This document shows, piece after piece, positions 1 to 41,786 of a DNA stretch of 41,786 bases. The DNA lies in the IMG/VR virus record IMGVR_UViG_3300022818_000088, positions 1 through 41,786 of that record; one strand, written 5' to 3'. A program made the translations under genes and the position numbers. Source of the DNA: a virus. Within the stretch, counting starts at the first letter, position 1. Each line of letters begins with the position of its first letter. A model generated the notes under the pieces. The model saw nothing but the letters and a program-made list of their open reading frames with translations, ran no database searches and had not been told where the DNA came from.

Positions 1-91
1 ATGGCGTAGGAATTGGAAACGGTTTGAGTGTGTCGCACGGTCGGGGCATTCACATCAATCGAACGCAAGCCCGCTTGCACTAATGCGTAAA
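1..91. repeat. Terminal direct repeat, left copy (circular-assembly overlap)
   Basis: Bases 1-91 are identical to 41696-41786. A gene reading leftward off position 1 continues in frame at 41695, so the repeat marks a circular (or circularly permuted/concatemeric) molecule of 41,695 bp. The exact 91-base length suggests an assembler k-mer overlap rather than a biological terminal repeat (inference). Confidence 0.95.
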
Positions 92-524
92 TGGCGGCGG
101 CATTGGTTCCGGTCTCTGCCGACCAGGCCGGAACATCGTCGGGAGTTGCTGGCGGATTAGCAATCAGGTATTTCATCTGTGCCTTATCATCCGCACTGAG
201 GTCTCTAATAGCGGAAGTGTCTGCCTCCATGAAATCCTTTTGCACCACACCAGCAAAGAATTCCCAATCATTAACCACTTCAGACGACCCTCCCCCACTG
301 CCGTCAACATTTGACCATCGCGCCGAAAGCGTATCCACGGCCATACCTTGTTTCACTGAGCATTTCGCCCCCGCCGCCACGCATTCGATATATTTCGCGG
401 TGATGGCCGCGCGCGTGCCCTGCCAGGTGCGAATAAGGTACGGGCCAGAATCATCCCAGCCGAATTCCTGGCCTTGCTCATGGGCTGCCGACGTGCCGGT
501 GATGGTTGGTGCTGGTGTGCTCAT
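1..524 (-). CDS. Distal tail protein-like gene, 5' part (spans the window ends)
   Basis: This is the N-terminal part of a 255-aa protein whose remainder is at 41452-41695. The start ATG at 524 overlaps the tape-measure stop (521-523) as ATGA, indicating translational coupling. The protein begins MSTPAPTITGTSAAHEQGQE and has no recognised domain. Its position directly after the tape measure is where siphophages encode distal tail or tail-tip proteins, so a tail role is inferred from synteny only. Joined across the circle the coding length is 768 nt, exactly 256 codons with the stop. It is soluble-looking, with no signal peptide or membrane segment. Confidence 0.75.
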   Translation of the reverse strand, partial: MSTPAPTITGTSAAHEQGQEFGWDDSGPYLIRTWQGTRAAITAKYIECVAAGAKCSVKQGMAVDTLSARWSNVDGSGGGSSEVVNDWEFFAGVVQKDFMEADTSAIRDLSADDKAQMKYLIANPPATPDDVPAWSAETGTNAAAIYALVQAGLRSIDVNAPTVRHTQTVSNSYA

Positions 525-1669
525 GGGAAATAAGTGTCGTAACCTTGATCCACTCCAAGTGCTCTCGGGTCGGTGTTGGAGGCAATCTTTTGCAACAGTG
601 TCACCTGTTGCTGTGCCAGGTTTTGCAGGACATCGCGAGAAGAGCCTAGGAAGTTGCCAACCCGCGTCAAGGCATCCCCGCCGCCGTCTTTGGCAATCTT
701 CACCTTCGGCGCTTTGGATTCGTCTTCAACATCGAATGTGGCCTTGGGTGGGTTCTTAAGACGGTTGGCCGCATTTGCCCAGAGCGCCTTCATGGCGTCA
801 ATCTGTTCCTTCTGAGGCTCGAATGCCTCAGCCATTGTATCGCCTATGTCCTTCAGAATATCGGAGTCCTTGAATGCTTTTTTAGCTCCTGCGAAATCCC
901 CGGAAGACAGATAGCCAAGCACGGTCCCTGCCGTGGCCGCTGTTGACCTTCCCGCCTCAACCCCGCCGGCGGCGAGAGTTGATAACGTCGCCCACATTTT
1001 CATTAGCGCCTCAACCACCTGTAGAATGATTGGCCCCAATTGAGTTGCCAGAATCTGGCCAAGAATAGAAAACTGGTCCCCAAGCACATCAAGCGCGGCG
1101 GCGGTCTCCGTGCTCATTATGGCCCCGAGTTTTTTCATCGTCCCGCCAAGGGATTCAAAGTCCGTTTGCAGCACGGGGATCAATTGCCCAAAGCCCTTTG
1201 CGAAAATCTCTTTCATCGGGGCAGCAAGATCGGCCTGATTCATTGACCTAACCGATTTGGAAATTGGGCCAGTGAATAAATCCTCTCGGTTAGTCTTCTC
1301 AAGTTGCGAGCGACTCACGCCGAGTTTAGCGAATGCTGCTAGAGCATCCTCAGAACCGGCCCCGCCCTTGAGTGCTTTATTGCGTGCCAGTTCTATTTTC
1401 TCAAAGCCTTTTACCATAGCTTCAAGGCTTGATCCTGCATCTTTGGCAGCCTGTTTGAAAACCTGTAGTTTCTCGACTCCAATCCCAAGACGTTGGCTTG
1501 CGTCAACCAATTCGCTGGCAGTCTCGAATGTTTTTCGCAAGGCCTGTTCGACTCCGTAAAATCCGAACGCGCTGGCAATGAAGCCCTTTACCGAGCCGGC
1601 CATGCGGGTGAGCCCGCGTTCGAATCCGCTTCCGTCAAGTGCAACTTCGCCTATGAGTTTAAGCCCCAT
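521..1669 (-). CDS. Tape measure-like tail protein (short)
   Basis: A 382-aa protein rich in Ala, Lys and helical stretches. The N-terminus (MAGSVKGFIASAFGFYGVEQ and the following ETASELVDASQRLGIGVEKL) matches the pattern typical of phage tape measure proteins, which set tail length and are threaded inside the tail tube. A hydrophobic helical stretch lies near residues 195-235. It follows the tube and chaperone-like genes, as expected. At 382 residues it is short for a siphovirus; by the usual scale of about 1.5 angstroms per residue the tail would be near 57 nm (inference). The start overlaps the end of the upstream gene by 11 nt. Confidence 0.7.
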   Translation of the reverse strand: MGLKLIGEVALDGSGFERGLTRMAGSVKGFIASAFGFYGVEQALRKTFETASELVDASQRLGIGVEKLQVFKQAAKDAGSSLEAMVKGFEKIELARNKALKGGAGSEDALAAFAKLGVSRSQLEKTNREDLFTGPISKSVRSMNQADLAAPMKEIFAKGFGQLIPVLQTDFESLGGTMKKLGAIMSTETAAALDVLGDQFSILGQILATQLGPIILQVVEALMKMWATLSTLAAGGVEAGRSTAATAGTVLGYLSSGDFAGAKKAFKDSDILKDIGDTMAEAFEPQKEQIDAMKALWANAANRLKNPPKATFDVEDESKAPKVKIAKDGGGDALTRVGNFLGSSRDVLQNLAQQQVTLLQKIASNTDPRALGVDQGYDTYFP

Positions 1670-2276
1670 GTGTTACCTCCACAGCCTCGACTTGAGCGAT
1701 TTCATCCGGAGTCATCAACCGGATCAGCCCTTGATTCTCTGCAAACTTGTAGTAGTCGCTCAGGGCTTTGGTTAGTGGAGCTTCGTTGATTTCCTCAGAA
1801 GTCCATCCAAGCTCACTCCGCAAGACTACCTCAACAGCGTGCGACCAGTGCGCCCCGGACGAGCGGCATTCGCCTCCCTCATTCCAATACTTTGGAGTCT
1901 CACTTCCTGCCTCAAGATAGGATTTGAACAGGCCCATTTTCTCAACAAGATTCGGCGCATGATTCTTGCGCCACCATCTACCAAACAAGGGAATGCGTCC
2001 CAGCCAGGCAAGCGGACAGACTTTCTTACCCCACTTGGCAATGTCCCCGGCAATGTCCCCACTCTCCAGGCCGGCTAGAAATTCATCAACCCGCATGGAG
2101 CATACCGATAGCCCAAGCAGAAGATCGGAAATGCCCGCCTGGACTTCCTCATCAGAAACGAAGGCGCAGTCGAACCGCTTCAACAGCAGGTAACGACCCA
2201 GGGAGAAAGATTTGAGCTTTAGCCCAAGGATTCGGAATGGCTCAGGGATCGCCGCTTGAAAGTATGAAATACTCAC
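1659..2276 (-). CDS. Putative tail assembly chaperone
   Basis: A 205-aa protein between the tube-like gene (2294-2737) and the tape measure, the position of the gpG/gpGT chaperones in lambda. I see no diagnostic motif; the assignment rests on synteny and size. The start is GTG (the 2274-2276 region), preceded by a G-rich stretch after the stop of the upstream gene. I did not find a convincing slippery frameshift site; the gene appears to be a single frame. It contains a Trp-rich basic segment (LFGRWWRKNHAPN). Alternative: an unrelated tail accessory protein. Confidence 0.5.
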   Translation of the reverse strand: MSISYFQAAIPEPFRILGLKLKSFSLGRYLLLKRFDCAFVSDEEVQAGISDLLLGLSVCSMRVDEFLAGLESGDIAGDIAKWGKKVCPLAWLGRIPLFGRWWRKNHAPNLVEKMGLFKSYLEAGSETPKYWNEGGECRSSGAHWSHAVEVVLRSELGWTSEEINEAPLTKALSDYYKFAENQGLIRLMTPDEIAQVEAVEVTHGA

Positions 2277-2293
2277 GCATCACGCCCCCAAGT

Positions 2294-2737
2294 TCAGCTT
2301 GCCACTCCCGTAATTCCAGGCAGCAGGTGGATCGGGAAGGTAACCTTCTTGAAACTGGTATTGCTGCCAGAAACTTTGACTCCACTCTGGACCTCCCAGC
2401 AGGTGCCAACGAGCGAAGGCATCGAAGTACAACCTGAAATGGTTAGAATCGTGCCGGGATTTTTCAGTGCGCCGGTGGTATTGGCGATCGCGGCAGAAAG
2501 GCTTGATCCGGTCACAACCCATTCCAAACTGGCCTCATCATGGATATTGCTCCATGCGTGAACCACGTCATTGCCGTTGCCGTCCCTGACTTTCTCGCAT
2601 TCACCGACCTTCGTTTGCTCGGCGCTTTGCAGGAGGGTGCCGGTTACTCCGCTTATCGCAATGCCTTGCGTTCCGTCTGCGGTTGCCGCGCCGGTGAAGC
2701 CGAAATTGACTGGAATTCCGTTGATGACTGCTGCCAT
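2294..2737 (-). CDS. Putative major tail tube protein
   Basis: A 147-aa protein, Gly/Thr/Val/Ser-rich with alternating beta-like segments, lacking signal and membrane sequences (begins MAAVINGIPVNFGFTGAATA). This composition, its size, and its position two genes upstream of the tape measure fit a tail tube subunit that polymerises around the tape measure. No sequence signature proves it. A 17-nt gap separates it from the chaperone-like gene. Confidence 0.5.
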   Translation of the reverse strand: MAAVINGIPVNFGFTGAATADGTQGIAISGVTGTLLQSAEQTKVGECEKVRDGNGNDVVHAWSNIHDEASLEWVVTGSSLSAAIANTTGALKNPGTILTISGCTSMPSLVGTCWEVQSGVKVSGSNTSFKKVTFPIHLLPGITGVAS

Positions 2738-2741
2738 AAAA

Positions 2742-2975
2742 TTAGAGGTTGAGAACTACAGGTATGAGTGAGATTTGAACGGTGCGAACGGTAGGATCGC
2801 CCGATGCTGTCAGCCTGGCTCCATTGAAAGTCACGGTGCAAATCCCGCCGACCTCAGAGAGCAACAGGGTTTTCACTGCCGCTATCTGGGTCAGATCGGC
2901 GGTCACGCCCGTCAGAGCGTTGATCGCCGTCGTTACACCGGCCAATGTTCCCAGTGCTGTCAATGTCCAAGCCAT
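2742..2975 (-). CDS. Small tail-region protein, unknown
   Basis: A 77-aa protein beginning MAWTLTALGTLAGVTTAINA. Rich in Thr, Val, Ala and Leu. It lies in the leftward late operon between the terminator-like gene and the tube-like gene and ends 4 nt before the tube-like start. No domain recognised. A structural tail role is inferred from position only. Confidence 0.6.
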   Translation of the reverse strand: MAWTLTALGTLAGVTTAINALTGVTADLTQIAAVKTLLLSEVGGICTVTFNGARLTASGDPTVRTVQISLIPVVLNL

Positions 2976-3006
2976 TCAAGACTTGGGCAATCGTCAACGC
3001 TACGTG

Positions 3007-3450
3007 TCAGGTAAGAGTCTTGCCGCAAGCGTAGCAGTTGAAGTGCAACCCATCAATCCACACCCCGGATGGGTCGCGCCCGCTTTCGGCTGCCACGAAT
3101 TGCACCGAACCGGGAAAGATGGTTACATCGTCGCCCGCCTCTGTAATCTTCGCTGCAATATCGGATACCTGAATCACCCCGAACACATCCTCCACAAGCG
3201 CTTGGCTGGCGGCCTTGGCTTCGACGGCCGTGTCGTCGTCTGGTGCCGCGTCTGTCTTGATAGCGACATCCACGGCAACATGGAAATTGCCGGAGCCCAT
3301 GGGATCTTCTGGGCCGTCTATTGTGGCCGTGCAAATGATGACAGGAGGCGGGGCTTTATCCGTTGCGGTCTTTGTGGTGACGATCTGCGCGGCCCCAGCA
3401 ACCGGTATAATGAGCGCTGCCAGTGCGAGTTCGATGTTGTCAGCAAGCAT
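3007..3450 (-). CDS. Putative tail terminator/completion protein
   Basis: A 147-aa protein in the slot between the gpZ/gp10-like gene (3454-4152) and the tube-like gene, where gpU-type tail terminators lie in lambda-like phages. A beta-rich middle (GNFHVAVDVAIKTDA) and a central acidic segment are compatible with this, but similarity is not demonstrable by eye. The C-terminus carries a CYACG motif that is not part of the usual fold. It is 3 nt downstream of its neighbour. Confidence 0.45.
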   Translation of the reverse strand: MLADNIELALAALIIPVAGAAQIVTTKTATDKAPPPVIICTATIDGPEDPMGSGNFHVAVDVAIKTDAAPDDDTAVEAKAASQALVEDVFGVIQVSDIAAKITEAGDDVTIFPGSVQFVAAESGRDPSGVWIDGLHFNCYACGKTLT

Positions 3451-3453
3451 AAA

Positions 3454-4152
3454 TCAGACTGTTCTAACGCCAGCCGCTTGGGCGGTTTGACGCATTTTTC
3501 TTTCCATGTACTCTAGCATTGAAGCGGTTTCTGAATCGAATGCCCGCTGCAAGGCGGGTTCCCCGTATTTGTACAGGGCTTCCTTCTTGTCATGTTTTGC
3601 GTCGGCAGAATTTGCGATCGTAGTTTTGGCTCGCCACACCTCACTTGCCGGGATGGCGTAACCTCTATCGGTTCCAAGCTGGACGGCGCTTCTGTCCTGT
3701 CGAGGTGCCCCGCGCATATCTGCCAATCCAACAAGCTTGCGAATCGCCGGGAGCCAGCCGGACTTTAGGAAAGCAATCGATCGCATACGGGCTGCCAACA
3801 TAGCATGAATAGCCTCTGTCATTGCCGCGCCATAGAGTCCTTCCCCTTTTCCTCGCCGCTTATTTATGATGAGCGCGGCCAGTGGCACCTGAACCTCTAG
3901 ACCAAAGCGCGAGAATCGTTTAACTGTTTTCAGTGACATTCCAACCGCCTGCCTTTTCTTTACAATGATTCTGCCGAGGTCTTGTTTAATGCTTGCCGCG
4001 GCTGCCTTTGGTGTTTCGAGTGCCGCACGGCGGGCAATGAAAAAGGCTTTCGTGTCGCAAATCTTCTTCGGGTCCCGCTTAGAGAAATCCTTGTAACGCC
4101 GCATTGTAGCGTCAAACTCAGTGGTGTTGATGCGGAAAGACAACGCACTCAT
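3454..4152 (-). CDS. Putative minor tail / head-tail protein (gpZ- or HK97 gp10-like)
   Basis: A 232-aa basic protein beginning MSALSFRINTTEFDATMRRY. I chose the ATG at 4152 because it overlaps the upstream stop (4149-4151) as ATGA; the longer reading from 4176 would extend inside the neighbour. Its position after the connector and before the terminator-like gene matches gpZ of lambda or gp10 of HK97, which complete the tail top. It is Lys/Arg-rich in the first 100 residues. Function is inferred from synteny. Confidence 0.5.
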   Translation of the reverse strand: MSALSFRINTTEFDATMRRYKDFSKRDPKKICDTKAFFIARRAALETPKAAAASIKQDLGRIIVKKRQAVGMSLKTVKRFSRFGLEVQVPLAALIINKRRGKGEGLYGAAMTEAIHAMLAARMRSIAFLKSGWLPAIRKLVGLADMRGAPRQDRSAVQLGTDRGYAIPASEVWRAKTTIANSADAKHDKKEALYKYGEPALQRAFDSETASMLEYMERKMRQTAQAAGVRTV

Positions 4153-4469
4153 ACACCCTGAGCTGGATCGTTGCACTCGAACCGCAAGAAAGCTTCCCCC
4201 GGCGTTTTCTCGATTGAATCAATCCGGTAGGTGTCCCCCAGGTAAATGATGCGGTTTTTAAGGGCTGGCCCCGGTGTCGGGAATACTGAGCATCTGGCCA
4301 CAAAGGATAAATCAGAATGCAGTTTGAAACCGCCCTCGGCCAGGTCCTTGCCGCGCTTGGCTGAAGAGGGGATAATCGGATACAACTTCCCGGCCCAGAT
4401 AATCGTTGCGCCAAGCGAGGATTCGAGGTCTAGCAGTCCCTCTTCCATCAAATCAGACACGTCGCTCAT
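4149..4469 (-). CDS. Putative head-tail connector protein (gpFII-like position)
   Basis: A 106-aa protein beginning MSDVSDLMEEGLLDLESSLG and ending in a beta-rich part (IIYLGDTYRIDSIEKTPGE). Small beta-sandwich connector proteins of about 100-120 aa occupy this position in lambda-like phages, and the central pattern of a compact strand-rich domain fits. It overlaps the glycosyltransferase gene upstream by 17 nt and the downstream gene by 4 nt (ATGA). Not proven by motif. Confidence 0.5.
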   Translation of the reverse strand: MSDVSDLMEEGLLDLESSLGATIIWAGKLYPIIPSSAKRGKDLAEGGFKLHSDLSFVARCSVFPTPGPALKNRIIYLGDTYRIDSIEKTPGEAFLRFECNDPAQGV

Positions 4470-5076
4470 TCACCAGTTGCTCCGCTGTCAAAGGTGGGGG
4501 CGCTTCTGAGGTTGTGGAACTGTAACGGTAAAAGTGGAGCACTCTGGGGATATGTTCCTCACGTAAGCCCGGCATGGAGCAGAGCGGGGCAGCAAAATCC
4601 CAGTCCTCTCCGTAGCTGGCATCTGGGAAATGAGACAGGATGGCCAGCGACCGGCGCCACGCGCAGACGTGCCATGCGTTACGCTTTGCCATGCCGCCTG
4701 GGACAAACGGTTCATTGGGATTTCCCAACCTGAATTCGATGTCCCCCTCGTCGGTATTTATCTTGCAGTGCTGCCGGAACGTAATCACGTCCGGGTTGCT
4801 CACCATTGCCCCCAGGAGCGATTTGACGTAATCACCTGCTACCAGGTCATCATCATCGCAGAAAGCTACGTAGCGGCCACGGGCGGCACGAAGAAGGGAA
4901 TCCCGCTTGGCTCCTATGGTTCGCCTCCAATTGTCCATCAAGACCAAATGTTCGACGGGAAGGTCTTTAATTTGCTGGCCAATACTATCGGAAAGATTCT
5001 CCAAAAGGTCAAATCGTGTTGGAACTGCCGGCGTTAGAATCGAGAGCCAAATATTAGGAGTGGACATAGATTTCAT
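4453..5076 (-). CDS. Family 2-type glycosyltransferase
   Basis: A 207-aa protein with the GT-A nucleotide-sugar fold signature: N-terminal strand SILTPAVPTR (about 12-21), then RAARGRYVAFCDDDDLVAGD (about 84-103), in which the DDDD stretch is the DXD metal/nucleotide-binding motif. It would transfer a sugar from an activated donor; the acceptor is unknown. The start may be at 5076 or at a second ATG at 5067; both overlap the FkbM gene end. It is the last of three consecutive sugar-modification genes placed between capsid and connector genes. Confidence 0.8.
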   Translation of the reverse strand: MKSMSTPNIWLSILTPAVPTRFDLLENLSDSIGQQIKDLPVEHLVLMDNWRRTIGAKRDSLLRAARGRYVAFCDDDDLVAGDYVKSLLGAMVSNPDVITFRQHCKINTDEGDIEFRLGNPNEPFVPGGMAKRNAWHVCAWRRSLAILSHFPDASYGEDWDFAAPLCSMPGLREEHIPRVLHFYRYSSTTSEAPPPLTAEQLVNERRV

Positions 5077-5692
5077 CTTGGTTGGTGCGAAACACTAGCT
5101 GAAATCCCAGTGGCCATAGAAAGTTTGCGAATCTCGGGTTGCCGTCATTACACTCAACGCTGATAATGTGGATTACCATCCGGTGCCATTCGATTGAATT
5201 TAAGACGCGCATTTCCTGGCCCTCGACATCTATGGACAAGTAATCAATGTTGCTGACTTTGAATTCATCGAAAATCGCTTGCGCCCGGCGAACCGGAACG
5301 GTGGTTCTAGAAAATAGGCCCGACCGCAGTTTAACATATTCATCTTCAACAGCACGGTAACGCCCTGGTTCTTCTTTTTCAAGTCTTGAAATCGTGCTCC
5401 AACTTCCTTCGGCCACTAGGAATTCCGCATCCCCGTCGAAATCCGAAACTGCACATTGCAAGCAAGTGCAATTCCTGTTTGATTGCAACGATGGAAAACT
5501 GACAGGACTTGGCTCAACGCAAATCCCAGTCCATCCCCGTTCCCTCTCAAAAAAACAGGTGTTGCTATACTCAACTCCATCGTGTGCGCCAAAATCAACA
5601 AAGAATCCTCCCCTTAATTCGTCAAGTTGTTTATCAACCGCGAAGTCCTGCTTGTTTTGGGAATAGTAAACTGGTATCCCGTTCATTGGCAT
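5054..5692 (-). CDS. FkbM-family SAM-dependent methyltransferase
   Basis: A 212-aa protein with FkbM signatures: GGFFVDFGAHDGVEYSNT (SAM-binding motif I, about residues 26-43), GWTGICVEPSP with the acidic ribose-binding Glu, and IDYLSIDVEGQEMRVL, the family's D-x-E-G motif. FkbM enzymes O-methylate sugars or natural products. The ATG at 5692 follows the stop of the upstream gene by 2 nt; the longer reading to 5899 would run inside that gene and its extra N-terminus looks non-coding. It likely methylates the glycan made by its neighbours. Confidence 0.88.
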   Translation of the reverse strand: MPMNGIPVYYSQNKQDFAVDKQLDELRGGFFVDFGAHDGVEYSNTCFFERERGWTGICVEPSPVSFPSLQSNRNCTCLQCAVSDFDGDAEFLVAEGSWSTISRLEKEEPGRYRAVEDEYVKLRSGLFSRTTVPVRRAQAIFDEFKVSNIDYLSIDVEGQEMRVLNSIEWHRMVIHIISVECNDGNPRFANFLWPLGFQLVFRTNQDEIYVHS

Positions 5693-5694
5693 AT

Positions 5695-7935
5695 TTATGT
5701 CTTGCCTACTTTCGGGTTGCTGCGCACCCAGACCGGCCCCAGGGTAAGCGCATTCGGATGCCTTTCCCGCACTGCCCGCATCACCGGCTCGTGCTGCGCG
5801 TCGTGTCCTGCCAGCCAACCATCCGGCTTTAGTTTCGGTTCCCAGGAAGCCAGGTCGCGCTTCACACTGTCGTAATCGTGGGCAGCATCCACAAAACAAA
5901 ATGCAAGCGAGTTGTCGGCCACACGACCGGCCATCTCCGCACTGTCCCCCTCGAGTACCTCAATCATATCCCCCACCCCGCACCGCTTCACGTTCGCCTC
6001 AAATGCCCCCCGGATACTTCCGCCGGCGGCAGCCACCGCGGTCACATGCGCGGGTTGATCCAACTCGCCCGTAAAACTGTCCACTGCATAAAGCTTCACC
6101 CGCTTGCCTTGAGCCTTAAGCATCTGGGCCAAGTGAATAATGCTGCGCCCGAACCAAACGCCAATCTCTGCCACCGTGTCCCCGTCCTTTAACGCGCCGG
6201 CCACGAATTCATAGAACTCCCAGAAGTTATAGAAGCCGGGGACGAAGGACCAGTCGTTTCCGGATTGCAGCCGGGTAAGGATAGCCTGCCCCTTGGCGTA
6301 TTGTTCCGGGGCATTCTGAGCCGTGTAGGTAGCGTCCAATTTCTTCCCGGTCTTGATAGGATGCTCGTGAGAAAACTTCAAGTCTCTCGCCTCAGTTACC
6401 ATGCCACGCTTGTAGGCTAACTCGGTAAACCAGTTGTCAGAGAAAACCCCTGTAAACTCAGGATGGAACAGGAAGTAATCAATTGCCCAATACGCCTTTG
6501 TGCAAATGGCCATGCACAACAGCGGATCGGTTCTGACCCCGTCGCTCACCGCCAAGACCTTGGGCTTTGTAACGTCGCCAATCCTTTCTAAGATGAGCTT
6601 ATCCCATTGCGGCATGGGCAGCCAATCGTCTGACAGTTGGACAATGACAGGAGCATCGGTTTTGAATGCGCCTTTGTTCCATGCGGCCACGCAACCGCCC
6701 CCGGTTGGAATGCAAAGGTGGTGCATTCTGCTCAGTGGTGCACTGGCCTTATCGTCTTGATCGAAAACAAAAACGTGTTCGATTTGGTCTGGCCTGTCGG
6801 CCATATCCAGCCAAATCTTTCTCGCCATTGCCGCTTGCTCATAACGCCCGCGTGTAGCGTGAATCAGGGAAATCTTTGGACCGCCCGCTTTCCTCATGCT
6901 TTCAATGCGCACCGACTCAGCCTCTTCCATCCGATTATTGGCTCGTAGGGCTTGGGCAAATATGTCTTCCCCGACCCACCCATAAACGGCCTCCCGACTG
7001 TTCCACGGTGTGAAGGAAGGCAACGGTGTCGCCCGCATTTGCCGGGCGTAGGCAAGGCCATCCTCGACTTGATTGGAATTCAGAGCATCATTGGCCAGCA
7101 GCAGCAGCGCCTCGCGCCGGGTCGGGTCGGCGGCGTAGGCAGCATGTAGCAGCGGCGTCTTTTGCTCCGGCTCGCTGGCGGTATGCTGCGCCAGGTTGAT
7201 GTAGATTTCGTACTTCTCAGGTCGCCCAATGTCTTTTGATCCCAACGCCTTTTTCGCCGCATTCACGCTTCCGGCAACGTCCTTTGCTAGCCCGAGTTCC
7301 TGGTGCAAGTGATACCACAGGCCGCAGGTCATTTCCTTTTCCGGGATGCTCCGCAGGATACGCAGGTTGCGCCCGTTGCTTTCCTGCTTCTTGAGATCGG
7401 GAAGGTGAGTCACCACCACACGATTGTCTTCGATTGCTTGGGGTGGTTTGATGTGGAAATCGAAACATTCATGCACCGGGAATAGCCACTTGCCGGAGCC
7501 GCGCAGTAGCATACGCTCGCGCGGAACCATGATGCCTTTGCCGAAAATGCGATAGGGAAACACGAAGGCAGCATATCCGCCCCGCTCCGCATGTTGTCGC
7601 ACGATCTCTGCACCACTTTCGAGTATGTCATCTGAATCGCACCAGAAACAATATTCGCCGTGGGCCAGATCAAAGCTTTTCTGCCGGGCGGAAGCGAAGC
7701 TGTCAATGTGCGGCCAGTCCTTATGGTAATTCAAGTATTCCCCTACAATGAGCGGCTTCCCATTTTCCTTGCACCACTTCTCTGCGATGGAAATGGTTTT
7801 GTCTGGCTTGTTCTTTCCAATCGCCCGGACCATCACTATCTCATCTCCGATTGCGGAAAAGGACTTGATACACCTTTCTATGTACTCTTCGACGTTTCCG
7901 ACAATCATGCACAGACTGATTTTTATCTCGCTCAT
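5695..7935 (-). CDS. Multidomain glycosyltransferase-glycosyltransferase-methyltransferase
   Basis: A 746-aa fusion. Residues 1 to about 220 form a GT2-like domain (SEIKISLCMIVGNVEEYIER; EYCFWCDSDDILESG with the DXD at about 100-102). Residues about 230-345 are helical and TPR-like (LLHAAYAADPTRREALLLLA). Residues about 355-540 form a second GT-like domain (KISLIHATRGRYEQAAMARK). Residues about 575-746 form a class I SAM methyltransferase of the Methyltransf_24 type (DTVAEIGVWFGRSI; SLAFCFVDAAHDYDSVK). The ATG at 7935 lies directly after a terminator-like stem and lacks an obvious Shine-Dalgarno; the extra 25 residues of the open frame above it cover that stem. It probably builds and methylates a short glycan on a virion or host surface component. 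Confidence 0.85.
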   Translation of the reverse strand: MSEIKISLCMIVGNVEEYIERCIKSFSAIGDEIVMVRAIGKNKPDKTISIAEKWCKENGKPLIVGEYLNYHKDWPHIDSFASARQKSFDLAHGEYCFWCDSDDILESGAEIVRQHAERGGYAAFVFPYRIFGKGIMVPRERMLLRGSGKWLFPVHECFDFHIKPPQAIEDNRVVVTHLPDLKKQESNGRNLRILRSIPEKEMTCGLWYHLHQELGLAKDVAGSVNAAKKALGSKDIGRPEKYEIYINLAQHTASEPEQKTPLLHAAYAADPTRREALLLLANDALNSNQVEDGLAYARQMRATPLPSFTPWNSREAVYGWVGEDIFAQALRANNRMEEAESVRIESMRKAGGPKISLIHATRGRYEQAAMARKIWLDMADRPDQIEHVFVFDQDDKASAPLSRMHHLCIPTGGGCVAAWNKGAFKTDAPVIVQLSDDWLPMPQWDKLILERIGDVTKPKVLAVSDGVRTDPLLCMAICTKAYWAIDYFLFHPEFTGVFSDNWFTELAYKRGMVTEARDLKFSHEHPIKTGKKLDATYTAQNAPEQYAKGQAILTRLQSGNDWSFVPGFYNFWEFYEFVAGALKDGDTVAEIGVWFGRSIIHLAQMLKAQGKRVKLYAVDSFTGELDQPAHVTAVAAAGGSIRGAFEANVKRCGVGDMIEVLEGDSAEMAGRVADNSLAFCFVDAAHDYDSVKRDLASWEPKLKPDGWLAGHDAQHEPVMRAVRERHPNALTLGPVWVRSNPKVGKT

Positions 7936-7971
7936 AAAACAAAAGGCTCGCCGCGATTGGAACGGCGAGCC
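7936..7971 (-). terminator. Intrinsic terminator-like hairpin upstream of the glycan cassette
   Basis: Perfect 9-bp arms (7945-7953 and 7963-7971) with a 9-nt loop. Read leftward, the stem is followed by TTTTGTTTT that ends at the ATG of the fusion glycosyltransferase. It would terminate or attenuate transcripts coming from the capsid genes, so the downstream cassette and tail genes must depend on read-through, antitermination or a local promoter. Confidence 0.75.
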
Positions 7972-8053
7972 ATACCCGGCCAAGTTAAAGAAAAGGGGCG
8001 GGCCAATCACTCCGCCCCATTGGTTAGATTGTGTTTATGGGAACACTTTGATT

Positions 8054-8425
8054 TCAAGATTTTGCGCTGTGTTGCCGCAAATCCTTGAGCGCCACCGTGT
8101 GCTCGTGCTGGGTGGAGAGGGGATTGGCCAGAACAGCCGCGGCCTTGTCGATGTTGGCGCGCGATTCAGCGATTTGTTTCTCAAGATCATCCTTCGTAGC
8201 AATGACTTCATGAGTCGGCGACAGGAAAGTAGCTTCATCCTCGAATGCTTTGGCGACGTGGGCCAGGCCAGGGTGCCCCCAACCCGACGCATCGCGCAGT
8301 GCCCGCGCGATTCGGAGCAATGAATCGGTTGTGGTTCTACCCTTGATAGGCTGTTCCTCTTTTTCGGCAGCGACTCTCTTGGTAGCGTCCGCACTGGATT
8401 CGTGTTGTAATGATGCGTTATACAT
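8054..8425 (-). CDS. Helical head-region protein, unknown
   Basis: A 123-aa hydrophilic helical protein beginning MYNASLQHESSADATKRVAA, located just after the major capsid gene. I chose the ATG at 8425 because the longer frame (to 8695) runs antisense-free but out of phase through the capsid gene and reads as Arg/Ser/Thr noise. The alternative 119-aa frame at 8035-8394 looks like a shadow. The C-terminal half is coiled-coil-like (TKDDLEKQIAESRANIDKAA). Perhaps a head-completion or decoration protein; no domain recognised. Confidence 0.6.
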   Translation of the reverse strand: MYNASLQHESSADATKRVAAEKEEQPIKGRTTTDSLLRIARALRDASGWGHPGLAHVAKAFEDEATFLSPTHEVIATKDDLEKQIAESRANIDKAAAVLANPLSTQHEHTVALKDLRQHSAKS

Positions 8426-8459
8426 ATCGTTATACGTTAAGTGTTTGGTAAAACGGGAA

Positions 8460-9347
8460 CTAGTCAGACCGCCCGATGATTCGGCCCGAGTTGGTGATCC
8501 CCACCACGTAGCCGTAGTTGCACTCCATCGCCATGTATCGAGTGCCGGTGGCCGGGTCGTAGAAGTCACGCAGCCCGAACGTTGCGCCACTCGATGGATC
8601 GGTGAACGCCTCGGCTCTGTCGTAGCGGTCCTTGCGCTGAGGTTCCAGATAGCGCATTCCAATTGCGATTGCGGACGGGAAGGCGATGAACGCATTCACC
8701 GAGGCGGCAGAGACAAACGAACTGTTGAGCTCGTAGAAGTCCATTCCCAGTGCCCGCATAATGCGGCCTTCCTGCAATACGCCGGTGTCCTTGAACATCT
8801 GGGCTTGCACGAAGTTGGTGACGCCCAAAAGGCTATCCATCGCGGTAGCGTCAATCAACGCCACCCGGCCAGTCTTGGGAACATTGTCCACATTCAAAGC
8901 CAGGCGGGCAGCGCGGAGTTGCTTCACGTCGAGGCCGGTACTGGCGCAGGAAGTGACCTTCGTGAAGTTGGCGGTCGTAACCAGCGTCAGCACGTCCTCC
9001 ACGACGCACTGAGCGAGGGCTGCACCCTGTTGGAAGCCGAATGCTTCCAAGTTAGAGTAGCCGTTATCCAGCGCGTCCAGATCAGTCTGGCCAATGGGCA
9101 CCATCTTGTGCCGGTTGATCGTCACGGTGATGACGCTCACATTGAAAGTGGTGATGGCGTAGGTTCCTCCGAACGTGGTTGCGGTCAGTGCGCCGATAAG
9201 CGGCACCAGTACCACGTTGCCGCGAGTGCGGCCCACGGCTTCGGGACTGAATGAGGTGGAAAAGACTCGCAGCGCGGCCAGTTCCTTTACGAATCCCTCC
9301 AGGGCAGCGCTGGCCAGCCTGGGGATATTGAGGTTTGTGTATGCCAT
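8460..9347 (-). CDS. Major capsid protein
   Basis: A 295-aa protein. Position (after protease and scaffold-like genes), size and composition fit an HK97-fold/P22-type coat protein. The N-terminal arm (MAYTNLNIPRLASAALEGFV) leads to a long helix-like stretch (ELAALRVFSTSFSPEA), followed by strand-rich segments (VSVITVTINRHKMVPIGQTD). The C-terminal region contains FGLRDFYDPATGTRYMAMEC followed by NYGYVVG, a pattern common in coat proteins of this kind. A 334-aa open frame on the opposite strand over this gene (8250-9254) is a shadow. It forms the icosahedral shell. Confidence 0.85.
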   Translation of the reverse strand: MAYTNLNIPRLASAALEGFVKELAALRVFSTSFSPEAVGRTRGNVVLVPLIGALTATTFGGTYAITTFNVSVITVTINRHKMVPIGQTDLDALDNGYSNLEAFGFQQGAALAQCVVEDVLTLVTTANFTKVTSCASTGLDVKQLRAARLALNVDNVPKTGRVALIDATAMDSLLGVTNFVQAQMFKDTGVLQEGRIMRALGMDFYELNSSFVSAASVNAFIAFPSAIAIGMRYLEPQRKDRYDRAEAFTDPSSGATFGLRDFYDPATGTRYMAMECNYGYVVGITNSGRIIGRSD

Positions 9348-9385
9348 AAAATGTCAGTTACTTGGTTTGTTGTGTTGTGGTTCTG

Positions 9386-9811
9386 TTACTCCCAGGAAAG
9401 GTCGATCGCGGCTTTGTTCTTGCGGTAGAAGGCCACCCGCTCGCGTGGATCGGTGATCTCCTTATACTTCGCCACCAGGCCGGTGTCCTTGACCGCCGTG
9501 CCGGCGGCGGCCGGAATGGTTTCAGCCTTCACGCCCAGGCCGGCCAGCGTCTCAGTGACCTTGCCCTTTTCTGCGGCAACCGAGGCGGTCAGTGTAGCGA
9601 GTTCGGTGTCCTTGGCCGTTAGTGTCTTACCCGACAACTCGGCGGCGGCCTTGAGTTCCTTGATCGTGGTGTCGCGGGCGACGATGTCATTAACCGCAGT
9701 TGCCAGCTTTCCAGTAAGCTCGGTGATTTGATCGGCGGACGCTTTCGCCGTCGAAAAAAACGACTTCACTTCATTGCGAAACTCACTCAGCGCCAAAAGT
9801 ATTTTGTCCAT
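9386..9811 (-). CDS. Putative scaffolding protein
   Basis: A 141-aa, highly helical, Ala/Thr/Lys-rich coiled-coil-like protein (TELTGKLATAVNDIVARDTT) ending in KNKAAIDLSWE. The ATG at 9811 is preferred over TTG at 9832 because it has AAAGGTG a few bases upstream. It overlaps the protease C-terminal coding region by 29 nt. In lambda and many HK97-like phages the scaffold is encoded at or near the end of the protease gene and just before the capsid gene, which matches this arrangement. Confidence 0.65.
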   Translation of the reverse strand: MDKILLALSEFRNEVKSFFSTAKASADQITELTGKLATAVNDIVARDTTIKELKAAAELSGKTLTAKDTELATLTASVAAEKGKVTETLAGLGVKAETIPAAAGTAVKDTGLVAKYKEITDPRERVAFYRKNKAAIDLSWE

Positions 9812-10649
9812 ATACACCTTTGGCGTCGTCAACGCGCCGAGTGAAAACCTCCTGAGAAATTACCTCGTCAACCAAGCCAACATCCCTTGCTTGACTACCG
9901 ATAAATACCTGACCTTGCATGGTCTCATCATCCACCGGGCGATTAGCTTGGACGTGGGTTTTGAACATCCCAGCATAGTGATCCACGATGCCCTGCATGT
10001 ATTCTCGCTGCGCCGGCGTCAAAGACGTGCCGGGAAAGCCGGTCCCCTTGAGAGGCCCCGAGGCTATCAGGTCCACCTTCACGCCCTGCATTTCGTAGGC
10101 TAGGCTTTCGTCCAACATCGCAGACATTGCCCCGATGGAACCTACTACCGAGGACGGGGTGCAGTAAATCTCATTGGCCCCGGCGGCAATGTTGTAGGCC
10201 GCACTGCACATTTGCGTGTCTGTGATTGCCTCAATCCGTATGCCAGCATCCCGAATAGCTGCTACCTTGGACGCCACTTCCTGATTGCCCTGGCACATGC
10301 CACCAGGCGAGTCTATTTTCAGCACGATCTTTTCCAGGCCGCGCGCGTGTCCGGCAGTCTCAAGGTCGCGGCTTACGTCGTCATAGCTACATGCACCGCA
10401 CATTTTTTCGATAAGTGAGGCGTGTTGAACCAGCGTTCCGCAAACGGGGATAGTGGCCACACCGTCAACGAATTCAAACTTGGGCATCGGATTGCCAAAG
10501 AAGTCCACTTCCGGGTTGCCCGATGGTGTCTGTTCCGGACCCATCCCTTCAAGTTTGCGGCGGACAATGGCGTGGACAGATGACCAGCCCTCGCGTGTGA
10601 TTGCCCACGGCTCAAAATAGACGGCTTGGATTATTTGCTGGAACTTCAT
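9783..10649 (-). CDS. Prohead protease, S49 (SppA/lambda gpC-like)
   Basis: A 288-aa S49 peptidase. IVLKIDSPGGMCQGNQEVAS (about 108-127) is the family oxyanion/strand region, TDTQMCSAAYNIAAGANEIY (about 143-162) holds the nucleophile Ser149, and ASGPLKGTG supplies the candidate general-base Lys201. It processes scaffold and prohead proteins during maturation. The start at 10649 overlaps the portal stop as ATGA. The C-terminal end overlaps the scaffold-like gene. Confidence 0.92.
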   Translation of the reverse strand: MKFQQIIQAVYFEPWAITREGWSSVHAIVRRKLEGMGPEQTPSGNPEVDFFGNPMPKFEFVDGVATIPVCGTLVQHASLIEKMCGACSYDDVSRDLETAGHARGLEKIVLKIDSPGGMCQGNQEVASKVAAIRDAGIRIEAITDTQMCSAAYNIAAGANEIYCTPSSVVGSIGAMSAMLDESLAYEMQGVKVDLIASGPLKGTGFPGTSLTPAQREYMQGIVDHYAGMFKTHVQANRPVDDETMQGQVFIGSQARDVGLVDEVISQEVFTRRVDDAKGVYGQNTFGAE

Positions 10650-12184
10650 ACTTTTACTTGCGGCTTGGTGACGGGTGGTGTCGGTGAAGGATTGGCCGAC
10701 CGCTGTTCGAGTAAATCCATTGCTCGCTGGAAATTCACCTTGCCCCCGCTGGCTGCCTCAATCTCAGAAGCATCCCGGACATTGGCCAGAATCTCACTCT
10801 TCCGCTGGCGCTGGATTTCTTCCCAGTAACGGCCCTGCTTTTGAGCAATGAGCGCCTTTGTGGTGGTCCCCATCTTGAGGTTCTCACGGTCGGCCTGCTC
10901 ATCATTGCCGGCATCAACACTGAGTGGCTTTGGCAAACCAAAATCCCATCCGAAATAAGCGTCCTTTGAATCGGGGTTACGGCTCAGGAAACCGTTCTTC
11001 ATGGCCTTGGCCAGAGCGTAGCGGACGGCCCGCCAGGTGCGCCGCAATCCCAATCTCTGTTGCTTCCAGATGCTCTGATTTCCCAAATCAACCACGAGGC
11101 GAGTGGCCGCACGGCCTGACTCATTCAGGTAGATGAGCTCGTAAGCCCAGCCGACCGCCTTGATCCCCCGGCGCTCGATGCGTGCGATGAAGTTTTCGAC
11201 GTTCGGGTGCGGGGTAGAAAAGTTAAGGCCCTCGAGCGCTTCCCCGTCTGTCGAACGCAGGTAGTACATGTCCCCGCCCTGAATCTCTTCATAGGTGACG
11301 GTCTTTTCCGCGCCGGTTGAGTCTGTGACTGTCTCTTCAGTGAGAATTTCATTGCCCAGGCCCGCCTCACCCTCGGCGTTCTTGTGCACAAGTCCAACCG
11401 AAGACGCTCGCTTGATGCCCCGCTTTAGGAACGAGTCAATGTCCTGCAAGTCCATCCAGTCAAGGGAACATCGCCCGACCAGGGGAATGCCCCGGCCTTG
11501 ATCTTGCCATTCGGGCAGGTAGGCAAGGTCCCCACGGCCGCCGTAGCCGATTGAGAAATTCTGGAAGGTCTCCGCGCCAGCCTGGTCATTTCCCATCACG
11601 CGGGCGGCTACGGGAGTGCCCGCACTGTTGAAGATGATGCCATCAAATATCTTGTCGCCCTTGTAGTCGCCCTCCTTCACCGTGTCGCCAGCAAGGCCCC
11701 GGCCGCTTCCGATTCGTGCACCGCTGATAAACTCCACCTTGGGGAACCCCGTCTCGTCTTCTGTCAGCAGCATCAAATCGTCGCCGTCCCGGTCCCAGGC
11801 AATTCCGCTCAAGTAAAGCAATGTGAGCCAATCGTGCCGACCATGCCTGTCGGCATTGGGAAGGAATTGGTCTTTGAGAAAGGCCGTCGCTTCCAGTCCC
11901 CATTTCAGGTTTGCTCCGGTATAGTGCGGGTCCCAGGCATCACCGAAAGCCCAAAAATTCTTGTCAATGATGGCACTGCCGAGGTTTGCCAATTGGGCAA
12001 ATAACTGGCGCGAATATTGAACCATCTCTGCCCGGTCAAAGCCGGATACCGCAAGTTTAATGTCAGTGGCTATCGTGCGGCGGGGCAGATAGTTCTGGGG
12101 AGCGTGCCGGGTGCTTGGGTAAAGGCCGTATGAAAGCGGCCTGCCGGTCGGACCGTAAAGCAACGGGTGGCGGGCGGGTTTCAT
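10646..12184 (-). CDS. Portal protein, lambda gpB-like
   Basis: A 512-aa protein of the lambda-type portal family. Features include an N-terminal Asn/Trp-rich region (FGDAWDPHYTGANLKWGLEA), GIAWDRDGDDLMLLTEDETG, the lambda-portal-like block GRCSLDWMDLQDIDSFLKRG (about 239-258), and the C-terminal KTLIAQK-type helical tail rich in basic residues ending PPVTKPQVKV. It forms the dodecameric DNA channel at one vertex and docks the terminase. It is coupled by ATGA overlaps to both the gpW-like gene and the protease gene. Confidence 0.9.
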   Translation of the reverse strand: MKPARHPLLYGPTGRPLSYGLYPSTRHAPQNYLPRRTIATDIKLAVSGFDRAEMVQYSRQLFAQLANLGSAIIDKNFWAFGDAWDPHYTGANLKWGLEATAFLKDQFLPNADRHGRHDWLTLLYLSGIAWDRDGDDLMLLTEDETGFPKVEFISGARIGSGRGLAGDTVKEGDYKGDKIFDGIIFNSAGTPVAARVMGNDQAGAETFQNFSIGYGGRGDLAYLPEWQDQGRGIPLVGRCSLDWMDLQDIDSFLKRGIKRASSVGLVHKNAEGEAGLGNEILTEETVTDSTGAEKTVTYEEIQGGDMYYLRSTDGEALEGLNFSTPHPNVENFIARIERRGIKAVGWAYELIYLNESGRAATRLVVDLGNQSIWKQQRLGLRRTWRAVRYALAKAMKNGFLSRNPDSKDAYFGWDFGLPKPLSVDAGNDEQADRENLKMGTTTKALIAQKQGRYWEEIQRQRKSEILANVRDASEIEAASGGKVNFQRAMDLLEQRSANPSPTPPVTKPQVKV

Positions 12185-12474
12185 GCGACGTATTCTCGAT
12201 AATCTGCCCGCGTGCGGGTGACCCTTTGGGCGTAGGGATTTGGGTAATTGGCTGCCTCGTCACTTCCGATAGCGCGACGGTGGGCGGAGTACAGCACGCG
12301 CAGAATCTCTGCCTCAGTTCGGGAATTGCCCGCCTGCGTGCCGTGCGAGCGCGTAGTGGATACGCCCGCGGCAGTGACCTGTATTATCGCGCCATTGACC
12401 TGGCGCGACTGTATCTTCGCCAGCATCGCCAGCAGGTCTTCAAGCGAAACGTTCGGATAGTAATCAATCGGCAC
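12181..12474 (-). CDS. gpW-like head-tail joining protein
   Basis: A 97-aa protein beginning PIDYYPNVSLEDLLAMLAKI with a helix, central beta turn and C-terminal Arg/Tyr-rich tail (YAQRVTRTRADYREYVA). Small proteins of this size and pattern (gpW family, about 65-100 aa) lie immediately upstream of the portal in lambda-like phages and seal the head-tail connection. The start is GTG at 12474; an in-frame stop lies six codons further upstream. It is the first gene of the leftward late operon. Confidence 0.7.
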   Translation of the reverse strand: MPIDYYPNVSLEDLLAMLAKIQSRQVNGAIIQVTAAGVSTTRSHGTQAGNSRTEAEILRVLYSAHRRAIGSDEAANYPNPYAQRVTRTRADYREYVA

Positions 12475-12512
12475 ACCAGATGCCGAAGGTCAACGCCATG
12501 ACGGGCGCAAGT

Positions 12513-12537
12513 ATTTAGGACAAGCCTTGTCCTAAAT
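12513..12537. repeat. 25-nt perfect palindrome (12-bp arms, 1-nt centre)
   Basis: Arms 12513-12524 and 12526-12537 are perfect reverse complements around a single C. The one-base centre cannot form a hairpin loop without opening the stem, so a dimeric protein or nuclease site (operator or cosN-like nick site) is more likely than an RNA terminator. Confidence 0.8.
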
Positions 12538-12543
12538 CGTTGA

Positions 12544-12577
12544 CAACCTGTAAAGGTTGCCGGGTTTTCTTTCTTTT
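12544..12577 (+). terminator. Short stem plus pyrimidine tract
   Basis: CAACCT (12544-12549), a GTAA loop and AGGTTG (12554-12559) form a 6-bp stem. After a CCGGG spacer comes TTTTCTTTCTTTT. It looks terminator-like on the + strand, but no rightward gene precedes it; it may block antisense transcripts or form part of the packaging region. Confidence 0.4.
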
Positions 12578-12600
12578 ACCGGCTTCGTGGGGCATGGGTT

Positions 12601-12631
12601 GCGGGCCGGACTTTCGCATGGTCCGGCCCGC
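12601..12631. repeat. 11-bp perfect stem-loop upstream of terminase
   Basis: GCGGGCCGGAC (12601-12611) and its reverse complement GTCCGGCCCGC (12621-12631) flank a 9-nt loop, ending 20 nt before the small terminase start. Possible cosB/TerS binding element, or an mRNA 5' structure restricting terminase expression. Confidence 0.75.
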
Positions 12632-12651
12632 TTTCGCTTTGACACCGGGGC

Positions 12652-13161
12652 ATGGGTGCAATGCGATTAGATTCAGATACCATCTCCGCAGACGATCTTG
12701 AGGCCCTTACCGGCCTGACAGACAGGCGCCACCGCCAGCTTGCAAAGGAGGGCTACTTCCCCCCGCCTGAGCGTAGTCAATACCAACTCACCGCCACGAT
12801 CCATGGCATGTTCAAGTACTACGCCGAGCAACTCCACAAAAAGGATGACAACCTTGCCAGCGAACGCAAGAAATACACGGTGGCCAGGCGAGAAAAGCTC
12901 GTGCTCGAGACTGAAATCTTGCGCCGACTGTACGTGCCACGTTCAGAGATTGCGCCCATCCTCCGAAACTTGGCCGCAAACCAGCGAGCCAGCCTGCAAA
13001 ACAAGCTCGAAAATGAGTTGTCGGTGAAGCTCTCCGGACTTGACCCCATCACGATCCGCGCGCGCATGGTGGAAGCAGTTGACGAAATATGTGACCTCTT
13101 CAGTGTCAGCACAAAAAAGTGGCTGGATGCTCCGCCCGAACCGCAACACTTGCGAGATTGA
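12652..13161 (+). CDS. Terminase small subunit, Nu1-like
   Basis: A 169-aa protein. Residues about 10-45 form a winged-helix/MerR-like DNA-binding motif (LEALTGLTDRRHRQLAKEGY then FPPPERSQYQL), typical of Nu1-type small terminases. The middle is a charged helix (NLASERKKYTVARREKLVLE) for oligomerisation, and the C-terminus contacts the large subunit (inference). It recognises the packaging site and hands DNA to the motor. Two in-frame starts exist (12652, 12661). It lies 3 nt upstream of the large subunit gene and diverges from the portal operon. Confidence 0.85.
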   Translation: MGAMRLDSDTISADDLEALTGLTDRRHRQLAKEGYFPPPERSQYQLTATIHGMFKYYAEQLHKKDDNLASERKKYTVARREKLVLETEILRRLYVPRSEIAPILRNLAANQRASLQNKLENELSVKLSGLDPITIRARMVEAVDEICDLFSVSTKKWLDAPPEPQHLRD

Positions 13162-13164
13162 CGC

Positions 13165-15048
13165 ATGGAAGATTGCTCAACAAAAACCGCTGTAGCAGAA
13201 GCGGTAGCGCCGGGCTGGCAACGGCCTTATCGTGGCCAGATTTACGAATTCGGCAACAGCATAGACCTGCAGAACGGCTACGCCATCAAGGGTAGTTTCG
13301 ATGTCCAGAAATCCCGCTACCTCATCGAACCATTCAAGGCCCTGTTGAATCCGAATGTGCGCGAGGTTGTCATTCTTAAAGCCGTCCAGACTGGCGGCTC
13401 GCTCATAGCTGACATTTGGGTTCCCTACCTGATTCGATGGGACCCGGGCGACCTGCTTTGGCTTTTCCAGGATGATGACTTCGCGGGAAAATACATGGAT
13501 GAACGGTTCATCCCTGGCTGCCTGAAGCGCACGCCGGGCATTCTCGATATGCTGGCCAATGGCGGTAGGTTCGCGCTACAGCGAAAGCAACTGCTGCTTC
13601 CCTTGATGGCGGCAATGATTGGCGGGTTAAACGAGAATAACGTCCAGTCTCTCTCAAAGCGGTACCTGATTATTGACGAGGCATGGCTGTCCGGCCAGTC
13701 GGGATTGATCTCTCAGGCCAAGGCCCGCACGACGGCCTATCCCTACACCAGCAAGACACTGATCGTGTCGCAAGCCGGGGAAGAGGGTGATGACCTTGAC
13801 GCCGAGTGGCGTTCATCGAACCAGAATGAGCTTCACTTTCTTTGCCCGCACTGTGGCTATGCCCAGCCGTTTGAATTCTCGCGCAAACGTGATGACGGTA
13901 GCTGGGCGGGAATGAAATGGGACACCACTGACGCCACCTGCCCGAATGGCCGATGGAACTTTGACACGGTGGCACAGACCGCCCGCTACGAATGTTTCAA
14001 GTGCCGGGAGCGTATCGAGGACAAGCCCGAGGTCCGGCGCAAGCTGAATGATTCTCTACACTACATCCCTGCCCGAACAGATTCGGAGGCTGGTATTATC
14101 GGCTTCCATTGGCCGGCAGAAGCGTCCTCAGATATTTCCTTTGCATCACTGGTGGTGAAATACATCAAGGCGAAGCAGGCGGATAATGACCATGCCTACA
14201 AGCTTCCGCTGATGGAGTGGTACAAGAAGCATCGCGCTATTCCTTGGAATCCTAACCTCACGATGGACATTAAGAGGGCGACGTATGAGCCTTACGACGT
14301 GGCCTCCGGCTGGCCTGAGGAGGCGTATCGCTTCCTGACTGTGGACTGCCAGAAAGACCTGAAAGACTTCTGGTTCATTGTCCGCGCAGTGGCAATGTCA
14401 GGGGAGTCGCGCCAGCTTGACCGCGGGCGGGTAGAATCATGGGATCAGGTTGGCTCAGTCCAAAAGAAGTGGATGGTGAAGGACCAATTCGTTTGGATAG
14501 ACGGCGGCTATGAGCAGACCAGGTGCGCCCAGGAATGTGTCCGGCACGGCCACGTCGGCACGGCTAAGGTGGGCCGGGAGACAAAGAAAATCTGGTTCTG
14601 CTGGAACTTGCTGAAAGGTTCCGGGTTGGACACGTTCATTCACGAAGACCCGCGCACTGGCGTAAAGGAGCGGCGCATTGTGTCCCGGATGGACTGGATT
14701 GACCCGAACATCGGGCAGAAGCATGAGGCGGTCCCCGGCGTGCCGGCCAACACCAAGGCCCCGTTCTACTCGTGGAGCAATCTGCACGTGAAGGACATTC
14801 TGCGGCGGCACCGGGACCAAGACCATGCGCCCAAGTTCCTGTCGTTGCAGGATGATGAGCCAGACGGGAATATGTGGGGGTACACAGCTCAGATGAACTC
14901 AGAGATTCGAGAGCAACAGTACGATGAGAAGGGCCGCAAGATTTCAGTCTGGCGGCCTATCCCACGGCGGGCAAATCACTGGTGGGATTGCGAAGCCATG
15001 CAGGTTGCGGCTTCGATTATCGTTGGGGTTATCGGCGGGGAGCAGTAA
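13165..15048 (+). CDS. Terminase large subunit, lambda gpA family
   Basis: A 627-aa packaging motor. KAVQTGGS (about 72-79) is the degenerate Walker A of GpA proteins, RYLIIDEAW (about 166-174) is Walker B with the catalytic Glu, and zinc-ribbon-like cysteines occur at CPHCG (about 227-231) and CFKCRERIE (about 277-285). RFLTVDCQKDLK (about 389-400) is the start of the nuclease domain with its catalytic Asp. Near full length for the family (about 640 aa). GpA-type enzymes cut cos sites. Its stop is 3 nt from the stop of the convergent gene, with no terminator between them. Confidence 0.95.
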   Translation: MEDCSTKTAVAEAVAPGWQRPYRGQIYEFGNSIDLQNGYAIKGSFDVQKSRYLIEPFKALLNPNVREVVILKAVQTGGSLIADIWVPYLIRWDPGDLLWLFQDDDFAGKYMDERFIPGCLKRTPGILDMLANGGRFALQRKQLLLPLMAAMIGGLNENNVQSLSKRYLIIDEAWLSGQSGLISQAKARTTAYPYTSKTLIVSQAGEEGDDLDAEWRSSNQNELHFLCPHCGYAQPFEFSRKRDDGSWAGMKWDTTDATCPNGRWNFDTVAQTARYECFKCRERIEDKPEVRRKLNDSLHYIPARTDSEAGIIGFHWPAEASSDISFASLVVKYIKAKQADNDHAYKLPLMEWYKKHRAIPWNPNLTMDIKRATYEPYDVASGWPEEAYRFLTVDCQKDLKDFWFIVRAVAMSGESRQLDRGRVESWDQVGSVQKKWMVKDQFVWIDGGYEQTRCAQECVRHGHVGTAKVGRETKKIWFCWNLLKGSGLDTFIHEDPRTGVKERRIVSRMDWIDPNIGQKHEAVPGVPANTKAPFYSWSNLHVKDILRRHRDQDHAPKFLSLQDDEPDGNMWGYTAQMNSEIREQQYDEKGRKISVWRPIPRRANHWWDCEAMQVAASIIVGVIGGEQ

Positions 15049-15051
15049 AGA

Positions 15052-15297
15052 CTAAATCTGATAGGCTTTCTTGATATAATCGGACATGGATTTCTTTGCC
15101 TTTTTACGGTCCCCCTTGTTAAATCCGCTCCATAATTTGTAAGCGTTTCGACGATTCTTGTTTAGGTTCTTCCGGGTATCTTTACGATGTGGGATTGTTA
15201 ATCGTCTGACAAGAATGCTAATCGCTTTGTGACGTGCCACATCAACAAATAGTTTCACTCTTTCTTCTGGCCACTCATTATATTTCAATCTCTTCAT
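15052..15297 (-). CDS. Small basic protein, unknown
   Basis: An 81-aa very basic protein (MKRLKYNEWPEERVKLFVDV, later RKNLNKNRRNAYKLW). Net positive charge suggests nucleic-acid binding (inference). Locally A/T-richer than its neighbours, which may indicate separate origin. It is the last gene of the leftward module, converging on the terminase gene. Confidence 0.6.
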   Translation of the reverse strand: MKRLKYNEWPEERVKLFVDVARHKAISILVRRLTIPHRKDTRKNLNKNRRNAYKLWSGFNKGDRKKAKKSMSDYIKKAYQI

Positions 15298-15301
15298 AGC
15301 A

Positions 15302-15514
15302 TCATGTTTTAGGAATTACTTTCCGCACCTTCAACCACGCCGGAACCTTGCGCCGCACCATTGCCTGAGCAAGCCAAACCTTTTTGCCAACCGAGAATCC
15401 GCTAATTCCGGCTTGAACCTTCCATCCGTCCCGAATTGACAGCTCCACTTCCCGCTCAAAATTCAGTATGCCCTTGCAGACTATTGCCTTATATTCCAGA
15501 TCAATCCTCTTCAC
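15302..15514 (-). CDS. Small DUF1737-like protein
   Basis: A 70-aa protein. The GTG at 15514 is chosen because it overlaps the upstream stop as GTGA and has a run of six G about 6 nt before it; the longer frame to 15592 would cover the neighbour. The pattern ERE-VELSIRDGWKVQAGISG followed by WLAQAMVRR resembles small DUF1737-type proteins (a Glu-rich helix, then GW, then QAM). Function unknown. Confidence 0.6.
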   Translation of the reverse strand: MKRIDLEYKAIVCKGILNFEREVELSIRDGWKVQAGISGFSVGKKVWLAQAMVRRKVPAWLKVRKVIPKT

Positions 15515-16020
15515 GCGATCCCCCCAGGCCAAAGCTCCTTCACCACCGGTGCCAGAATCTCCCGTAACCTTTTCTTGCTCGGCTCCGGCCACTTCGCCAG
15601 CGGGTGCCGCTCAAAGAAATTGAACGTCCGCGATACCCGATTCAACCCGTCCAAATCCTCCGGCCACTTGTCCTTTGGCTTCTCCACCTCCACCTCGGTT
15701 GAATCGTAAAACAGCAGCCGGCATTGCTTCGCATCCGTCAGTTCTTCCTCCGCCCGCTGCGCCCGGTGTATGTAATGCGCCGCCGCCGCCGGGGGAATCT
15801 TGGGGCAATTACCAGCCAGCCAATCTCCCCAGTTGGCTGCCTCAACATGCGCTTTCGCGCACAGCAACCGCTGCCCCTGTAAAATTATCTCCGGCGCCGC
15901 CTGCCGCACCCGGCTTATGACCTGGTCCCGGATTGCCTCGATTGTTTCCTCCCCAGCATTGATCTCTCGCGCCAGCGCGACCAGCGTTTGATTGTGTCTT
16001 GTCTCAAGTTTTTCTGTCAT
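15511..16020 (-). CDS. DUF3102-like protein
   Basis: A 169-aa protein starting at an ATG (16020) that overlaps the previous stop as ATGA. The segment QTLVALAREINAGEETIEAI, then LCAKAHVEAANWGDWLAGNC with PPAAAAHYIHRAQRA, follows the DUF3102 pattern (AK-W--WL--N-----A--Y-), seen in phage and plasmid proteins with an HTH-like core. The C-terminus has a basic helical region (WPEPSKKRLREILAPVV). A DNA-binding regulator is plausible but not shown. Confidence 0.55.
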   Translation of the reverse strand: MTEKLETRHNQTLVALAREINAGEETIEAIRDQVISRVRQAAPEIILQGQRLLCAKAHVEAANWGDWLAGNCPKIPPAAAAHYIHRAQRAEEELTDAKQCRLLFYDSTEVEVEKPKDKWPEDLDGLNRVSRTFNFFERHPLAKWPEPSKKRLREILAPVVKELWPGGIA

Positions 16021-16409
16021 GGTGTTTTTGCTTTCGTGTTTTTGAAGTGCGGTGAGTTGACCATCGGGAAAGATTTCTTGAAGTCCACAACCCAGCGACC
16101 GGGCGATTCTTTGTCCCGGCCAAACTGATGCGCAATCTGCGTAAGGTTGTGCTGCCTCACCTCCGGAAGAAATATCCAGCACGCGATCACCGTCCTCAGC
16201 AGCAGCCCATTATCATTCCGCTTCCCGTCTTGCCATATCCACCGCACCAATGCCCGGAATGTTTTCAGCGCCGCCTCGATCTCCTCCCGCGTCATGCTGG
16301 GTATCTCTTCCTCAGCCTCCACGCCGTCAATTTCATCGTAGGGAAACTGCACAACCTGCTCAATATCCCCGCTGTCCCCAAACCCAAACCGGCTCGCATC
16401 ATGATTCAT
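16017..16409 (-). CDS. Putative HTH protein, unknown
   Basis: A 130-aa protein with an acidic N-terminus (VEAEEEIPSMTREEIEAALK) and a C-terminal segment EVRQHNLTQIAHQFGRDKES that resembles a helix-turn-helix (helix, turn at HQFG, recognition helix). First gene of a three-gene ATGA/GTGA-coupled leftward set. Regulatory function is a guess from this motif. The 144-nt gap above it contains an 11-nt palindrome, TGCATAATGCA, near 16431 but no clear promoter. Confidence 0.5.
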   Translation of the reverse strand: MNHDASRFGFGDSGDIEQVVQFPYDEIDGVEAEEEIPSMTREEIEAALKTFRALVRWIWQDGKRNDNGLLLRTVIACWIFLPEVRQHNLTQIAHQFGRDKESPGRWVVDFKKSFPMVNSPHFKNTKAKTP

Positions 16410-16553
16410 TTCCGCAACTATTCACTGAATCGTGCATAATGCAACTGAAATCGTAATCGGGACATAAGGTCATGGACGAGGAAGGCGCGATCGGTAACCA
16501 GCCCGTGCAATTTGCATGGGTAGAAGACTCCCTTGCCGCGCCGCCATGGTATG

Positions 16554-17459
16554 CTACGTGCAGCATATAGGCATGGGCAGTTCGGGTTGATGAATCGGAA
16601 CATTGTCGCTCTTGAGCATGTTGGCCATTGCCCAAAGAGGTTGCAAGTTAGTGTAGTGGAAGCACTGTAGTTGTTGGGGCTTGATGGTAAGATCAAAGGC
16701 AGCACATGGTATGATGTGGTCAACATGCCACTTGCCGTAGTTATTCCAGTTCATGCCTTGGGTGAACTTGGATTGCAGGTGGGCCATTAGTTGCGCCCGG
16801 TTGCATCCAATAAGCACGCTGCTTTGCGTACCGATCTTGCCGTGGATGATGTCCTTTAGTCTAGCCCGCAGGTTTTGGGTTGCCCTGAATCCAGCATCAT
16901 TGGTGCGTCTATTGCGATTGTATGCACTTGCAAAATTCCTGACATAATCCTTGTTGTTGATTACCCATCTTTTACGATCTTCATAACGCTTTGCCCTGTA
17001 TCCTGGATTGTGCTTATTCTTGTGCCACCGCTCCCGCGCCTTTTGTTTACTGCGTTCCTTGAATTCAGGATCGTTGGCGTATTTATCTTTGAACCATTCC
17101 GCCGCCGTCTTTCTTGGCTTTTCAACGAAGAACATCTGCCTTGTGATTCTGAGGGCCGTGGCAAGGTTCAGGCGGAAGTCGAGGTTTTTGCGGGTTACGG
17201 TTTGGCGTTGGTTCAGGGCTTGAGTTTGGGAATACGTTCTGAGGAACAGCGGCTTGCTGCTTTTCGGTTGTGCCCTTCTATAAGGTTTGACCCATTTATG
17301 GAGGAGGCCTTTATTCTTTCCGGTTAGCTGGCTGAGTTTGGACATGCCCATGCCGCATTGGTGGTAGAGGCACCAGACGCACAGCTTGATCGGGTGCGGG
17401 ATTTTGCGATTGAAGTAGAAGCGCCCATTGACGGGGGCAGTGGCGGTTAATATCGGCAT
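16554..17459 (-). CDS. HNH endonuclease (homing-type)
   Basis: A 301-aa protein. The C-terminal HNH site reads GKWHVDHIIPCAAFDL (about 242-257; DH of the first strand), followed by YTNLQPLWAMANMLKSD (about 269-285; the two Asn of the alpha helix). The central part is basic with repeated RxK clusters (WFKDKYANDPEFKERSKQKA) resembling a DNA-binding linker. The N-terminus has a short Cys cluster (CVWCLYHQCG). Long HNH proteins like this in phages are usually homing or free-standing mobile nucleases. It stands alone in the leftward module with gaps on both sides, supporting later insertion. Confidence 0.85.
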   Translation of the reverse strand: MPILTATAPVNGRFYFNRKIPHPIKLCVWCLYHQCGMGMSKLSQLTGKNKGLLHKWVKPYRRAQPKSSKPLFLRTYSQTQALNQRQTVTRKNLDFRLNLATALRITRQMFFVEKPRKTAAEWFKDKYANDPEFKERSKQKARERWHKNKHNPGYRAKRYEDRKRWVINNKDYVRNFASAYNRNRRTNDAGFRATQNLRARLKDIIHGKIGTQSSVLIGCNRAQLMAHLQSKFTQGMNWNNYGKWHVDHIIPCAAFDLTIKPQQLQCFHYTNLQPLWAMANMLKSDNVPIHQPELPMPICCT

Positions 17460-17510
17460 TTGGGTAATATGGGGTCAATCGGGCAGAATGCAAGGATCTT
17501 CATGGGTACA

Positions 17511-17543
17511 AAAGGAAGGCCCAAGGTTTGATGTCCCTTGGGC
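17511..17543 (-). terminator. Intrinsic terminator after the 18.2 kb leftward pair
   Basis: GCCCAAGG (17519-17526) and CCTTGGGC (17536-17543) form an 8-bp stem with a 9-nt loop. On the minus strand it is followed by CTTCCTTTT. It lies 25 nt past the end of the 17568-17777 gene and would separate it from the HNH gene. Confidence 0.6.
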
Positions 17544-17567
17544 TGACTGATGGTAGCAGGGTGAAGG

Positions 17568-17777
17568 TTAGACGGGGATGGTGCGGTTGTCAAGGTCCTG
17601 GGCTCTGAGGGCGGCACAGGTCTTGATCTTGGGCGCAGGCGCAAACCCAGACATGCGATTTATGTATGAGGTGGTTGCGGCCCGCGACCTGTCGGCATGT
17701 TCCCTACACAAGGAACCCTCTCCCCCGTCAGAGTACCGGCCGACTTTCCGGCACCCCCAACATCGGCACATACTCAC
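17568..17777 (-). CDS. Cys-rich small protein, putative zinc binder
   Basis: A 69-aa protein with CRCWGCRKVG at the N-terminus and CREH about 15 residues later, a plausible Cys/His zinc site. The start is GTG at 17777, overlapping the upstream stop as GTGA, or an ATG at 17771. The Ser/Arg/Ala-rich middle is uninformative. Function unknown. Confidence 0.55.
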   Translation of the reverse strand: MSMCRCWGCRKVGRYSDGGEGSLCREHADRSRAATTSYINRMSGFAPAPKIKTCAALRAQDLDNRTIPV

Positions 17778-18226
17778 TTGTCACCACCTTCCGGCTTATC
17801 TGTGTGGAGCAGCTCACAGGCTGGATTGTCCAGTCCGCGTCGAGCATCTTCGCGTAAGTCGTTTTCGATGTCAGTGATTTCGCCCCCTTCCGCGAGCGAG
17901 ATGGCCGCGCGGGCTTTTTCACGGGTTTCCAGGAGAGCCCCAGACGAGAAGTCTCGCAAACCGGTTTGGTCGCGCTCTGTGGCAGCAAATATGTCCTCGA
18001 ATGATTTCAGCGCGGCGAACAGGGCCGGGGCGGCTTTGGAGCTGATTTCCCATTCAGCGGGATCCAACCCGCTGGGCTGCTGATTCTGGGCTGCCGACGA
18101 TTCGCAGTCATCACAGACCCCAGGAGTCATTGTGATGATTTTCCCATTGTGCACGACGGCGCAATGTGGTTGCACGTCCCCTGTGGGGATATGTTTCACC
18201 TGTACCACTTTGATTTCGTTCTTCAT
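17774..18226 (-). CDS. Hypothetical protein, first gene of the leftward module
   Basis: A 150-aa acidic protein beginning MKNEIKVVQVKHIPTGDVQP. A TTG 6 nt upstream is an alternative start. It contains TPGVCDDCESS (one CxxC) and helical segments with DEK-type charge (TREKARAAISLAEGGEITDI). No HTH is visible, so I do not call it a repressor despite its location next to the early promoter region. The C-terminal LLHTDKPEGGDK couples to the next gene. Confidence 0.6.
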   Translation of the reverse strand: MKNEIKVVQVKHIPTGDVQPHCAVVHNGKIITMTPGVCDDCESSAAQNQQPSGLDPAEWEISSKAAPALFAALKSFEDIFAATERDQTGLRDFSSGALLETREKARAAISLAEGGEITDIENDLREDARRGLDNPACELLHTDKPEGGDK

Positions 18227-18400
18227 ATTCAATCTACGTTTAATTGTTTTCTGTTACTGAGGAGAGAATACAGTAGCGTGTTGCGTGCTGCAAGGATTAT
18301 TTTGTCAGTACTTATACGGATGGATGGTTAGGTAGAAGTACGGAGTCAAGCGCGATGAATCTTTTCTTGCGTGTTGCTTGTAGCGTGTTAGAGTTTGCGC
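18227..18400. promoter_or_regulatory. Divergent early control region with repeated GTAGCGTGTT
   Basis: A 174-nt region between the leftward and rightward operons. GTAGCGTGTT occurs at 18273-18282 and 18380-18389, and GCGTGTTGC occurs at 18276-18284 and 18369-18377, giving two compound sites about 95 nt apart flanking the probable promoters. These look like operator sites for one regulator. No consensus sigma70 pair is certain. Confidence 0.6.
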
Positions 18401-18562
18401 ATGACAGAAAAACAATATGCAGCTTCGCTCAAGTCGGAAATGACCCGCATTGCGCTTATGCGCTCGCACGAAAGCCGGGTTGAAGGTGGGAAGAAATCCG
18501 CGCAGACCCGCAAGGAGAATGCGCTGTCCGGCAAATCAACTTTCCGAAGCGACAAGGCATAA
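18401..18562 (+). CDS. Small basic protein, first gene of early operon
   Basis: A 53-aa protein (MTEKQYAASLKSEMTRIALM at the start; ends RSDKA) of Lys/Arg/Ser-rich composition. Its position at the promoter-proximal end of the early operon is typical for phage host-takeover proteins (inference). No motif recognised. The open frame is compatible with an ATG at 18401 following the repeated operator region by 11 nt. Confidence 0.5.
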   Translation: MTEKQYAASLKSEMTRIALMRSHESRVEGGKKSAQTRKENALSGKSTFRSDKA

Positions 18563-18568
18563 CCTCTT

Positions 18569-18624
18569 GGCCCGGGGGTCGCGTTTGCCCGCGATGGTCT
18601 CATCTACTGCCCACGCCCCGGGCC
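18569..18624. repeat. Inverted repeat between first early genes
   Basis: GGCCCGGGG (18569-18577) and CCCCGGGCC (18616-18624) form 9-bp GC-rich arms around a 38-nt loop. The stem is followed by TTCGCTTTAT, a weak U tract. It may act as an early attenuator between the first gene and the rest of the operon. Confidence 0.5.
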
Positions 18625-18649
18625 TTCGCTTTATACAAAACACACGAAT

Positions 18650-18946
18650 ATGAGCATTGCAACATGTGAACAAAACCGGGCTCCGGAGTACATCCGGCGA
18701 ATTTACCCGGCCCAAACCATCGAGGAAACCATGGAGGTAATGAAGTTTGCGCGCGAAAAGCTCCAGAAATCGATCAGGGTCGAGGCCGAGTTGAGAGCGA
18801 CAATTGAAACCCAGCGGGCGGTGATCATAGTCGCGCTGGGCTACCTCCAGTCAGGCCTGGTGCCGCTGGCCGTCGCAACCCTGGTCGGCCAGACGCAGCA
18901 ACAGCAGGAGAATCCAGCCGCCATCGAGAAGGAGGTGGCACCATGA
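18650..18946 (+). CDS. Helical early protein, unknown
   Basis: A 98-aa protein beginning MSIATCEQNRAPEYIRRIYP. It has a long amphipathic helix (VMKFAREKLQKSIRVEAELR) and a Gln-rich C-terminus. A hydrophobic stretch (AVIIVALGYLQSGLVPLAVA, about 56-75) could be a membrane helix. Followed by an ATGA-coupled gene. Confidence 0.6.
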   Translation: MSIATCEQNRAPEYIRRIYPAQTIEETMEVMKFAREKLQKSIRVEAELRATIETQRAVIIVALGYLQSGLVPLAVATLVGQTQQQQENPAAIEKEVAP

Positions 18947-19170
18947 CGTCTCACAAGCGCGGAGCCGGCGGCCGGCAGAACATCAGGCCGAGCGTCGTTG
19001 CGCGCTCGGCGGCGGGACCTTACCGCGTGCTTCACCGGACTCCGCAGCTTCCCGGCGACCCGGAACACGCCGTCTGCCGTGGCGAGTCCTCGGGCGAGTG
19101 TGTTGCGCTGTTCTTCGGTGAGCAGGACGCGGCTGAATATTGCACCTGGCAAGAGGGGAGTGCGAAATGA
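18943..19170 (+). CDS. Small basic early protein, unknown
   Basis: A 75-aa protein with an Arg/Gly-rich N-terminus (MTSHKRGAGGRQNIRPSVVA) and an acidic C-terminus. ATGA overlap upstream (18943-18946) and downstream. No domain recognised. Confidence 0.55.
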   Translation: MTSHKRGAGGRQNIRPSVVARSAAGPYRVLHRTPQLPGDPEHAVCRGESSGECVALFFGEQDAAEYCTWQEGSAK

Positions 19171-19262
19171 TCCTCTGCATCATCGCATTTGTGGTATCAA
19201 TGGCCTACACGTTGGTTTGCCTATGGGCCGGTCGGCTGGCTAGAAAGCAACGAACGAGATGA
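19167..19262 (+). CDS. 31-aa single-span membrane peptide
   Basis: MILCIIAFVVSMAYTLVCLW followed by AGRLARKQRTR: one hydrophobic helix of about 20 residues and a basic tail, giving an inner-membrane peptide with a cytoplasmic C-terminus. It is joined by ATGA overlaps to both neighbours, which argues it is translated. Possible role in membrane targeting or superinfection exclusion (inference). Confidence 0.55.
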   Translation: MILCIIAFVVSMAYTLVCLWAGRLARKQRTR

Positions 19263-19570
19263 AACCCATCCCCGAGCTTAGCGCCGTGGTGCCGTTGGCC
19301 GACTTCATGTGCTTCGAGGTGGCAAGCGCAACGACGCCGGGAGTCACTTATCGGGTGGACAAGACCCTGTGGTATGGCTCTGGCTCGTGCTCCTGCCCGC
19401 AATTTTGTTGCAGGATTCAACCCGAGCTTGGGAAAGGGAATTGGGAAGCTCCAACGACGTGTATCCACATCAATAAGGTTGATCGGTGGATTGCGTGGAC
19501 CGTTGTACAAAACGCTATCGAACAACGATTAAACGGGAAACCATATTCCCCCAGTGAACCAAATCTGTGA
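19259..19570 (+). CDS. SWIM-type zinc finger protein
   Basis: A 103-aa protein. GSGSCSCPQFCCRIQPELGK, then PTTCIHINKVDRWIAWTV, matches the SWIM signature CxCx(n)CxH (Cys43, Cys45 area; CIH later). SWIM fingers occur in bacterial SNF2-linked proteins and in some phage or mobile-element proteins and bind DNA or proteins. The upstream region (TPGVTYRVDKTLWYGSG) is strand-like, as in other SWIM domains. Stand-alone here, located before ERF. Confidence 0.65.
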   Translation: MKPIPELSAVVPLADFMCFEVASATTPGVTYRVDKTLWYGSGSCSCPQFCCRIQPELGKGNWEAPTTCIHINKVDRWIAWTVVQNAIEQRLNGKPYSPSEPNL

Positions 19571-19588
19571 GAAAATTAGGAGTAAAAT

Positions 19589-19693
19589 ATGAGTAAAGTA
19601 CGAGTAACATTGACATCGAAACCGGGGGTAATCCCCATCAACGCAGTAGTGGTTGCCGACCAGGTGGCGGAAGTGGAGGTTGAAAATGAATAG
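19589..19693 (+). CDS. 34-aa early peptide
   Basis: A 34-aa product beginning MSKVRVTLTSKPGVIPINAV and ending EVENE. AGGAG lies 6 nt upstream of the ATG, one of the clearest ribosome-binding sites of the window. Its end overlaps the ERF start (ATG at 19686). It may mainly serve translational coupling. Confidence 0.5.
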   Translation: MSKVRVTLTSKPGVIPINAVVVADQVAEVEVENE

Positions 19694-20711
19694 GAGCGAA
19701 AACATCAACGAATTGGCGGCGGCATTGAGCAAGGCCCAGGGCATTATGGGCACAGCGCCCAAGGACTCAAAGAATCCATTCTTCAAATCGAGCTACGCAG
19801 ACCTGGCATCAATCCTGTCAGTGGCCAAGCAACCTCTGGCGGATAACGGGTTGTCGGTTACACAGCATCCGGGCGCAGACGGAAACATCGTCAGCGTCGA
19901 GACCACGCTATTCCATTCCAGCGGCCAATGGATGGCCAGCCAATTGACCATGCTGGCTAAGGATGCCAGTCCGCAGGCTATCGGCTCCTGTATAACCTAC
20001 GCCCGTCGCTACTCGGTAGCTTCGATTCTGGGGATTGCTTCTGAGGAAGATGACGATGGTAACTCCGCACAGCCCACCAAAGGAAGTCCAACGGCAAAGC
20101 CGTTTTCGAAGCCCACTCCGCACGCCCCCGCGCCGGAGACTGCTGACCCTGAGCCTGTCGAGGAAGGGGATGTTGCGCCACCGTCCGCAAAGCGCCCGCG
20201 CAAGCCGTTGGAAATAGCCACCGCTGGCACCCGCGCCGCGGCGTTGGACCGCCTCGGCTGCCAAGAGGACGGGCCAGCGAAGCTTTTCCTACACAACTAC
20301 TTGGTTGCTTTGGGCTGGTTGGAAAATGAAAAGGCCGTAGAAAATTGGCCGATCCGGTACGTGCCGATTAGTGCGGAGGAATTGGAGGCCATCAAGGTTG
20401 GACTTGCTGAGTTCTCACAGTCTGGCCGAGCAGTCCGGCCGTACATGCCCCACGGCCTGGACCCTGAGACGCTACAGGCCCACCCTGTGGCTCCGCCCTC
20501 CGCCGCCCCGGCGCCGGAGCCGGAGTGGACCAAGTTCGTCATGCCGTTCGGAAAACTGAAGGGCAAGACCCTGGGCCAATTCACCCCGGATGAGATGACG
20601 TTCTACCAGCAGTTCAAGGTAGAAGAACAGCCGAAATCTACCGAGTCTGAAGCGATGCAGATAGCATTGCGGGTCGCACTTGACGAGGCCAAGGCAACCA
20701 AGAAAGGATAA
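19686..20711 (+). CDS. erf: ERF-family single-strand annealing recombinase
   Basis: A 341-aa protein. Residues 1 to about 125 carry the ERF superfamily core: ELAAALSKAQGIMGTAPKDS, FFKSSYADLASIL, GLSVTQHPGADGNIVSVET and SCITYARRYSVASILGIASE. ERF proteins anneal complementary single strands in recombination and genome circularisation. After a Pro/Ala-rich linker, the C-terminus holds TKFVMPFGKLKGKTLGQFTP, a DUF3820-like module. The ATG at 19686 has a GGAGG sequence about 6 nt upstream; the longer frame from 19653 would overlap the small peptide. Confidence 0.9.
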   Translation: MNRSENINELAAALSKAQGIMGTAPKDSKNPFFKSSYADLASILSVAKQPLADNGLSVTQHPGADGNIVSVETTLFHSSGQWMASQLTMLAKDASPQAIGSCITYARRYSVASILGIASEEDDDGNSAQPTKGSPTAKPFSKPTPHAPAPETADPEPVEEGDVAPPSAKRPRKPLEIATAGTRAAALDRLGCQEDGPAKLFLHNYLVALGWLENEKAVENWPIRYVPISAEELEAIKVGLAEFSQSGRAVRPYMPHGLDPETLQAHPVAPPSAAPAPEPEWTKFVMPFGKLKGKTLGQFTPDEMTFYQQFKVEEQPKSTESEAMQIALRVALDEAKATKKG

Positions 20712-20713
20712 CA

Positions 20714-21442
20714 ATGCAACTTGTCAAAATAACGGCGGCTCCTCTGGATTTCTCCTGCAAGCCAACACCCGAGGCCATTGCGAATCGTGATGCCTTGGTT
20801 GCGGAAGCTCTCACCTTCGATCATGTCCCAACCAACGCCGAGGAAAATGAGGCTTTGACGGAGTGTGGGGCTGCAATCCAGACGCTAACCAAAAGCACCG
20901 AGAAAGACGGCCTGGAACTGCGTCGGCCATTAAATTCTAGGGCTGACGAAATTAAGGGTGTCCAAGATTCCTACCTCGATCCGTTGCGGCCACACCTTAA
21001 GCGCCTAGGCAGCTTCGCGGCGGCTTACCGCACCGAGGAAGAGCGCAAGGCCGAGTCCGAGCGCCGCGCGCGCGCAGAGGAAATAACGAAGCTGCAGGAT
21101 CAAGAGCGCCAGGCCGCCGAGGATGCAAAAAAGGCCGCTGAGACGGGAGATGCGATGGGTGAACTGGTAGCAGACATTGGAGCCCAGGCCTTGTCAGATC
21201 TGACCACCGCCGCCATCTCCAAACCCGAGCCAGAGGCCGTCAAGACCCCTGGCCAGTCATTTACCGAGCGCGTCCTGTGCTGGGAATGCACTGACCCGTT
21301 TGCACTGTACAGGGCCAGACCGGACCTTTGTGAGCCTATCAAACCAAAGGCCAGCGCCATCCGGGCCGTCTGTTGCCCCGAGATGCCCGTGCCTGGCTTG
21401 CGCCTGTGGTGGGAAAGCCGGGTAAACTTCAACAGCCGCTGA
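20714..21442 (+). CDS. Phage recombination-cluster coiled-coil protein, unknown
   Basis: A 242-aa protein immediately after ERF, with AAAGGA before the start. It has a long charged helix (RTEEERKAESERRARAEEIT) and several Cys near the C-terminus (VLCWECTDP; AVCCPEMPVPG). Proteins of this general architecture often accompany ERF/RecT annealing proteins. Specific function unknown. Confidence 0.65.
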   Translation: MQLVKITAAPLDFSCKPTPEAIANRDALVAEALTFDHVPTNAEENEALTECGAAIQTLTKSTEKDGLELRRPLNSRADEIKGVQDSYLDPLRPHLKRLGSFAAAYRTEEERKAESERRARAEEITKLQDQERQAAEDAKKAAETGDAMGELVADIGAQALSDLTTAAISKPEPEAVKTPGQSFTERVLCWECTDPFALYRARPDLCEPIKPKASAIRAVCCPEMPVPGLRLWWESRVNFNSR

Positions 21443-21445
21443 CCT

Positions 21446-21640
21446 ATGCCTATCCATTGGATGATTCAACTCAGTCCGAATCGAGAGCAATGCCGGTGCT
21501 GCAAGAAAATCATCGTCCCATTTTCACTTTACTTTCGCGCCACAATAAATCCTGACAGCCCAGATGCGGATGGCTACGACGTTTGTTTTAGATGTAGACG
21601 CGCACAACCTGAAATTCCACATTACGTTCCATCTCTATGA
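21446..21640 (+). CDS. Zinc-ribbon microprotein
   Basis: A 64-aa protein with CRCCKKI at about 16-22 and CFRCRRAQ at about 47-54, two CxxC-type knuckles about 30 residues apart. Likely folds around one zinc ion (inference). Function unknown. Confidence 0.6.
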   Translation: MPIHWMIQLSPNREQCRCCKKIIVPFSLYFRATINPDSPDADGYDVCFRCRRAQPEIPHYVPSL

Positions 21641-21855
21641 CCACCCTTGAAATGGCCCCACTCCTCGATCACCCCGACCCGAAGGTGCGGAAGCTGGCAT
21701 TGGAATATGCGATCCTGTGGGACTCCGCAACGGACCTATGCACCTCGATCGTCGCCGATGACTGGGACTGTGAAATCGGGCTCACTCCAACCTTCGACTG
21801 TTACGAAACGCTTCGCAAGGTTCTCGCCAGCCAGCCAAACGAAAAGAAATCATGA
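21637..21855 (+). CDS. Small acidic protein, unknown
   Basis: A 72-aa acidic helical protein beginning MTTLEMAPLLDHPDPKVRKL, possibly a short HEAT-like helix pair. ATGA overlaps join it to both neighbours. No domain recognised. Confidence 0.55.
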   Translation: MTTLEMAPLLDHPDPKVRKLALEYAILWDSATDLCTSIVADDWDCEIGLTPTFDCYETLRKVLASQPNEKKS

Positions 21856-22247
21856 AATCGCACAAACCCAAATGGATAGCGGCCATATCGCCATCGAAGC
21901 GGGCCAGCCGAGACGCCTACAACCGCGAGGCCCGGACGCTCGTTGCCGTGGCGCAGTCAATGCACTACTGCTGCCCCGTGATGAACTGGTTCGACGGGGT
22001 AGTTGTGCCCGTCGAATGCATCCACCACCTGCGAGGGAAAAACTGCGAGGCCCTGCGGCACGACAAGCGGGGTTGGTTTCTGGTCAGTCTCAGGGGGCAT
22101 GAGCTTATTACCTCGAACAGAGCACTGGCCCGAAAGCATGACTGGCTCTGTCCGCTTGGGAAATGGGGAACCCCGTTCAAGCCGGACGAACCGCCCATGC
22201 CCGGTAGCGTGGCCGATCTGGAAGCTCAAGGAATTCTGAAAATATAA
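21852..22247 (+). CDS. Putative HNH-like recombination nuclease
   Basis: A 131-aa protein with VECIHHLRGKNCEAL and then GWFLVSLRGHELITSNRALA, followed by HDWLCPLG. The paired HH, the later GH and the terminal H-D-W resemble small HNH nucleases of the Ref/DUF968 type found beside phage recombination genes. The zinc ligands are not certain, so the assignment is tentative. ATGA overlap upstream; the structured region follows. Confidence 0.45.
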   Translation: MKSHKPKWIAAISPSKRASRDAYNREARTLVAVAQSMHYCCPVMNWFDGVVVPVECIHHLRGKNCEALRHDKRGWFLVSLRGHELITSNRALARKHDWLCPLGKWGTPFKPDEPPMPGSVADLEAQGILKI

Positions 22248-22282
22248 CTTGCGCCCTCCATTGTGCGGGTGTAGTCTTCCAA

Positions 22283-22376
22283 TGTGAATGCTGATAGTCG
22301 AAATCTTACTTCCTTTGCCGGGGCAATTTCCCACCTGAAATTGTCAGCATTCACACGCGCCGGCAGAGGAAGTAAG
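22283..22376. repeat. Nested and crossing inverted repeats; candidate origin or RNA switch
   Basis: Three perfect or near-perfect inverted repeats in 94 nt. Arm pair 1 is 22283-22294 with 22344-22355 (12 bp, perfect). Pair 2 is 22305-22321 with 22360-22376 (17 bp, one mismatch). Pair 3 is a hairpin, CAATTTC (22324-22330) with GAAATTG (22337-22343), directly abutting pair 1. Pairs 1 and 2 cross, so they must be alternative or form a pseudoknot. It lies before a DNA-binding-like protein gene and a helicase gene. Confidence 0.85.
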
Positions 22377-22393
22377 GCTTCCTTATTCCCATT

Positions 22394-23137
22394 ATGATAA
22401 TCAACGCCGATATTTATACCTCAACACCTATGACCAAAAAACCAACAATCCCAACATCAACCACATTCAAGGACCTGCACGAACGCATTGAACGGCATTT
22501 TTCTTCCGTGGCCGAGTTGGCCGAGGATCTTCAGGAGATGAAATCCACCGAGCTTTGGAAGGTCGGAGGTTACTCATCTTGGGCGGATTACTGCGATCGT
22601 GGATTGGGCCGGAGTATCCGCAGAATTCAGCAGATTCTACGCACTAATCGGATCATTAAAAACGTGCTCGCAGAAATCGAAGAAAAGCCAGCGTCAAGTA
22701 TTCACCGCTCCGAGGACGACAAAGGGCATTTTGCTAAGGAATCCGAAGGCGGGACGCGAAGAACTTTCGCCCCCACCGATACTCATATTGTGGCCCTTGA
22801 GAGGGACGAATGGCTGCGGGAATCAGTGGCCAAACTGCCCCCGGAAAAGCGCGTCCCGGCAATCGAATCTGTGGCCGAAAAGGGAGAGCCTTTGACCGCC
22901 AAGAATGTCGCCAAGGCCGCTGAAGATATTTCCCCCAAGTCTAAACGCGAAATCGGCAAGCCCATTTACGCTATGTCGGTTTGGAAAGAACTCACCGACG
23001 CCATTGGTCGGGCCATAAATCGGGAAGGAGCCGTCAACGAACTGCTGTGCATCCCCGAGGACCACGAATACATTCGGACTTGCCTCAACAACGCTTTTAA
23101 CAGGGCCGAGTCCAGACACGAAAAGGCCAGAAAGTAA
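22394..23137 (+). CDS. Putative HTH/ParB-like DNA-binding protein
   Basis: A 247-aa protein. Residues about 50-85 (WKVGGYSSWADYCDRGLGRS, then IRRIQQILRTNRIIKNV) match a recurring W--Y-SW-DYC---G-S-RR-QQI pattern of plasmid and phage DNA-binding proteins. The remainder is charged and helical (KLPPEKRVPAIESVAEKGEP). Start may be 22394 or 22430; neither has a clear Shine-Dalgarno. It sits between the inverted-repeat cluster and the helicase, so it may bind that region in replication control (inference). Confidence 0.6.
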   Translation: MIINADIYTSTPMTKKPTIPTSTTFKDLHERIERHFSSVAELAEDLQEMKSTELWKVGGYSSWADYCDRGLGRSIRRIQQILRTNRIIKNVLAEIEEKPASSIHRSEDDKGHFAKESEGGTRRTFAPTDTHIVALERDEWLRESVAKLPPEKRVPAIESVAEKGEPLTAKNVAKAAEDISPKSKREIGKPIYAMSVWKELTDAIGRAINREGAVNELLCIPEDHEYIRTCLNNAFNRAESRHEKARK

Positions 23138-24669
23138 TGGAACTACCAGCTACACGTTGGCCACAACAGGTCCGAGCGTTCACCCAAACGATTGAGGCAA
23201 TCGAGCGCGGGGTGAAGCGCCTTTGCGTCACCAGCCCGACCGGAAGCGGAAAGTCGTTTTCGATGGTGGACATGATTAACTGGGCCGTAGAAAGCCGGAT
23301 GCCCGTCGCTCTCTACACCCAGCGCCGGATGCTCTATGAGCAAACGTGCGGGGTGTTGGACCGGGCCGGTATCGCATACGGAAAGAGGGCGGCGGGTCAT
23401 GACCTCGACAGGAACGAGGACGTTCAGATGTGCATGGTGCAGTCTGAAATATCGGCTGTTTACAAACGGGAGCACCGGCTACTTCATCACGCCAAGCTGG
23501 TGCTCGTGGATGAACTTCACCAGCAACAAGGCCCCACTTTTAGAAGGGTAGTGGACGACCATGTTGCCGCCGGAGCCGCTTGCGTCGGTTACACCGCAAC
23601 CCCGCTTGACCTTGAGGGAGTTGATGAACTGCTGATTGCCGGAACTATGAGCGAGTGCCTGCGGATAGGTGCCTTGGTGCCGCCGAGCACCTTTGGCCCC
23701 GATGAACCCGACCTGCGGCACATCAAGCGGTATGTCGTTGGACATGAAATTTCCGAGGCCGATAACACAAAGGCGATTATGCGCCCGGGAGTATTTGGAC
23801 GCGTGTTGGCCGCGTGGAAGGAGCACAACCCGGATGGTCTTCCAACGCTGCTGTTTGGTCCCGATGTCGCTGGATCGCTGTACTTCGCAGAACAATTCTG
23901 CAAGTCCGGAATTCGTGCGGCGCACATTGACGGTGAACAAATCTGGTGCGACGGCACGTATTACGATACCGAGCAGGGTGCCCGGGAGTGGATCGCTGAG
24001 CAATCCAAGAGTGGCGAGATCAAAGTCGTTTGCAATCGCTTTGTTTTGCGCGAAGGGATTGATTGGCCGTGGATTCAATGCGGTTCTTTTGCGACGGTAT
24101 TTGGTGCCTTGACCAGCTTTTTGCAGAGCGGTGGAAGGTTACTCCGGGCGCACCCAGGCAAGGACAAGTGCATCATTTTGGATCACGGCGGCAACTGGCA
24201 TCGTCACGGCTCGCTGGCGGTTGACCGGCACTGGAAACTTGGCCAGACCAATCATCGAGTAGTGGCAGAACGAGCAGAGAGGTTGCGAGAGAAGAAGGAA
24301 GACGAACCGATTACGTGTCCACAATGCGGCAAGGTGCGTGTCAATGGTGCCGTGTGCCCCGCCTGCGGCTTCCAGGCGCATCGCAGGGCAAGAATGGTCG
24401 TACAGGTGGATGGCACATTGCGCGAGGTCAAGGGAGACATCTATCGGCCTCGCACCACGAATCTGAAGCCGAACACTCAACAGATTTGGGACCGCACGTT
24501 TTGGCGAGCCAAGAGCAAAAAATGGAATGCCACATTCCGGCAAGCCGAGGCCATGTTCTTTCGGGAGAATTACTACTGGCCACCCAGGACGCTTAACAAC
24601 ATGCCAAAAAACCCAGGAGACTGGTTTTCTAAAGTGTCTCAAGTTCCAAAGGAATCATTAATCCAATAA
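23137..24669 (+). CDS. SF2 DEAD/DEAH-type helicase with zinc ribbon
   Basis: A 510-aa helicase. VTSPTGSGKSFS (about 31-42) is Walker A. LVLVDELHQQ (about 121-130) is the motif II region with DELH. GYTATP (about 151-156) is motif III. FLQSGGRLLRAH (about 328-339) is motif VI. Between PITCPQCGKV and CPACG (about 391-411) a four-Cys zinc ribbon follows the core. It unwinds DNA or RNA during replication or recombination. The ATG overlaps the upstream TAA by one base. Confidence 0.92.
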   Translation: MELPATRWPQQVRAFTQTIEAIERGVKRLCVTSPTGSGKSFSMVDMINWAVESRMPVALYTQRRMLYEQTCGVLDRAGIAYGKRAAGHDLDRNEDVQMCMVQSEISAVYKREHRLLHHAKLVLVDELHQQQGPTFRRVVDDHVAAGAACVGYTATPLDLEGVDELLIAGTMSECLRIGALVPPSTFGPDEPDLRHIKRYVVGHEISEADNTKAIMRPGVFGRVLAAWKEHNPDGLPTLLFGPDVAGSLYFAEQFCKSGIRAAHIDGEQIWCDGTYYDTEQGAREWIAEQSKSGEIKVVCNRFVLREGIDWPWIQCGSFATVFGALTSFLQSGGRLLRAHPGKDKCIILDHGGNWHRHGSLAVDRHWKLGQTNHRVVAERAERLREKKEDEPITCPQCGKVRVNGAVCPACGFQAHRRARMVVQVDGTLREVKGDIYRPRTTNLKPNTQQIWDRTFWRAKSKKWNATFRQAEAMFFRENYYWPPRTLNNMPKNPGDWFSKVSQVPKESLIQ

Positions 24670-24673
24670 CAAA

Positions 24674-24934
24674 ATGAACTATACTACTAGCGGAGACATG
24701 GAAATACGAATTGACGGAATAACAGCGCCCAACTTCGGTCCAGACCCCGACTTTGGTAACATCCTTCCACGCGAAGATGCGCCATGTTCAGTGTGCGGCT
24801 CGGCCTTGAGTTTGCCCTATGTGTGGATTGTCTTTGAGGGATACTTGGACGACTTCTTCGTGCATGATCATTGCGTTACGGTGTTGAAAACCAGACAAAA
24901 AACTCAGCACGAAAACGACTATCGAAATAATTAA
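24674..24934 (+). CDS. Cys/His microprotein
   Basis: An 86-aa acidic protein with CSVCGSALSLP (about 38-48) and VHDHCVTVLK (about 65-74), a CxxC-x(24)-HxxxC-type pattern suggesting zinc binding. Four nt after the helicase stop. Function unknown. Confidence 0.55.
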   Translation: MNYTTSGDMEIRIDGITAPNFGPDPDFGNILPREDAPCSVCGSALSLPYVWIVFEGYLDDFFVHDHCVTVLKTRQKTQHENDYRNN

Positions 24935-24945
24935 ACGCGACCACC

Positions 24946-25155
24946 ATGACCCGACCAAGCCCCATCATCGCCCGCCTTTTCGCCCTGCAAATCTCGGCTC
25001 GCCCTGAGGACGCCCAGGAACTGGAACTCCTGGAGCAGGTCTGTGGGCAGTGGTGGCATGGCGGGGAAAAAGTGTACGAAGCCAAGCGGGCCGCCGAACG
25101 GAACCATCAACTCATCAGCCATCACAGACTGTTGGTGAAATTAGAGAAACGATAA
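24946..25155 (+). CDS. Small helical protein, unknown
   Basis: A 69-aa helical protein beginning MTRPSPIIARLFALQISARP. No motif recognised. Part of the closely packed early operon. Confidence 0.5.
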   Translation: MTRPSPIIARLFALQISARPEDAQELELLEQVCGQWWHGGEKVYEAKRAAERNHQLISHHRLLVKLEKR

Positions 25156-25156
25156 T

Positions 25157-25375
25157 ATGAGCAATCAATCCAAAGCAAAAGAAAAACAGGGCTACGTCCC
25201 CAAAATGACTCCGAAGGCGTGTATGCACTGCGCGAGTTTCCGGTTGGACATCGGATACACCGACCCCGAAACCTACGGAAAGTCATACCCAAAGGAAATG
25301 AACCTGCATTGTTCCATCGGAGGTTTCGCAGTCAAGAAAATGGGCACCTGCAATGAATGGAGTCCAAAGGTATGA
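25157..25375 (+). CDS. Cys microprotein, putative zinc binder
   Basis: A 72-aa protein with CMHCASFRL, NLHCSIGG and GTCNEWSP: four Cys spaced to bind one metal (CxxC, C, C). The CMHC and LHC spacing is similar to small phage zinc proteins often annotated only as hypothetical. Coupled to the next gene by ATGA. Confidence 0.55.
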   Translation: MSNQSKAKEKQGYVPKMTPKACMHCASFRLDIGYTDPETYGKSYPKEMNLHCSIGGFAVKKMGTCNEWSPKV

Positions 25376-25662
25376 TCAAACAAAATCCCTGCGTCGAAAC
25401 GTGCCCCGACTGCGCCGGCAACGGGTTCCAACCGGGCGGGCAGGTCGAGTGTCTTCGTTGCACGGGAGACGGGAAACTATTCCTGCACCAAATGGCACCG
25501 GACGGCCTGCAATATGCCAAGGGCGCAATCGAGAAACTGCGTTGGATGGCGCAAAATCCACCAGCAGGAATCCTCGCCGGCAATGTCAGCAGCCAATTGG
25601 AGTCGTGCGCGCAATCCATCCAATTCGAGATCAATTACTTGAGAGATAAAAACATCCAATGA
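25372..25662 (+). CDS. DnaJ-type zinc-finger microprotein
   Basis: A 96-aa protein. CPDCAGNGFQPGGQVECLRC followed by TGDGK contains two copies of the CxxCxGxG motif of DnaJ zinc fingers. The ATG at 25372 overlaps the upstream stop (ATGA); longer frames starting at 25353 or 25357 overlap too much. The helical C-terminus (GAIEKLRWMAQNPPAGILAG) may form an oligomer. It could be a chaperone-like or RNA-binding zinc protein (inference). Confidence 0.6.
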   Translation: MIKQNPCVETCPDCAGNGFQPGGQVECLRCTGDGKLFLHQMAPDGLQYAKGAIEKLRWMAQNPPAGILAGNVSSQLESCAQSIQFEINYLRDKNIQ

Positions 25663-25862
25663 AACCGAACGACATAATCTGCGGAGCGATTAAAGCGCGG
25701 TGCCATAAAGGCATGACACCGACAGAAGATGCCCGCTTGATGCTTGACGTGTGGAAGGTCTGCATTGAAAAGAAAATCACAATCGAACCGCGAAGCCCCC
25801 TGCATCGGCTGTTGATAATGACGATCAAGCGTTTTAGGAAGCACGACAAAACTCACCTATGA
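25659..25862 (+). CDS. Small basic protein, unknown
   Basis: A 67-aa basic helical protein beginning MKPNDIICGAIKARCHKGMT. ATGA coupled on both sides. No domain recognised. Confidence 0.5.
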   Translation: MKPNDIICGAIKARCHKGMTPTEDARLMLDVWKVCIEKKITIEPRSPLHRLLIMTIKRFRKHDKTHL

Positions 25863-26062
25863 AATTACCATCCTGCGATCACGAAGGGTGCCCGCCGGCC
25901 CACTGCATGCGATTGTCACTAGCGGCAATTCACTACCACGCCACGAGACCGACCTGCTCGACCACAGTCGGGATACAGGCCCTTCTCCTGACGATACGAG
26001 ATGAGTGTGAGCTGTGCATTCCTGAGTTGAAAAGAGTGAGACCGCAGGCCAAAGACGTATGA
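25859..26062 (+). CDS. CDHxGC-motif microprotein
   Basis: A 67-aa protein starting MKLPSCDHEGCPPAHCMRLS. The first 16 residues are nearly the same as in the protein at 31571-31801 (MKLPPCDHDGCGPIGC), although the DNA differs. Cys6, His8, Cys11 and Cys16 could bind zinc. The rest differs and includes a second Cys pair (CELC). Paralogous N-terminal module within the same operon. Confidence 0.6.
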   Translation: MKLPSCDHEGCPPAHCMRLSLAAIHYHATRPTCSTTVGIQALLLTIRDECELCIPELKRVRPQAKDV

Positions 26063-26313
26063 CAAACTTACTTGCAACCATAACGTTCGTAGTGCTGACC
26101 AACTGGACCACGACCAGCATTGAGAGTCCGGTGCGGCCAGCGCAGCCGCCGGGCATCAATTCAATGACGCTGGAATACTACGCCACCGGCTATCATGAAA
26201 CCGGGGTCATCCTGAGCAATACGATAGCCACTCTCCAATGGAAGGAGAAACGAATCCCCGTCGTGCTGGAAAGCGTGCAACTCGGCACGATTACCCGCGT
26301 GAACTGGCGCTGA
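26059..26313 (+). CDS. Possible exported/membrane-anchored protein, unknown
   Basis: An 84-aa protein whose first about 20 residues (MTNLLATITFVVLTNWTTTS) form a hydrophobic segment that could be a weak signal or membrane anchor. The rest is strand-rich (YATGYHETGVILSNTIATLQ). Function unknown. Confidence 0.5.
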   Translation: MTNLLATITFVVLTNWTTTSIESPVRPAQPPGINSMTLEYYATGYHETGVILSNTIATLQWKEKRIPVVLESVQLGTITRVNWR

Positions 26314-26335
26314 TTCAGAACGACCAATCTAACAC

Positions 26336-26527
26336 ATGAAAACAGCACACCACTGGCAAATTAAACTTCGAGGAGAAACAAGCCTCGAAATGATCACGAG
26401 TATCCAAGCGGATGCGCTTGAACACGCGACGCAACTACTGACCACTAATGCTGACTCGTCGGAGCGAGGCTTCAACGCTGTGTATCGGCTCATGCTGAAA
26501 CTCCAAAAATATGGAAAACACGACTGA
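26336..26527 (+). CDS. Small protein, unknown
   Basis: A 63-aa protein beginning MKTAHHWQIKLRGETSLEMI. Overlaps the next gene by 17 nt. No domain recognised. Confidence 0.5.
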   Translation: MKTAHHWQIKLRGETSLEMITSIQADALEHATQLLTTNADSSERGFNAVYRLMLKLQKYGKHD

Positions 26528-26795
26528 AAAACCTCGACCGATCGAACAGCAAACAGCTCTGGAAAGAACGCTCCGGGCGACTCTATGGATACCCCAAGAT
26601 AAATTGCGGCGCGCTGAGTCGAGCTTGGTAGGTCACGTTAAAAAGAAGGAATACCAGCAAGCGGCTGACTGCCAGGCGGCGATGAGGAAGGCCGTTTCCG
26701 AAATCAAAATGTGGTTTGACATCCTGAGCCTATATGAAAAAGAAAGGAAGTCTCCGAACGCTCCGGCTCAGCTACCGGCGGACAAAACAATATGA
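26511..26795 (+). CDS. Small helical protein, unknown
   Basis: A 94-aa charged helical protein (ERTLRATLWIPQDKLRRAES; KKKEYQQAADCQAAMRKAVS), possibly a coiled-coil. It ends in an ATGA overlap with the frame that carries the tRNA-like element and nuclease. Confidence 0.5.
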   Translation: MENTTEKPRPIEQQTALERTLRATLWIPQDKLRRAESSLVGHVKKKEYQQAADCQAAMRKAVSEIKMWFDILSLYEKERKSPNAPAQLPADKTI

Positions 26796-27280
26796 ACCTA
26801 CAAGAAGTTCTTGATCACAATCGTCGCGTACCAGTGCCTGGATACGCGAGCCATAATTTACGGGGTGAGAAATCCGCTAATAGTGGATCATGCCAGGAAG
26901 GCTGTGCGCACAGTCCAGTGGGTTCAAATCCTGCCCACCCCACTCGTATTCGACAATCGCACAAGCCATTGATGAACGGCCTTGAGAATGAGTGGTTCGC
27001 CCGCATCAAAGATCGGTATCCGAATTATCCGCCAGTGCGTCCCCAGGCGAAGACGTTCCGGCTTTGCAACGGAGTGAGATTCACCCCGGACTTTAGTTGC
27101 TCCATCTGGCCGGTGGAAGGAAGCGCGGCACGCGAAACATGCTGGGAGGTCAAGGGGCCTCACGCTTGGGAGGACTCGCTTATCAAACTTAAGATGGCGG
27201 CCCACGAATATCCAGAAATTTGCTGGCATCTGGCCTGGAAGAAAGAAGGAAAATGGTGCGAACAAATCCTCTTGCCTTAG
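26792..27280 (+). CDS. PD-(D/E)XK-type nuclease (DUF1064-like), possibly with N-terminal extension
   Basis: A 162-codon frame. Its C-terminal 102 residues (from Met61, base 26972) look like a PD-(D/E)XK nuclease of the phage DUF1064/RusA-neighbour type: ENEWFARIKDRYPNY (first Glu), GVRFTPDFSCSI (Asp) and CWEVKGPHAWEDS (ExK). The first 60 codons begin at an ATG overlapping the previous stop, but they cover the tRNA-like element and look atypical. Start at 26792 or 26972 is unresolved. A resolvase-like role in recombination is likely. Confidence 0.65.
   Translation: MNLQEVLDHNRRVPVPGYASHNLRGEKSANSGSCQEGCAHSPVGSNPAHPTRIRQSHKPLMNGLENEWFARIKDRYPNYPPVRPQAKTFRLCNGVRFTPDFSCSIWPVEGSAARETCWEVKGPHAWEDSLIKLKMAAHEYPEICWHLAWKKEGKWCEQILLP
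26862..26942 (+). other. tRNA-like element (3' half conserved)
   Basis: GTGGG-TTCAAAT-CCTGC at 26918-26934 has a T-arm form including the conserved GGTTCAAATCC box, and the following CCACCCC-A pairs at 6 of 7 positions with GGGGTGA at 26862-26868. A D-stem-like ATCC/GGAT pair exists, but no anticodon arm with a 7-nt loop can be folded. I therefore do not call a functional tRNA; a tRNA relic, attachment-site core or tRNA mimic are possible. Confidence 0.4.
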
Positions 27281-27374
27281 TGCTATTTCCTCCCGCCCCT
27301 CAATCGTCGTCCCCGGGGTCATTAGTCCGGTGGCGGCGAGGGCGGGGGATTACAGAAACACAATCGAAATACCT

Positions 27375-27590
27375 ATGAACAAACAAGAACTTCCGCTTGA
27401 AATCACGATGATGGACGCGCCGCCTCCGCCGTGCCGGTTCCCGTATTTCCTGGTAGCCTGCTACCAAGGCAATTGGAGCGTGCGGAAAGACTTGTGGGCC
27501 ACGCCAGACGCCGACTCGTTGAAGCGTGAAATAGCCAGCCTCCAAGAAAAGGGCTGGTCGAACATCAAGATTTGCAGGCTACCGTTATGA
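27375..27590 (+). CDS. Small protein, unknown
   Basis: A 71-aa protein beginning MNKQELPLEITMMDAPPPPC. The ATG at 27375 is preferred to a GTG at 27330. Contains an aromatic patch (CRFPYFLVACYQGNWSVRK). Function unknown. The 94-nt gap before it is GC-rich with no clear feature. Confidence 0.5.
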   Translation: MNKQELPLEITMMDAPPPPCRFPYFLVACYQGNWSVRKDLWATPDADSLKREIASLQEKGWSNIKICRLPL

Positions 27591-27778
27591 TCGAACCTGT
27601 CATCATCGGGCCAAGTCACAACTGGCGGCGCCATTGTACATGCCACATTGAAAAGGACACCGAAACAGGAAAGCGATATTGGCTACCCCGGTGCATGGGC
27701 GGTGCGGTGTACGGCAAACGTGGTTGCACATGTGACCCGTACGCAAACGAATACAAGGCCCAAATAGAATACAGCTAA
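27587..27778 (+). CDS. Cys-rich microprotein
   Basis: A 63-aa protein beginning MIEPVIIGPSHNWRRHCTCH, with further Cys at PRCMGG and GCTCDPY: possible zinc site (CxCH...C...CxC). ATGA overlap upstream. Function unknown. Confidence 0.5.
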   Translation: MIEPVIIGPSHNWRRHCTCHIEKDTETGKRYWLPRCMGGAVYGKRGCTCDPYANEYKAQIEYS

Positions 27779-27788
27779 CCCTAAGTCT

Positions 27789-28010
27789 ATGATCGAACCT
27801 GAAAGCTCGGCGTGGAAGCCAATAGCGACGGCCCCTGTAAGCGGAAAATACTTACTGCTGTGGTGGCGTAACTGCCCGACGCCCGCTGTGGGGTGTTGGA
27901 CCAGCGATGAAACTGGAAAAGGATGGCGCTGCGAAGGAGATCAATGCGTTCCTAAAAATCAATCGGACTGCACCCATTGGATGCCACTTCCAAATCCACC
28001 AACTTTATGA
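27789..28010 (+). CDS. DUF551 protein
   Basis: A 73-aa protein with the DUF551 pattern: AWKPIATAPVSGKYLLLWW near the start, then CWTSDETGKGW, and the terminal THWMPLPNPP. DUF551 is frequent in phages and prophages; its function is not known. Begins MIEPE like the neighbour at 27587. Confidence 0.8.
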   Translation: MIEPESSAWKPIATAPVSGKYLLLWWRNCPTPAVGCWTSDETGKGWRCEGDQCVPKNQSDCTHWMPLPNPPTL

Positions 28011-28138
28011 TTTTTCGCCAGAGCATTTTGCTGGATACCTGGGTTGGCTGCCGGTCTTCTGTGTTTCAATTCGACGGCCGGTCCGGGTGTCTCGGTTACT
28101 CGTTTGAGGAACCGCTGGCGAAATTCCCTAACCCATGA
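28007..28138 (+). CDS. 43-aa small protein, unknown
   Basis: A 43-aa frame beginning MIFRQSILLDTWVGCRSSVF, joined to both neighbours by ATGA overlaps. That double coupling is the only argument that it is real; the sequence has no recognised domain. Confidence 0.5.
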   Translation: MIFRQSILLDTWVGCRSSVFQFDGRSGCLGYSFEEPLAKFPNP

Positions 28139-28275
28139 AACCCACGCTAAACATCGCAACCGTAATCTTCGCCGGGGCAGCCATCGCGCAGATATTCATC
28201 CCGCACTTATGGCCCCAGTCGGTCACCTATTGCGTGTGCGCGTGGATTTTATCTAAAATAAAGGATGAAATATGA
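28135..28275 (+). CDS. 46-aa membrane peptide
   Basis: A 46-aa product (MKPTLNIATVIFAGAAIAQI, later WPQSVTYCVCAWILSKIKDE) with one or two hydrophobic segments. ATGA overlaps on both sides. Possibly an early inner-membrane protein. Confidence 0.5.
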   Translation: MKPTLNIATVIFAGAAIAQIFIPHLWPQSVTYCVCAWILSKIKDEI

Positions 28276-28682
28276 AAGAGCAGCAGGTACGATTCGAATT
28301 GGAAGGTCAGCACGCGCAATGGCCCAACGACTGGTCGCTGCTGCATAGCGGAGGAGCAAACGAAGCCGAGGTGCGTCGAGGCGAAAGGCAATTCCGAGAC
28401 TGGAACGAAATACGACCCGTGAAAGGCTGGAAGGACTTCAGGGTTGTGAGGGTGACGACGACCAGAGAAGTGCTGACTACCAACCTCGAAAAAACCACAC
28501 TCACCACTGACCTCCTGGCCGATGTTGACCAGTCATTTGCGGACTGGATTCTCACCTACGCCCCCGAATTATGCGACAAACGCGATGTCCAGGATGCCCG
28601 CAAACGAATCGCGGCCGGCGGCGGCACGCTGGCCTACATCACACGCCTGAGAGAACGAGTTCACGAAGCAAGACAACCATGA
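28272..28682 (+). CDS. Hypothetical early protein
   Basis: A 136-aa charged protein beginning MKEQQVRFELEGQHAQWPND, with strand-like segments (DFRVVRVTTTREVLTTNLEK) then helices (DVQDARKRIAAGGGTLAYIT). No domain recognised. Coupled by ATGA at both ends. Confidence 0.6.
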   Translation: MKEQQVRFELEGQHAQWPNDWSLLHSGGANEAEVRRGERQFRDWNEIRPVKGWKDFRVVRVTTTREVLTTNLEKTTLTTDLLADVDQSFADWILTYAPELCDKRDVQDARKRIAAGGGTLAYITRLRERVHEARQP

Positions 28683-28843
28683 CCAGAGCCGACCTTCAAC
28701 TGCTCGCCGCTCGCGTGGAACGGGTACAGCGCGTCGTGGGCTGCCTTGGTGACTTCCAAAGGTGCTGGTGGTCCACAGACCTGGACCGAGCCGATAAAGC
28801 CCTCAAAGAGGCTCTACAGAGCGAACCGAAACCCAATTTATGA
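28679..28843 (+). CDS. 54-aa small protein, unknown
   Basis: A 54-aa helical product beginning MTRADLQLLAARVERVQRVV, ATGA-coupled on both sides. No domain recognised. Confidence 0.5.
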   Translation: MTRADLQLLAARVERVQRVVGCLGDFQRCWWSTDLDRADKALKEALQSEPKPNL

Positions 28844-29094
28844 ACGAACCAGAACTATTCAACGTGCCGGCGGTAAAAAGCCCCAGGCTGAAATGGATGG
28901 AAAAGTACGGGGTAACTACGCGGCGAGCTGATCATGTAGTATCAGCAGGCGAAGAGGACGACTTCGGCCACCCGGTTCACCAATGGACGGCAACCAATAG
29001 ATGGCACAACCGCGGCGGCGATACAGAGGATGACGCTCTGGCGGCCTGGGCGCGAGCCCAAGGGGTGAAAATGTGGAATGAGGAAGGCCTGTAG
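28840..29094 (+). CDS. Hypothetical protein
   Basis: An 84-aa protein beginning MNEPELFNVPAVKSPRLKWM. It is aromatic- and Asp-rich in the middle (HQWTATNRWHNRGGDTEDDA). Function unknown. Confidence 0.55.
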   Translation: MNEPELFNVPAVKSPRLKWMEKYGVTTRRADHVVSAGEEDDFGHPVHQWTATNRWHNRGGDTEDDALAAWARAQGVKMWNEEGL

Positions 29095-29098
29095 AACC

Positions 29099-29296
29099 AT
29101 GAAGTGCCACCACCTCAATCCCTCCCTGCCGTACCTCGCTGGCCACGCCGACGCCGACAGGCGCCTCAAGCTCGGCCAGAAACAACGCCAATGCCCGGTC
29201 TGCCAAAAGTGGATATGGCCAACCGACGATAGTATGGATTCGCAAACGGATGGTTGGGTGAAGGTGATTCGGCAAATGAGGAGCAGGGTGCGATGA
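29099..29296 (+). CDS. Zinc-binding microprotein
   Basis: A 65-aa protein with MKCHHLNPS at the start and QCPVCQKWIWPT in the middle: C-H-H and CxxC spacing suits a metal site. ATGA overlap with the following 36-aa frame. Confidence 0.5.
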   Translation: MKCHHLNPSLPYLAGHADADRRLKLGQKQRQCPVCQKWIWPTDDSMDSQTDGWVKVIRQMRSRVR

Positions 29297-29403
29297 ACTC
29301 AACCCCAAGCTTCTTCTCTAAAAGCCTTCCCCGGGCAACGAAGTCCGGGAACGTGAGGTTGAACACGGAATTTTCGGATTTCCATGTACATCTGTATCTT
29401 TAG
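29293..29403 (+). CDS. 36-aa small protein, unknown
   Basis: A 36-aa frame (MNSTPSFFSKSLPRATKSGN at start) joined by ATGA to the upstream gene. It ends in the first unit of the CGATGA repeat array, where transcription or translation control may lie. Weak call. Confidence 0.4.
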   Translation: MNSTPSFFSKSLPRATKSGNVRLNTEFSDFHVHLYL

Positions 29404-29441
29404 GCGATGACTAAACGATGACGGGCGATGATGGGCGATGA
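29403..29441. repeat. Four phased CGATGA repeats
   Basis: CGATGA begins at 29405, 29416, 29426 and 29436, spaced 11, 10 and 10 nt, with GGCGATGA exact in three copies. Helical phasing suggests protein binding on one DNA face. A TTATTTACTT AT-rich segment follows. It lies upstream of the replication-organizer-like gene, as iterons or operators often do. Confidence 0.7.
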
Positions 29442-29485
29442 TTATTTACTTGCGCTCAATCGCTTTATGAGATAGATTTTCAACA

Positions 29486-29707
29486 ATGCGAACACATAAT
29501 ATTCCGCCGATTGATGGAACTCCTGAATGGTATCGAAGGACCTTCGTATTCATGGAGCCAATGGAAAACTTCCGCGAGGAGATGGTGGTTACCGCCTCAG
29601 GAATTCAAACCAGCACTTCTGGTCCGTGCAGCAGCCGCACGATGTCCAGATGCCTTGACTGGATTCACGAGAGCATCGCGTCTGTGAGAATGGAGCTTGG
29701 AATATGA
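29486..29707 (+). CDS. Small protein, unknown
   Basis: A 73-aa protein beginning MRTHNIPPIDGTPEWYRRTF. It follows the repeat array by 45 nt and is coupled to the replication-like gene by ATGA. Function unknown. Confidence 0.55.
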   Translation: MRTHNIPPIDGTPEWYRRTFVFMEPMENFREEMVVTASGIQTSTSGPCSSRTMSRCLDWIHESIASVRMELGI

Positions 29708-30276
29708 ACACATGGTCACCGCTATGGTCTGGAATCGTTGAATCGTCGCTTTGGGAAGAAAGTGGGGATGTGGTGAAGGTGTTTATGACCTTGCTGGCAA
29801 GAAAGGACTCAGACGACATTTGCCGGTTGAACGCCTTCAATATTCACCGGATATGCAACATTTCAGAGGTGGAAATCTTGGAGATTCTAAAGGTCCTTTC
29901 GTCTCCTGACACACGGAGGATAGAGAAGCAGGAGCACGATGGAAGGCGGATACGGTCGGTAGAGGATGGTTGGTTTATACTGAACGGCCAGAAATATCGG
30001 GACATGGTGGAAAGGGAGAGGAGGCAGGCGAGGTGGAGGCGGGCGCAAGCAGCGCAGAGAGATCGGATCAAGGCGGGGAAGAATCAACCTTTGAAAAATT
30101 CTCACGTGCCAACGGAAGAGGAAGAGGAGTCGGCGCACGAGGACGTTCGGATTACAACTCAGAGGGCGCATGAGGCTAATGAGGAGCAACGGATTGCCGT
30201 CCAGACCATAAATGAGATGCAAATCCTTACCACAGATCACCCGTTTGCCGATTTTAATGAAAACCAAACACATTGA
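29704..30276 (+). CDS. Putative replication organizer protein
   Basis: A 190-aa protein. The N-terminal about 90 residues (MNTWSPLWSGIVESSLWEES; VKVFMTLLARKDSDD) form a winged-helix-like domain as in phage replication organizers (lambda O, DnaD-like). The following WFILNGQKYRDMVERERRQA is typical of these proteins, where a basic helical region precedes an acidic, disordered C-terminus. Probably recruits host helicase or helicase loader. The repeats at 29403-29441 lie just upstream of its operon segment. Confidence 0.65.
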   Translation: MNTWSPLWSGIVESSLWEESGDVVKVFMTLLARKDSDDICRLNAFNIHRICNISEVEILEILKVLSSPDTRRIEKQEHDGRRIRSVEDGWFILNGQKYRDMVERERRQARWRRAQAAQRDRIKAGKNQPLKNSHVPTEEEEESAHEDVRITTQRAHEANEEQRIAVQTINEMQILTTDHPFADFNENQTH

Positions 30277-30475
30277 ACTTCCGCCATGCGAACACGGCCC
30301 CGAGGCTACTCTCGACGGCCAGGTTCGGCGGCTCATTTCTCGCTGGCCTATGAAAATCCGCCGGGAGATTGATGAATGGTTCGGCAACGGTTCACCAGAC
30401 CGCAGCCACAACCCGAGCAAACCCGCACAACGCCGCTGGCGCTACCTTTGCGATAAACTGAGCGAAAATATATGA
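30257..30475 (+). CDS. Small protein with LPPCEH motif
   Basis: A 72-aa protein (MKTKHIELPPCEHGPEATLD) overlapping the upstream gene by 20 nt. LPPCEHG resembles the CDHxGC N-terminus of 25859 and 31571, though without its full Cys set. The remainder is basic and helical. Function unknown. Confidence 0.5.
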   Translation: MKTKHIELPPCEHGPEATLDGQVRRLISRWPMKIRREIDEWFGNGSPDRSHNPSKPAQRRWRYLCDKLSENI

Positions 30476-30669
30476 ACACGATTGAAGAACAAAAAAGGCC
30501 GTGCCCAAACTGTTGCAAGATCGCTGGATGGTGGTCGAAAGTGCAATCGAACTGTTCAATGGTCTTCCACAGTTCAAACGGGGATGTCACCTCAGAACGC
30601 ATTGTGGAATCCAAACGGAAACATTGCTCTAGTTGCGACTCGGATATAACCAAGTGCGTAAGCACCTGA
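30472..30669 (+). CDS. Zinc-ribbon microprotein
   Basis: A 65-aa protein with CPNCCKIAGWW (about 11-21) and CSSCDSDI (about 52-59): CxxC-CxxC knuckles about 38 residues apart, a zinc ribbon. ATGA overlap upstream. Function unknown. Confidence 0.55.
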   Translation: MNTIEEQKRPCPNCCKIAGWWSKVQSNCSMVFHSSNGDVTSERIVESKRKHCSSCDSDITKCVST

Positions 30670-30671
30670 CT

Positions 30672-30917
30672 ATGAAAACACCAAAATCAACCGAAGGATG
30701 GACCTGGAAGGAAATCCTAGAGGATTCAAAGGAAGGGGACCCGACTGACTTTGGACCAAGCTATTTGTCCATGCTTGAAGCCGCATACCGCGAAGGGTAC
30801 GGAGACGGATACCACAACGGAGGCGATACGTGTGAAAGCTACAGGCGCAACGACGTTACAATGCGCGAAGAGACGAAATCATGGCAGGACTCGGAAACGC
30901 TGAAAGACAACCAATGA
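30672..30917 (+). CDS. MKTP-family small protein
   Basis: An 81-aa acidic protein beginning MKTPKSTEGWTWKEILEDSK. It shares its N-terminal pattern MKTPxxTxxW with the next gene, suggesting duplication. Aromatic/Gly segment REGYGDGYHNGG in the middle. Function unknown. Confidence 0.55.
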   Translation: MKTPKSTEGWTWKEILEDSKEGDPTDFGPSYLSMLEAAYREGYGDGYHNGGDTCESYRRNDVTMREETKSWQDSETLKDNQ

Positions 30918-31174
30918 AAACACCAAGAACAACCGCAGATTGGTTGGATGATGATGTTGGTGAGGCTGCGGACGGCCTGTATTGCGCGGCGCTAATCATT
31001 ATGCGCAATCGGTACTCCATAGATCACGACATGTGGTCAAACCTAGAGAACGCCGCTATGCGCTACGACGCCAGACGGCAATCCGCCAGAAATGACGCGT
31101 TACTTGGGCGAGAGCCAAAGCATCCCGGCCAACCAGATTTGCGGCAGAGCGATGAACCGACTGCTTCGAGTTGA
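30914..31174 (+). CDS. MKTP-family small protein
   Basis: An 86-aa protein beginning MKTPRTTADWLDDDVGEAAD, N-terminally similar to its neighbour at 30672. ATGA coupled. Function unknown. Confidence 0.55.
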   Translation: MKTPRTTADWLDDDVGEAADGLYCAALIIMRNRYSIDHDMWSNLENAAMRYDARRQSARNDALLGREPKHPGQPDLRQSDEPTASS

Positions 31175-31188
31175 AACTAAAGGAAAAC

Positions 31189-31548
31189 ATGAAATTTAAT
31201 AAAACTCTGATATTGGTGGCTGTTGCCTACAACTTGTTAGGCACGGTCGGGTGTGAAAAGTGGCAGGCAAAACCTTCTTGGCCGAAATTGACTGAGCAGG
31301 GCATCACGAATACCTCCAACGATTTCAGCACTGCCTTCAACGATTTCAGAACTAATGTAATCCTCACTCAACCACCGCCGACATCATTACTGGAAATTAC
31401 ATCAACGGATAAACTTGTGATGTCTGTAGATTGTCCATTTTGGACTCTTGACGCATGTCCGGCCCCCACCAACGCAAATGATGTGGTGATTAAACTCACT
31501 ACTGCCGACGGTAAAAAGTGGATATGCAAATGGGAGGAAGCCAAGTGA
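31189..31548 (+). CDS. Early lipoprotein
   Basis: A 119-aa protein. MKFNKTLILVAVAYNLLGTV followed by GC is a signal sequence with a lipobox-like end (LGTVGC). The start at 31189 has AGGA 8 nt upstream. Mature part is Thr/Asp-rich with one Cys pair-like CPFW and CPAPT. A phage-made early lipoprotein could modify the cell surface or block superinfection (inference). Confidence 0.6.
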   Translation: MKFNKTLILVAVAYNLLGTVGCEKWQAKPSWPKLTEQGITNTSNDFSTAFNDFRTNVILTQPPPTSLLEITSTDKLVMSVDCPFWTLDACPAPTNANDVVIKLTTADGKKWICKWEEAK

Positions 31549-31570
31549 TTCCAAACAACCAAACTCACCC

Positions 31571-31801
31571 ATGAAGCTTCCACCCTGTGACCATGATGGA
31601 TGCGGTCCAATAGGCTGCCGGCGCAGTGGGGAATTCGGCGGCGTGTGGACCGCGACGGGAGAGCGCATAAGTGACGGGGTGAAGGTCATCGAGGCAACGC
31701 ATACCAACGGATACCCGTCCGATTTACCATGGTGGGAGTGGCAAACCATGCCGCCGTACATAAAGCCGTCCGGCCCACCAGAACCGGACGGACCACTATG
31801 A
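31571..31801 (+). CDS. CDHxGC-motif microprotein
   Basis: A 76-aa protein beginning MKLPPCDHDGCGPIGCRRSG. Paralogue of the N-terminus at 25859. The rest (FGGVWTATGERISDG; WWEWQTMPPYIKP) is Trp-rich. ATGA overlap with the PP-loop gene. Zinc-binding is likely, function unknown. Confidence 0.6.
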   Translation: MKLPPCDHDGCGPIGCRRSGEFGGVWTATGERISDGVKVIEATHTNGYPSDLPWWEWQTMPPYIKPSGPPEPDGPL

Positions 31802-32586
31802 ATGAAGTTGCCCTGTCGAACGTAATCTCATTCTCTGGTGGGGTGTGCAGTTTCTGGACTGCGGCTCGCGTGGTTGCACGTTACGGTAAGGAAAATGTGA
31901 CGTTGCTCTTTGCGGATACGAAGATGGAAGACGAGGACCTCTACCGATTCTGCCGGGACGCAACACAATACCTGGATGTGCCGCTGACAACCATCGCGGA
32001 CGGCAGGTCTCCGTGGCAGGTATTCGGCGACGAAGGCATGATGGGCAACAGCAAAGTGGACCTGTGCTCGCGCATCCTCAAACGCGAACTGTTAGACAAA
32101 TGGACTCGCGCGCACTGCCTAGAGATGACCAGCACGCTCTACGTCGGAATAGACTGGACTGAGGAACATCGGCTGACCCGCCTCCGATTGCGTAAGCACG
32201 GCTGGCGCATAGAAGCGCCCATGTGCGAGCCGCCGCTGTGGGACAAGTGCCGAATGCTCGCGGAACTGCGGGCAATCGGTATCGAGCCGCCCAGGCTCTA
32301 CAAGCTGGGATTCCCTCACAACAACTGCGGAGGATTTTGTATAAAGGCGGGGCAGGCGAACTTCGCGCACCTCCTGAGAGTGATGCCGGAACGGTATGCA
32401 TATCACGAGGCTCAGGAGGAAGCGATGCGTCTCCGGCTTGGCGACGTTTCCATAATGAAAGACCGGCGCAACAAGACTACGGCAACCCTGACAATGAAAC
32501 AACTCCGAGAACGCATCGAACGGGGAGAATCTTTTGACCGTTTTGAGTGGGGAGGTTGTGGATGCGCCATAGATTCTCCCGACTAA
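31798..32586 (+). CDS. PP-loop ATPase, PAPS reductase/adenylating family
   Basis: A 262-aa protein. VISFSGGVCSFWTA (about 9-22) is the PP-loop (SGG) motif that binds ATP to adenylate substrates. Conserved-looking cysteines at DLCSRIL (about 90), HNNCGGFCIKAG (Cys177, Cys181) and GGCGCA (254, 256) could hold an iron-sulfur cluster or carry sulfur. Relatives act in sulfate reduction, tRNA thiolation and DNA phosphorothioation; this one cannot be assigned. The ATG at 31798 overlaps the upstream stop; it closes the early operon before the convergent terminator. Confidence 0.8.
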   Translation: MNEVALSNVISFSGGVCSFWTAARVVARYGKENVTLLFADTKMEDEDLYRFCRDATQYLDVPLTTIADGRSPWQVFGDEGMMGNSKVDLCSRILKRELLDKWTRAHCLEMTSTLYVGIDWTEEHRLTRLRLRKHGWRIEAPMCEPPLWDKCRMLAELRAIGIEPPRLYKLGFPHNNCGGFCIKAGQANFAHLLRVMPERYAYHEAQEEAMRLRLGDVSIMKDRRNKTTATLTMKQLRERIERGESFDRFEWGGCGCAIDSPD

Positions 32587-32588
32587 AA

Positions 32589-32616
32589 GCCGGTGGCGCC
32601 ACCAGACGCCACCGGC
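32589..32616. terminator. Bidirectional terminator between convergent operons
   Basis: GCCGGTGGCG (32589-32598) and CGCCACCGGC (32607-32616) form a 10-bp stem with an 8-nt loop, 2 nt after the PP-loop stop. On the minus strand it is followed by TTTTAG. It would end both early and late transcripts. Confidence 0.7.
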
Positions 32617-32660
32617 CCCCATGAAAAGGCTGCCGCATAAAGCCCCGGCAGCAAGGCAGA

Positions 32661-32771
32661 TCAAGCAGGGGTGCCCTGAATGCAACTGACCAGGAACCAG
32701 GCAAGGAACAGCAGGAGGATGATCATCGCCGCCGTGCTCGCCAAGCTGGTTCTATCCCAAGGATTTCTCAC
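32661..32771 (-). CDS. 36-aa mini-lipoprotein, lysis-cassette end
   Basis: Found on the minus strand after the caspase-like gene: MRNPWDRTSLASTAAMIILL, then LFLAWFLVSC, ending CIQGTPA. A hydrophobic helix with an LVSC lipobox leaves a mature peptide of only 7 residues. The GTG start at 32769-32771 overlaps the caspase stop as GTGA. Size and form recall bacteriocin-release lipoproteins and Rz1-like outer spanins. Below usual gene-calling length. Confidence 0.55.
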   Translation of the reverse strand: MRNPWDRTSLASTAAMIILLLFLAWFLVSCIQGTPA

Positions 32772-33580
32772 GTAATTAAGTCGTCCACTATCGAGGCCCC
32801 GGCCCCCAGGACGTTAAGCACCGGATGCTGCGGAGCAAAGGTTTGGACCACCGCCGCAGTTTCCAAGAGCCAACTTTGACGGGTCAGCAGTTTTCCCTGA
32901 GCCTTCGCCTGCTGCCAGACTCCCAAGAGCGTCCCCATGAATACCCCGTTGTGCGGGCCGTCGCCGGCCGTCTCGTCTTTCGTGCACGCGCAGAGTTGCA
33001 GGATTGCGGCTTGGATGTCGCCAGACTTTTCACTGGTCGGCGGAGTGGCCACCACCCATTTCGGAGCGACCTTGGGCGTGAACCGCTGTCGGTCTCGACC
33101 CATGCCCTGGGAAAAGCAGGTATCTAGGACGTACATGACCTTGACGCCTTCCGGCCACCCGCACATGAGCGAGTGAAACTCCACGTCGGTTAAGGTGCCA
33201 TCTGCAAAGCACATGCTCTCGTTGTTTCCGTAGAACGGAGCCATGTATTGCGAGCCGTGGCCGCTGTTGCCGATCAAAAATTCATCACCGGGCTTTGCAG
33301 CCATCTGCAATTCAGAGTGCGCATTTCGCCAGGCCGCTCTGGTGCAGTCCAGGGTCATAACCCAAGGTGCCCCAGGTGCCGGCGGCCCACCGACGTTCCA
33401 CCCGCTGAATATCGCCCTCGAGTCGTAGCCCATGTTGCTCGCGCACTGGGCCAGACCGCGGGCGTCAGGGATGCAGCCAGCGAGAAGGCCGGACCAGCCG
33501 CCGGCTGGGTTGGCGTCGGGGTTGTATTCGGGTGCGAACTGGTCAACCGCGTTCTGCCCGAACGTCACGCAAGCCCTCAC
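32768..33580 (-). CDS. Caspase/metacaspase-fold cysteine protease
   Basis: A 270-aa protein. The GTG at 33580 overlaps the upstream stop as GTGA; the longer frame from 33670 lies inside the neighbour. Metacaspase p20 features occur in order: LLAGCIPDARGLAQCASNMG (about 32-51), then FLIGNSGHGSQ with catalytic His108, then VMYVLDTCFSQGM with catalytic Cys155, and later ACTKDETAGDGP and FMGTLL (about 198-219), matching the strand-helix end of the fold. Metacaspases usually cleave after Arg/Lys. No signal peptide. It sits last but one in the lysis-like cassette; function in lysis, host killing or protease interference is inferred. Confidence 0.85.
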   Translation of the reverse strand: MRACVTFGQNAVDQFAPEYNPDANPAGGWSGLLAGCIPDARGLAQCASNMGYDSRAIFSGWNVGGPPAPGAPWVMTLDCTRAAWRNAHSELQMAAKPGDEFLIGNSGHGSQYMAPFYGNNESMCFADGTLTDVEFHSLMCGWPEGVKVMYVLDTCFSQGMGRDRQRFTPKVAPKWVVATPPTSEKSGDIQAAILQLCACTKDETAGDGPHNGVFMGTLLGVWQQAKAQGKLLTRQSWLLETAAVVQTFAPQHPVLNVLGAGASIVDDLIT

Positions 33581-33903
33581 TTGTGCACCCCCGGTAGAAC
33601 CGCACCATGCGCCAGAGCCAGCACCAGGGCATTGCGCCTGGCGTCTGTGGCCACGGAGTCGTAAACCCATAGCATTGGGCCTCCCGTGGCACCCGACGCT
33701 GCCAGGGCGCTGGAAACGTCAGCAGGCGGCATCGCCTTGAACTCAATGGTTACGCCGGCAGTGATTTCCCCGGTGGCGGGAGTGTAACCACCAGTAGCGG
33801 ATATGCTTTGGACTGACTTGCAACCCGTTGTGCACGAAACCAGTGCCGCCGCCGGGATAACCAGGGCAACGATTACTGGCAATATGAAGAGTAGTCTTTT
33901 CAT
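33577..33903 (-). CDS. Lysis-cassette lipoprotein B
   Basis: A 108-aa protein. MKRLLFILPVIVALVIPAAA followed by LVSC is a type II signal; a second Cys pair (TTGC) follows. The mature part is 80 residues of Gly/Ala/Thr. ATGA overlap upstream and GTGA overlap with the caspase-like gene. Could be an outer-membrane spanin-type component or a surface protein. Confidence 0.65.
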   Translation of the reverse strand: MKRLLFILPVIVALVIPAAALVSCTTGCKSVQSISATGGYTPATGEITAGVTIEFKAMPPADVSSALAASGATGGPMLWVYDSVATDARRNALVLALAHGAVLPGVHK

Positions 33904-34268
33904 GGCTTTAGCTTGGGAATGACGGCAGAACCCGTCGCGTTGGTGCCGACCATCACGTCACCAGAAAACACGCTCTCTTGAGCGTCGGTGGAAATGGGGT
34001 CATAGGCGTTCTGCTTGCCGGCGTAGGCCGAGCCAAACCGCGGCGCGTAGATAGGGCCGTTGGTTGAGGTCGGTATCATGGTGATGGTTTCCCGCACGAC
34101 ACCCAATTTCACGTCAGGCAGGATGGTTCCACTGACTGGGGAGGTGGTTGTCAGCTTGATGCCGACAATCCACGAGGTTTGGCTGATGATCTTGTTCGAG
34201 TTGAGGGCCGTCTGGCAGCCGCACAACATGAGGACTGCCGCCAGAGCCGCTATGGTTTTGTTTTTCAT
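33900..34268 (-). CDS. Lysis-cassette lipoprotein A
   Basis: A 122-aa protein starting MKNKTIAALAAVLMLCGCQT, with an LCGC lipobox at about 15-18. I chose the ATG at 34268, because it directly precedes the signal and lies 8 nt after the previous stop; a longer frame to 34316 would overlap. Mature part is Ser/Thr/Pro-rich. Outer-membrane location expected. Function unknown. Confidence 0.7.
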   Translation of the reverse strand: MKNKTIAALAAVLMLCGCQTALNSNKIISQTSWIVGIKLTTTSPVSGTILPDVKLGVVRETITMIPTSTNGPIYAPRFGSAYAGKQNAYDPISTDAQESVFSGDVMVGTNATGSAVIPKLKP

Positions 34269-34275
34269 AAATAGT

Positions 34276-34539
34276 TCAGTGAATGAAGCAGTTTGAGAAC
34301 ATGGTCGCGACCGCATTCCAGGATACCACTACCCCATGGCCAGTCGAGTCGAACGGTTTAGCTTTTGGCCACACGCTCACTTCGCAGGCGTCCCCGGGAG
34401 AATCTGTCACGAGAGCCTCGACCATCGCGGACGGCCCGCTGATGAGGAAGTTTGGAGCGAAGGCCAGGAGTTGACCTTGCTTGCCGTCATAGGGAGTTAC
34501 CCCCGTTTTTTTCACCCGTAGTGTGATTTGCTTTGTCAT
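34276..34539 (-). CDS. Small beta-rich protein, unknown
   Basis: An 87-aa protein beginning MTKQITLRVKKTGVTPYDGK, with a strand-rich pattern (AFAPNFLISGPSAMVEALVT) and a C-terminal Cys-His (SNCFIH). No signal peptide. Located between holin-like and lipoprotein genes. Confidence 0.55.
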   Translation of the reverse strand: MTKQITLRVKKTGVTPYDGKQGQLLAFAPNFLISGPSAMVEALVTDSPGDACEVSVWPKAKPFDSTGHGVVVSWNAVATMFSNCFIH

Positions 34540-34550
34540 GCGTTTTCTTT

Positions 34551-34883
34551 CTATTGGCCTGGTTTTATTTCGGCTGGCGGTGCGGCCGGGACCGTTGCCG
34601 GTTCGTTCTTCGTCTGTACCGTAACCGTTTCACTGCGTAAAGTCGAGCCCTCTCCGCTTGTTTTCATCTCGATCTTGTAATCGCTAAAGGACTGCGACAG
34701 GAACGCGAGCATCTGGGTTGCCGCGCCGACAAAACAGCCCGCGCCAATCACCACCCAATTGACAAGCGGGGGCCAGTGCCCAGAGTCCATCCACTGGCCG
34801 AGGCCGGTAGCCAACGGAGCCATGCCGCCGATCACCGTGAAGCATACGCCCTTCGTGATGATTATTGCCGTCTCGATTTTCAC
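34551..34883 (-). CDS. Holin-like membrane protein
   Basis: A 110-aa protein with two hydrophobic segments (IIITKGVCFTVIGGMAPLAT, about 7-26; PLVNWVVIGAGCFVGAATQM, about 39-58) and a soluble charged tail (NEPATVPAAPPAEIKPGQ). Two-helix proteins of this size are typical class II holins, which permeabilise the inner membrane. Its position in the cassette supports this, but no family match is certain. Confidence 0.6.
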   Translation of the reverse strand: MKIETAIIITKGVCFTVIGGMAPLATGLGQWMDSGHWPPLVNWVVIGAGCFVGAATQMLAFLSQSFSDYKIEMKTSGEGSTLRSETVTVQTKNEPATVPAAPPAEIKPGQ

Positions 34884-35080
34884 AGTTTAGGCACGTTCTT
34901 GAGGTAGTCCCTCAGTTCCGCTCGCAGTTCATACCATGCAGAACACTTTTCGGCAGGTCTCCGCCAATCTTCTGATGCCAGTGCTACCATGTCCAGAGCG
35001 CCAAGGCATCGTCTAAGCAGCCTTTCTTCGAGCGTTGTCACGCGCTTGTATCTCAACCATCGTTGAATGAAGCCCATCAT
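34880..35080 (-). CDS. Small basic helical protein, lysis region
   Basis: A 66-aa protein starting at an ATG (35080) that overlaps the upstream stop as ATGA. Basic helical segments (FIQRWLRYKRVTTLEERLLR) precede an acidic end (LRAELRDYLKNVPKL). Unknown; perhaps an antiholin or cassette accessory. Confidence 0.5.
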   Translation of the reverse strand: MMGFIQRWLRYKRVTTLEERLLRRCLGALDMVALASEDWRRPAEKCSAWYELRAELRDYLKNVPKL

Positions 35081-35511
35081 GTGCCAGTTTTGAAAAGGTG
35101 CCATACCAGAAGTCCAGTTTCAAGCGTCAATATACCAATCCCGATACTGATTAGGATATTCAACGCCCCGCGCGACCCTTCCAATACTGACATGCGCTGA
35201 TCTCTAGTTTTACCGTTGTCTTTCACTTCCTCGATTGACTTTTCAATGGAAACAATTCCAAGCTCAATCCTGATGATGGTTTCATGGTCAGTGCCGGTCT
35301 TTTCATCCACCACTTTGGCGCTTACTGCAGCGGCGGCGGACACAACCCTGGCGGCGTCGGCGGCTGCCGCAGTCAAGACCCTGACGGCATCCGCAGCCGA
35401 TTGGACGATTACTTTGGACGCGCTATCTGCCGCGTTGGAGATTACCCTTAGCCCTTCGTCGGCGGCATCTTTCAAGTCGTCTCGATCTTTAGTGGTTCTG
35501 TTTGGTGCCAT
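35077..35511 (-). CDS. XhlA-like coiled-coil membrane protein
   Basis: A 144-aa protein. Residues about 15-75 are an Ala/Val-rich heptad-like coiled coil with repeated AADA/AAA units (SAADAVRVLTAAAADAARVV). After KSIEEVKDNGKTRDQRMSVL comes the C-terminal hydrophobic helix (ALNILISIGIGILTLETGLL), ending in a short basic tail. This is the hemolysin XhlA/holin-accessory architecture. First gene of the lysis-like cassette. Confidence 0.6.
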   Translation of the reverse strand: MAPNRTTKDRDDLKDAADEGLRVISNAADSASKVIVQSAADAVRVLTAAAADAARVVSAAAAVSAKVVDEKTGTDHETIIRIELGIVSIEKSIEEVKDNGKTRDQRMSVLEGSRGALNILISIGIGILTLETGLLVWHLFKTGT

Positions 35512-35541
35512 TGTGTTCTTTCTGATTGGTTTGTCACCCGA

Positions 35542-36948
35542 TCACGGTCGCCAGTTAATGAGTTGCAACGGTCCCCCGTTTGTAGGCGCGAAGGTTTTCC
35601 CAAACTGATAGTCATTGATCTGACCAAAAAGAAACGACACCGTATTGGACTTGATCTGTTCAGGGTCGGGATTCAGCGCCCAGTTGGGTGAATATGTGTT
35701 GCTGAGATAGAACTTTGTCCATGTCTCAAAGTTGTCACTCGACTTGTAGCAGACGATGCCGGGCATTTCTCCAGGGAAATTGTTGGGCAGCACTACGTAA
35801 CTGGTGCCATTAACTGAAACAATAGATGGGTAAGGATACGGATTCAGATTGTTGATGCTGCGGTCGTTCGATGAAATGGCGAAGTTGGCAGTCCATGCGA
35901 ATCGGTTAAGCGTGAGTTGATGCTCAGTTACGCTATTCCCGGTTGAGTTTTCCATGACAAATAGGTTCCACTGGTTACCAAGGCGAGTATAGGCAACCTG
36001 TGCCACCCCATTGGAAGTCAAACAGAAATCACATTGTACGTTGAAATCTCGACCTGAAAGCGCAGGAGTTACATTCCCAATGTTGAGTGGATAACTGAGC
36101 AAGGAACCATCGAAATTGTAGATGTTTCCATCAGTGGCGAACTTGAATAAATACTGATTTGTCCCAATAGTTTTGAGAGACAACGACCACCATAGGTTTC
36201 CCGACGAATCGAACTTCGGAAGCCCGTTCAAGTACTGTGAGGACGTTGGTGTATTTAATCCATTCCAAACAACACAGGTGGCATCCACCCACTTCGACGG
36301 CTGAGCCCAGGCAGTAGTGGTCGTGTTGTATTGATACATTATCTGATCCGATGTGCCAGAATCCCCCTTCCGAAAGGTTAAATATAGTTCCCCTGCATTG
36401 TCTTTGAACAAGAACGGATAAGTGGACCTGGTTTCTATTAAAGAACTCACCAAGGGGTAGATTAGTCCCGTCCAGTTGGTGACCTCGTATGGAAACGAAG
36501 TGCGAATGTAAAGGAGGTTGGTGGCGTGTGCCCCATAGAAGCAATGACCGAAACCAGTCTTGTCGAACTCAAGTGACGCGATCTTGTGCTCATCATCGTT
36601 GTTGTTGTACGGAAGCTGGAGAAGATAAAGGAGGTTGGTGGTCGTTGTGATCGTGGTTATACCACTAGATAAGTCCTTATCCGTGAAGCAAAGGTGCAAG
36701 TTGGTATTGTAGTAAACCCCGTATTGATGAGTTCCTGCGGTACAAAGCTGGTTCTTGGCGATGCTGATTCCATTCAAGCCGCTCGCCGTATAGGCGTTTA
36801 GGATGGCGGGATTTGTGTCAGCCAACCATAGCAGCGACGGCGGATTAGTCGTAGTTCCACCGACTCCAGACAATGAACCTAAACCGCTAAGGGTCTGGCC
36901 TAGGCAGGAGACGGCCAGGAATAGATAGATAATCGGCATTAATTTCAT
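35542..36948 (-). CDS. Secreted BNR_4-type beta-propeller (sialidase/lyase-like)
   Basis: A 468-aa protein. MKLMPIIYLFLAVSCLGQTL is a Sec signal with a possible lipobox (AVSC). The rest matches BNR_4: DEHKIASLEFDKTGFGHCFY, STYPFLFKDNAGELYLTFRK with GDSGTSDQIMYQYN, then LPKFDSSGNLWWSLSLK. The family includes polysaccharide-lyase-like propellers and sialidase-fold proteins. No catalytic residues can be assigned by eye. ATGA overlap with the YadA-like gene. A virion depolymerase or a secreted glycan-binding protein are both possible. Confidence 0.75.
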   Translation of the reverse strand: MKLMPIIYLFLAVSCLGQTLSGLGSLSGVGGTTTNPPSLLWLADTNPAILNAYTASGLNGISIAKNQLCTAGTHQYGVYYNTNLHLCFTDKDLSSGITTITTTTNLLYLLQLPYNNNDDEHKIASLEFDKTGFGHCFYGAHATNLLYIRTSFPYEVTNWTGLIYPLVSSLIETRSTYPFLFKDNAGELYLTFRKGDSGTSDQIMYQYNTTTTAWAQPSKWVDATCVVWNGLNTPTSSQYLNGLPKFDSSGNLWWSLSLKTIGTNQYLFKFATDGNIYNFDGSLLSYPLNIGNVTPALSGRDFNVQCDFCLTSNGVAQVAYTRLGNQWNLFVMENSTGNSVTEHQLTLNRFAWTANFAISSNDRSINNLNPYPYPSIVSVNGTSYVVLPNNFPGEMPGIVCYKSSDNFETWTKFYLSNTYSPNWALNPDPEQIKSNTVSFLFGQINDYQFGKTFAPTNGGPLQLINWRP

Positions 36949-39419
36949 GGGGCTAGTTTTACCGCTGTGTTGCTTGCCGATCCATCTGCGGTGTAACTGT
37001 AGTAAAGGAACGTATTGGAAACCCAGGTTGCGCCATTCCCTGCTCCAATCTGCGCTGGTGTAGGGGCCGACGGTTGGTTCGTCATGATCACTGCACTGGC
37101 CCGGATTGATATATTGGCGCTGTCGTTACCGTTCCTAAACGATACCGTTGGCGAATTGGTCGGGTTCTCAACCTTGATGTATGGCCAGTCTTCTGTCGTC
37201 TTTCCTAGAAATAGTCCCAATGCTCCGCTTAAATCACTCAATAACAGTTGCAACGTACCATTGGTCGGGCTGAACAGTTGAGATTTAGCCTGCCAATAAT
37301 ACGGCGCCCCACCAGCAACGCGGATACCAGATCCGCCTGACGCATAGACATTTGCACATCCAAAGTTGCCATTGTTGTCCCCATACATAGGATACAACGT
37401 TCCGGTGGCGAATGCGGAATTGGAAACCGAACCCACAAGTTGTAGCTGCCACGCTGGATTAGCTGAAGTTCCCTGTTGCGGAACCAGCACCCATCCCGCC
37501 CCTATCGGCATCGAGGTTGAATTACCACTCCTGAACCCCTGACCGTACTGAGCAATGAACGGACTATACTGCTGCCCATTTAAGACTGCTGGCTGTCCAT
37601 TCGATGAAACAAACGACGGCACAAACGTAGCACCCAGTCCGTCCACCTGTAATTGTTCGTCCTGACCATACACTTTATGGAAGTAATTGGACGATCCAGT
37701 GGCAGAGACGTTTCCCAACACCGCCAGGTTAGTGGATACGACAAGATTAGTTCCTGTGCCAGTGAGATTCAGTTGAGGAGTACTCACTGGATTGCTGAAG
37801 GTGTTTGTGCCGGTGAAGGCATTCGTGCCGTTCAACAGAGCCACATTCCCCGACAACCTCGCATCCGGCACCGTGCCGCTCGCCAGCGCCGAGGCGGAGA
37901 GGCTTGCGACCAGTGTGCCCGGAACATTCACCGTTCCCGATGCAGTGCCCAGCATCACCTGGTTGGTGTCGGTTGTGGCCGAGTTATGACCAATGGCCGT
38001 CGAGTTTGGGTGAGAAGCCGTTGCGGAAAGACCCAGCGCTATACTATTAGATTCGCCTGCGTATGTGTAACCTCCAAGGGCCAAAGAGCCATACCCACTC
38101 GCAGTTCCACGGCCAAGCGCTATAGAATACTTTGCTGTTGCAAAAGTTAAGCGCCCCAGTCCTACAGATTCCTCACCCGTTGCCTTCGCGCCAGTCCCAA
38201 TCGCTAATGACGAAAACCCGGAAGCGGTACTGGAATAGCCGAGCGCTATAGAATCATTCGAACTAGCATGGGCATAAGCACCACCAGCAAACGTATATTT
38301 ATCTGACGCTATAGCATCTCGACCAATGGCCGTGCCTTCGTAACCAGCGGCTACAGCTCCAGAACCAAAGACCGCGCCTCCCACACCAACGGATGCATTA
38401 GCGCCAAAAACAGTGGCATTTGTTGCATCATTCAAAAAGGTTGCGCCGGCACCAAATTTCTCGCTGTTCGTTCCAACCCCAGGAGAAGAGAAAACGCCGC
38501 TGAACCCGGTGTCCTCTTTCATTACGGCTTTCGCGGTCGCCGGGTTCGTGCCTGTGTAAATCTGACCGGGTGTGCCATTGGTGGTGAAGATGCTGAGACT
38601 TTTTGCCGATAAATTACCAACAGCATCGGCCATGACATTCCCATCATGATAGTAATGATTCCCATCCTGGTCGACGAAGAGGCCACCCGAATGGTATTCA
38701 AGATTGCCGAGGGCATCGGCAAAGACATTCCCGTCACCGAAATACCACCGCCCGTCTATATCCGCAAGGGGCTCTCCGTTGGGGTAGTACAGAGTAGCGA
38801 CACCGGCCAAATTACTGCCATTGCCGTACCGATACAGGTTTGCGGTGACATTGCTGAGCGTTGCCGATCCCCCGTTCGTCACTCCGCCAACCGCGGCCAC
38901 GTCCACCGCGGTCAGTACCGCTGCCGCATTCGTCCGGCCCTGGAAACTCACCATACCACCTGCACCTCCATCAATGTAAGTCACCGCGCCGGCGGTGTGA
39001 AAGGTCATGTTGCTCCCCGCTTTCAGAGACCATGTCGAGTAGGCCGGGACGCTCGATCCCGCGCAGATAAATGCCGGTCGCACCAGGTTAGTCGCATTCA
39101 CCAGGCCGGTGTCGGTCTCGGCAATTGAAAACCAGTTCGTCGTTGTGGTGTACGTTCCCCGGAATTCCCCACGGTAATCACCCCACACGAGATTTGACAC
39201 CGTCACGCTGCCATTTGTCCCGATTGCGCGATAGAGCCGGTCGCGGGTTGTCAGGCCCAGAGGATTAACGGCCCGAATGCACTCAGGATAAAGAAAGAAG
39301 TCCCGCCCGCCCTGGGGCGCCAGGGCGGAGTTGTAGAAATCAAACTGCACATTCACCGCCGCGCGAGCGGGCGAGAGCATGGCCAGACCAAAACAGAGCA
39401 GCAGAATTATGCGGTTCAT
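36945..39419 (-). CDS. YadA-head-like fibre/adhesin with signal peptide
   Basis: An 824-aa protein. MNRIILLLCFGLAMLSPARA is an AxA-type signal peptide. Residues about 60-200 are strand-rich and Asn/Thr-rich. Residues about 221-270 hold two copies of DGxxYF/YYxDGNVxADAxGNL. Residues about 330-500 hold YadA-head (Hep_Hag) repeats of the form SxALGxxxxAxGxxS (SIALGYSSTASGFSSLAIGT; SVGLGRLTFATAKYSIALGR). The C-terminus contains LLLSDLSGALGLFLG and Trp-rich strands. Trimeric beta-roll fibres use this module for adhesion. The signal peptide is highly unusual for a phage tail fibre. Confidence 0.75.
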   Translation of the reverse strand: MNRIILLLCFGLAMLSPARAAVNVQFDFYNSALAPQGGRDFFLYPECIRAVNPLGLTTRDRLYRAIGTNGSVTVSNLVWGDYRGEFRGTYTTTTNWFSIAETDTGLVNATNLVRPAFICAGSSVPAYSTWSLKAGSNMTFHTAGAVTYIDGGAGGMVSFQGRTNAAAVLTAVDVAAVGGVTNGGSATLSNVTANLYRYGNGSNLAGVATLYYPNGEPLADIDGRWYFGDGNVFADALGNLEYHSGGLFVDQDGNHYYHDGNVMADAVGNLSAKSLSIFTTNGTPGQIYTGTNPATAKAVMKEDTGFSGVFSSPGVGTNSEKFGAGATFLNDATNATVFGANASVGVGGAVFGSGAVAAGYEGTAIGRDAIASDKYTFAGGAYAHASSNDSIALGYSSTASGFSSLAIGTGAKATGEESVGLGRLTFATAKYSIALGRGTASGYGSLALGGYTYAGESNSIALGLSATASHPNSTAIGHNSATTDTNQVMLGTASGTVNVPGTLVASLSASALASGTVPDARLSGNVALLNGTNAFTGTNTFSNPVSTPQLNLTGTGTNLVVSTNLAVLGNVSATGSSNYFHKVYGQDEQLQVDGLGATFVPSFVSSNGQPAVLNGQQYSPFIAQYGQGFRSGNSTSMPIGAGWVLVPQQGTSANPAWQLQLVGSVSNSAFATGTLYPMYGDNNGNFGCANVYASGGSGIRVAGGAPYYWQAKSQLFSPTNGTLQLLLSDLSGALGLFLGKTTEDWPYIKVENPTNSPTVSFRNGNDSANISIRASAVIMTNQPSAPTPAQIGAGNGATWVSNTFLYYSYTADGSASNTAVKLAP

Positions 39420-39449
39420 ACGATTCAGAAAGTGGGGTGCGTCAACAGG

Positions 39450-40178
39450 TTAGTGGTTTGTCCAGACGGGAGACCAGCCCATCGCGCTACCATCCGCGCT
39501 GTACACCTGCGCCCAAAAGCTCGGCGCGGTTACGCCGATGGTAACTCCGGTCGGCGCGGAGTTCGTCGGGAATCGGTAGGCAGCGGCCGCCAGCACACCC
39601 CACGCGTCAAAGGTTAGGCCGCCCGATGCCAGGAGTGCAGAACCGTCCAGGTAGAAATTGTTCCGCCCCTCATTCATGTGGGTTTCCCGCATGGTCACAT
39701 TGCCCACGGTATCCGCCTGGAATCCCCCGCCGGCGAAATAAATCGAACCGTCGGCATTCAGCCTTGCTGCCCCACTCGATGCGCTGACAGAGCCAGCCGT
39801 GTCAATCTGGTTCGTGAGTGTGGCGGGCATCGCGGTGATTCCAGAACCGAAAAGGAACTGGGCGAAGAGGCCAAACAGGTTGGTATTGAGGGTATTCGTG
39901 CTGACGTATTCCGCAATGAGCCGCAAGTTGTGGTTTGCCGCCTGCCACGCCATCCAGGTGTTGACCCCGTGGGCATAGTTCGTGCCCCTGGCCCAGTTGA
40001 CGTAGTTGGTCCCGCCATCCCACCAGGCCGGCAGGTTGGTGCGCGAGTAATCAGTCGAGTTTGTGGGGTTGACGGCCCAGGGGATAGTCACCAGATTCGA
40101 CAAGTTTCCGCTTAGGTTAGTTTGCGCCCGTGCCGTAAGGCCGCAGAGCAAAGCTGCAATGATGATAAGTGTTCGCAT
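39450..40178 (-). CDS. Secreted protein related to the YadA-like neighbour
   Basis: A 242-aa protein. MRTLIIIAALLCGLTARAQT is a clear Sec signal (ARA cleavage site). Asn/Thr-rich body (TNPTNSTDYSRTNLPAWWDG region). It contains DGSIYFAGGGFQADTVGNVT, the same motif as in the 824-aa neighbour (DGxxYFxxGxxxADxxGN). Likely a paralogous partner fibre or secreted protein. The 31-nt gap to the next gene shows no terminator. Confidence 0.65.
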   Translation of the reverse strand: MRTLIIIAALLCGLTARAQTNLSGNLSNLVTIPWAVNPTNSTDYSRTNLPAWWDGGTNYVNWARGTNYAHGVNTWMAWQAANHNLRLIAEYVSTNTLNTNLFGLFAQFLFGSGITAMPATLTNQIDTAGSVSASSGAARLNADGSIYFAGGGFQADTVGNVTMRETHMNEGRNNFYLDGSALLASGGLTFDAWGVLAAAAYRFPTNSAPTGVTIGVTAPSFWAQVYSADGSAMGWSPVWTNH

Positions 40179-40182
40179 AAAA

Positions 40183-40896
40183 TTAAGCTGTTGATAATGG
40201 AAGATCGTCAGTTGAAAGTCCTTCGTTGCCGGAACTTAGTGTCTCCGGTGGCGGGAAGTCTGAAAGAACCTTTCCCGGCCAAAATATGCAAACGCTACAA
40301 CCTTCGATGCTGGCGTCTGCCTCTGGCGCAATTAGTTCTAGAGACGAGCCGGGCGCAATCGTGACAAGAGATGCGCTGTCCGGTGGAGTGATTAATAAAC
40401 GAGAATCCCCCGGCACTACGATGCCATTGAGATAGCCCGCATCAAGCGGCCATGACCTTGTGTGGTAGTATGCCAACACACCGGAAAGCGGGCAGTACAC
40501 CTTTGCCTTTATGCCCATTCCCATACTGTAAAATCGTCCGTCCATCACGTATTCCGCAGGAGCACCCCACGACCATACCTTTGGATTCGCCGGAATACCA
40601 TCGCACCACGGAACGGAACTTGTAATCTTCCCTCCTGAAATGGTAAGCGTACCAGTGTCTCTGGTTGGCCCGTAACTGGGATTTATTTCAAAGGAATCCC
40701 CCGCGTAATAGCCAGGCAATATTCCAGTTGGATAACTGAACCCGTTCAAGTCTGGGGCACCATGTGGCCACGTCGGCCCAGAATAATTGTCAATCACCTG
40801 CACGTACAAAAGAGAACCGCCACCAGCGCCGCGCTGCCAGTCTGGCGCTCTTACCTGTTGCCAGTCCTGCCCCCTTGTGAGCTTGTAGGCTGGCAT
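40183..40896 (-). CDS. Tail-region protein, unknown
   Basis: A 237-aa protein beginning MPAYKLTRGQDWQQVRAPDW. Pro/Gly/Ser/Trp-rich with strand-like segments (GSSLELIAPEADASIEGCSV). Located between tail-tip-like genes and the signal-peptide fibre proteins. No signal peptide. Function not recognised. Confidence 0.6.
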   Translation of the reverse strand: MPAYKLTRGQDWQQVRAPDWQRGAGGGSLLYVQVIDNYSGPTWPHGAPDLNGFSYPTGILPGYYAGDSFEINPSYGPTRDTGTLTISGGKITSSVPWCDGIPANPKVWSWGAPAEYVMDGRFYSMGMGIKAKVYCPLSGVLAYYHTRSWPLDAGYLNGIVVPGDSRLLITPPDSASLVTIAPGSSLELIAPEADASIEGCSVCIFWPGKVLSDFPPPETLSSGNEGLSTDDLPLSTA

Positions 40897-40897
40897 G

Positions 40898-41452
40898 TTA
40901 CGCGGACGCCCATTGCCGCCCCGTTAGAGCAATCAGAGTTAACGAAACGTCATCAACCTTGACACCGGTATTAGAGCATGGCCAGACAGGAACGATGTCA
41001 GTATCTAAGAACGGCGGCGAAATGTATTCGGTGAGAACCGTTGTGCCCTTGGTTGAAGTCCTTTGCTGCGGGTCGGTATCAATATCGTCGGTGTAGTCGG
41101 TGAAGAACCATTCATCCCCATTGGGCATGATCTGACTGACGATGCCTGATTGTAGGTGCGGCTCCACGGCCACATTCACGTCGCCAGACCCGTCTTCTGC
41201 CGCGCCTGCTGGCCTGCAAACCAGATAATCTCCGTTGGCTGCGTCCTGATTGTAGGACACCACCAGCATAAACCTTACCCCCCCGCCGCCAGCCGCCGCT
41301 GGCTGTATCTCAAGTATGGTCCCCGCGCTGGTGCATTTGAGCTTGTAACCAACCCCGGGCAACACCCTGTTGGCATTCACCGCCGAAAGCAAACGCCGTA
41401 ACCAATTCGCTTGGCGACTATCTCCGGAAGGTGGATTCGGGGCATCGTTCAT
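40898..41452 (-). CDS. Tail-region protein, unknown
   Basis: A 184-aa protein. The ATG at 41452 overlaps the upstream stop (ATGA); the longer frame to 41503 lies in the neighbour. It begins MNDAPNPPSGDSRQANWLRR, has a Gly-rich turn (PAAAGGGGVRFMLVVSYNQD) and a strand-rich C-terminal half. Probably structural by position; no domain recognised. Confidence 0.6.
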   Translation of the reverse strand: MNDAPNPPSGDSRQANWLRRLLSAVNANRVLPGVGYKLKCTSAGTILEIQPAAAGGGGVRFMLVVSYNQDAANGDYLVCRPAGAAEDGSGDVNVAVEPHLQSGIVSQIMPNGDEWFFTDYTDDIDTDPQQRTSTKGTTVLTEYISPPFLDTDIVPVWPCSNTGVKVDDVSLTLIALTGRQWASA

Positions 41453-41786
41453 CAGTACTTCGCTTGGTACAGGAGCGGGCAAGGCCAGAGTCCATAAGTC
41501 CATTCTTGCACGATCTGCGTCTTTTGTCGCGCCGATAGGCGGATAGTCGGGTGCATTTTAAACCAGCCATAGATCAAGTTGGCCTTGGATGAAATGTCTG
41601 TTGGAAGGTTGAATAGCAAGTCCCCAGGCATCGCCTCATCTGAGATTAACTGGCCAGACGTGAAGATTCTCCCCACGTTTGTCAGTGAGGCTTTGATGGC
41701 GTAGGAATTGGAAACGGTTTGAGTGTGTCGCACGGTCGGGGCATTCACATCAATCGAACGCAAGCCCGCTTGCACTAATGCGTAAA
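41452..41786 (-). CDS. Distal tail protein-like gene, 3' part (spans the window ends)
   Basis: C-terminal continuation of the gene at 1-524. Bases 41696-41786 duplicate 1-91, so the non-redundant end of this part is 41695. It encodes the last 81 codons (including the stop), beginning near KASLTNVGRIFTSGQLISDE and ending LLYQAKY. Function as described for the 1-524 part. Confidence 0.75.
   Translation of the reverse strand, partial: YALVQAGLRSIDVNAPTVRHTQTVSNSYAIKASLTNVGRIFTSGQLISDEAMPGDLLFNLPTDISSKANLIYGWFKMHPTIRLSARQKTQIVQEWTYGLWPCPLLYQAKY
41696..41786. repeat. Terminal direct repeat, right copy
   Basis: Identical to bases 1-91; redundant sequence of a circularised assembly. Delete one copy to obtain the 41,695-bp circle. 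Confidence 0.95.

Follow-up and report, generated by a model that had tools for sequence, protein, structure and literature searches.

Genes and features of the locus

Within the window, the whole 41,786-nucleotide stretch of viral DNA under analysis (IMG/VR record IMGVR_UViG_3300022818_000088), the minus strand carries three genes, designated A, B, and C, in the interval that separates the major capsid protein (MCP) gene from the structural genes that come next (Table 1). The initial annotation described these as a GT-GT-methyltransferase fusion, an FkbM methyltransferase, and a GT2 enzyme situated between capsid and connector genes. Pfam and PHROG matches, together with an AF2 model of A, bear out the three enzymes and their location after the capsid gene, and the capsid assignment itself is sustained by phrog_283 and the HK97-like fold; the "connector" designation derives from conserved position, and Pfam and PHROG searches of the genes at 4149-4469 and 3454-4146 returned no match.

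Table 1. Features of the capsid-proximal region (coordinates are those of the window).
Feature	Position	Strand	Basis or details
MCP, HK97-like fold, proposed acceptor	8460..9347	-	phrog_283 E 4e-20; AF2 and Foldseek
Orphan ORF, 123 aa, in MCP-A slot	8054..8425	-	no Pfam or PHROG match
Second terminator-like hairpin, GGGGCGG...CCGCCCC TTTTCTTT	7995..8018	-	sequence
Terminator-like hairpin with U-tract, immediately upstream of A	7945..7971	-	sequence
Gene A, GT-GT-methyltransferase fusion	5695..7935	-	746 aa, ATG at 7935
A residues 1-350, GT2 catalytic domain then TPR helices, SunS/ThuS/GmaR-like	6886..7935	-	PDB profile, fold, conservation
A residues 352-559, second GT-A domain	6259..6882	-	fold neighbours, PHROG 14945
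A residues 560-743, SAM-dependent methyltransferase, sugar O-methyltransferase-like	5707..6258	-	PF13578, fold neighbours
Gene B, FkbM-family methyltransferase	5054..5692	-	212 aa, best start ATG 5692; PF05050, TIGR01444
Gene C, small GT2 glycosyltransferase	4453..5076	-	207 aa, alternative start 5067; PF00535, phrog_14775
Putative small structural protein after cassette, head-closure position	4149..4469	-	position
Putative structural protein after head-closure position (neck or tail completion)	3454..4146	-	conserved order; position

The AF2 model of A contains three enzymatic domains and a TPR linker. Specifically, Pfam identifies Glycos_transf_2 (PF00535) at residues 7-131 and Methyltransf_24 (PF13578) at residues 590-712, and the PHROG glycosyltransferase profile (14945) matches residues 354-543. 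The first domain, a GT2-type GT-A domain with an acidic DXD-type motif, is followed by a TPR or helical-repeat module (helices 186-349; TPR profile matches at profile positions 198-332), and the PDB profile matches of this N-terminal module are GmaR and SunS. Residues 1-290 resemble in fold the peptide S-glycosyltransferases SunS and ThuS (Z 22-24 over 268-274 residues; against SunS 7msp, VIA Z 23.8 over 268 residues, spanning residues 1-284 of A). On the basis of fold, the first module of A is assigned to the SunS/ThuS/GmaR-like GT2+TPR type, whose members are protein- or peptide-acceptor enzymes, and a polypeptide is predicted to be its acceptor. The second GT-A domain resembles WrtF (Z of about 18) as well as RmlT, AvpGT, and GalNAc-T2 (about 17), and the structures nearest to the methyltransferase domain (residues 551-743) are MeT1, SpnH, and MycF (TylF-like; Z 18-20). 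The label "DNA methyltransferase" attached to A by phrog_2675 is misleading, since this domain is nearest by structure to sugar O-methyltransferases.

The catalytic motifs of A are conserved: DSDD at about residues 100-103 is mostly invariant, with D100, D102, and D103 invariant in 17 homologues, and SDD at about residues 435-437 of the second GT-A domain is invariant. Purifying selection on A is additionally indicated by a median dN/dS of 0.105. The initial annotation called the fusion unusual, yet it is neither rare nor a one-off: dozens of loci encode it over its entire length (53-62% identity), none of them found in a cultured phage; the methyltransferase domain is missing from A in some relatives (such as loci L186, L187, L189, and L190).

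Gene B passes the curated cut-offs for the FkbM family (PF05050, 77.2 bits vs 22.7; TIGR01444, 56.9 vs 37.7). No relative's cassette contains FkbM, homologues of B in viral contigs number only three and are weak (27%), and the slot between A and C is filled by other genes in other loci. These observations rule out FkbM as a conserved cassette member and reduce the three-gene cassette first proposed to a linked A+C pair; judged by sequence, B is a lineage-specific insertion in the A-C slot, particular to the window. Gene C and the N-terminal half of gp108 of phage Che8 are homologous (34% identity, E 2e-22; hhalign 99.5%); gp108 lies in that phage's glycosyltransferase cluster, and through C the cassette shares a glycosyltransferase homologue with a phage of the Che8/Corndog type, whose virions are reported to be glycosylated. 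A matches Che8 gp108 in the methyltransferase region only, at a probability of 14%. No membrane segments were found in A, B, or C, for which maximum 19-aa hydropathy is 1.41, 0.78, and 0.72, respectively.

As a correction to the earlier gene layout, the gap between the MCP gene and A contains an additional orphan ORF and two terminator-like hairpins. The content of this slot varies among relatives, some of which carry extra Thr/Ala-rich small proteins. ORFs resembling GIY-YIG or HNH types, as judged by eye and with no family match, are also seen in the same slots of some relatives. Hairpins occupy 41 of 61 distinct MCP-A gaps, and post-MCP hairpins occur in 37 of 61 cassette-bearing loci vs 1 of 27 cassette-free loci; a search of Rfam found nothing. 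The gene order MCP, A, C, and the 4149-4469 gene is conserved, and in one cassette-free locus (L149) the last of these lies soon after the MCP gene. No cultured phage was found to carry the window MCP, the sole distant full-length match (about 25%) being to Verrucomicrobia phage P8625, whose annotated genes include no cassette.

Linkage of A and C to the capsid gene

The conserved unit is A+C, not A+B+C. Unique loci were sampled from IMG/VR by two criteria, an MCP scoring at least 400 (close or intermediate) and 3 kb of sequence downstream of it; A directly follows the MCP gene in 51 of 51, and 17 non-redundant outgroup MCPs are without A. Searches not conditioned on the MCP likewise place full-length A directly downstream of an MCP gene wherever upstream sequence suffices. 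An MCP tree groups 33 cassette-bearing MCPs in a single clade (100/99 support) within which the cassette is never lost, another cassette-bearing case (L196) sits on a long branch, and 17 cassette-free entries fall outside. In 61/61 loci of a second MCP family, phrog_1005, the gene directly downstream of the capsid gene encodes the same GT-GT enzyme, most of these copies being without the methyltransferase domain, and no profile similarity was found between this family and that of the window's MCP. Taken together, more than 100 environmental loci, spanning two MCP families, have an A-type enzyme adjoining the capsid gene.

Divergence of the enzymes also follows that of the capsid protein. Mantel correlations across 24 non-redundant loci are 0.81 for MCP-A, 0.72 for MCP-C, and 0.81 for A-C (p 0.0005), and those with the portal are not significant (MCP-portal 0.06; A-portal 0.11); in 34 locus pairs the MCPs share at least 65% identity while the portals share less than 40%. 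Co-variation is weaker when the closer clade is taken alone (MCP-A 0.51, A-portal 0.44, MCP-C 0.15). Neighbourhood alone is a less likely source of the MCP-A linkage; speaking against it is the equally close scaffold gene, which co-varies poorly with the MCP (0.18, with scaffold identities near saturation).

Proposed role and competing explanations

The fixed linkage of A+C, their co-variation with the MCP, the peptide-glycosyltransferase-like fold of A, and the recurrence beside a second MCP family together point to a role on a virion protein, probably the MCP, and uphold the earlier suggestion that the location is meaningful. We infer, with a probability of roughly 70%, that A+C constitutes a capsid-glycosylation module with the MCP as acceptor, and the acceptor, sugar, step order, linkage site, and benefit given below belong to that reading. 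A, a large enzyme, probably adds sugars to the phage's own shell, lengthens them, and methylates them. Specifically, the module, inserted into the gap separating the MCP gene from the structural gene that follows, would be expressed late, with the hairpins after the MCP gene probably cutting its dose relative to capsid protein. The N-terminal GT2-TPR module of A would recognise newly made MCP and place the first sugar on Ser/Thr, the second GT-A domain and gene C would lengthen the glycan, and the methyltransferase domain (plus FkbM in the window phage) would O-methylate it, such that the resulting virion would bear a short methylated glycan coat. Candidate benefits include masking of the virion, resistance to proteases or host surface defences, and stabilisation of the shell. 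At T57, T58, T74, and T285 the MCP has Ser/Thr columns that separate cassette-bearing from cassette-free sequences, a contrast that shared ancestry confounds. The C-terminal glycosylation reported for mycobacteriophages was rejected for this MCP, the last residues not being consistently Ser/Thr (L003 ends KRDD and L024 KRLD).

It is unlikely, though worth weighing, that enzymes merely residing in a late operon glycosylate another virion protein, such as a tail tube, decoration, or head-fibre protein, instead of or besides the MCP. The mycobacteriophage tail tube is also reported to be glycosylated (PMC12619734), and some relatives carry Thr/Ala-rich small proteins in the MCP-A slot; however, these small proteins are missing from many loci that retain A, the divergence of A tracks the MCP and not the 3454-4146 gene (Spearman 0.22), and A adjoins two unrelated MCP families. 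Considerably less probable is remodelling of the host cell surface in superinfection exclusion or GtrABC-like seroconversion: GT2 enzymes are a usual component of such morons, these families are classed as moron/AMG by PHROG, and the FkbM insertion resembles polysaccharide-cluster enzymes, but A, B, and C are without a membrane segment, no flippase is present among the genes scanned, the fold of A is nearest to peptide-acceptor enzymes, and the head-operon site shows a fixed MCP linkage with no loss.

Two further explanations appear highly improbable. Hypermodification of DNA by phage glycosyltransferases is known (Pyle et al. 2024, as cited in PMC12619734), yet here the linked gene is that of the capsid, not one of DNA metabolism, A joins a peptide-glycosyltransferase-like GT2-TPR fold to a sugar-methyltransferase domain, and no base-hydroxymethylating enzyme was found among the genes scanned, a set covering part of the small ORFs. 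A selfish or hitch-hiking cassette that landed beside the MCP gene and was carried along with no virion role would suit the mobile-type ORFs in the same slots of some relatives and the tendency of adjacent genes to recombine together, but fits poorly with purifying selection on A, its invariant catalytic residues, the absence of loss across the whole MCP clade, and the same tie to a second MCP family.

Returning to capsid glycosylation, it is possible, though the idea is tentative, that two MCP families of uncultured tailed phages, unrelated by sequence, are obligately tied to one glycosyltransferase family dedicated to modifying capsids, which travels with the capsid gene when packaging genes are exchanged. 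If so, the glycan coat would be structural, perhaps assembly-relevant, in a guild of environmental phage heads, and not accessory. Phage capsid glycosylation has been shown experimentally in a handful of actinobacteriophages. The occurrence of the A-type enzyme in so many loci and in both MCP families suggests that capsid glycosylation is widespread, and sugar-coated heads may far exceed the few cases proven in cultured phages. The reading gives a clear acceptor prediction; A may additionally serve as a new tool enzyme for protein glycosylation, and its gene as a marker by which glycosylated virions can be recognised in metagenomes.

Comparison with known glycosylation systems

The GtrA flippase, bactoprenol GtrB, and membrane-spanning Gtr of GtrABC seroconversion cassettes have no counterpart in A, B, and C, whose Pfam and PHROG matches include neither GtrA nor GtrB. 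In SunS/ThuS and Listeria GmaR, as in A, TPR-like helices come after a GT2 domain; GmaR is a flagellin O-GlcNAc transferase whose TPR has been proposed as the part that recognises the protein (PMC9638930). Identity to these enzymes is only 17-18%, however, and A, encoded by a phage next to a capsid gene, has two catalytic domains more. Similarly, MeT1, SpnH, and MycF are the best structural neighbours of the methyltransferase domain of A, which differs in being fused to glycosyltransferases.

The initial view that sugar-modification genes usually occupy peripheral regions is not general: in Mycobacterium phage LittleE (Omegavirus), four glycosyltransferase genes separate the head protein from the head-tail connector. 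LittleE gp15, directly after the major head protein, is a homologue of gene C, whereas gp17 is without similarity to A, kinase and glycosyltransferase genes are present in addition, and the MCP is different. Covalent glycans have been reported on the Che8 MCP (PMC11256854), mycobacteriophage capsid and tail tube are both reported as glycosylated (PMC12619734), and virion glycosylation in Che8 (F1) and Corndog-type cluster O phages is reported by Freeman et al. 2023 (Cell Host Microbe; as cited in PMC11256854, PMC11600133, and PMC12619734). As in these phages, the window encodes glycosyltransferases and a methyltransferase, with gene C resembling Che8 gp108; unlike them, it has the GT2-TPR-GT-MT fusion, and its cassette is fixed to the MCP gene, whereas the Che8 glycosyltransferases lie near the genome 3' end, away from the capsid gene. 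Literature searches that took in few subscription papers turned up no account of a capsid-linked family of A-type enzymes. The cassette would belong to a known phenomenon, phage-encoded virion glycosylation, in a capsid-linked form.

Gene layout and content of the cassette

Re-examination of the window upheld the coordinates assigned to the glycan cassette in the initial annotation: the genes encoding a GT-GT-methyltransferase fusion (A), an FkbM methyltransferase (B), and a small GT2 enzyme (C) are tightly packed end to end, with 2 nt from the A stop to the B start and an overlap of B and C. The terminase genes diverge from the portal-capsid operon (region 12184-12652). Further along the window, the BNR-repeat protein may be a tail component that binds or cleaves glycans.

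Features of the window and, where a locus is named, of its relatives
Feature	Position	Strand	Remark
Portal	10646-12184	minus	first of head genes in transcription order
S49 protease		minus	between portal and scaffold-position gene
Scaffold-position gene	9386-9832	minus	
Major capsid protein (MCP)	8460-9347	minus	
Orphan ORF	8054-8425	minus	between MCP and A
Two terminator-like hairpins	7995-8018; 7945-7971	minus	between MCP and A
A	5695-7935	minus	746 aa
B	5054-5692	minus	FkbM, 212 aa
C	4453-5076	minus	GT2, 207 aa
Small structural genes		minus	after C
GC-rich 12-bp hairpin	12601-12631		directly ahead of TerS
TerS	12652-13161	plus	
TerL	13165-15048	plus	
PAPS-reductase-family gene	31729-32586		phrog_424, E 1e-44; early or moron region
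BNR-repeat protein	35542-36948		PF15892; adjoins 824-aa tail-region protein
Homing-endonuclease-like ORFs	L028 2641-3417; L029 1806-2720; L161 6037-6651		by eye
Small Thr/Ala/Gly-rich proteins	L116 6363-6737; L156 4193-4606; L164 8600-8878		MCP-A slot

An MCP search of viral contigs, starting from this IMG/VR virus record, yielded 45 loci, in which A lies downstream of MCP wherever enough sequence follows the MCP gene, C mostly follows A directly, and B is absent from all relatives examined. Different genes occupy the A-C slot in other phages, for example an additional GT2 in L164 and, in L190, where A has no methyltransferase domain, a class I methyltransferase. Thus, of the three-gene cassette originally proposed, only the A and C pair recurs in related phages and is the conserved unit, while B is a local addition. 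Some relatives carry, between MCP and A or between A and C, ORFs that by eye look like homing endonucleases of the GIY-YIG or HNH type; that of L161 has no match in Pfam or PHROG. The small Thr/Ala/Gly-rich proteins of several relatives may serve as decoration proteins and as other acceptors of the glycan.

Linkage of A to capsid genes

Searches of genomes and viral contigs seeded with A rather than MCP returned the same MCP-A-C picture. With remote MCPs added to the locus set before counting, A was present at 51/51 loci where the MCP scored 400 or higher and 3 kb of sequence followed it; most remoter MCPs were without A. In the MCP tree, 33 cassette-bearing MCPs form one clade (support 100/99) with zero losses, outside which lie 17 cassette-free MCPs and the cassette-bearing, long-branched L196. 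The cassette-free L149 shows the arrangement without the cassette, only a 79-aa ORF separating MCP from the gene in head-closure position. The hosts are tentatively Verrucomicrobiota, given MAG contigs L051-L054 and the fact that Verrucomicrobia phage P8625 has a distantly related MCP.

MCP, A, and C co-vary in pairwise identity across 24 non-redundant loci (Mantel 0.72-0.81, p 0.0005), whereas portal does not co-vary with them (0.06-0.11); portal does co-vary with TerL (Spearman 0.85). In 34 locus pairs MCP identity is at least 65% while portal identity is below 40%, and the converse is seen between the window and L054 (portal 75%, MCP 51%). Since the contrast is weaker in the closer clade (MCP-A 0.51, A-portal 0.44, MCP-portal 0.24, MCP-C 0.15), co-inheritance of MCP, A, and C relative to portal holds at broad scale.

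In MAG contigs L055 and L056, A-type enzymes lie downstream of a different MCP family, phrog_1005. With these enzymes and related A sequences as seeds, a scan turned up 529 relatives; among the 80 loci fetched and the two seeds, a phrog_1005 MCP lies directly upstream in 61/61 with upstream room, mostly at 84-154 nt. Because hhalign detected no profile similarity between the two MCP families (probability 1%), while the enzymes linked to either align end to end across both GT domains, these sequence comparisons indicate that the association is not confined to one capsid lineage.

Enzyme identities and proposed role

A confident AF2 model of A (pLDDT 88) matches in structure the peptide S-glycosyltransferases SunS and ThuS over residues 1-290 (Z 22-24, rmsd 2.8-3.5), GT-A enzymes such as WrtF, RmlT, and GalNAc-T2 over 352-559 (Z 17-18), and the sugar O-methyltransferases MeT1, SpnH, and MycF over 551-743 (Z 18-20). 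In profile searches the first module also matched GmaR, an enzyme that adds GlcNAc to flagellin and is proposed to recognise this protein through its TPR (PMC9638930). Acidic motifs are invariant in both GT domains, and the median dN/dS of A (0.105) indicates purifying selection. By profile, C matches sugar-extending enzymes of the PglI, GalT1, and chondroitin-synthase types. Separately, a homologue of A's second GT domain alone (41-46%) occurs on chromosomes of Verrucomicrobiota and in two large viral contigs (L057-L064, L193, L194); A may have acquired this domain from a host.

Most likely, A glycosylates MCP: its first module would place a sugar on MCP, its second domain and C would extend the chain, and its methyltransferase domain and B would methylate the glycan. 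Hairpins occur within the first 300 nt after MCP at 37/61 cassette-bearing versus 1/27 cassette-free loci, and in 41/61 MCP-A gaps, where the reverse strand gave 13 and shuffled sequence 0.4; this fits lowered enzyme expression relative to the capsid protein, with shared ancestry also contributing. Every aligned cassette-bearing MCP has S/T at T58, T74, and T285 (27%, 18%, and 18% of cassette-free MCPs, respectively) and at the less distinctive T57 (55%). In the MCP model, the loop spanning 51-70, which is poorly ordered, holds T57 and T58, and T285 is part of a loop close to the C-terminus. As cassette-bearing and cassette-free MCPs differ by ancestry, these four candidate acceptor residues serve as leads only.

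Comparison with known phage systems

Phage-encoded virion glycosylation is already known in actinobacteriophages. GT genes adjoining a capsid gene likewise already exist in mycobacteriophage LittleE, whose gp15, directly after the major head protein, is homologous to C. Mycobacteriophage Che8 encodes another C homologue, gp108, within a three-GT cluster, and its MCP is reported to carry glycans (PMC11256854). No full-length GT2-TPR-GT(-MT) fusion was found in 50,697 cultured-phage records; what is new here is this fusion and its near-obligate linkage to two capsid-gene families of uncultured phages.

Follow-up and report, generated by a model that had tools for sequence, protein, structure and literature searches.

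Two crossing stems were found by computation on the + strand at the most strongly folded spot of a viral genome, immediately upstream of an operon for an orphan protein and a helicase. The window, meaning the whole stretch of DNA analysed, is the entire IMG/VR record IMGVR_UViG_3300022818_000088 (41,786 bp), the completeness of which is not stated in the record. Our best explanation, to which we assign a probability of about 0.5, is that the element is a structured 5′ mRNA leader of about 110 nt for the orphan protein and the helicase, transcribed from a predicted promoter at 22249-22277, and that its crossing stems work as a switch.

Crossing inverted repeats precede the helicase operon

The + strand carries the early genes of the phage between about 17.6 and 32.6 kb. 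Within this region, the 146-bp gap at 22248-22393, between the ORFs at 21852-22247 and 22394-23137, houses the crossing repeats. The features of the locus are as follows:

22283..22294, + strand: arm A, TGTGAATGCTGA, the P1 closing stem of fold A, where the transcript is predicted to start (direct reading, repeat search)
22305-22321 (22304..22321 with an extra pair), + strand: arm B, CTTACTTCCTTTGCCGG, the closing stem of fold B, which includes the UUUGCC hexaloop of fold A
22310..22323, + strand: P2 of fold A, UUCC[UUUGCC]GGGG (fold model)
22324-22330/22337-22343, + strand: 7-bp hairpin CAATTTC/GAAATTG with the 6-nt loop CCACCT, P3 of fold A
22344..22355, + strand: arm A′, TCAGCATTCACA, complementary to A at 12 of 12 positions (direct reading, repeat search)
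22360-22376 (22360..22377 with the extra pair), + strand: arm B′, CCGGCAGAGGAAGTAAG, forming 18 pairs with B, two of them G.U
22394..23137, + strand: orphan protein of 247 aa, helical, the first gene of the operon (family and structure searches)
23137..24669, + strand: SF2 helicase, ResIII/DEAD, phrog_16 (family searches)

The preliminary description of this DNA had reported two interleaved inverted repeats, one of 12 bp and one of 17 bp with one mismatch, and both were recovered by direct reading and by a repeat search. Read along the strand, A is followed by B, the hairpin, A′ and B′, a truly interleaved arrangement; the 7-bp hairpin, also present as described, begins 2 nt past B and lies flush with A′. 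The single mismatch between B and B′ sets T22315 against G22366, a combination that + strand RNA accommodates as a G.U wobble; an additional U.G at 22304/22377 brings B:B′ to 18 pairs, and GAA/TTC (22300-22302/22379-22381) lengthens the stem beyond one mismatch.

When the gap 22248-22393 was shuffled 12,000 times with its dinucleotides preserved, a perfect 12-bp repeat appeared in two shuffles, and neither a 17-bp repeat with one mismatch nor the two repeats together appeared in any. The B:B′ crossing duplex reached -31.1 kcal/mol, compared with a mean of -6.4 and a lowest value of -20.2 in 500 shuffles. These results confirm that the crossing repeats are real, beyond what dinucleotide shuffling yields. 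An exact search for the arm pattern found no other phage carrying the crossing arms.

Family searches verified the SF2 helicase gene downstream of the repeats, and the same gene block also has an Erf-type recombinase gene further upstream. The first gene of the operon had been called DNA-binding-like, a label that did not hold: searches of Pfam, PHROG and NCBIfam placed its protein in no family (E<=0.001 or above a cut-off), a PDB search gave no relative, and its AlphaFold model (pLDDT 44) was too poor for a structure search.

The fold signal favours + strand RNA over a DNA element

Among 2,780 segments of 100 nt covering both strands of the whole genome, the segment at 22291-22390 (+) ranked first in fold significance, with a z-score of -6.65 after refinement on the + strand and -3.74 on the - strand. 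The element itself gave a z-score of -6.3 when folded as RNA versus -4.2 when folded as DNA. We therefore favour + strand RNA as the functional form, because of the strand asymmetry of the fold z-score, the U.G at the B mismatch and an RNA z-score beyond the DNA z-score.

The same data bear on whether the repeats could instead be a DNA element, either a replication origin or a cruciform recognised by the 22394 protein. Such an element would suit the adjoining helicase, the Erf-type gene in the same block, the 12-bp and 17-bp inverted arms and a weak local turn of GC skew near 22.5 kb. However, the fold signal is far stronger for the + RNA strand, with the B mismatch being a + strand G.U; the arms begin at the predicted transcript start; an iteron search of 21800-24800 returned only two-copy chance-type repeats, so no iterons of an origin were seen; and the global skew minimum lies near 17 kb. 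We regard a DNA element as very unlikely, and the replication origin favoured by the preliminary description was not supported by the strand-skew check, the iteron search or the RNA-strand-specific fold stability. Its other suggestion, a genetic switch, remains plausible.

A predicted transcript begins at arm A

A promoter-like motif was identified directly upstream of the arms:

22249..22277, + strand: predicted promoter TTGCGC-17 nt-TAGTCT (motif), with the transcript start expected at about 22283-22285

The -10 box ends 5 nt ahead of arm A. Four matches to TTGCG-N17..19-TAGNNT were counted in the window, compared with 0.65 expected. At two sister promoter-like sites, 18367-18403 and 29450-29488, an ATG (18401 and 29486) lies 6-7 nt past the -10 box, which suggests that the genes there are leaderless early genes. 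Because the same distance was used here, the transcript is predicted to begin at about 22284, at the first bases of arm A. If this is right, a promoter motif tied to leaderless genes could be used for placing transcript starts in uncultivated phages. None of the promoters predicted at 22249, 18367 and 29450, nor that of the relative described below, was picked up by a generic sigma-70 scan, the consensus of which was stricter.

The predicted start also coincides with a possible reading frame:

22284..22397, + strand: possible 37-codon leader ORF, from a GTG at the predicted start to a TGA at 22397 overlapping the ATG at 22394 (marginal coding score)

If this leader were translated, translation would melt the stems and feed ribosomes to the next gene. 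The GTG at 22284 stands where the sister promoters put the start codon, and the ATGA overlap would fit such coupling. Against it, the coding score is -0.05 per codon versus 0.15 +/- 0.08 for the genes of this phage, GC3 is 0.41 versus 0.635, and 37 open codons arise by chance about once in five (a rough estimate from base composition). We consider a translated leader unlikely. No Shine-Dalgarno sequence was found at the usual distance before the 22394 AUG, and translational control is therefore hard to read from the sequence.

The second stem is predicted to replace the first during synthesis

We modelled the folding order as the energy minimum at each transcript length while the 3′ end grows, which is distinct from a kinetic simulation. 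A:A′, stretched to 16 bp with two G.U pairs, amounted to -24 kcal/mol and gave the best modelled fold for 3′ ends from about 22349 to 22367. From a 3′ end of 22370 onward B:B′ won in the model, down to -45.4 kcal/mol, and fold B lengthened the 22324..22343 hairpin to GGCAAUUUC[CCACCU]GAAAUUGUC. When A:A′ was forced, the best fold reached -34.9 versus -45.4 kcal/mol for the free one, so that B:B′ is better by about 10 kcal/mol. The constrained fold also revealed a third alternative:

22366..22384, + strand: B′:C hairpin GAGGAAGU/GCUUCCUU, ending 9 nt before the AUG

In this hairpin, predicted solely while A:A′ holds, B′ pairs with 22377-22384 just upstream of the AUG. The equilibrium model placed nearly all molecules in fold B, with P(A) about 5e-7, and a switch would therefore require a kinetic or ligand effect.

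The preliminary description had held that an RNA from this site must choose between two folds or form a pseudoknot. The two-fold choice gained support from the strand asymmetry, the promoter at arm A, the modelled order and the counterparts in the relative. For the full pseudoknot, the coarse rigid-body geometry test was so permissive that the control passed too, and it had no power.

As a leader with a crossing-stem switch, the RNA may act in the following way. A:A′ (up to 16 bp) would form at once on being transcribed, and in this state the UUUGCC hexaloop would be exposed in one near-optimal conformation, with B′ free to form B′:C near the AUG. Once B′ emerged, B:B′ (18 bp plus the stacked 9-bp hairpin) would displace A:A′ and bury the hexaloop, leaving the 17 nt ahead of the AUG mostly unpaired. 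Expression of the replication/recombination operon would then be set by any factor that stabilises or accelerates the first fold, be it a phage protein, ribosomes, RNase III or the speed of transcription. If true, this would be a compact natural RNA before a phage replication operon, with the choice between crossing helices depending on what is synthesised first rather than on a small molecule, and it would offer a well-defined system for studying co-transcriptional strand exchange.

In attenuator and riboswitch leaders the stems are mutually exclusive, and the order of transcription can decide the fold. The element is like them in having competing helices in an mRNA leader, but its alternatives cross as A-B-A′-B′ rather than overlapping in series, and a terminator U-tract is missing after both stems: the letters past A′ are CGCGCC and those past B′ are GCUUCCUUAUUCCC. 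The combination of GC-rich stem and U-tract that marks an intrinsic terminator or attenuator was thus not found, and the element is not among the + strand terminator-like sites of the genome.

A probable family of hexaloop elements in two phages

Viral contigs were searched with the helicase, the 22394 protein, the terminase and the protein of the relative, and one other phage was recovered; bacterial genomes yielded no relative, nor did phages at the DNA level. This sole relative (IMGVR_UViG_3300046690_000366, 55.6 kb) has a helicase 72% identical to ours, preceded by a gene for a weak homologue of the 22394 protein that shares the motif GKPxxA..W.E....G...NR. Helicase relatives in named phages were 25-29% identical and had a different layout. 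Three further elements were identified in the two phages:

18569..18624, + strand: a second, smaller copy (W1) with a 9-bp stem and P2 GUCGCG[UUUGCC]CGCGAU, between the stop codon at 18562 and the ATG at 18650
L002:4052-4115 and 4229-4296: paired hairpin elements of the relative, of the same size, upstream of its orphan homologue/helicase pair, whose arms, of 10 and 11 bp, are separated by 44-46 nt

The paired elements of the relative lie 113 nt apart and are paralogues, with an end-to-end alignment score of 44 where the best of 1000 shuffles reached 35. Their closing stems differ by one compensatory change of G-C to C-G and one change of G-C to G.U, which supports selection on the closing stem in the relative rather than directly on the element of the window. 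These paralogues provide the only covariation available; no sequence homologue of the crossing element was found, so arms A and B lie outside any covariation test. The 10-bp stem (GCCGGTGGCG/CGCCACCGGC) of a terminator-like hairpin at 32588-32617, at the end of the early genes of our phage, is one compensatory pair apart from the stem of L002:4052-4115. Another hairpin of the relative, at 3859, was dropped because it lies within an apparent gene.

The minimum free energy folds of W1 and both elements of the relative have the same parts, namely a closing stem, a hairpin set flush against it with six bases in its loop (UUUGCC, UUGCCU or CUUUGC), a second hairpin and a short single strand, and all four elements carry a UUUGCC-type hexaloop within a 9-12 bp stem. 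The crossing element does so in fold A only, with UUCC[UUUGCC]GGGG inside, in a conformation 1.3 kcal/mol above the best A fold and with its single-stranded joint on the opposite side of the junction from the other members. Apart from the two paralogues, the four have no alignable sequence. The crossing B:B′ stem is unique to the 22283 copy, the other three being without a comparable partner; arm B there contains the hexaloop, so fold B hides it.

A descriptor requiring a closing stem of 9 or more bp, 35-62 nt inside and a hairpin with a UUGCC/UUUGC hexaloop matched exactly four sites in the two genomes together (97 kb), all intergenic and on the sense strand. The background was 0.025 matches expected per genome pair in shuffles and one match in 1.30 Mb of other phage DNA, for a loop motif picked after the data had been seen and with two of the four members being paralogues. 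In 80 more helicase loci the descriptor matched once, which is chance level. When any shared loop 4-mer was allowed, four shared loops were reached in 6 of 300 shuffles (p about 0.02) and five in none; the real pair reaches five, one of these being an element included before and now read in antisense. Taken together, the four elements probably form a family of three-way-junction elements with a hexaloop, and if so an RNA element is common to two distant uncultivated phages.

None of the 4,227 Rfam families matched the window above its gathering score, and relaxed Rfam searches of the crossing element, W1 and the elements of the relative gave only sub-threshold chance hits, such as microRNA hairpins. 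A hammerhead core, considered for the GAAA stretch after arm A, was rejected: the stretch has neither a CUGAUGA box nor a stem II, and the Rfam ribozymes gave no match.

Complements of the hexaloops were seen upstream, GGCAAAT at 18530-18536 for W1 and AAGGCAA at L002:4035-4043 for L002:4052-4115, in both phages at the 3′ terminus of the preceding gene. As a lead only, these elements may commonly have a partner that pairs with the loop.

In the relative, the position before the helicase operon is conserved while the sequence is not, and a predicted promoter, TTGTGT-17-TATAAA, stops 3-4 nt short of the first hairpin. This arrangement would also fit plain mRNA processing or stability, in which a long 5′ hairpin is cut by RNase III or shields the 5′ end, and A:A′ is an accessory without switching. 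B:B′ and its stacked hairpin, with about 27 almost continuous pairs, would serve such a role, as would arms that begin at the predicted 5′ end in both phages. We consider this reading possible but not probable, as it leaves both the perfect 12-bp crossing competitor and the shared hexaloop unexplained. A broader proposal, which we regard as doubtful, is that the elements belong to a new phage RNA family with two copies per genome, built from a 9-12 bp closing stem that encloses two hairpins, one of them with the UUUGCC hexaloop. The copy at 22283 would have gained an 18-bp crossing stem that swallows the hexaloop after transcription passes, so that the RNA would time the replication operon co-transcriptionally and in one direction only.

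Comparison with known phage leader RNAs

The leader of T4 gene 32 is a structured operator whose sequence diverges among relatives while the structure stays (PMC535899). Like it, the element would be a structured 5′ leader in front of a replication/recombination gene, and in both the structure gives way to a less folded stretch before the start codon. In T4, gp32, the encoded ssDNA-binding protein, represses its own synthesis by binding a pseudoknot of about 28 nt, beyond which come UUAAA repeats; the present element, in contrast, has stems of 12 and 18 bp, lacks UUAAA repeats and precedes a gene for an orphan protein. Crossing stems are present here, and may or may not pair simultaneously as a pseudoknot of the gene 32 type.

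The putL and putR sites of HK022, of about 70 nt each, make two copies per phage, of which one is immediately at the promoter and the other lies downstream of it (PMC9378689). By analogy, a compact RNA that stays on RNA polymerase could allow readthrough of early-operon terminators. The elements are similar in size (56-73 nt), and their placement recalls putL/putR of HK022 (PMC9378689): each phage has a pair of them close to early promoters. One lies at the transcript start, the other about 170 nt past another predicted start. However, put consists of two adjacent, side-by-side stem-loops without a closing stem, whereas W1 and both elements of the relative have two hairpins within a 9-11 bp stem; one copy in the relative follows a stop codon and precedes the next promoter, and no sequence likeness was seen. 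We find put-like antitermination, which would act through the zinc-binding domain of the RNA polymerase beta′ subunit, doubtful.

The element may serve as a translation switch, in mRNA processing or in put-like antitermination, and a switch mechanism best accounts for its anatomy, with roughly even odds against simpler mRNA processing, antitermination and other roles. By analogy, the element resembles the T4 gene 32 leader in function and HK022 put in copy number and placement; we filed it under neither, and phage structured leader RNA is its best label.

Two other features of the window were observed. The 771-aa protein encoded at 5698-8010 (-), among structural genes, fuses family 2 glycosyltransferase and methyltransferase domains. 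The gap at 12541-12700, between opposing structural and terminase genes, shows a strong fold on the - strand, with a z-score of about -4.4.

Follow-up and report, generated by a model that had tools for sequence, protein, structure and literature searches.

The locus and its late operon

The window, by which we mean the whole stretch of 41,786 nucleotides analyzed here, is an entire IMG/VR record (IMGVR_UViG_3300022818_000088) bounded by a 91-bp direct terminal repeat (1–91 and 41696–41786). It thus represents the full genome (41,695 bp, assembled as a circle) of an uncultured bacterial virus, in which an ORF across the genome junction is intact. It encodes TerS/TerL, a portal, a head protease, a capsid and a tape-measure-like protein, which together identify it as a tailed phage, as well as Erf and a helicase. 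Its TerL resembles those of phages of Flavobacterium, Verrucomicrobia, Akkermansia and others at ~20–25% identity. The head and tail genes occupy the late (minus) strand and continue across the terminal repeat into 41784–32661. Along this strand, the portal is followed, past the junction, by a YadA-head fibre, a BNR protein, a block of small genes (coding for 144-aa, 74-aa, 110-aa and 87-aa proteins and two lipoproteins), the caspase gene, a 36-aa ORF and a terminator:

521–12184, minus strand: head and tail genes of the late strand, including the next four
10646–12184, minus strand: portal
9783–10649, minus strand: head maturation protease
8460–9347, minus strand: capsid
521–1669, minus strand: tape-measure-like protein
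36945–39419, minus strand: 824-aa YadA-head fibre-like protein (YadA_head E=2.7e-18), N-terminal signal peptide
35542–36948, minus strand: 468-aa BNR_4-repeat protein, fibre/adhesin-like (BNR_4 E=2.5e-20), N-terminal signal peptide
35077–35511, minus strand: 144-aa Ala-rich protein, probably helical, with a C-terminal TM segment; no significant profile match
34880–35104, minus strand: 74-aa protein overlapping its downstream neighbor; no profile match
34551–34883, minus strand: 110-aa holin candidate with two TM segments predicted from hydropathy only; no holin profile match
34276–34539, minus strand: 87-aa protein of the same operon; no profile match
33900–34268, minus strand: second lipoprotein, likely start MKNKTIAALAAVLMLCGC, ATGA overlap with the 108-aa gene
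33577–33903, minus strand: 108-aa lipoprotein, GTGA overlap with the caspase start
32768–33580, minus strand: caspase gene, 270 aa, GTG start, Peptidase_C14/metacaspase-like cysteine protease
32661–32771, minus strand: 36-aa lipoprotein-like ORF, GTG start, hydrophobic stretch, lipobox LVSC
32575–32660, minus strand: probable late-operon terminator, a strong hairpin followed by CUUUUAG, core ~32583–32622

The caspase is thus the next-to-last gene of the late operon. A chimeric origin of the contig, with the caspase derived from host DNA, was rejected, as the genome is complete with its terminal repeat and the gene lies inside this operon. The end of the 108-aa lipoprotein gene and the caspase start share ...CAAGTGAGG (GTGA), while the caspase stop overlaps, again by GTGA, the GTG start of the 36-aa ORF, the lipobox of which reads VRNPWDRTSLASTAAMIILLLFLAWFLVSC/IQGTPA and which is too short for profile searches. 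Overlap coupling to lipoproteins on both sides, as claimed in the initial annotation, is therefore borne out at both ends of the gene, and we propose that the caspase is translationally coupled to two lipoprotein-like genes. The longest ORF of the second lipoprotein runs from an upstream ATG (33900–34316). The terminator hairpin has a predicted energy of -49.2 kcal/mol (z=-4.3).

No endolysin or wall-hydrolase profile was matched among the main proteins of this complete genome, nor was any holin or spanin profile matched in the window, where the two lipoproteins and the 36-aa lipobox ORF would be the candidates for a spanin-type lipoprotein. Hence, the lysis label given to this region derives from its layout and from comparison with other phages. 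No gasdermin or other pore-forming domain was found among the neighbors of the caspase.

Elsewhere in the genome, the region between the head and tail genes (4453–8010, minus strand) encodes a glycosyltransferase, as well as a 771-aa protein for which two matches are of glycosyltransferase type and one is of methyltransferase type. The gene for a phosphoadenosine-phosphosulfate-reductase-like protein (31729–32586, plus strand; phrog_424, E=1e-44) faces the caspase operon in convergent orientation. The two fibre/adhesin-like proteins listed above and a third, lacking a profile match, at 39450–40178 (minus strand) appear to start with Sec signal peptides, which virion proteins do not usually have; a similar fibre/adhesin-like protein with a signal peptide is found in another phage, L125 (1813–3255).

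A prokaryotic-type metacaspase

The initial annotation had recognized in this ORF the metacaspase motif order, and all its elements are present: GCIPDA (with Asp39), NSGHG (His108), LDTCFSQG (Cys155) and CACTKDETAG...FMGTLL. A Pfam profile search recovered PF00656 (Peptidase_C14) with 47.4 bits (E=2.5e-12) against a curated cut-off of 21.4, a score that excludes a chance motif match. The best sequence match in the PDB is GSU0716 (3bij, E=4.7e-15), with plant metacaspases 9 and 4 following as weak matches. The structure predicted with AlphaFold2 from a 42-row alignment (pLDDT 81, pTM 0.82) displays the caspase–haemoglobinase fold: in a Foldseek search, the model retrieved 3bij at the top (E=2e-18, TM 0.77), and after it AtMC9, AtMC4, T. 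brucei MCA2 and yeast metacaspases. The reading of the motifs as coincidental was accordingly rejected on both profile and fold. Together, the profile, structure and catalytic residues support the identification of the gene product as an active-site-intact prokaryotic metacaspase of the GSU0716 type.

In the predicted model, the first strand of the domain starts at residue 2, leaving no type I-style N-terminal prodomain, and only ~35 residues separate the Cys strand (147–157) from the next one (192–199), so that there is no long p20–p10 linker in the type II style; the Arg/Lys-rich linker (~residues 160–185) is modeled with low confidence. Alignment of the caspase profile extends over the whole of 3bij, and its positions 4–251 align with yeast metacaspase-1, which suggests that a p10-like part is present. 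Orthocaspases consist of p20 only, without p10 (PMC5756287). The protein has neither a signal peptide nor a TM segment and would thus be unable to reach the periplasm until the membrane is breached.

Active site and predicted specificity

The His108/Cys155 dyad is intact in the order SGHG ... D-x-C-x-S in both the 42-row and a 57-row alignment. Across 57 non-redundant viral homologs including the window protein, there is no variation at His108, Gly109, Asp153, Cys155 or Ser157, and all 55 sequences that cover the position of Asp39 keep this residue. As these homologs show only ~20–33% identity to the window caspase, the retention of His, Cys and Asp153 in 57/57 points to catalysis being under selection. 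We take Asp39, Ser106 and Asp153 to form the S1 pocket that selects Arg/Lys at P1, by analogy with T. brucei MCA2; by alignment, all three are intact, and the enzyme is predicted to cleave after Arg/Lys.

The acidic pair of the DDEL motif, presumably Ca2+-binding, is incomplete in this protein, which has Asp132–Val133, while the second Asp is present in 43 of the 57 viral homologs. The same Val occupies this position in AtMC9 (ITDVDF, as compared to LTDVEF in the window caspase), the one metacaspase reported to be Ca2+-independent (PMC5756287). From this shared residue, Ca2+ independence of the phage enzyme is a reasonable but unproved prediction. For this protein, we infer not only catalytic activity, specificity and Ca2+ independence, but also the timing of its action and its substrate.

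Around Cys155, the usual CHSG is replaced by CFSQ, with the Gln being unique among the 57 homologs. This loss of the customary His and Gly could indicate a pseudo-enzyme or regulator that retained the fold and lost proteolysis. However, no residue of the dyad or the S1 pocket is missing, and Phe follows the catalytic Cys in 13 of the 57 rows, the window included; we therefore consider loss of activity very unlikely.

Viral relatives and their gene neighborhoods

A tblastn search of 50,697 named phage genomes with the window caspase returned no match, and searches of the same set with three phage relatives yielded one uncultured 485-kb phage and, from one of the three queries, a weak match (E=6e-4) in an uncultured 21.6-kb record. 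These two uncultured records are consistent with the earlier claim that no characterized tailed phage carries such a gene. PHROGs has no family for it. In the open-licence literature, no phage metacaspase was found, the only viral one recovered being the medusavirus enzyme; Baltic Sea virome papers only cite a bacterial metacaspase paper. Cellular homologs are common in many phyla (381 confirmed loci in one scan). The enzyme family is already known; its use by phages appears to be undescribed.

When used as single-sequence queries against IMG/VR and genome contigs, the caspase, TerL and BNR protein of the window recovered no relatives, and profile scans were needed to detect those of the caspase. 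The IMG/VR profile scan gave 28 loci, with 27 of these first 28 records passing the PF00656 cut-off, and later scans added more. Leaving aside duplicates and contigs that are probably cellular or redundant (L026, L154, L158, L160, L161), there are 56 further IMG/VR loci with caspase relatives, all of which keep the His and Cys.

In six otherwise dissimilar records, no more than 1 kb separates the caspase from a gene for a cell-wall hydrolase or a DUF5675 protein, and in the first five below the caspase lies directly beside a profile-confirmed wall hydrolase:

L008: weak Rz/holin-like 97-aa protein, lipoprotein, tail-lysozyme-type hydrolase (1.6e-27) overlapping the caspase start, caspase
L013: TM protein, Amidase_2 (4e-10), caspase
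L115: lipoprotein, GH24 lysozyme (Phage_lysozyme 2e-8), SNase-like nuclease, caspase
L124: caspase, then N-acetylmuramidase (Muramidase 1.7e-71)
L142: NlpC/P60 and PG_binding protein overlapping the caspase start
L024: DUF5675, caspase, weak holin match

The initial annotation placed the window gene in a lysis cassette. The relatives lend that placement support, as unrelated phages carry the gene beside endolysins; on the other hand, the window itself offers no endolysin or holin profile match. With six hydrolase-type families searched, a gene of this kind was found in 12 of 50 records, and in 6 of the 12 its distance to the caspase is no more than 1 kb, as compared to ~0.7 records expected if placement were random (P about 1e-5, in a test that is partly post hoc as families were chosen partly after seeing the neighbors). 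The three commonest families alone give 3 of 9 records within 1 kb (P=0.005). Small membrane proteins are also enriched among the direct neighbors of the caspase (23/147 versus 76/1058, P=0.001), as are lipoproteins (5/147 versus 9/1058, P=0.02). No universal link between caspase and lysis genes was found: the other 6 hydrolase-bearing records (e.g., L014, L117 and L118), mostly larger genomes, have the two far apart. In the large phages L117 and L118, many ORFs open with ~TLRxKLIRLAHxxPELRPHLLPIL, resembling a shared N-terminal tag.

Several relatives bear membrane-targeting ends, namely a C-terminal TM segment (L015, L018–L020, L027–L031), an N-terminal amphipathic helix (L016, L024, L144, L148) or, in L134 (7902–8771), a lipoprotein signal (VMVGC) at the start of the caspase itself. 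These fit with action at the membrane, although the window protein has none. Several of the C-terminally anchored forms (L015, L018, L019, L020, L027, L030, L031) come from large phage contigs, and most of their loci share a conserved neighborhood of small signal-peptide proteins. In two different phages, an SNase-like nuclease gene lies directly upstream of the caspase and overlaps it (L115, 7577–8735; L011, 7555–8756), possibly forming a nuclease–protease pair.

The genome of L125 has no other detectable similarity to the window, but encodes in order a lectin-like protein with a signal peptide, a lipoprotein and an overlapping caspase. The lipoprotein shows a weak similarity, in a single comparison, to the 108-aa lipoprotein of the window (35% over 40 aa, E=1e-4). 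This layout and similarity suggest a lipoprotein–caspase module common to unrelated phages.

Such arrangements could also point to a processing protease that matures the signal-peptide-bearing fibre/adhesin or other virion proteins encoded just upstream: the window caspase lies downstream of the YadA-head and BNR proteins, L125 repeats this order, and the L012 and L125 caspases sit among tail or fibre-like genes. Yet this phage already has a head maturation protease, the fibres have an export signal that the caspase lacks, and the relatives adjoin endolysins of several families with differing fibres. The recurrence beside endolysins weakens the fibre-processing proposal, which we deem unlikely.

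The same recurrence weakens the proposal that the gene is cargo, benefiting host or phage outside lysis, for instance as a transferred cellular metacaspase for stress or superinfection control. The close relatives in many cellular phyla, the G+C content of the gene (61.5% versus 54.6% for the genome) and the long branch in the tree would agree with such an origin. That tree was quickly built, with long branches and cellular rows picked by similarity, so that several clusters of phages can be read from it, but not the number of captures. The stop–start overlaps inside the late operon are not those of a separately promoted unit, and we regard the cargo proposal as improbable.

A late protease with a proposed role in lysis

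To the observed caspase fold, dyad, aligned S1-pocket residues, operon position and recurrence beside endolysin genes, we add the interpretation, to which we assign a probability of about 0.5, that the gene product is a cysteine protease which is made late, cuts after Arg/Lys independently of Ca2+ and functions in lysis. The metacaspase would be produced late, from the penultimate gene of the head–tail–fibre–lysis operon, and accumulate in the cytosol together with lysis proteins and lipoproteins. When the membrane fails, or just before, it might cut host envelope or cytosolic proteins or process a partner lysis protein, resulting in a more complete cell burst or particle release. In favor of this, only the 36-aa ORF and a strong terminator follow the caspase in a complete genome. 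Weighing against it are the window's lack of a recognizable endolysin, holin or spanin profile, the caspase's lack of a signal peptide or TM segment, the half of the hydrolase-bearing phages with a distant caspase and the close relatives common in cellular genomes without phage context.

A further-reaching version holds that the metacaspase and its coupled lipoproteins are themselves the lysis effector in a phage without a recognizable endolysin, with caspase-driven lysis recurring across unrelated lineages. Proteolytic dismantling of the cell, or activation of a host death pore such as gasdermin, would then replace or trigger classical lysis; we hold this to be quite unlikely.

An alternative is a role in counter-defense, whereby the protease would destroy or divert host immune proteins (caspase–gasdermin or other abortive infection systems) such that early suicide fails. 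Phages carry many anti-defense proteins, and two of the relatives, those of L115 and L125, are matched by PADLOC's caspase model. However, anti-defense genes are usually early, whereas this gene lies at the end of the late operon, which weakens the proposal; the relatives adjoin endolysins in other phages, the PADLOC match of the window protein is marginal (E=0.0036), and the intact active site indicates that it is no dead decoy. Hence, although bacterial defense effectors do include caspase-like proteases (PMC9079055, PMC9612521), we view counter-defense as rather unlikely. Decoy or mimicry functions were rejected given the intact active site and late position.

Returning to the late lysis protease, the relatives beside lysis genes in unrelated uncultured viruses suggest that viruses use caspase-like proteases as a means of lysing cells that has not been described so far. 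A lineage of seemingly active caspases, fixed next to endolysin genes in the late operons of phages, would mean that the virus instead of the host wields the death protease, reversing the known role of caspase-fold proteases in bacteria as effectors of host death and defense. It would also extend the holin–endolysin–spanin model by proteolysis and offer a system in which convergence of viral lysis with programmed cell death could be tested. Phage caspases would also represent compact single-domain protease tools, with that of the window probably being Ca2+-independent, as predicted above.

Comparison with known systems

The closest counterpart in both sequence and structure is GSU0716 of Geobacter sulfurreducens, an uncharacterized single-domain bacterial caspase homolog that shares the fold, length and motif order of the phage protein but is a cellular gene. 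LTDVEFH and DTCFS of the phage protein correspond to LIDDELY and DSCHS in GSU0716, and the phage protein displays an extra insert after strand 1 and a shorter loop after SGHG. AtMC9 (PDB 8a53/9n3d), the second-best fold match, has the TDV-acidic-F motif in common with the phage caspase, in the place taken by Asp-Asp in other metacaspases; it differs in being a plant enzyme with another domain layout and ~16% identity in the structural alignment.

Giant-virus metacaspases (medusavirus, Clandestinovirus and Heterosigma akashiwo virus) are likewise virus-encoded caspase-fold proteins and provide the only BFVD matches with E<0.001. However, they belong to viruses of eukaryotes, the medusavirus one having been reported previously (PMC6450098), and show about 10–25% identity in structural alignments. 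Bacterial gasdermin-associated and other defense caspases, as captured by the PADLOC model, share the Peptidase_C14 fold and the bacterial setting, but serve host defense, and the window offers no pore-former partner.

A caspase-type protease is not a known component of phage lysis cassettes, which consist of holin, endolysin and spanins. The locus nonetheless resembles these in lying where the late operon ends and in having a small two-TM protein and lipoproteins nearby; and while such cassettes include an endolysin where none was recognized in the window genome, the relatives of its caspase adjoin endolysins in other phages.

What the first reader, a model, noticed from the sequence alone, without database searches (positions are those of the whole stretch)
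32661..32771. 36-residue mini-lipoprotein hidden behind the caspase-like gene
A GTGA overlap, a hydrophobic helix and an LVSC lipobox with a 7-residue mature peptide mark a lysis-type lipoprotein that common gene callers would drop (seen in sequence). Bacteriocin release proteins and Rz1 are tiny lipoproteins with lysis roles (established). The pair caspase plus mini-lipoprotein may form one unit (inference).
Basis: partly seen in the sequence, partly recalled or inferred. Interest (0 to 1): 0.75.

Follow-up and report, generated by a model that had tools for sequence, protein, structure and literature searches.

The report
Tiny phage lipoprotein beside caspase gene
At the very end of a phage's late gene block, straight after a caspase-like protease gene, lies a 36-residue reading frame that looks like a real, tiny membrane-anchored lipoprotein; it may help burst the host cell, but nothing ties it specifically to the caspase.

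Summary
A 36-aa frame (32661-32771, minus) starts with a GTG that overlaps the caspase stop by 4 nt. It carries one hydrophobic helix and an LVSC lipobox, leaving a 7-residue mature peptide (CIQGTPA). It is unlikely to be chance: strict lipobox-plus-helix frames occur twice in the window (this one and its operon neighbour) and never in 20 shuffles. Its start context matches this SD-poor genome, four other late-gene junctions use the same 4-nt overlap, and it fills the gap between the caspase and a hairpin with a T run. Codon usage is inconclusive.

The caspase is a GSU0716-type orthocaspase with its dyad intact. Terminase-related phages carry unrelated tiny lipoproteins late in their operons, one directly before an endolysin, and no caspase. 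None of eight viral caspase loci with readable downstream DNA has such a frame. Most likely it is a real late/lysis-stage lipoprotein that acts on the envelope, co-transcribed with the caspase but not its dedicated partner. It is too short for a spanin and matches no bacteriocin-release family.

The parts
32661..32771 (-). 36-aa predicted lipoprotein / single-helix peptide; Cys30 after LVS, mature part CIQGTPA
   Evidence: GTGA overlap with caspase stop
32768..33580 (-). caspase-like protease (270 aa, orthocaspase/GSU0716 type); GTG start overlaps the upstream gene by 4 nt; dyad His108/Cys155, Asp39 and Asp153 kept; no signal peptide
   Evidence: Pfam PF00656 E 2.5e-12; 3bij E 4.7e-15; alignment A7; model and Foldseek to 3bij E 9e-13
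33577..33903 (-). 108-aa predicted lipoprotein, lipobox LVSC
   Evidence: 4-nt overlaps on both sides
33900..34268 (-). 122-aa predicted lipoprotein, lipobox LCGC, mature part looks beta-rich by eye
   Evidence: only signal-peptide-level matches
34276..34539 (-). 87-aa protein, unknown
34551..34883 (-). 110-aa protein with two hydrophobic segments, holin-like by topology only
   Evidence: no family match
34880..35104 (-). 74-aa protein, unknown
35077..35511 (-). 144-aa protein, helical repeats plus C-terminal hydrophobic helix (XhlA-like architecture, no family match)
32629..32652 (-). hairpin GCTGCCG-N10-CGGCAGC followed by CTTTTC; candidate terminator 8 nt after the mini-ORF stop
   Evidence: sequence, folds; not significant against shuffles on this strand alone
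32589..32616 (.). 10-bp hairpin between the convergent operons, candidate bidirectional terminator
   Evidence: (z -2.9 for the + strand)

Best explanation
The ORF is a real last gene of the phage's late operon, translated by coupling to the caspase stop codon. Its product is a minimal lipoprotein: Sec-inserted by its hydrophobic helix, lipidated and cleaved at Cys30, leaving a lipid-anchored heptapeptide (Ile at +2 predicts outer membrane if E. coli rules hold). Made late and in quantity, the precursor, released signal peptide and/or lipopeptide would load and weaken the host envelope at lysis. It is co-transcribed with the caspase but acts in another compartment, since the caspase has no export signal. 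Shown: the ORF, overlap, lipobox, operon position. Inferred: translation, lipidation, lysis role.
For: Lipoprotein signal well beyond chance. GTGA overlap is the operon's habit: 33577-33580, 33900-33903, 34880-34883 and 36945-36948 are also 4-nt overlaps. No SD is needed in this genome and the AT-rich context before its GTG matches other late genes. It fills the 115-nt gap between the caspase stop and a hairpin plus T run. The late operon ends here after fibre genes, an XhlA-like coiled-coil/TM protein, a 2-TM protein and two lipoproteins. Related phages carry unrelated small late lipoproteins: 32 aa in L102, 57 aa beside a TM protein in L101, 82 aa directly before an M15-type endolysin in L106. 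Phage lipoprotein genes are rare, and 196 o-spanin genes had gone unannotated (PMC6139136).
Against: No homologue anywhere searched, so no evidence of selection on the frame. Codon usage undecided. No recognised endolysin or holin was found in the genome, so the 'lysis end' rests on position and topology. The hairpin is not stronger than shuffles on the minus strand. The three related-phage lipoproteins are not homologous to this one.
Confidence: 0.42

Rival explanations
1. The ORF is real but the product is an uncleaved single-pass membrane peptide that brings the caspase to the membrane: a detached version of the C-terminal membrane anchor that other caspases carry fused. The cytoplasmic N-tail (MRNPWDRTSLASTAA) would contact the caspase.
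For: Direct coupling to the caspase stop. The viral caspase L121 has a C-terminal hydrophobic anchor, and a caspase with a C-terminal TM helix is the commonest Cyanobacteria-specific metacaspase architecture (PMC3501461).
Against: The window caspase ends where homologues end, so it does not look truncated. A near-perfect lipobox is not needed for an anchor. No slippery heptamer seen at the junction (by eye). No such ORF at other viral caspases.
Confidence: 0.15
2. Caspase and mini-lipoprotein form one dedicated module: the caspase acts on cell proteins or on the peptide itself while the peptide permeabilises the envelope, replacing or timing the classical endolysin/spanin steps.
For: No Pfam endolysin in the proteins tested. 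The caspase occupies the slot after a lipoprotein that an M15-type endolysin holds in L106. Another phage caspase lies between an XhlA-like gene and an M15 endolysin, overlapping the latter (L122).
Against: No co-occurrence of the two genes outside this genome: 0 of 8 readable viral caspase loci. In L113 the caspase lies after terminase and portal genes. Caspases cleave proteins, not peptidoglycan (established), and this one has no signal peptide.
Confidence: 0.1
3. The ORF is not translated; it is a chance open frame in the caspase 3' untranslated stretch before the terminator.
For: Very short, GTG start, no SD, no homologue, codon score within the range of wrong frames; 41% of xTGA starts in shuffled genome DNA open at least 30 codons.
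Against: A lipoprotein rule match after such a start occurs in only 0.2-1.5% of shuffles and the strict form in at most 0.01%; operon overlap habit; fits the gap exactly.
Confidence: 0.2
4. The ORF is a lipoprotein gene with a non-lysis role, such as superinfection exclusion or another envelope change during infection (as with Cor-type lipoproteins).
For: The phage carries further predicted lipoproteins (33577-33903, 33900-34268, 31183-31548); the 122-aa one has a weak, signal-peptide-only match to Cor.
Against: Late operon position with the lysis-like genes; a 7-residue mature part leaves little to block a receptor.
Confidence: 0.13

Closest known systems
Colicin lysis proteins / bacteriocin release proteins (Cxl, BRP)
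   Same: Very small lipoprotein, last gene of an operon, expected to be made at lysis; BRPs activate outer-membrane phospholipase A and cause quasi-lysis (PMC9517006)
   Different: No sequence match; mature part 7 residues, against roughly 27-33 (recalled); phage late operon, no colicin gene
o-spanins (lambda Rz1 and others)
   Same: Small phage lipoprotein at the lysis end of the late operon, often overlapping a neighbour and missed by gene callers
   Different: Mature Rz1 is 40 aa, proline-rich, and paired with an i-spanin; the shortest combined spanin periplasmic length reported is 62 residues (PMC6139136); 7 residues and no i-spanin candidate here
Tiny late lipoproteins of terminase-related phages (L101 57 aa, L102 32 aa, L106 82 aa)
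   Same: Short lipoproteins near fibre/holin-like/endolysin genes, some with 4-nt overlaps
   Different: No sequence similarity; longer mature parts; no caspase next to them
Orthocaspases of GSU0716 type (PF00656) and the other viral caspases L089, L090, L112, L113, L122
   Same: The neighbour gene belongs here by fold, dyad and sequence
   Different: 18-28% identity to the viral ones aligned; spacing from His to Cys motif 4 residues shorter than the canonical one; none has the mini-ORF

Membership tests
bacterial lipoprotein (signal peptidase II substrate) | Charged n-region, hydrophobic h-region, lipobox with Cys at 15-35 | tested here: met
   rule met at Cys30, strict LVSC; KD 2.62
bacterial lipoprotein (signal peptidase II substrate) | Lipidation and cleavage in the cell | not testable with these tools
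   needs palmitate labelling or globomycin
bacteriocin release / colicin lysis protein | Match to the family profile | tested here: not met
   0 Pfam families at E<=1 and 0 NCBIfam at 0.1; profiles are weak on such short queries
bacteriocin release / colicin lysis protein | Last gene of its operon, small lipoprotein | tested here: met
   followed by hairpins and a convergent gene
o-spanin (Rz1 type) | Mature domain long enough to reach an inner-membrane partner | tested here: not met
   7 residues here; Rz1 has 40 (PMC6139136)
o-spanin (Rz1 type) | Adjacent or overlapping i-spanin (N-terminal TM, periplasmic coiled coil) | tested here: not met
   no such protein among the eight operon-end genes 32661-35511; the coiled-coil protein has its TM at the C-terminus
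orthocaspase (neighbour gene) | PF00656 fold with His/Cys dyad | tested here: met
conserved caspase + mini-lipoprotein module | Both genes together in other phages | tested here: not met
   0 of 8 viral caspase loci with readable downstream DNA; all are distant homologues

The most novel reading that the evidence does not exclude
Phages use an orthocaspase in their lysis programme, and here it is paired with a minimal lipopeptide that breaches the envelope: a protease-plus-membrane-peptide exit module loosely analogous to caspase and gasdermin, in a phage with no recognisable endolysin or spanin.
Probability: 0.08. Interest if true: 0.88.

Novelty: new variant of a known kind. Interest (0 to 1): 0.42.

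Why it matters
If translated and lipidated, it would be an unusually short lipoprotein for a phage and would test how little mature sequence a lysis lipoprotein needs. The setting raises a broader testable question: why do unrelated phages keep orthocaspase genes, in one clear case overlapping an endolysin gene? It also shows that envelope-acting phage genes under 40 codons are easily missed.

Tried and rejected
Single-sequence scans of viral contigs with the caspase, terminase and holin-like protein found nothing. tblastn of the caspase and of the mini-protein against annotated phages found nothing. An alignment-based terminase scan found relatives at 21-30% identity, but 49 searched records hold no PF00656 match, and none of the operon-end genes except the caspase has a homologue among the fetched loci. 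A pattern with the window caspase's exact His-to-Cys spacing found nothing in viral contigs. The genome contigs pattern scan was INVALID: the pattern did not match the window itself, and the first genome scan with the single caspase found nothing, so bacterial homologues close to this caspase remain unsearched. The mini-ORF is too short for the search for related loci. A fusion of caspase and mini-ORF by frameshift was considered and rejected as the main reading: no slippery site seen by eye, and the caspase ends where its homologues end. Antisense ORF 32680-32775(+) rejected as a rival gene: lower codon score. The caspase structure model is modest (pLDDT 61), so only the fold match is used.

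Full report
Setting. The window is an IMG/VR virus record. Its first 91 bases are repeated at its end, so it is most likely a complete, circularly permuted genome of about 41.7 kb. Terminase, portal, head protease, major head protein and tape measure are recognisable. The terminase is distantly related to those of Verrucomicrobia phage P8625 and Akkermansia phage Moulinsart, which suggests, but does not prove, a Verrucomicrobiota host. The late genes run on the minus strand, through the joined ends, into fibre genes at 41.8-35.5 kb and end at about 32.66 kb, where a convergent PAPS-reductase gene (31801-32586, plus) ends.

The observation. The ORF at 32661-32771 (minus) is exactly as described: GTGA overlap, one strong hydrophobic helix, LVSC, seven residues from the cysteine to the end. 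Chance was tested in four ways. (a) The PROSITE-type lipoprotein rule is met by 9 of 555 window ORFs and by 3.2 of 651 in shuffles. (b) With a strict lipobox and hydrophobic h-region the window has two, this ORF and 33577-33903, and 20 shuffles have none. (c) After a fixed GTGA, shuffled local sequence gives the rule in 1.5% and the strict form in 0.01%. (d) After any xTGA in shuffled genomes the numbers are 0.17% and 0 (all). The strict form was chosen after seeing the ORF. Codon usage does not decide.

Operon evidence. Four other late junctions are 4-nt overlaps of the same type (33577-33580, 33900-33903, 34880-34883, 36945-36948). Late genes here mostly lack a Shine-Dalgarno and have AT-rich DNA before the start; the mini-ORF's TTAATTAC-GTG fits. 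Without the ORF there would be a 115-nt gap between the caspase stop and the hairpin at 32629-32652; the ORF fills it to within 8 nt. That hairpin is not unusually stable on the minus strand, while the pair of hairpins stands out when the plus strand is folded.

The neighbour. The 270-aa protein is a caspase-fold protease: PF00656 E 2.5e-12, nearest solved relative GSU0716 (3bij) by sequence and by predicted fold. His108, Cys155, Asp39 and Asp153 are invariant among the eight viral sequences aligned, so it is probably active and, as an orthocaspase, likely cuts after basic residues (PMC6426788 for the class, abstract). It has no hydrophobic segment and should stay in the cytoplasm.

Is the pair a unit? 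Twelve viral contigs with related caspases were found and nine were read. Eight show the DNA downstream of the caspase; L112 ends there. None carries a small lipoprotein after the caspase. Contexts vary. L122 has an XhlA-like protein (weak, E 0.005), then the caspase, then an M15 endolysin whose start overlaps the caspase stop. L112 has lipoprotein, small TM protein, lipoprotein, caspase. L090 is followed by proteins of unknown PHROG families. L113 has the caspase after terminase and portal. So a lysis-cassette location is firm in one case and suggestive in others, and the mini-lipoprotein is not part of a conserved pair. All these caspases are only 18-28% identical to the window's, so they do not test conservation within its own lineage.

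What related phages show. Among terminase-related phages, strict small lipoproteins turn up at the late-operon end: 32 aa in L102, overlapping a gene that PHROGs calls a tail assembly chaperone; 57 aa in L101, before a TM protein; 82 aa in L106, overlapping an endolysin gene. They are not homologous to this one. They show that such genes are a usual element of these operons without a caspase.

Mechanism. The best-supported reading is a late, envelope-acting minimal lipoprotein. With only seven mature residues it cannot work as an Rz1-type spanin, and it has no profile match to colicin lysis proteins; it may still work like the latter by loading the envelope with lipopeptide and signal peptide. 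A membrane anchor for the caspase is the most interesting ordinary rival, because L121 and some cyanobacterial caspases have a C-terminal membrane helix (PMC3501461). Each step beyond sequence is inference.

Limits. Decoy sequences for a more degenerate scan were generated in scripts but not used, because that would have meant made-up variants of a viral protein.

Noticed in passing
L122:4944-6938: Phage caspase (664 aa) interrupted by an intein (PF14890 E 8e-21, with an HNH_3 match E 5.6e-5) inserted exactly before the catalytic cysteine (ILDS|CLSGNT...VHN|CFSG); protein splicing would restore the active site. The gene overlaps an M15 endolysin gene by 4 nt.
   Followed up: partly
window 1-91 and 41696-41786: 91-bp direct terminal repeat: the record is probably a complete, circularly permuted genome; a late gene reads across the joint.
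   Followed up: yes
window 32661-41503: No Pfam endolysin was found among the operon-end genes or most other proteins of at least 100 aa that were tested; the lysis enzyme of this phage is unidentified, and P8625 likewise has none annotated.
   Followed up: partly
L116:1466-2305, L118:4662-5522, L120:4725-5354: A second group of phage caspases with an N-terminal amphipathic-looking stretch (MKLINAIIGFFKNLF) and CDDC motif; other caspase loci L115, L117 and L119 come from contigs over 400 kb.
   Followed up: no
L121:4788-5822: Viral caspase with a C-terminal hydrophobic membrane anchor.
   Followed up: no
window 31801-32586: PAPS-reductase-like gene convergent to the late operon, with a weak SspD match (PADLOC E 8e-9); P8625 also carries a PAPS-reductase family gene.
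   Followed up: no
window 5695-8010: 771-aa putative glycosyltransferase/methyltransferase inside the head-tail operon, 34% identical to genes in terminase-related phages L103 and L105.
   Followed up: no

Follow-up and report, generated by a model that had tools for sequence, protein, structure and literature searches.

We analysed the entire virus record IMGVR_UViG_3300022818_000088 (41,786 bases; hereafter the window), which carries a 91-bp direct terminal repeat. Given this repeat and an open reading frame (ORF) spanning the junction, the genome is very likely closed, which places the tape measure gene upstream of the fibre region. The minus strand encodes the portal, prohead protease, capsid and tape measure proteins, and the order through the junction is tape measure, the end-spanning gene, the genes for a 201-aa and a 237-aa protein, three consecutive genes for proteins of 242, 824 and 468 aa (hereafter the trio), and then membrane and lipoprotein-like genes. 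The trio thus lies inside the tail module, past the tape measure. The features discussed here are:

521..1669, minus strand: tape measure protein (best match to the PHROG tail tape measure families 1.1e-12)
34551..34883, minus strand: 110-aa membrane protein, putative holin candidate
35077..35511, minus strand: 144-aa protein directly downstream of the trio, coiled-coil-like with a C-terminal hydrophobic segment (read from the sequence)
35542..36948, minus strand: 468-aa protein with ATG start, lipoprotein-type signal peptide and BNR_4 propeller (Pfam, PDB, residue mapping)
36945..39419, minus strand: 824-aa protein with ATG start, Sec signal peptide and YadA-head repeats (Pfam, one relative in a verrucomicrobial genome)
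39450..40178, minus strand: 242-aa protein with ATG start and Sec signal peptide (signal-peptide rule, AT-rich leader)
40183..40896, minus strand: 237-aa tail-region protein without signal peptide, directly upstream of the trio (no Pfam or PHROG family)
40898..41503, minus strand: 201-aa tail-region protein without signal peptide (weak PHROG virion structural match, E=0.037)

The portal and capsid proteins share 27% and 21% identity, respectively, with those of Verrucomicrobia phage P8625, and the nearest terminases among genome contigs belong mostly to Verrucomicrobiota. The record is, judging from these comparisons, a distant relative of Verrucomicrobiota phages, and this kinship together with the terminases makes a verrucomicrobial host likely.

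Signal peptides ending in AxA or AVSC had been proposed in a preliminary description for all three trio proteins. Using a home-made rule rather than SignalP, which requires a charged n-region, a 9-residue hydrophobic core and an AXA or lipobox end, we recovered a signal peptide at the first start codon of every trio ORF, and export is predicted accordingly for all three. In each ORF the n-region is charged, the hydrophobic core is long and the end is either AXA or a lipobox: the N-terminus of the 468-aa protein reads MKLMPIIYLFLAVSC before LGQ, with the lipobox AVSC, that of the 824-aa protein MNRIILLLCFGLAMLSPARA before AVN, and that of the 242-aa protein MRTLIIIAALLCGLTARA before QTN. The strict version of the rule accepted none of 112 internal-Met windows from the window's own genes of at least 200 aa, and none of 116 N-termini of genes of at least 200 aa from P8625, Moulinsart and five viral relatives, a set in which a few genes in 2-kb overlaps are possibly counted twice. 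With regard to translation starts, the ATG of the 468-aa gene overlaps the stop of the 824-aa gene, that of the 242-aa gene lies 4 nt past where the 237-aa gene stops, and the 242-aa gene shares its AT-rich leader with the major capsid gene; no clear Shine-Dalgarno sequence was seen at the genes of this window. The 824-aa ORF contains a single in-frame ATG (M14), located within the hydrophobic stretch. A later start conserved in relatives, which would have spoken against export, was looked for and not seen, as M14 has no counterpart in the nearest relative of this protein (locus L195, described below), where no start codon follows M5 within the signal region.

The 468-aa protein matches Pfam BNR_4 (2.5e-20) and, in PDB, 5mum (2.6e-11) and 7esl (3.3e-6), its solved relatives being GH145 and PL42 enzymes. 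In its anterior site, the PL42 L-rhamnose-alpha-1,4-D-glucuronate lyase FoRham1 uses His85 as base/acid, with His105 as its neighbour and Arg166 as neutraliser, along with Tyr150, Ser170 and Tyr202 (PMC8377490). All six residues, with roles as assigned there, are retained in the 468-aa protein (His85/H121, His105/H141, Arg166/R193, Tyr150/Y177, Ser170/S197 and Tyr202/Y239). The posterior catalytic His48 of the GH145 alpha-L-rhamnosidases, by contrast, corresponds to Ala71. The protein is thus a propeller of the GH145/PL42 type and, since the GH145 histidine is missing and all six PL42 residues that we checked are present, our best guess is a putative rhamnose-glucuronate (Rha-GlcA) lyase-like enzyme. 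Unlike FoRham1 and the GH145 enzyme BT3686, with which it shares the BNR_4 propeller and, in the PL42 case, the six residues, it is phage-encoded and bears a lipoprotein-type signal in addition to lacking His48.

The 824-aa protein consists of the signal peptide, an N-domain (~21-150), YadA-head repeats (~330-505; PF05658, 2.7e-18; PDB 1p9h, 1.8e-8) and a distal part without a family. It has head repeats in common with the trimeric autotransporter adhesins of the YadA type but is missing their C-terminal membrane anchor, and no other Pfam domain was found in it at E 0.1. Against PHROG, only families of unknown function matched, over the middle and repeat region, with no curated tail-fibre family. 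Thus, Pfam bore out the YadA-head-like protein and the BNR_4 propeller of the preliminary description, and these domains, combined with the predicted signal peptides, support the secreted adhesin or glycan-active make-up that it had suggested.

When 286 genomes of one class were searched with a profile, four had matches. Besides the profile's own source, the clear match was in a verrucomicrobial genome (G079:C88, locus L195), namely a 1,180-aa protein that is 52% identical to the 824-aa protein over the first 160 aa. The identities are distributed unevenly (7/21 in the signal part, 73/128 in the mature part); retention of the predicted signal peptide while its sequence drifts is the usual drift of signal peptides. 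The gene order at L195 resembles that of the window (glycosyltransferase, two head-tail-like genes, tape measure), and a second signal-peptide gene, of 135 aa, lies upstream of the tape measure and near the larger signal-peptide fibre (L195:8157-8564). In another verrucomicrobial prophage, a 142-aa signal-peptide protein is encoded in the structural module, also near a larger signal-peptide fibre (L198:15585-16013). The fourth profile match (G110, E 0.007, 60-aa frame) was dropped, and the matches in G536 and G441 look like host secreted proteins. In IMG/VR, we found no relatives of the whole 824-aa protein and none of the N-domain pair from the window and L195; among cultured phages, 11 records matched, with the match limited to the YadA-repeat region. 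The structural model of the N-domain is weak (pLDDT 54.6) and had no PDB or BFVD match at E 0.001 or better, and for these reasons we do not claim it as a tail-docking domain. A positional counterpart is P8625 gp22, a protein with YadA-like head repeats encoded past the tape measure in a phage with related portal and capsid genes. Unlike the syntenic 824-aa protein, gp22 has no signal peptide, and export is thus not a fixed trait of YadA-like fibres.

The 242-aa protein has no Pfam or PHROG family and no relative among cultured phages, and the matches in 11 of 236 class genomes (E 8.5e-4 to 0.024) were not convincing. Its AlphaFold model (pLDDT 35) is unusable.

We then examined how such genes are distributed among verrucomicrobial prophages. 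A terminase survey gave a match in 71 of 384 genomes; 40 prophage regions were fetched and, with five left out as too short, 35 were scanned, only two of which (L268 and L269) contained a fibre-like signal-peptide gene. L268 (genome G264) has three consecutive signal-peptide genes past the tail genes. The same trio, with signal peptides on all three proteins, occurs in genome G173 (L288), further downstream of L269, where additional signal-peptide genes lie between the capsid and head-tail genes. Between L268 and L288, the mature parts evolve under purifying selection (dN/dS about 0.12-0.17), and the fibre gene has 8/16 identities in the signal part and 285/319 in the mature part. Two other prophages encode large signal-peptide proteins between capsid and head-tail genes: an 840 aa protein with a BNR_2 propeller in G026, and in G193 a 675 aa protein with a GDSL esterase domain, accompanied by a 142-aa signal-peptide gene. 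Homology of the window N-domain to these two proteins is weak, the profile having included the signal peptide and been built on two rows that differ greatly; by sequence, they have the same architecture as the 824-aa protein and nothing beyond that is claimed. The cultured verrucomicrobial phages P8625 and Moulinsart have fibres without signal peptide.

Enrichment was assessed for genes of at least 200 aa on the same strand within 10 kb downstream of TerL, excluding loci with less than 5 kb downstream. Signal-peptide genes were detected in 8/42 verrucomicrobial loci vs 4/57 others. On reading, L090 and L175 proved to be one prophage, and L246 (a membrane protein), L253 (a tape measure), L257 and L262 were doubtful, leaving 3/41; the four control positives were two tape-measure-like proteins and two cases of an exported-looking 424-aa protein. 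Enrichment in Verrucomicrobiota is therefore not shown by this TerL-downstream survey. The related 424-aa signal-peptide proteins, from Jhaorihella (L114:9411-10748) and Tabrizicola (L155:17408-18682), are encoded ~6 kb downstream of terminase-like genes.

At its C-terminus, the protein of the first L268 trio gene carries a phrog_11393 tail-fibre domain (3.2e-15). A search for this family in 236 class genomes returned two matches: the G173 gene and, in the verrucomicrobial genome G133, a gene that encodes a 603-aa protein with a signal peptide and the phage fibre-tip domain, with no recognisable prophage around it (L307:10712-12523). In three cultured phages with this tip, a signal peptide is present in Burkholderia phage BcepC6B gp19 and Xanthomonas phage PBR31 orf35 and absent from the Enterobacter phage Mulvp2 protein. 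The genes for gp19 and orf35 each have a fibre or tailspike gene immediately upstream and the holin gene downstream; the two proteins combine, like the first protein of the L268/L288 trio, a signal peptide with the fibre tip domain, and we saw no homology between them and the three proteins of the window. The paper on PBR31 describes an SGNH esterase with a signal peptide that may help lysis; none of the passages retrieved from it dealt with orf35 (PMC10975493).

Scanning IMG/VR for relatives of the phrog_11393 tip yielded at least 435, of which the best 80 were examined. A signal peptide is clear in 37 of these, weak in 4 and absent from 37, while 2 run off the contig; 13 of the 80 have an N-terminus that duplicates another in the set. 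The signal-bearing and signal-less proteins differ in their N-modules, so that one tip occurs behind two kinds of N-terminus. We also scanned for the N-module AQFxPGQxLTAxxLN (in short, GQxLTAxxLN). A signal peptide precedes it in 57/58 loci (43 distinct), a count that is biased, as the pre-cleavage alanine was included in one of the two patterns and the signal peptide in the query; the remaining locus has the hydrophobic stretch and no start codon accepted by the script. Tandem copies were observed at L317, L338 and L357. When neighbouring genes were looked up, 7 of 10 proteins had a tailspike or tail-fibre, baseplate hub or virion structural match, one of the seven being itself a signal-bearing copy.

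Cultured members of the N-module group (Bcep1-51, Bcep781-49 and BgManors32 gp48) all have the signal peptide, and the GenBank records of the first two carry the note ‘possible signal peptide domain’. In Bcep1 and Bcep781, both virulent phages with contractile tails, the gene with the signal peptide lies in the tail/baseplate cluster and is annotated as the tail fibre; Bcep781 is reportedly the subject of a paper by Summer et al. from 2006. These tail-region fibre genes with a Sec signal peptide resemble the window trio, but they belong to Burkholderia phages, are unrelated in sequence and have no role assigned in the records. Indeed, the trio belongs to the wider class by architecture and not by homology, as its proteins are, on the profiles searched, not phrog_11393 members. 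Thus, the earlier characterization of signal peptides at this position as highly unusual stands for verrucomicrobial prophages, a minority of which have them, and fails for phages at large, given that they recur in many other phages including cultured ones; L268 and L288, in turn, carry a second trio. No published account of exported tail fibres was listed in our searches of an open-licence collection that misses most subscription journals; beyond the two GenBank notes, these searches gave no functional account.

The reading that we prefer, plausible but held tentatively, is that the trio encodes late-expressed, Sec-exported fibre-type proteins that act outside the cytoplasm on surface glycans and perhaps limit superinfection or re-adsorption. 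Each would be built from a signal peptide, a fibre module and a distal part that binds or cleaves glycans, such as the YadA-head repeats or the PL42-type lyase propeller. The proteins would cross the inner membrane into the periplasm and arrive at the outside of the infected cell no later than lysis, where they would bind or trim those glycans that the phage's own fibres use. The result would be a layer that destroys or masks the receptor, with less superinfection and with progeny kept off debris. This interpretation is favoured by the tail/lysis location, the signal kept in L195, the shared tip domain and the intact PL42 residues; moreover, distal parts across the set are glycan-active or adhesive (PL42-type lyase, BNR_2 propeller, GDSL esterase, YadA head). 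Because another fibre or tailspike gene is close by in BcepC6B (gp18), PBR31 (gp34) and BgManors32 (gp50, the one of the three that was checked, and signal-less), the exported protein looks like an extra binding protein, for which receptor masking or removal against superinfection and re-adsorption would be the simplest function. Late or prophage-encoded small exported lipoproteins, such as T5 Llp and Cor, mediate phage superinfection exclusion. The trio proteins would likewise be exported and act on the receptor side, but they are large and of the fibre type.

The main rival, serious even if we consider it rather unlikely, is that these are true virion fibres routed through Sec, which would complete folding and trimerisation in the periplasm and attach to tails once lysis brings the periplasmic and cytoplasmic contents together. 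Fibreless particles are able to take up fibres in vitro, and no second long fibre gene was seen in the window or in the Bcep1 and Bcep781 regions looked at, which is what makes docking after export a serious rival. Two points that count against our preferred reading also count for this one: the 824-aa protein occupies the place past the tape measure where a virion fibre is expected and where P8625 has its signal-less YadA-like fibre, and the window and L195 proteins agree in the N-domain while their distal parts have diverged, a pattern typical of virion-attached fibres. The tail fibre annotation of the Bcep1 and Bcep781 genes points in the same direction. Conversely, the separate fibre or tailspike gene beside the signal-bearing one in BcepC6B, PBR31 and BgManors32 argues against it, as does the lipoprotein-like 468-aa protein, which would be membrane-tethered.

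It is improbable, in our view, that the genes are lysogenic-conversion cargo, that is, host-derived secreted adhesins and glycan enzymes in the late region that serve the host cell rather than the infection. The fibre-like, secreted-looking G133 protein with the same tip domain outside a recognisable prophage, the insertion-like placement of the signal-peptide genes between capsid and head-tail genes in G026, G193 and G173, and the profile matches to plain host secreted proteins would fit such an origin; however, the genes sit in the late structural or lysis block, not in separate units, and the virulent Bcep1 and Bcep781 carry them as well. Quite improbable, too, is that the hydrophobic N-termini are tail-tip or membrane anchors instead of export signals, or are bypassed by a later start codon. 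M14 of the 824-aa ORF would permit a bypass, but the L195 signal region has no later start, the N-termini show AXA or lipobox ends, positive n-regions and rapid drift with hydrophobicity retained, and the signal peptide precedes one N-module in nearly every locus even if that count is biased by query and pattern.

A broader proposal, possible but more speculative, is a two-address system shared by phages of at least two bacterial phyla, in which one distal tip is attached in some proteins to an N-module for docking on the virion and in others to a Sec signal peptide with its own N-module. The exported copies would coat or strip the receptor on cell and debris, and would constitute an unnamed general class of decoys for superinfection exclusion and progeny release. 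The comparisons made here suggest that certain phages export surplus copies of the tips with which they bind. Tail-fibre genes are usually read as virion parts and used to predict or engineer host range; if a large share were exported, as the signal-bearing fraction of the best 80 tip relatives would imply, many proteins annotated as receptor-binding may never end up on the virion, and phages would be predicted to have a widespread way to mask or destroy their own receptor. Export is directly testable in cultured phages carrying such genes.

Several other genes of the window are worth recording. The 144-aa protein next to the trio is a putative lysis-region candidate. At the end of the late region, a caspase-like C14 peptidase (32768-33670, minus strand; Pfam 3.6e-12) overlaps a lipoprotein-like ORF in a different frame (33577-33903), and the gene at 33900-34316 (minus strand) encodes a protein that is lipoprotein-like when read from an internal start (MKNKTIAALAAVLMLCGCQT) and weakly matches the Cor superinfection exclusion protein (phrog_1119, E=0.012). 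The early plus-strand block includes a small lipoprotein-like gene (31171-31548; MKFNKTLILVAVAYNLLGTVGC). A 771-aa ORF (5695-8010, minus strand) combines two glycosyltransferase-like parts with a DNA-methyltransferase-like part, and a PAPS reductase-like gene (31729-32586, plus strand) is likewise annotated in P8625.
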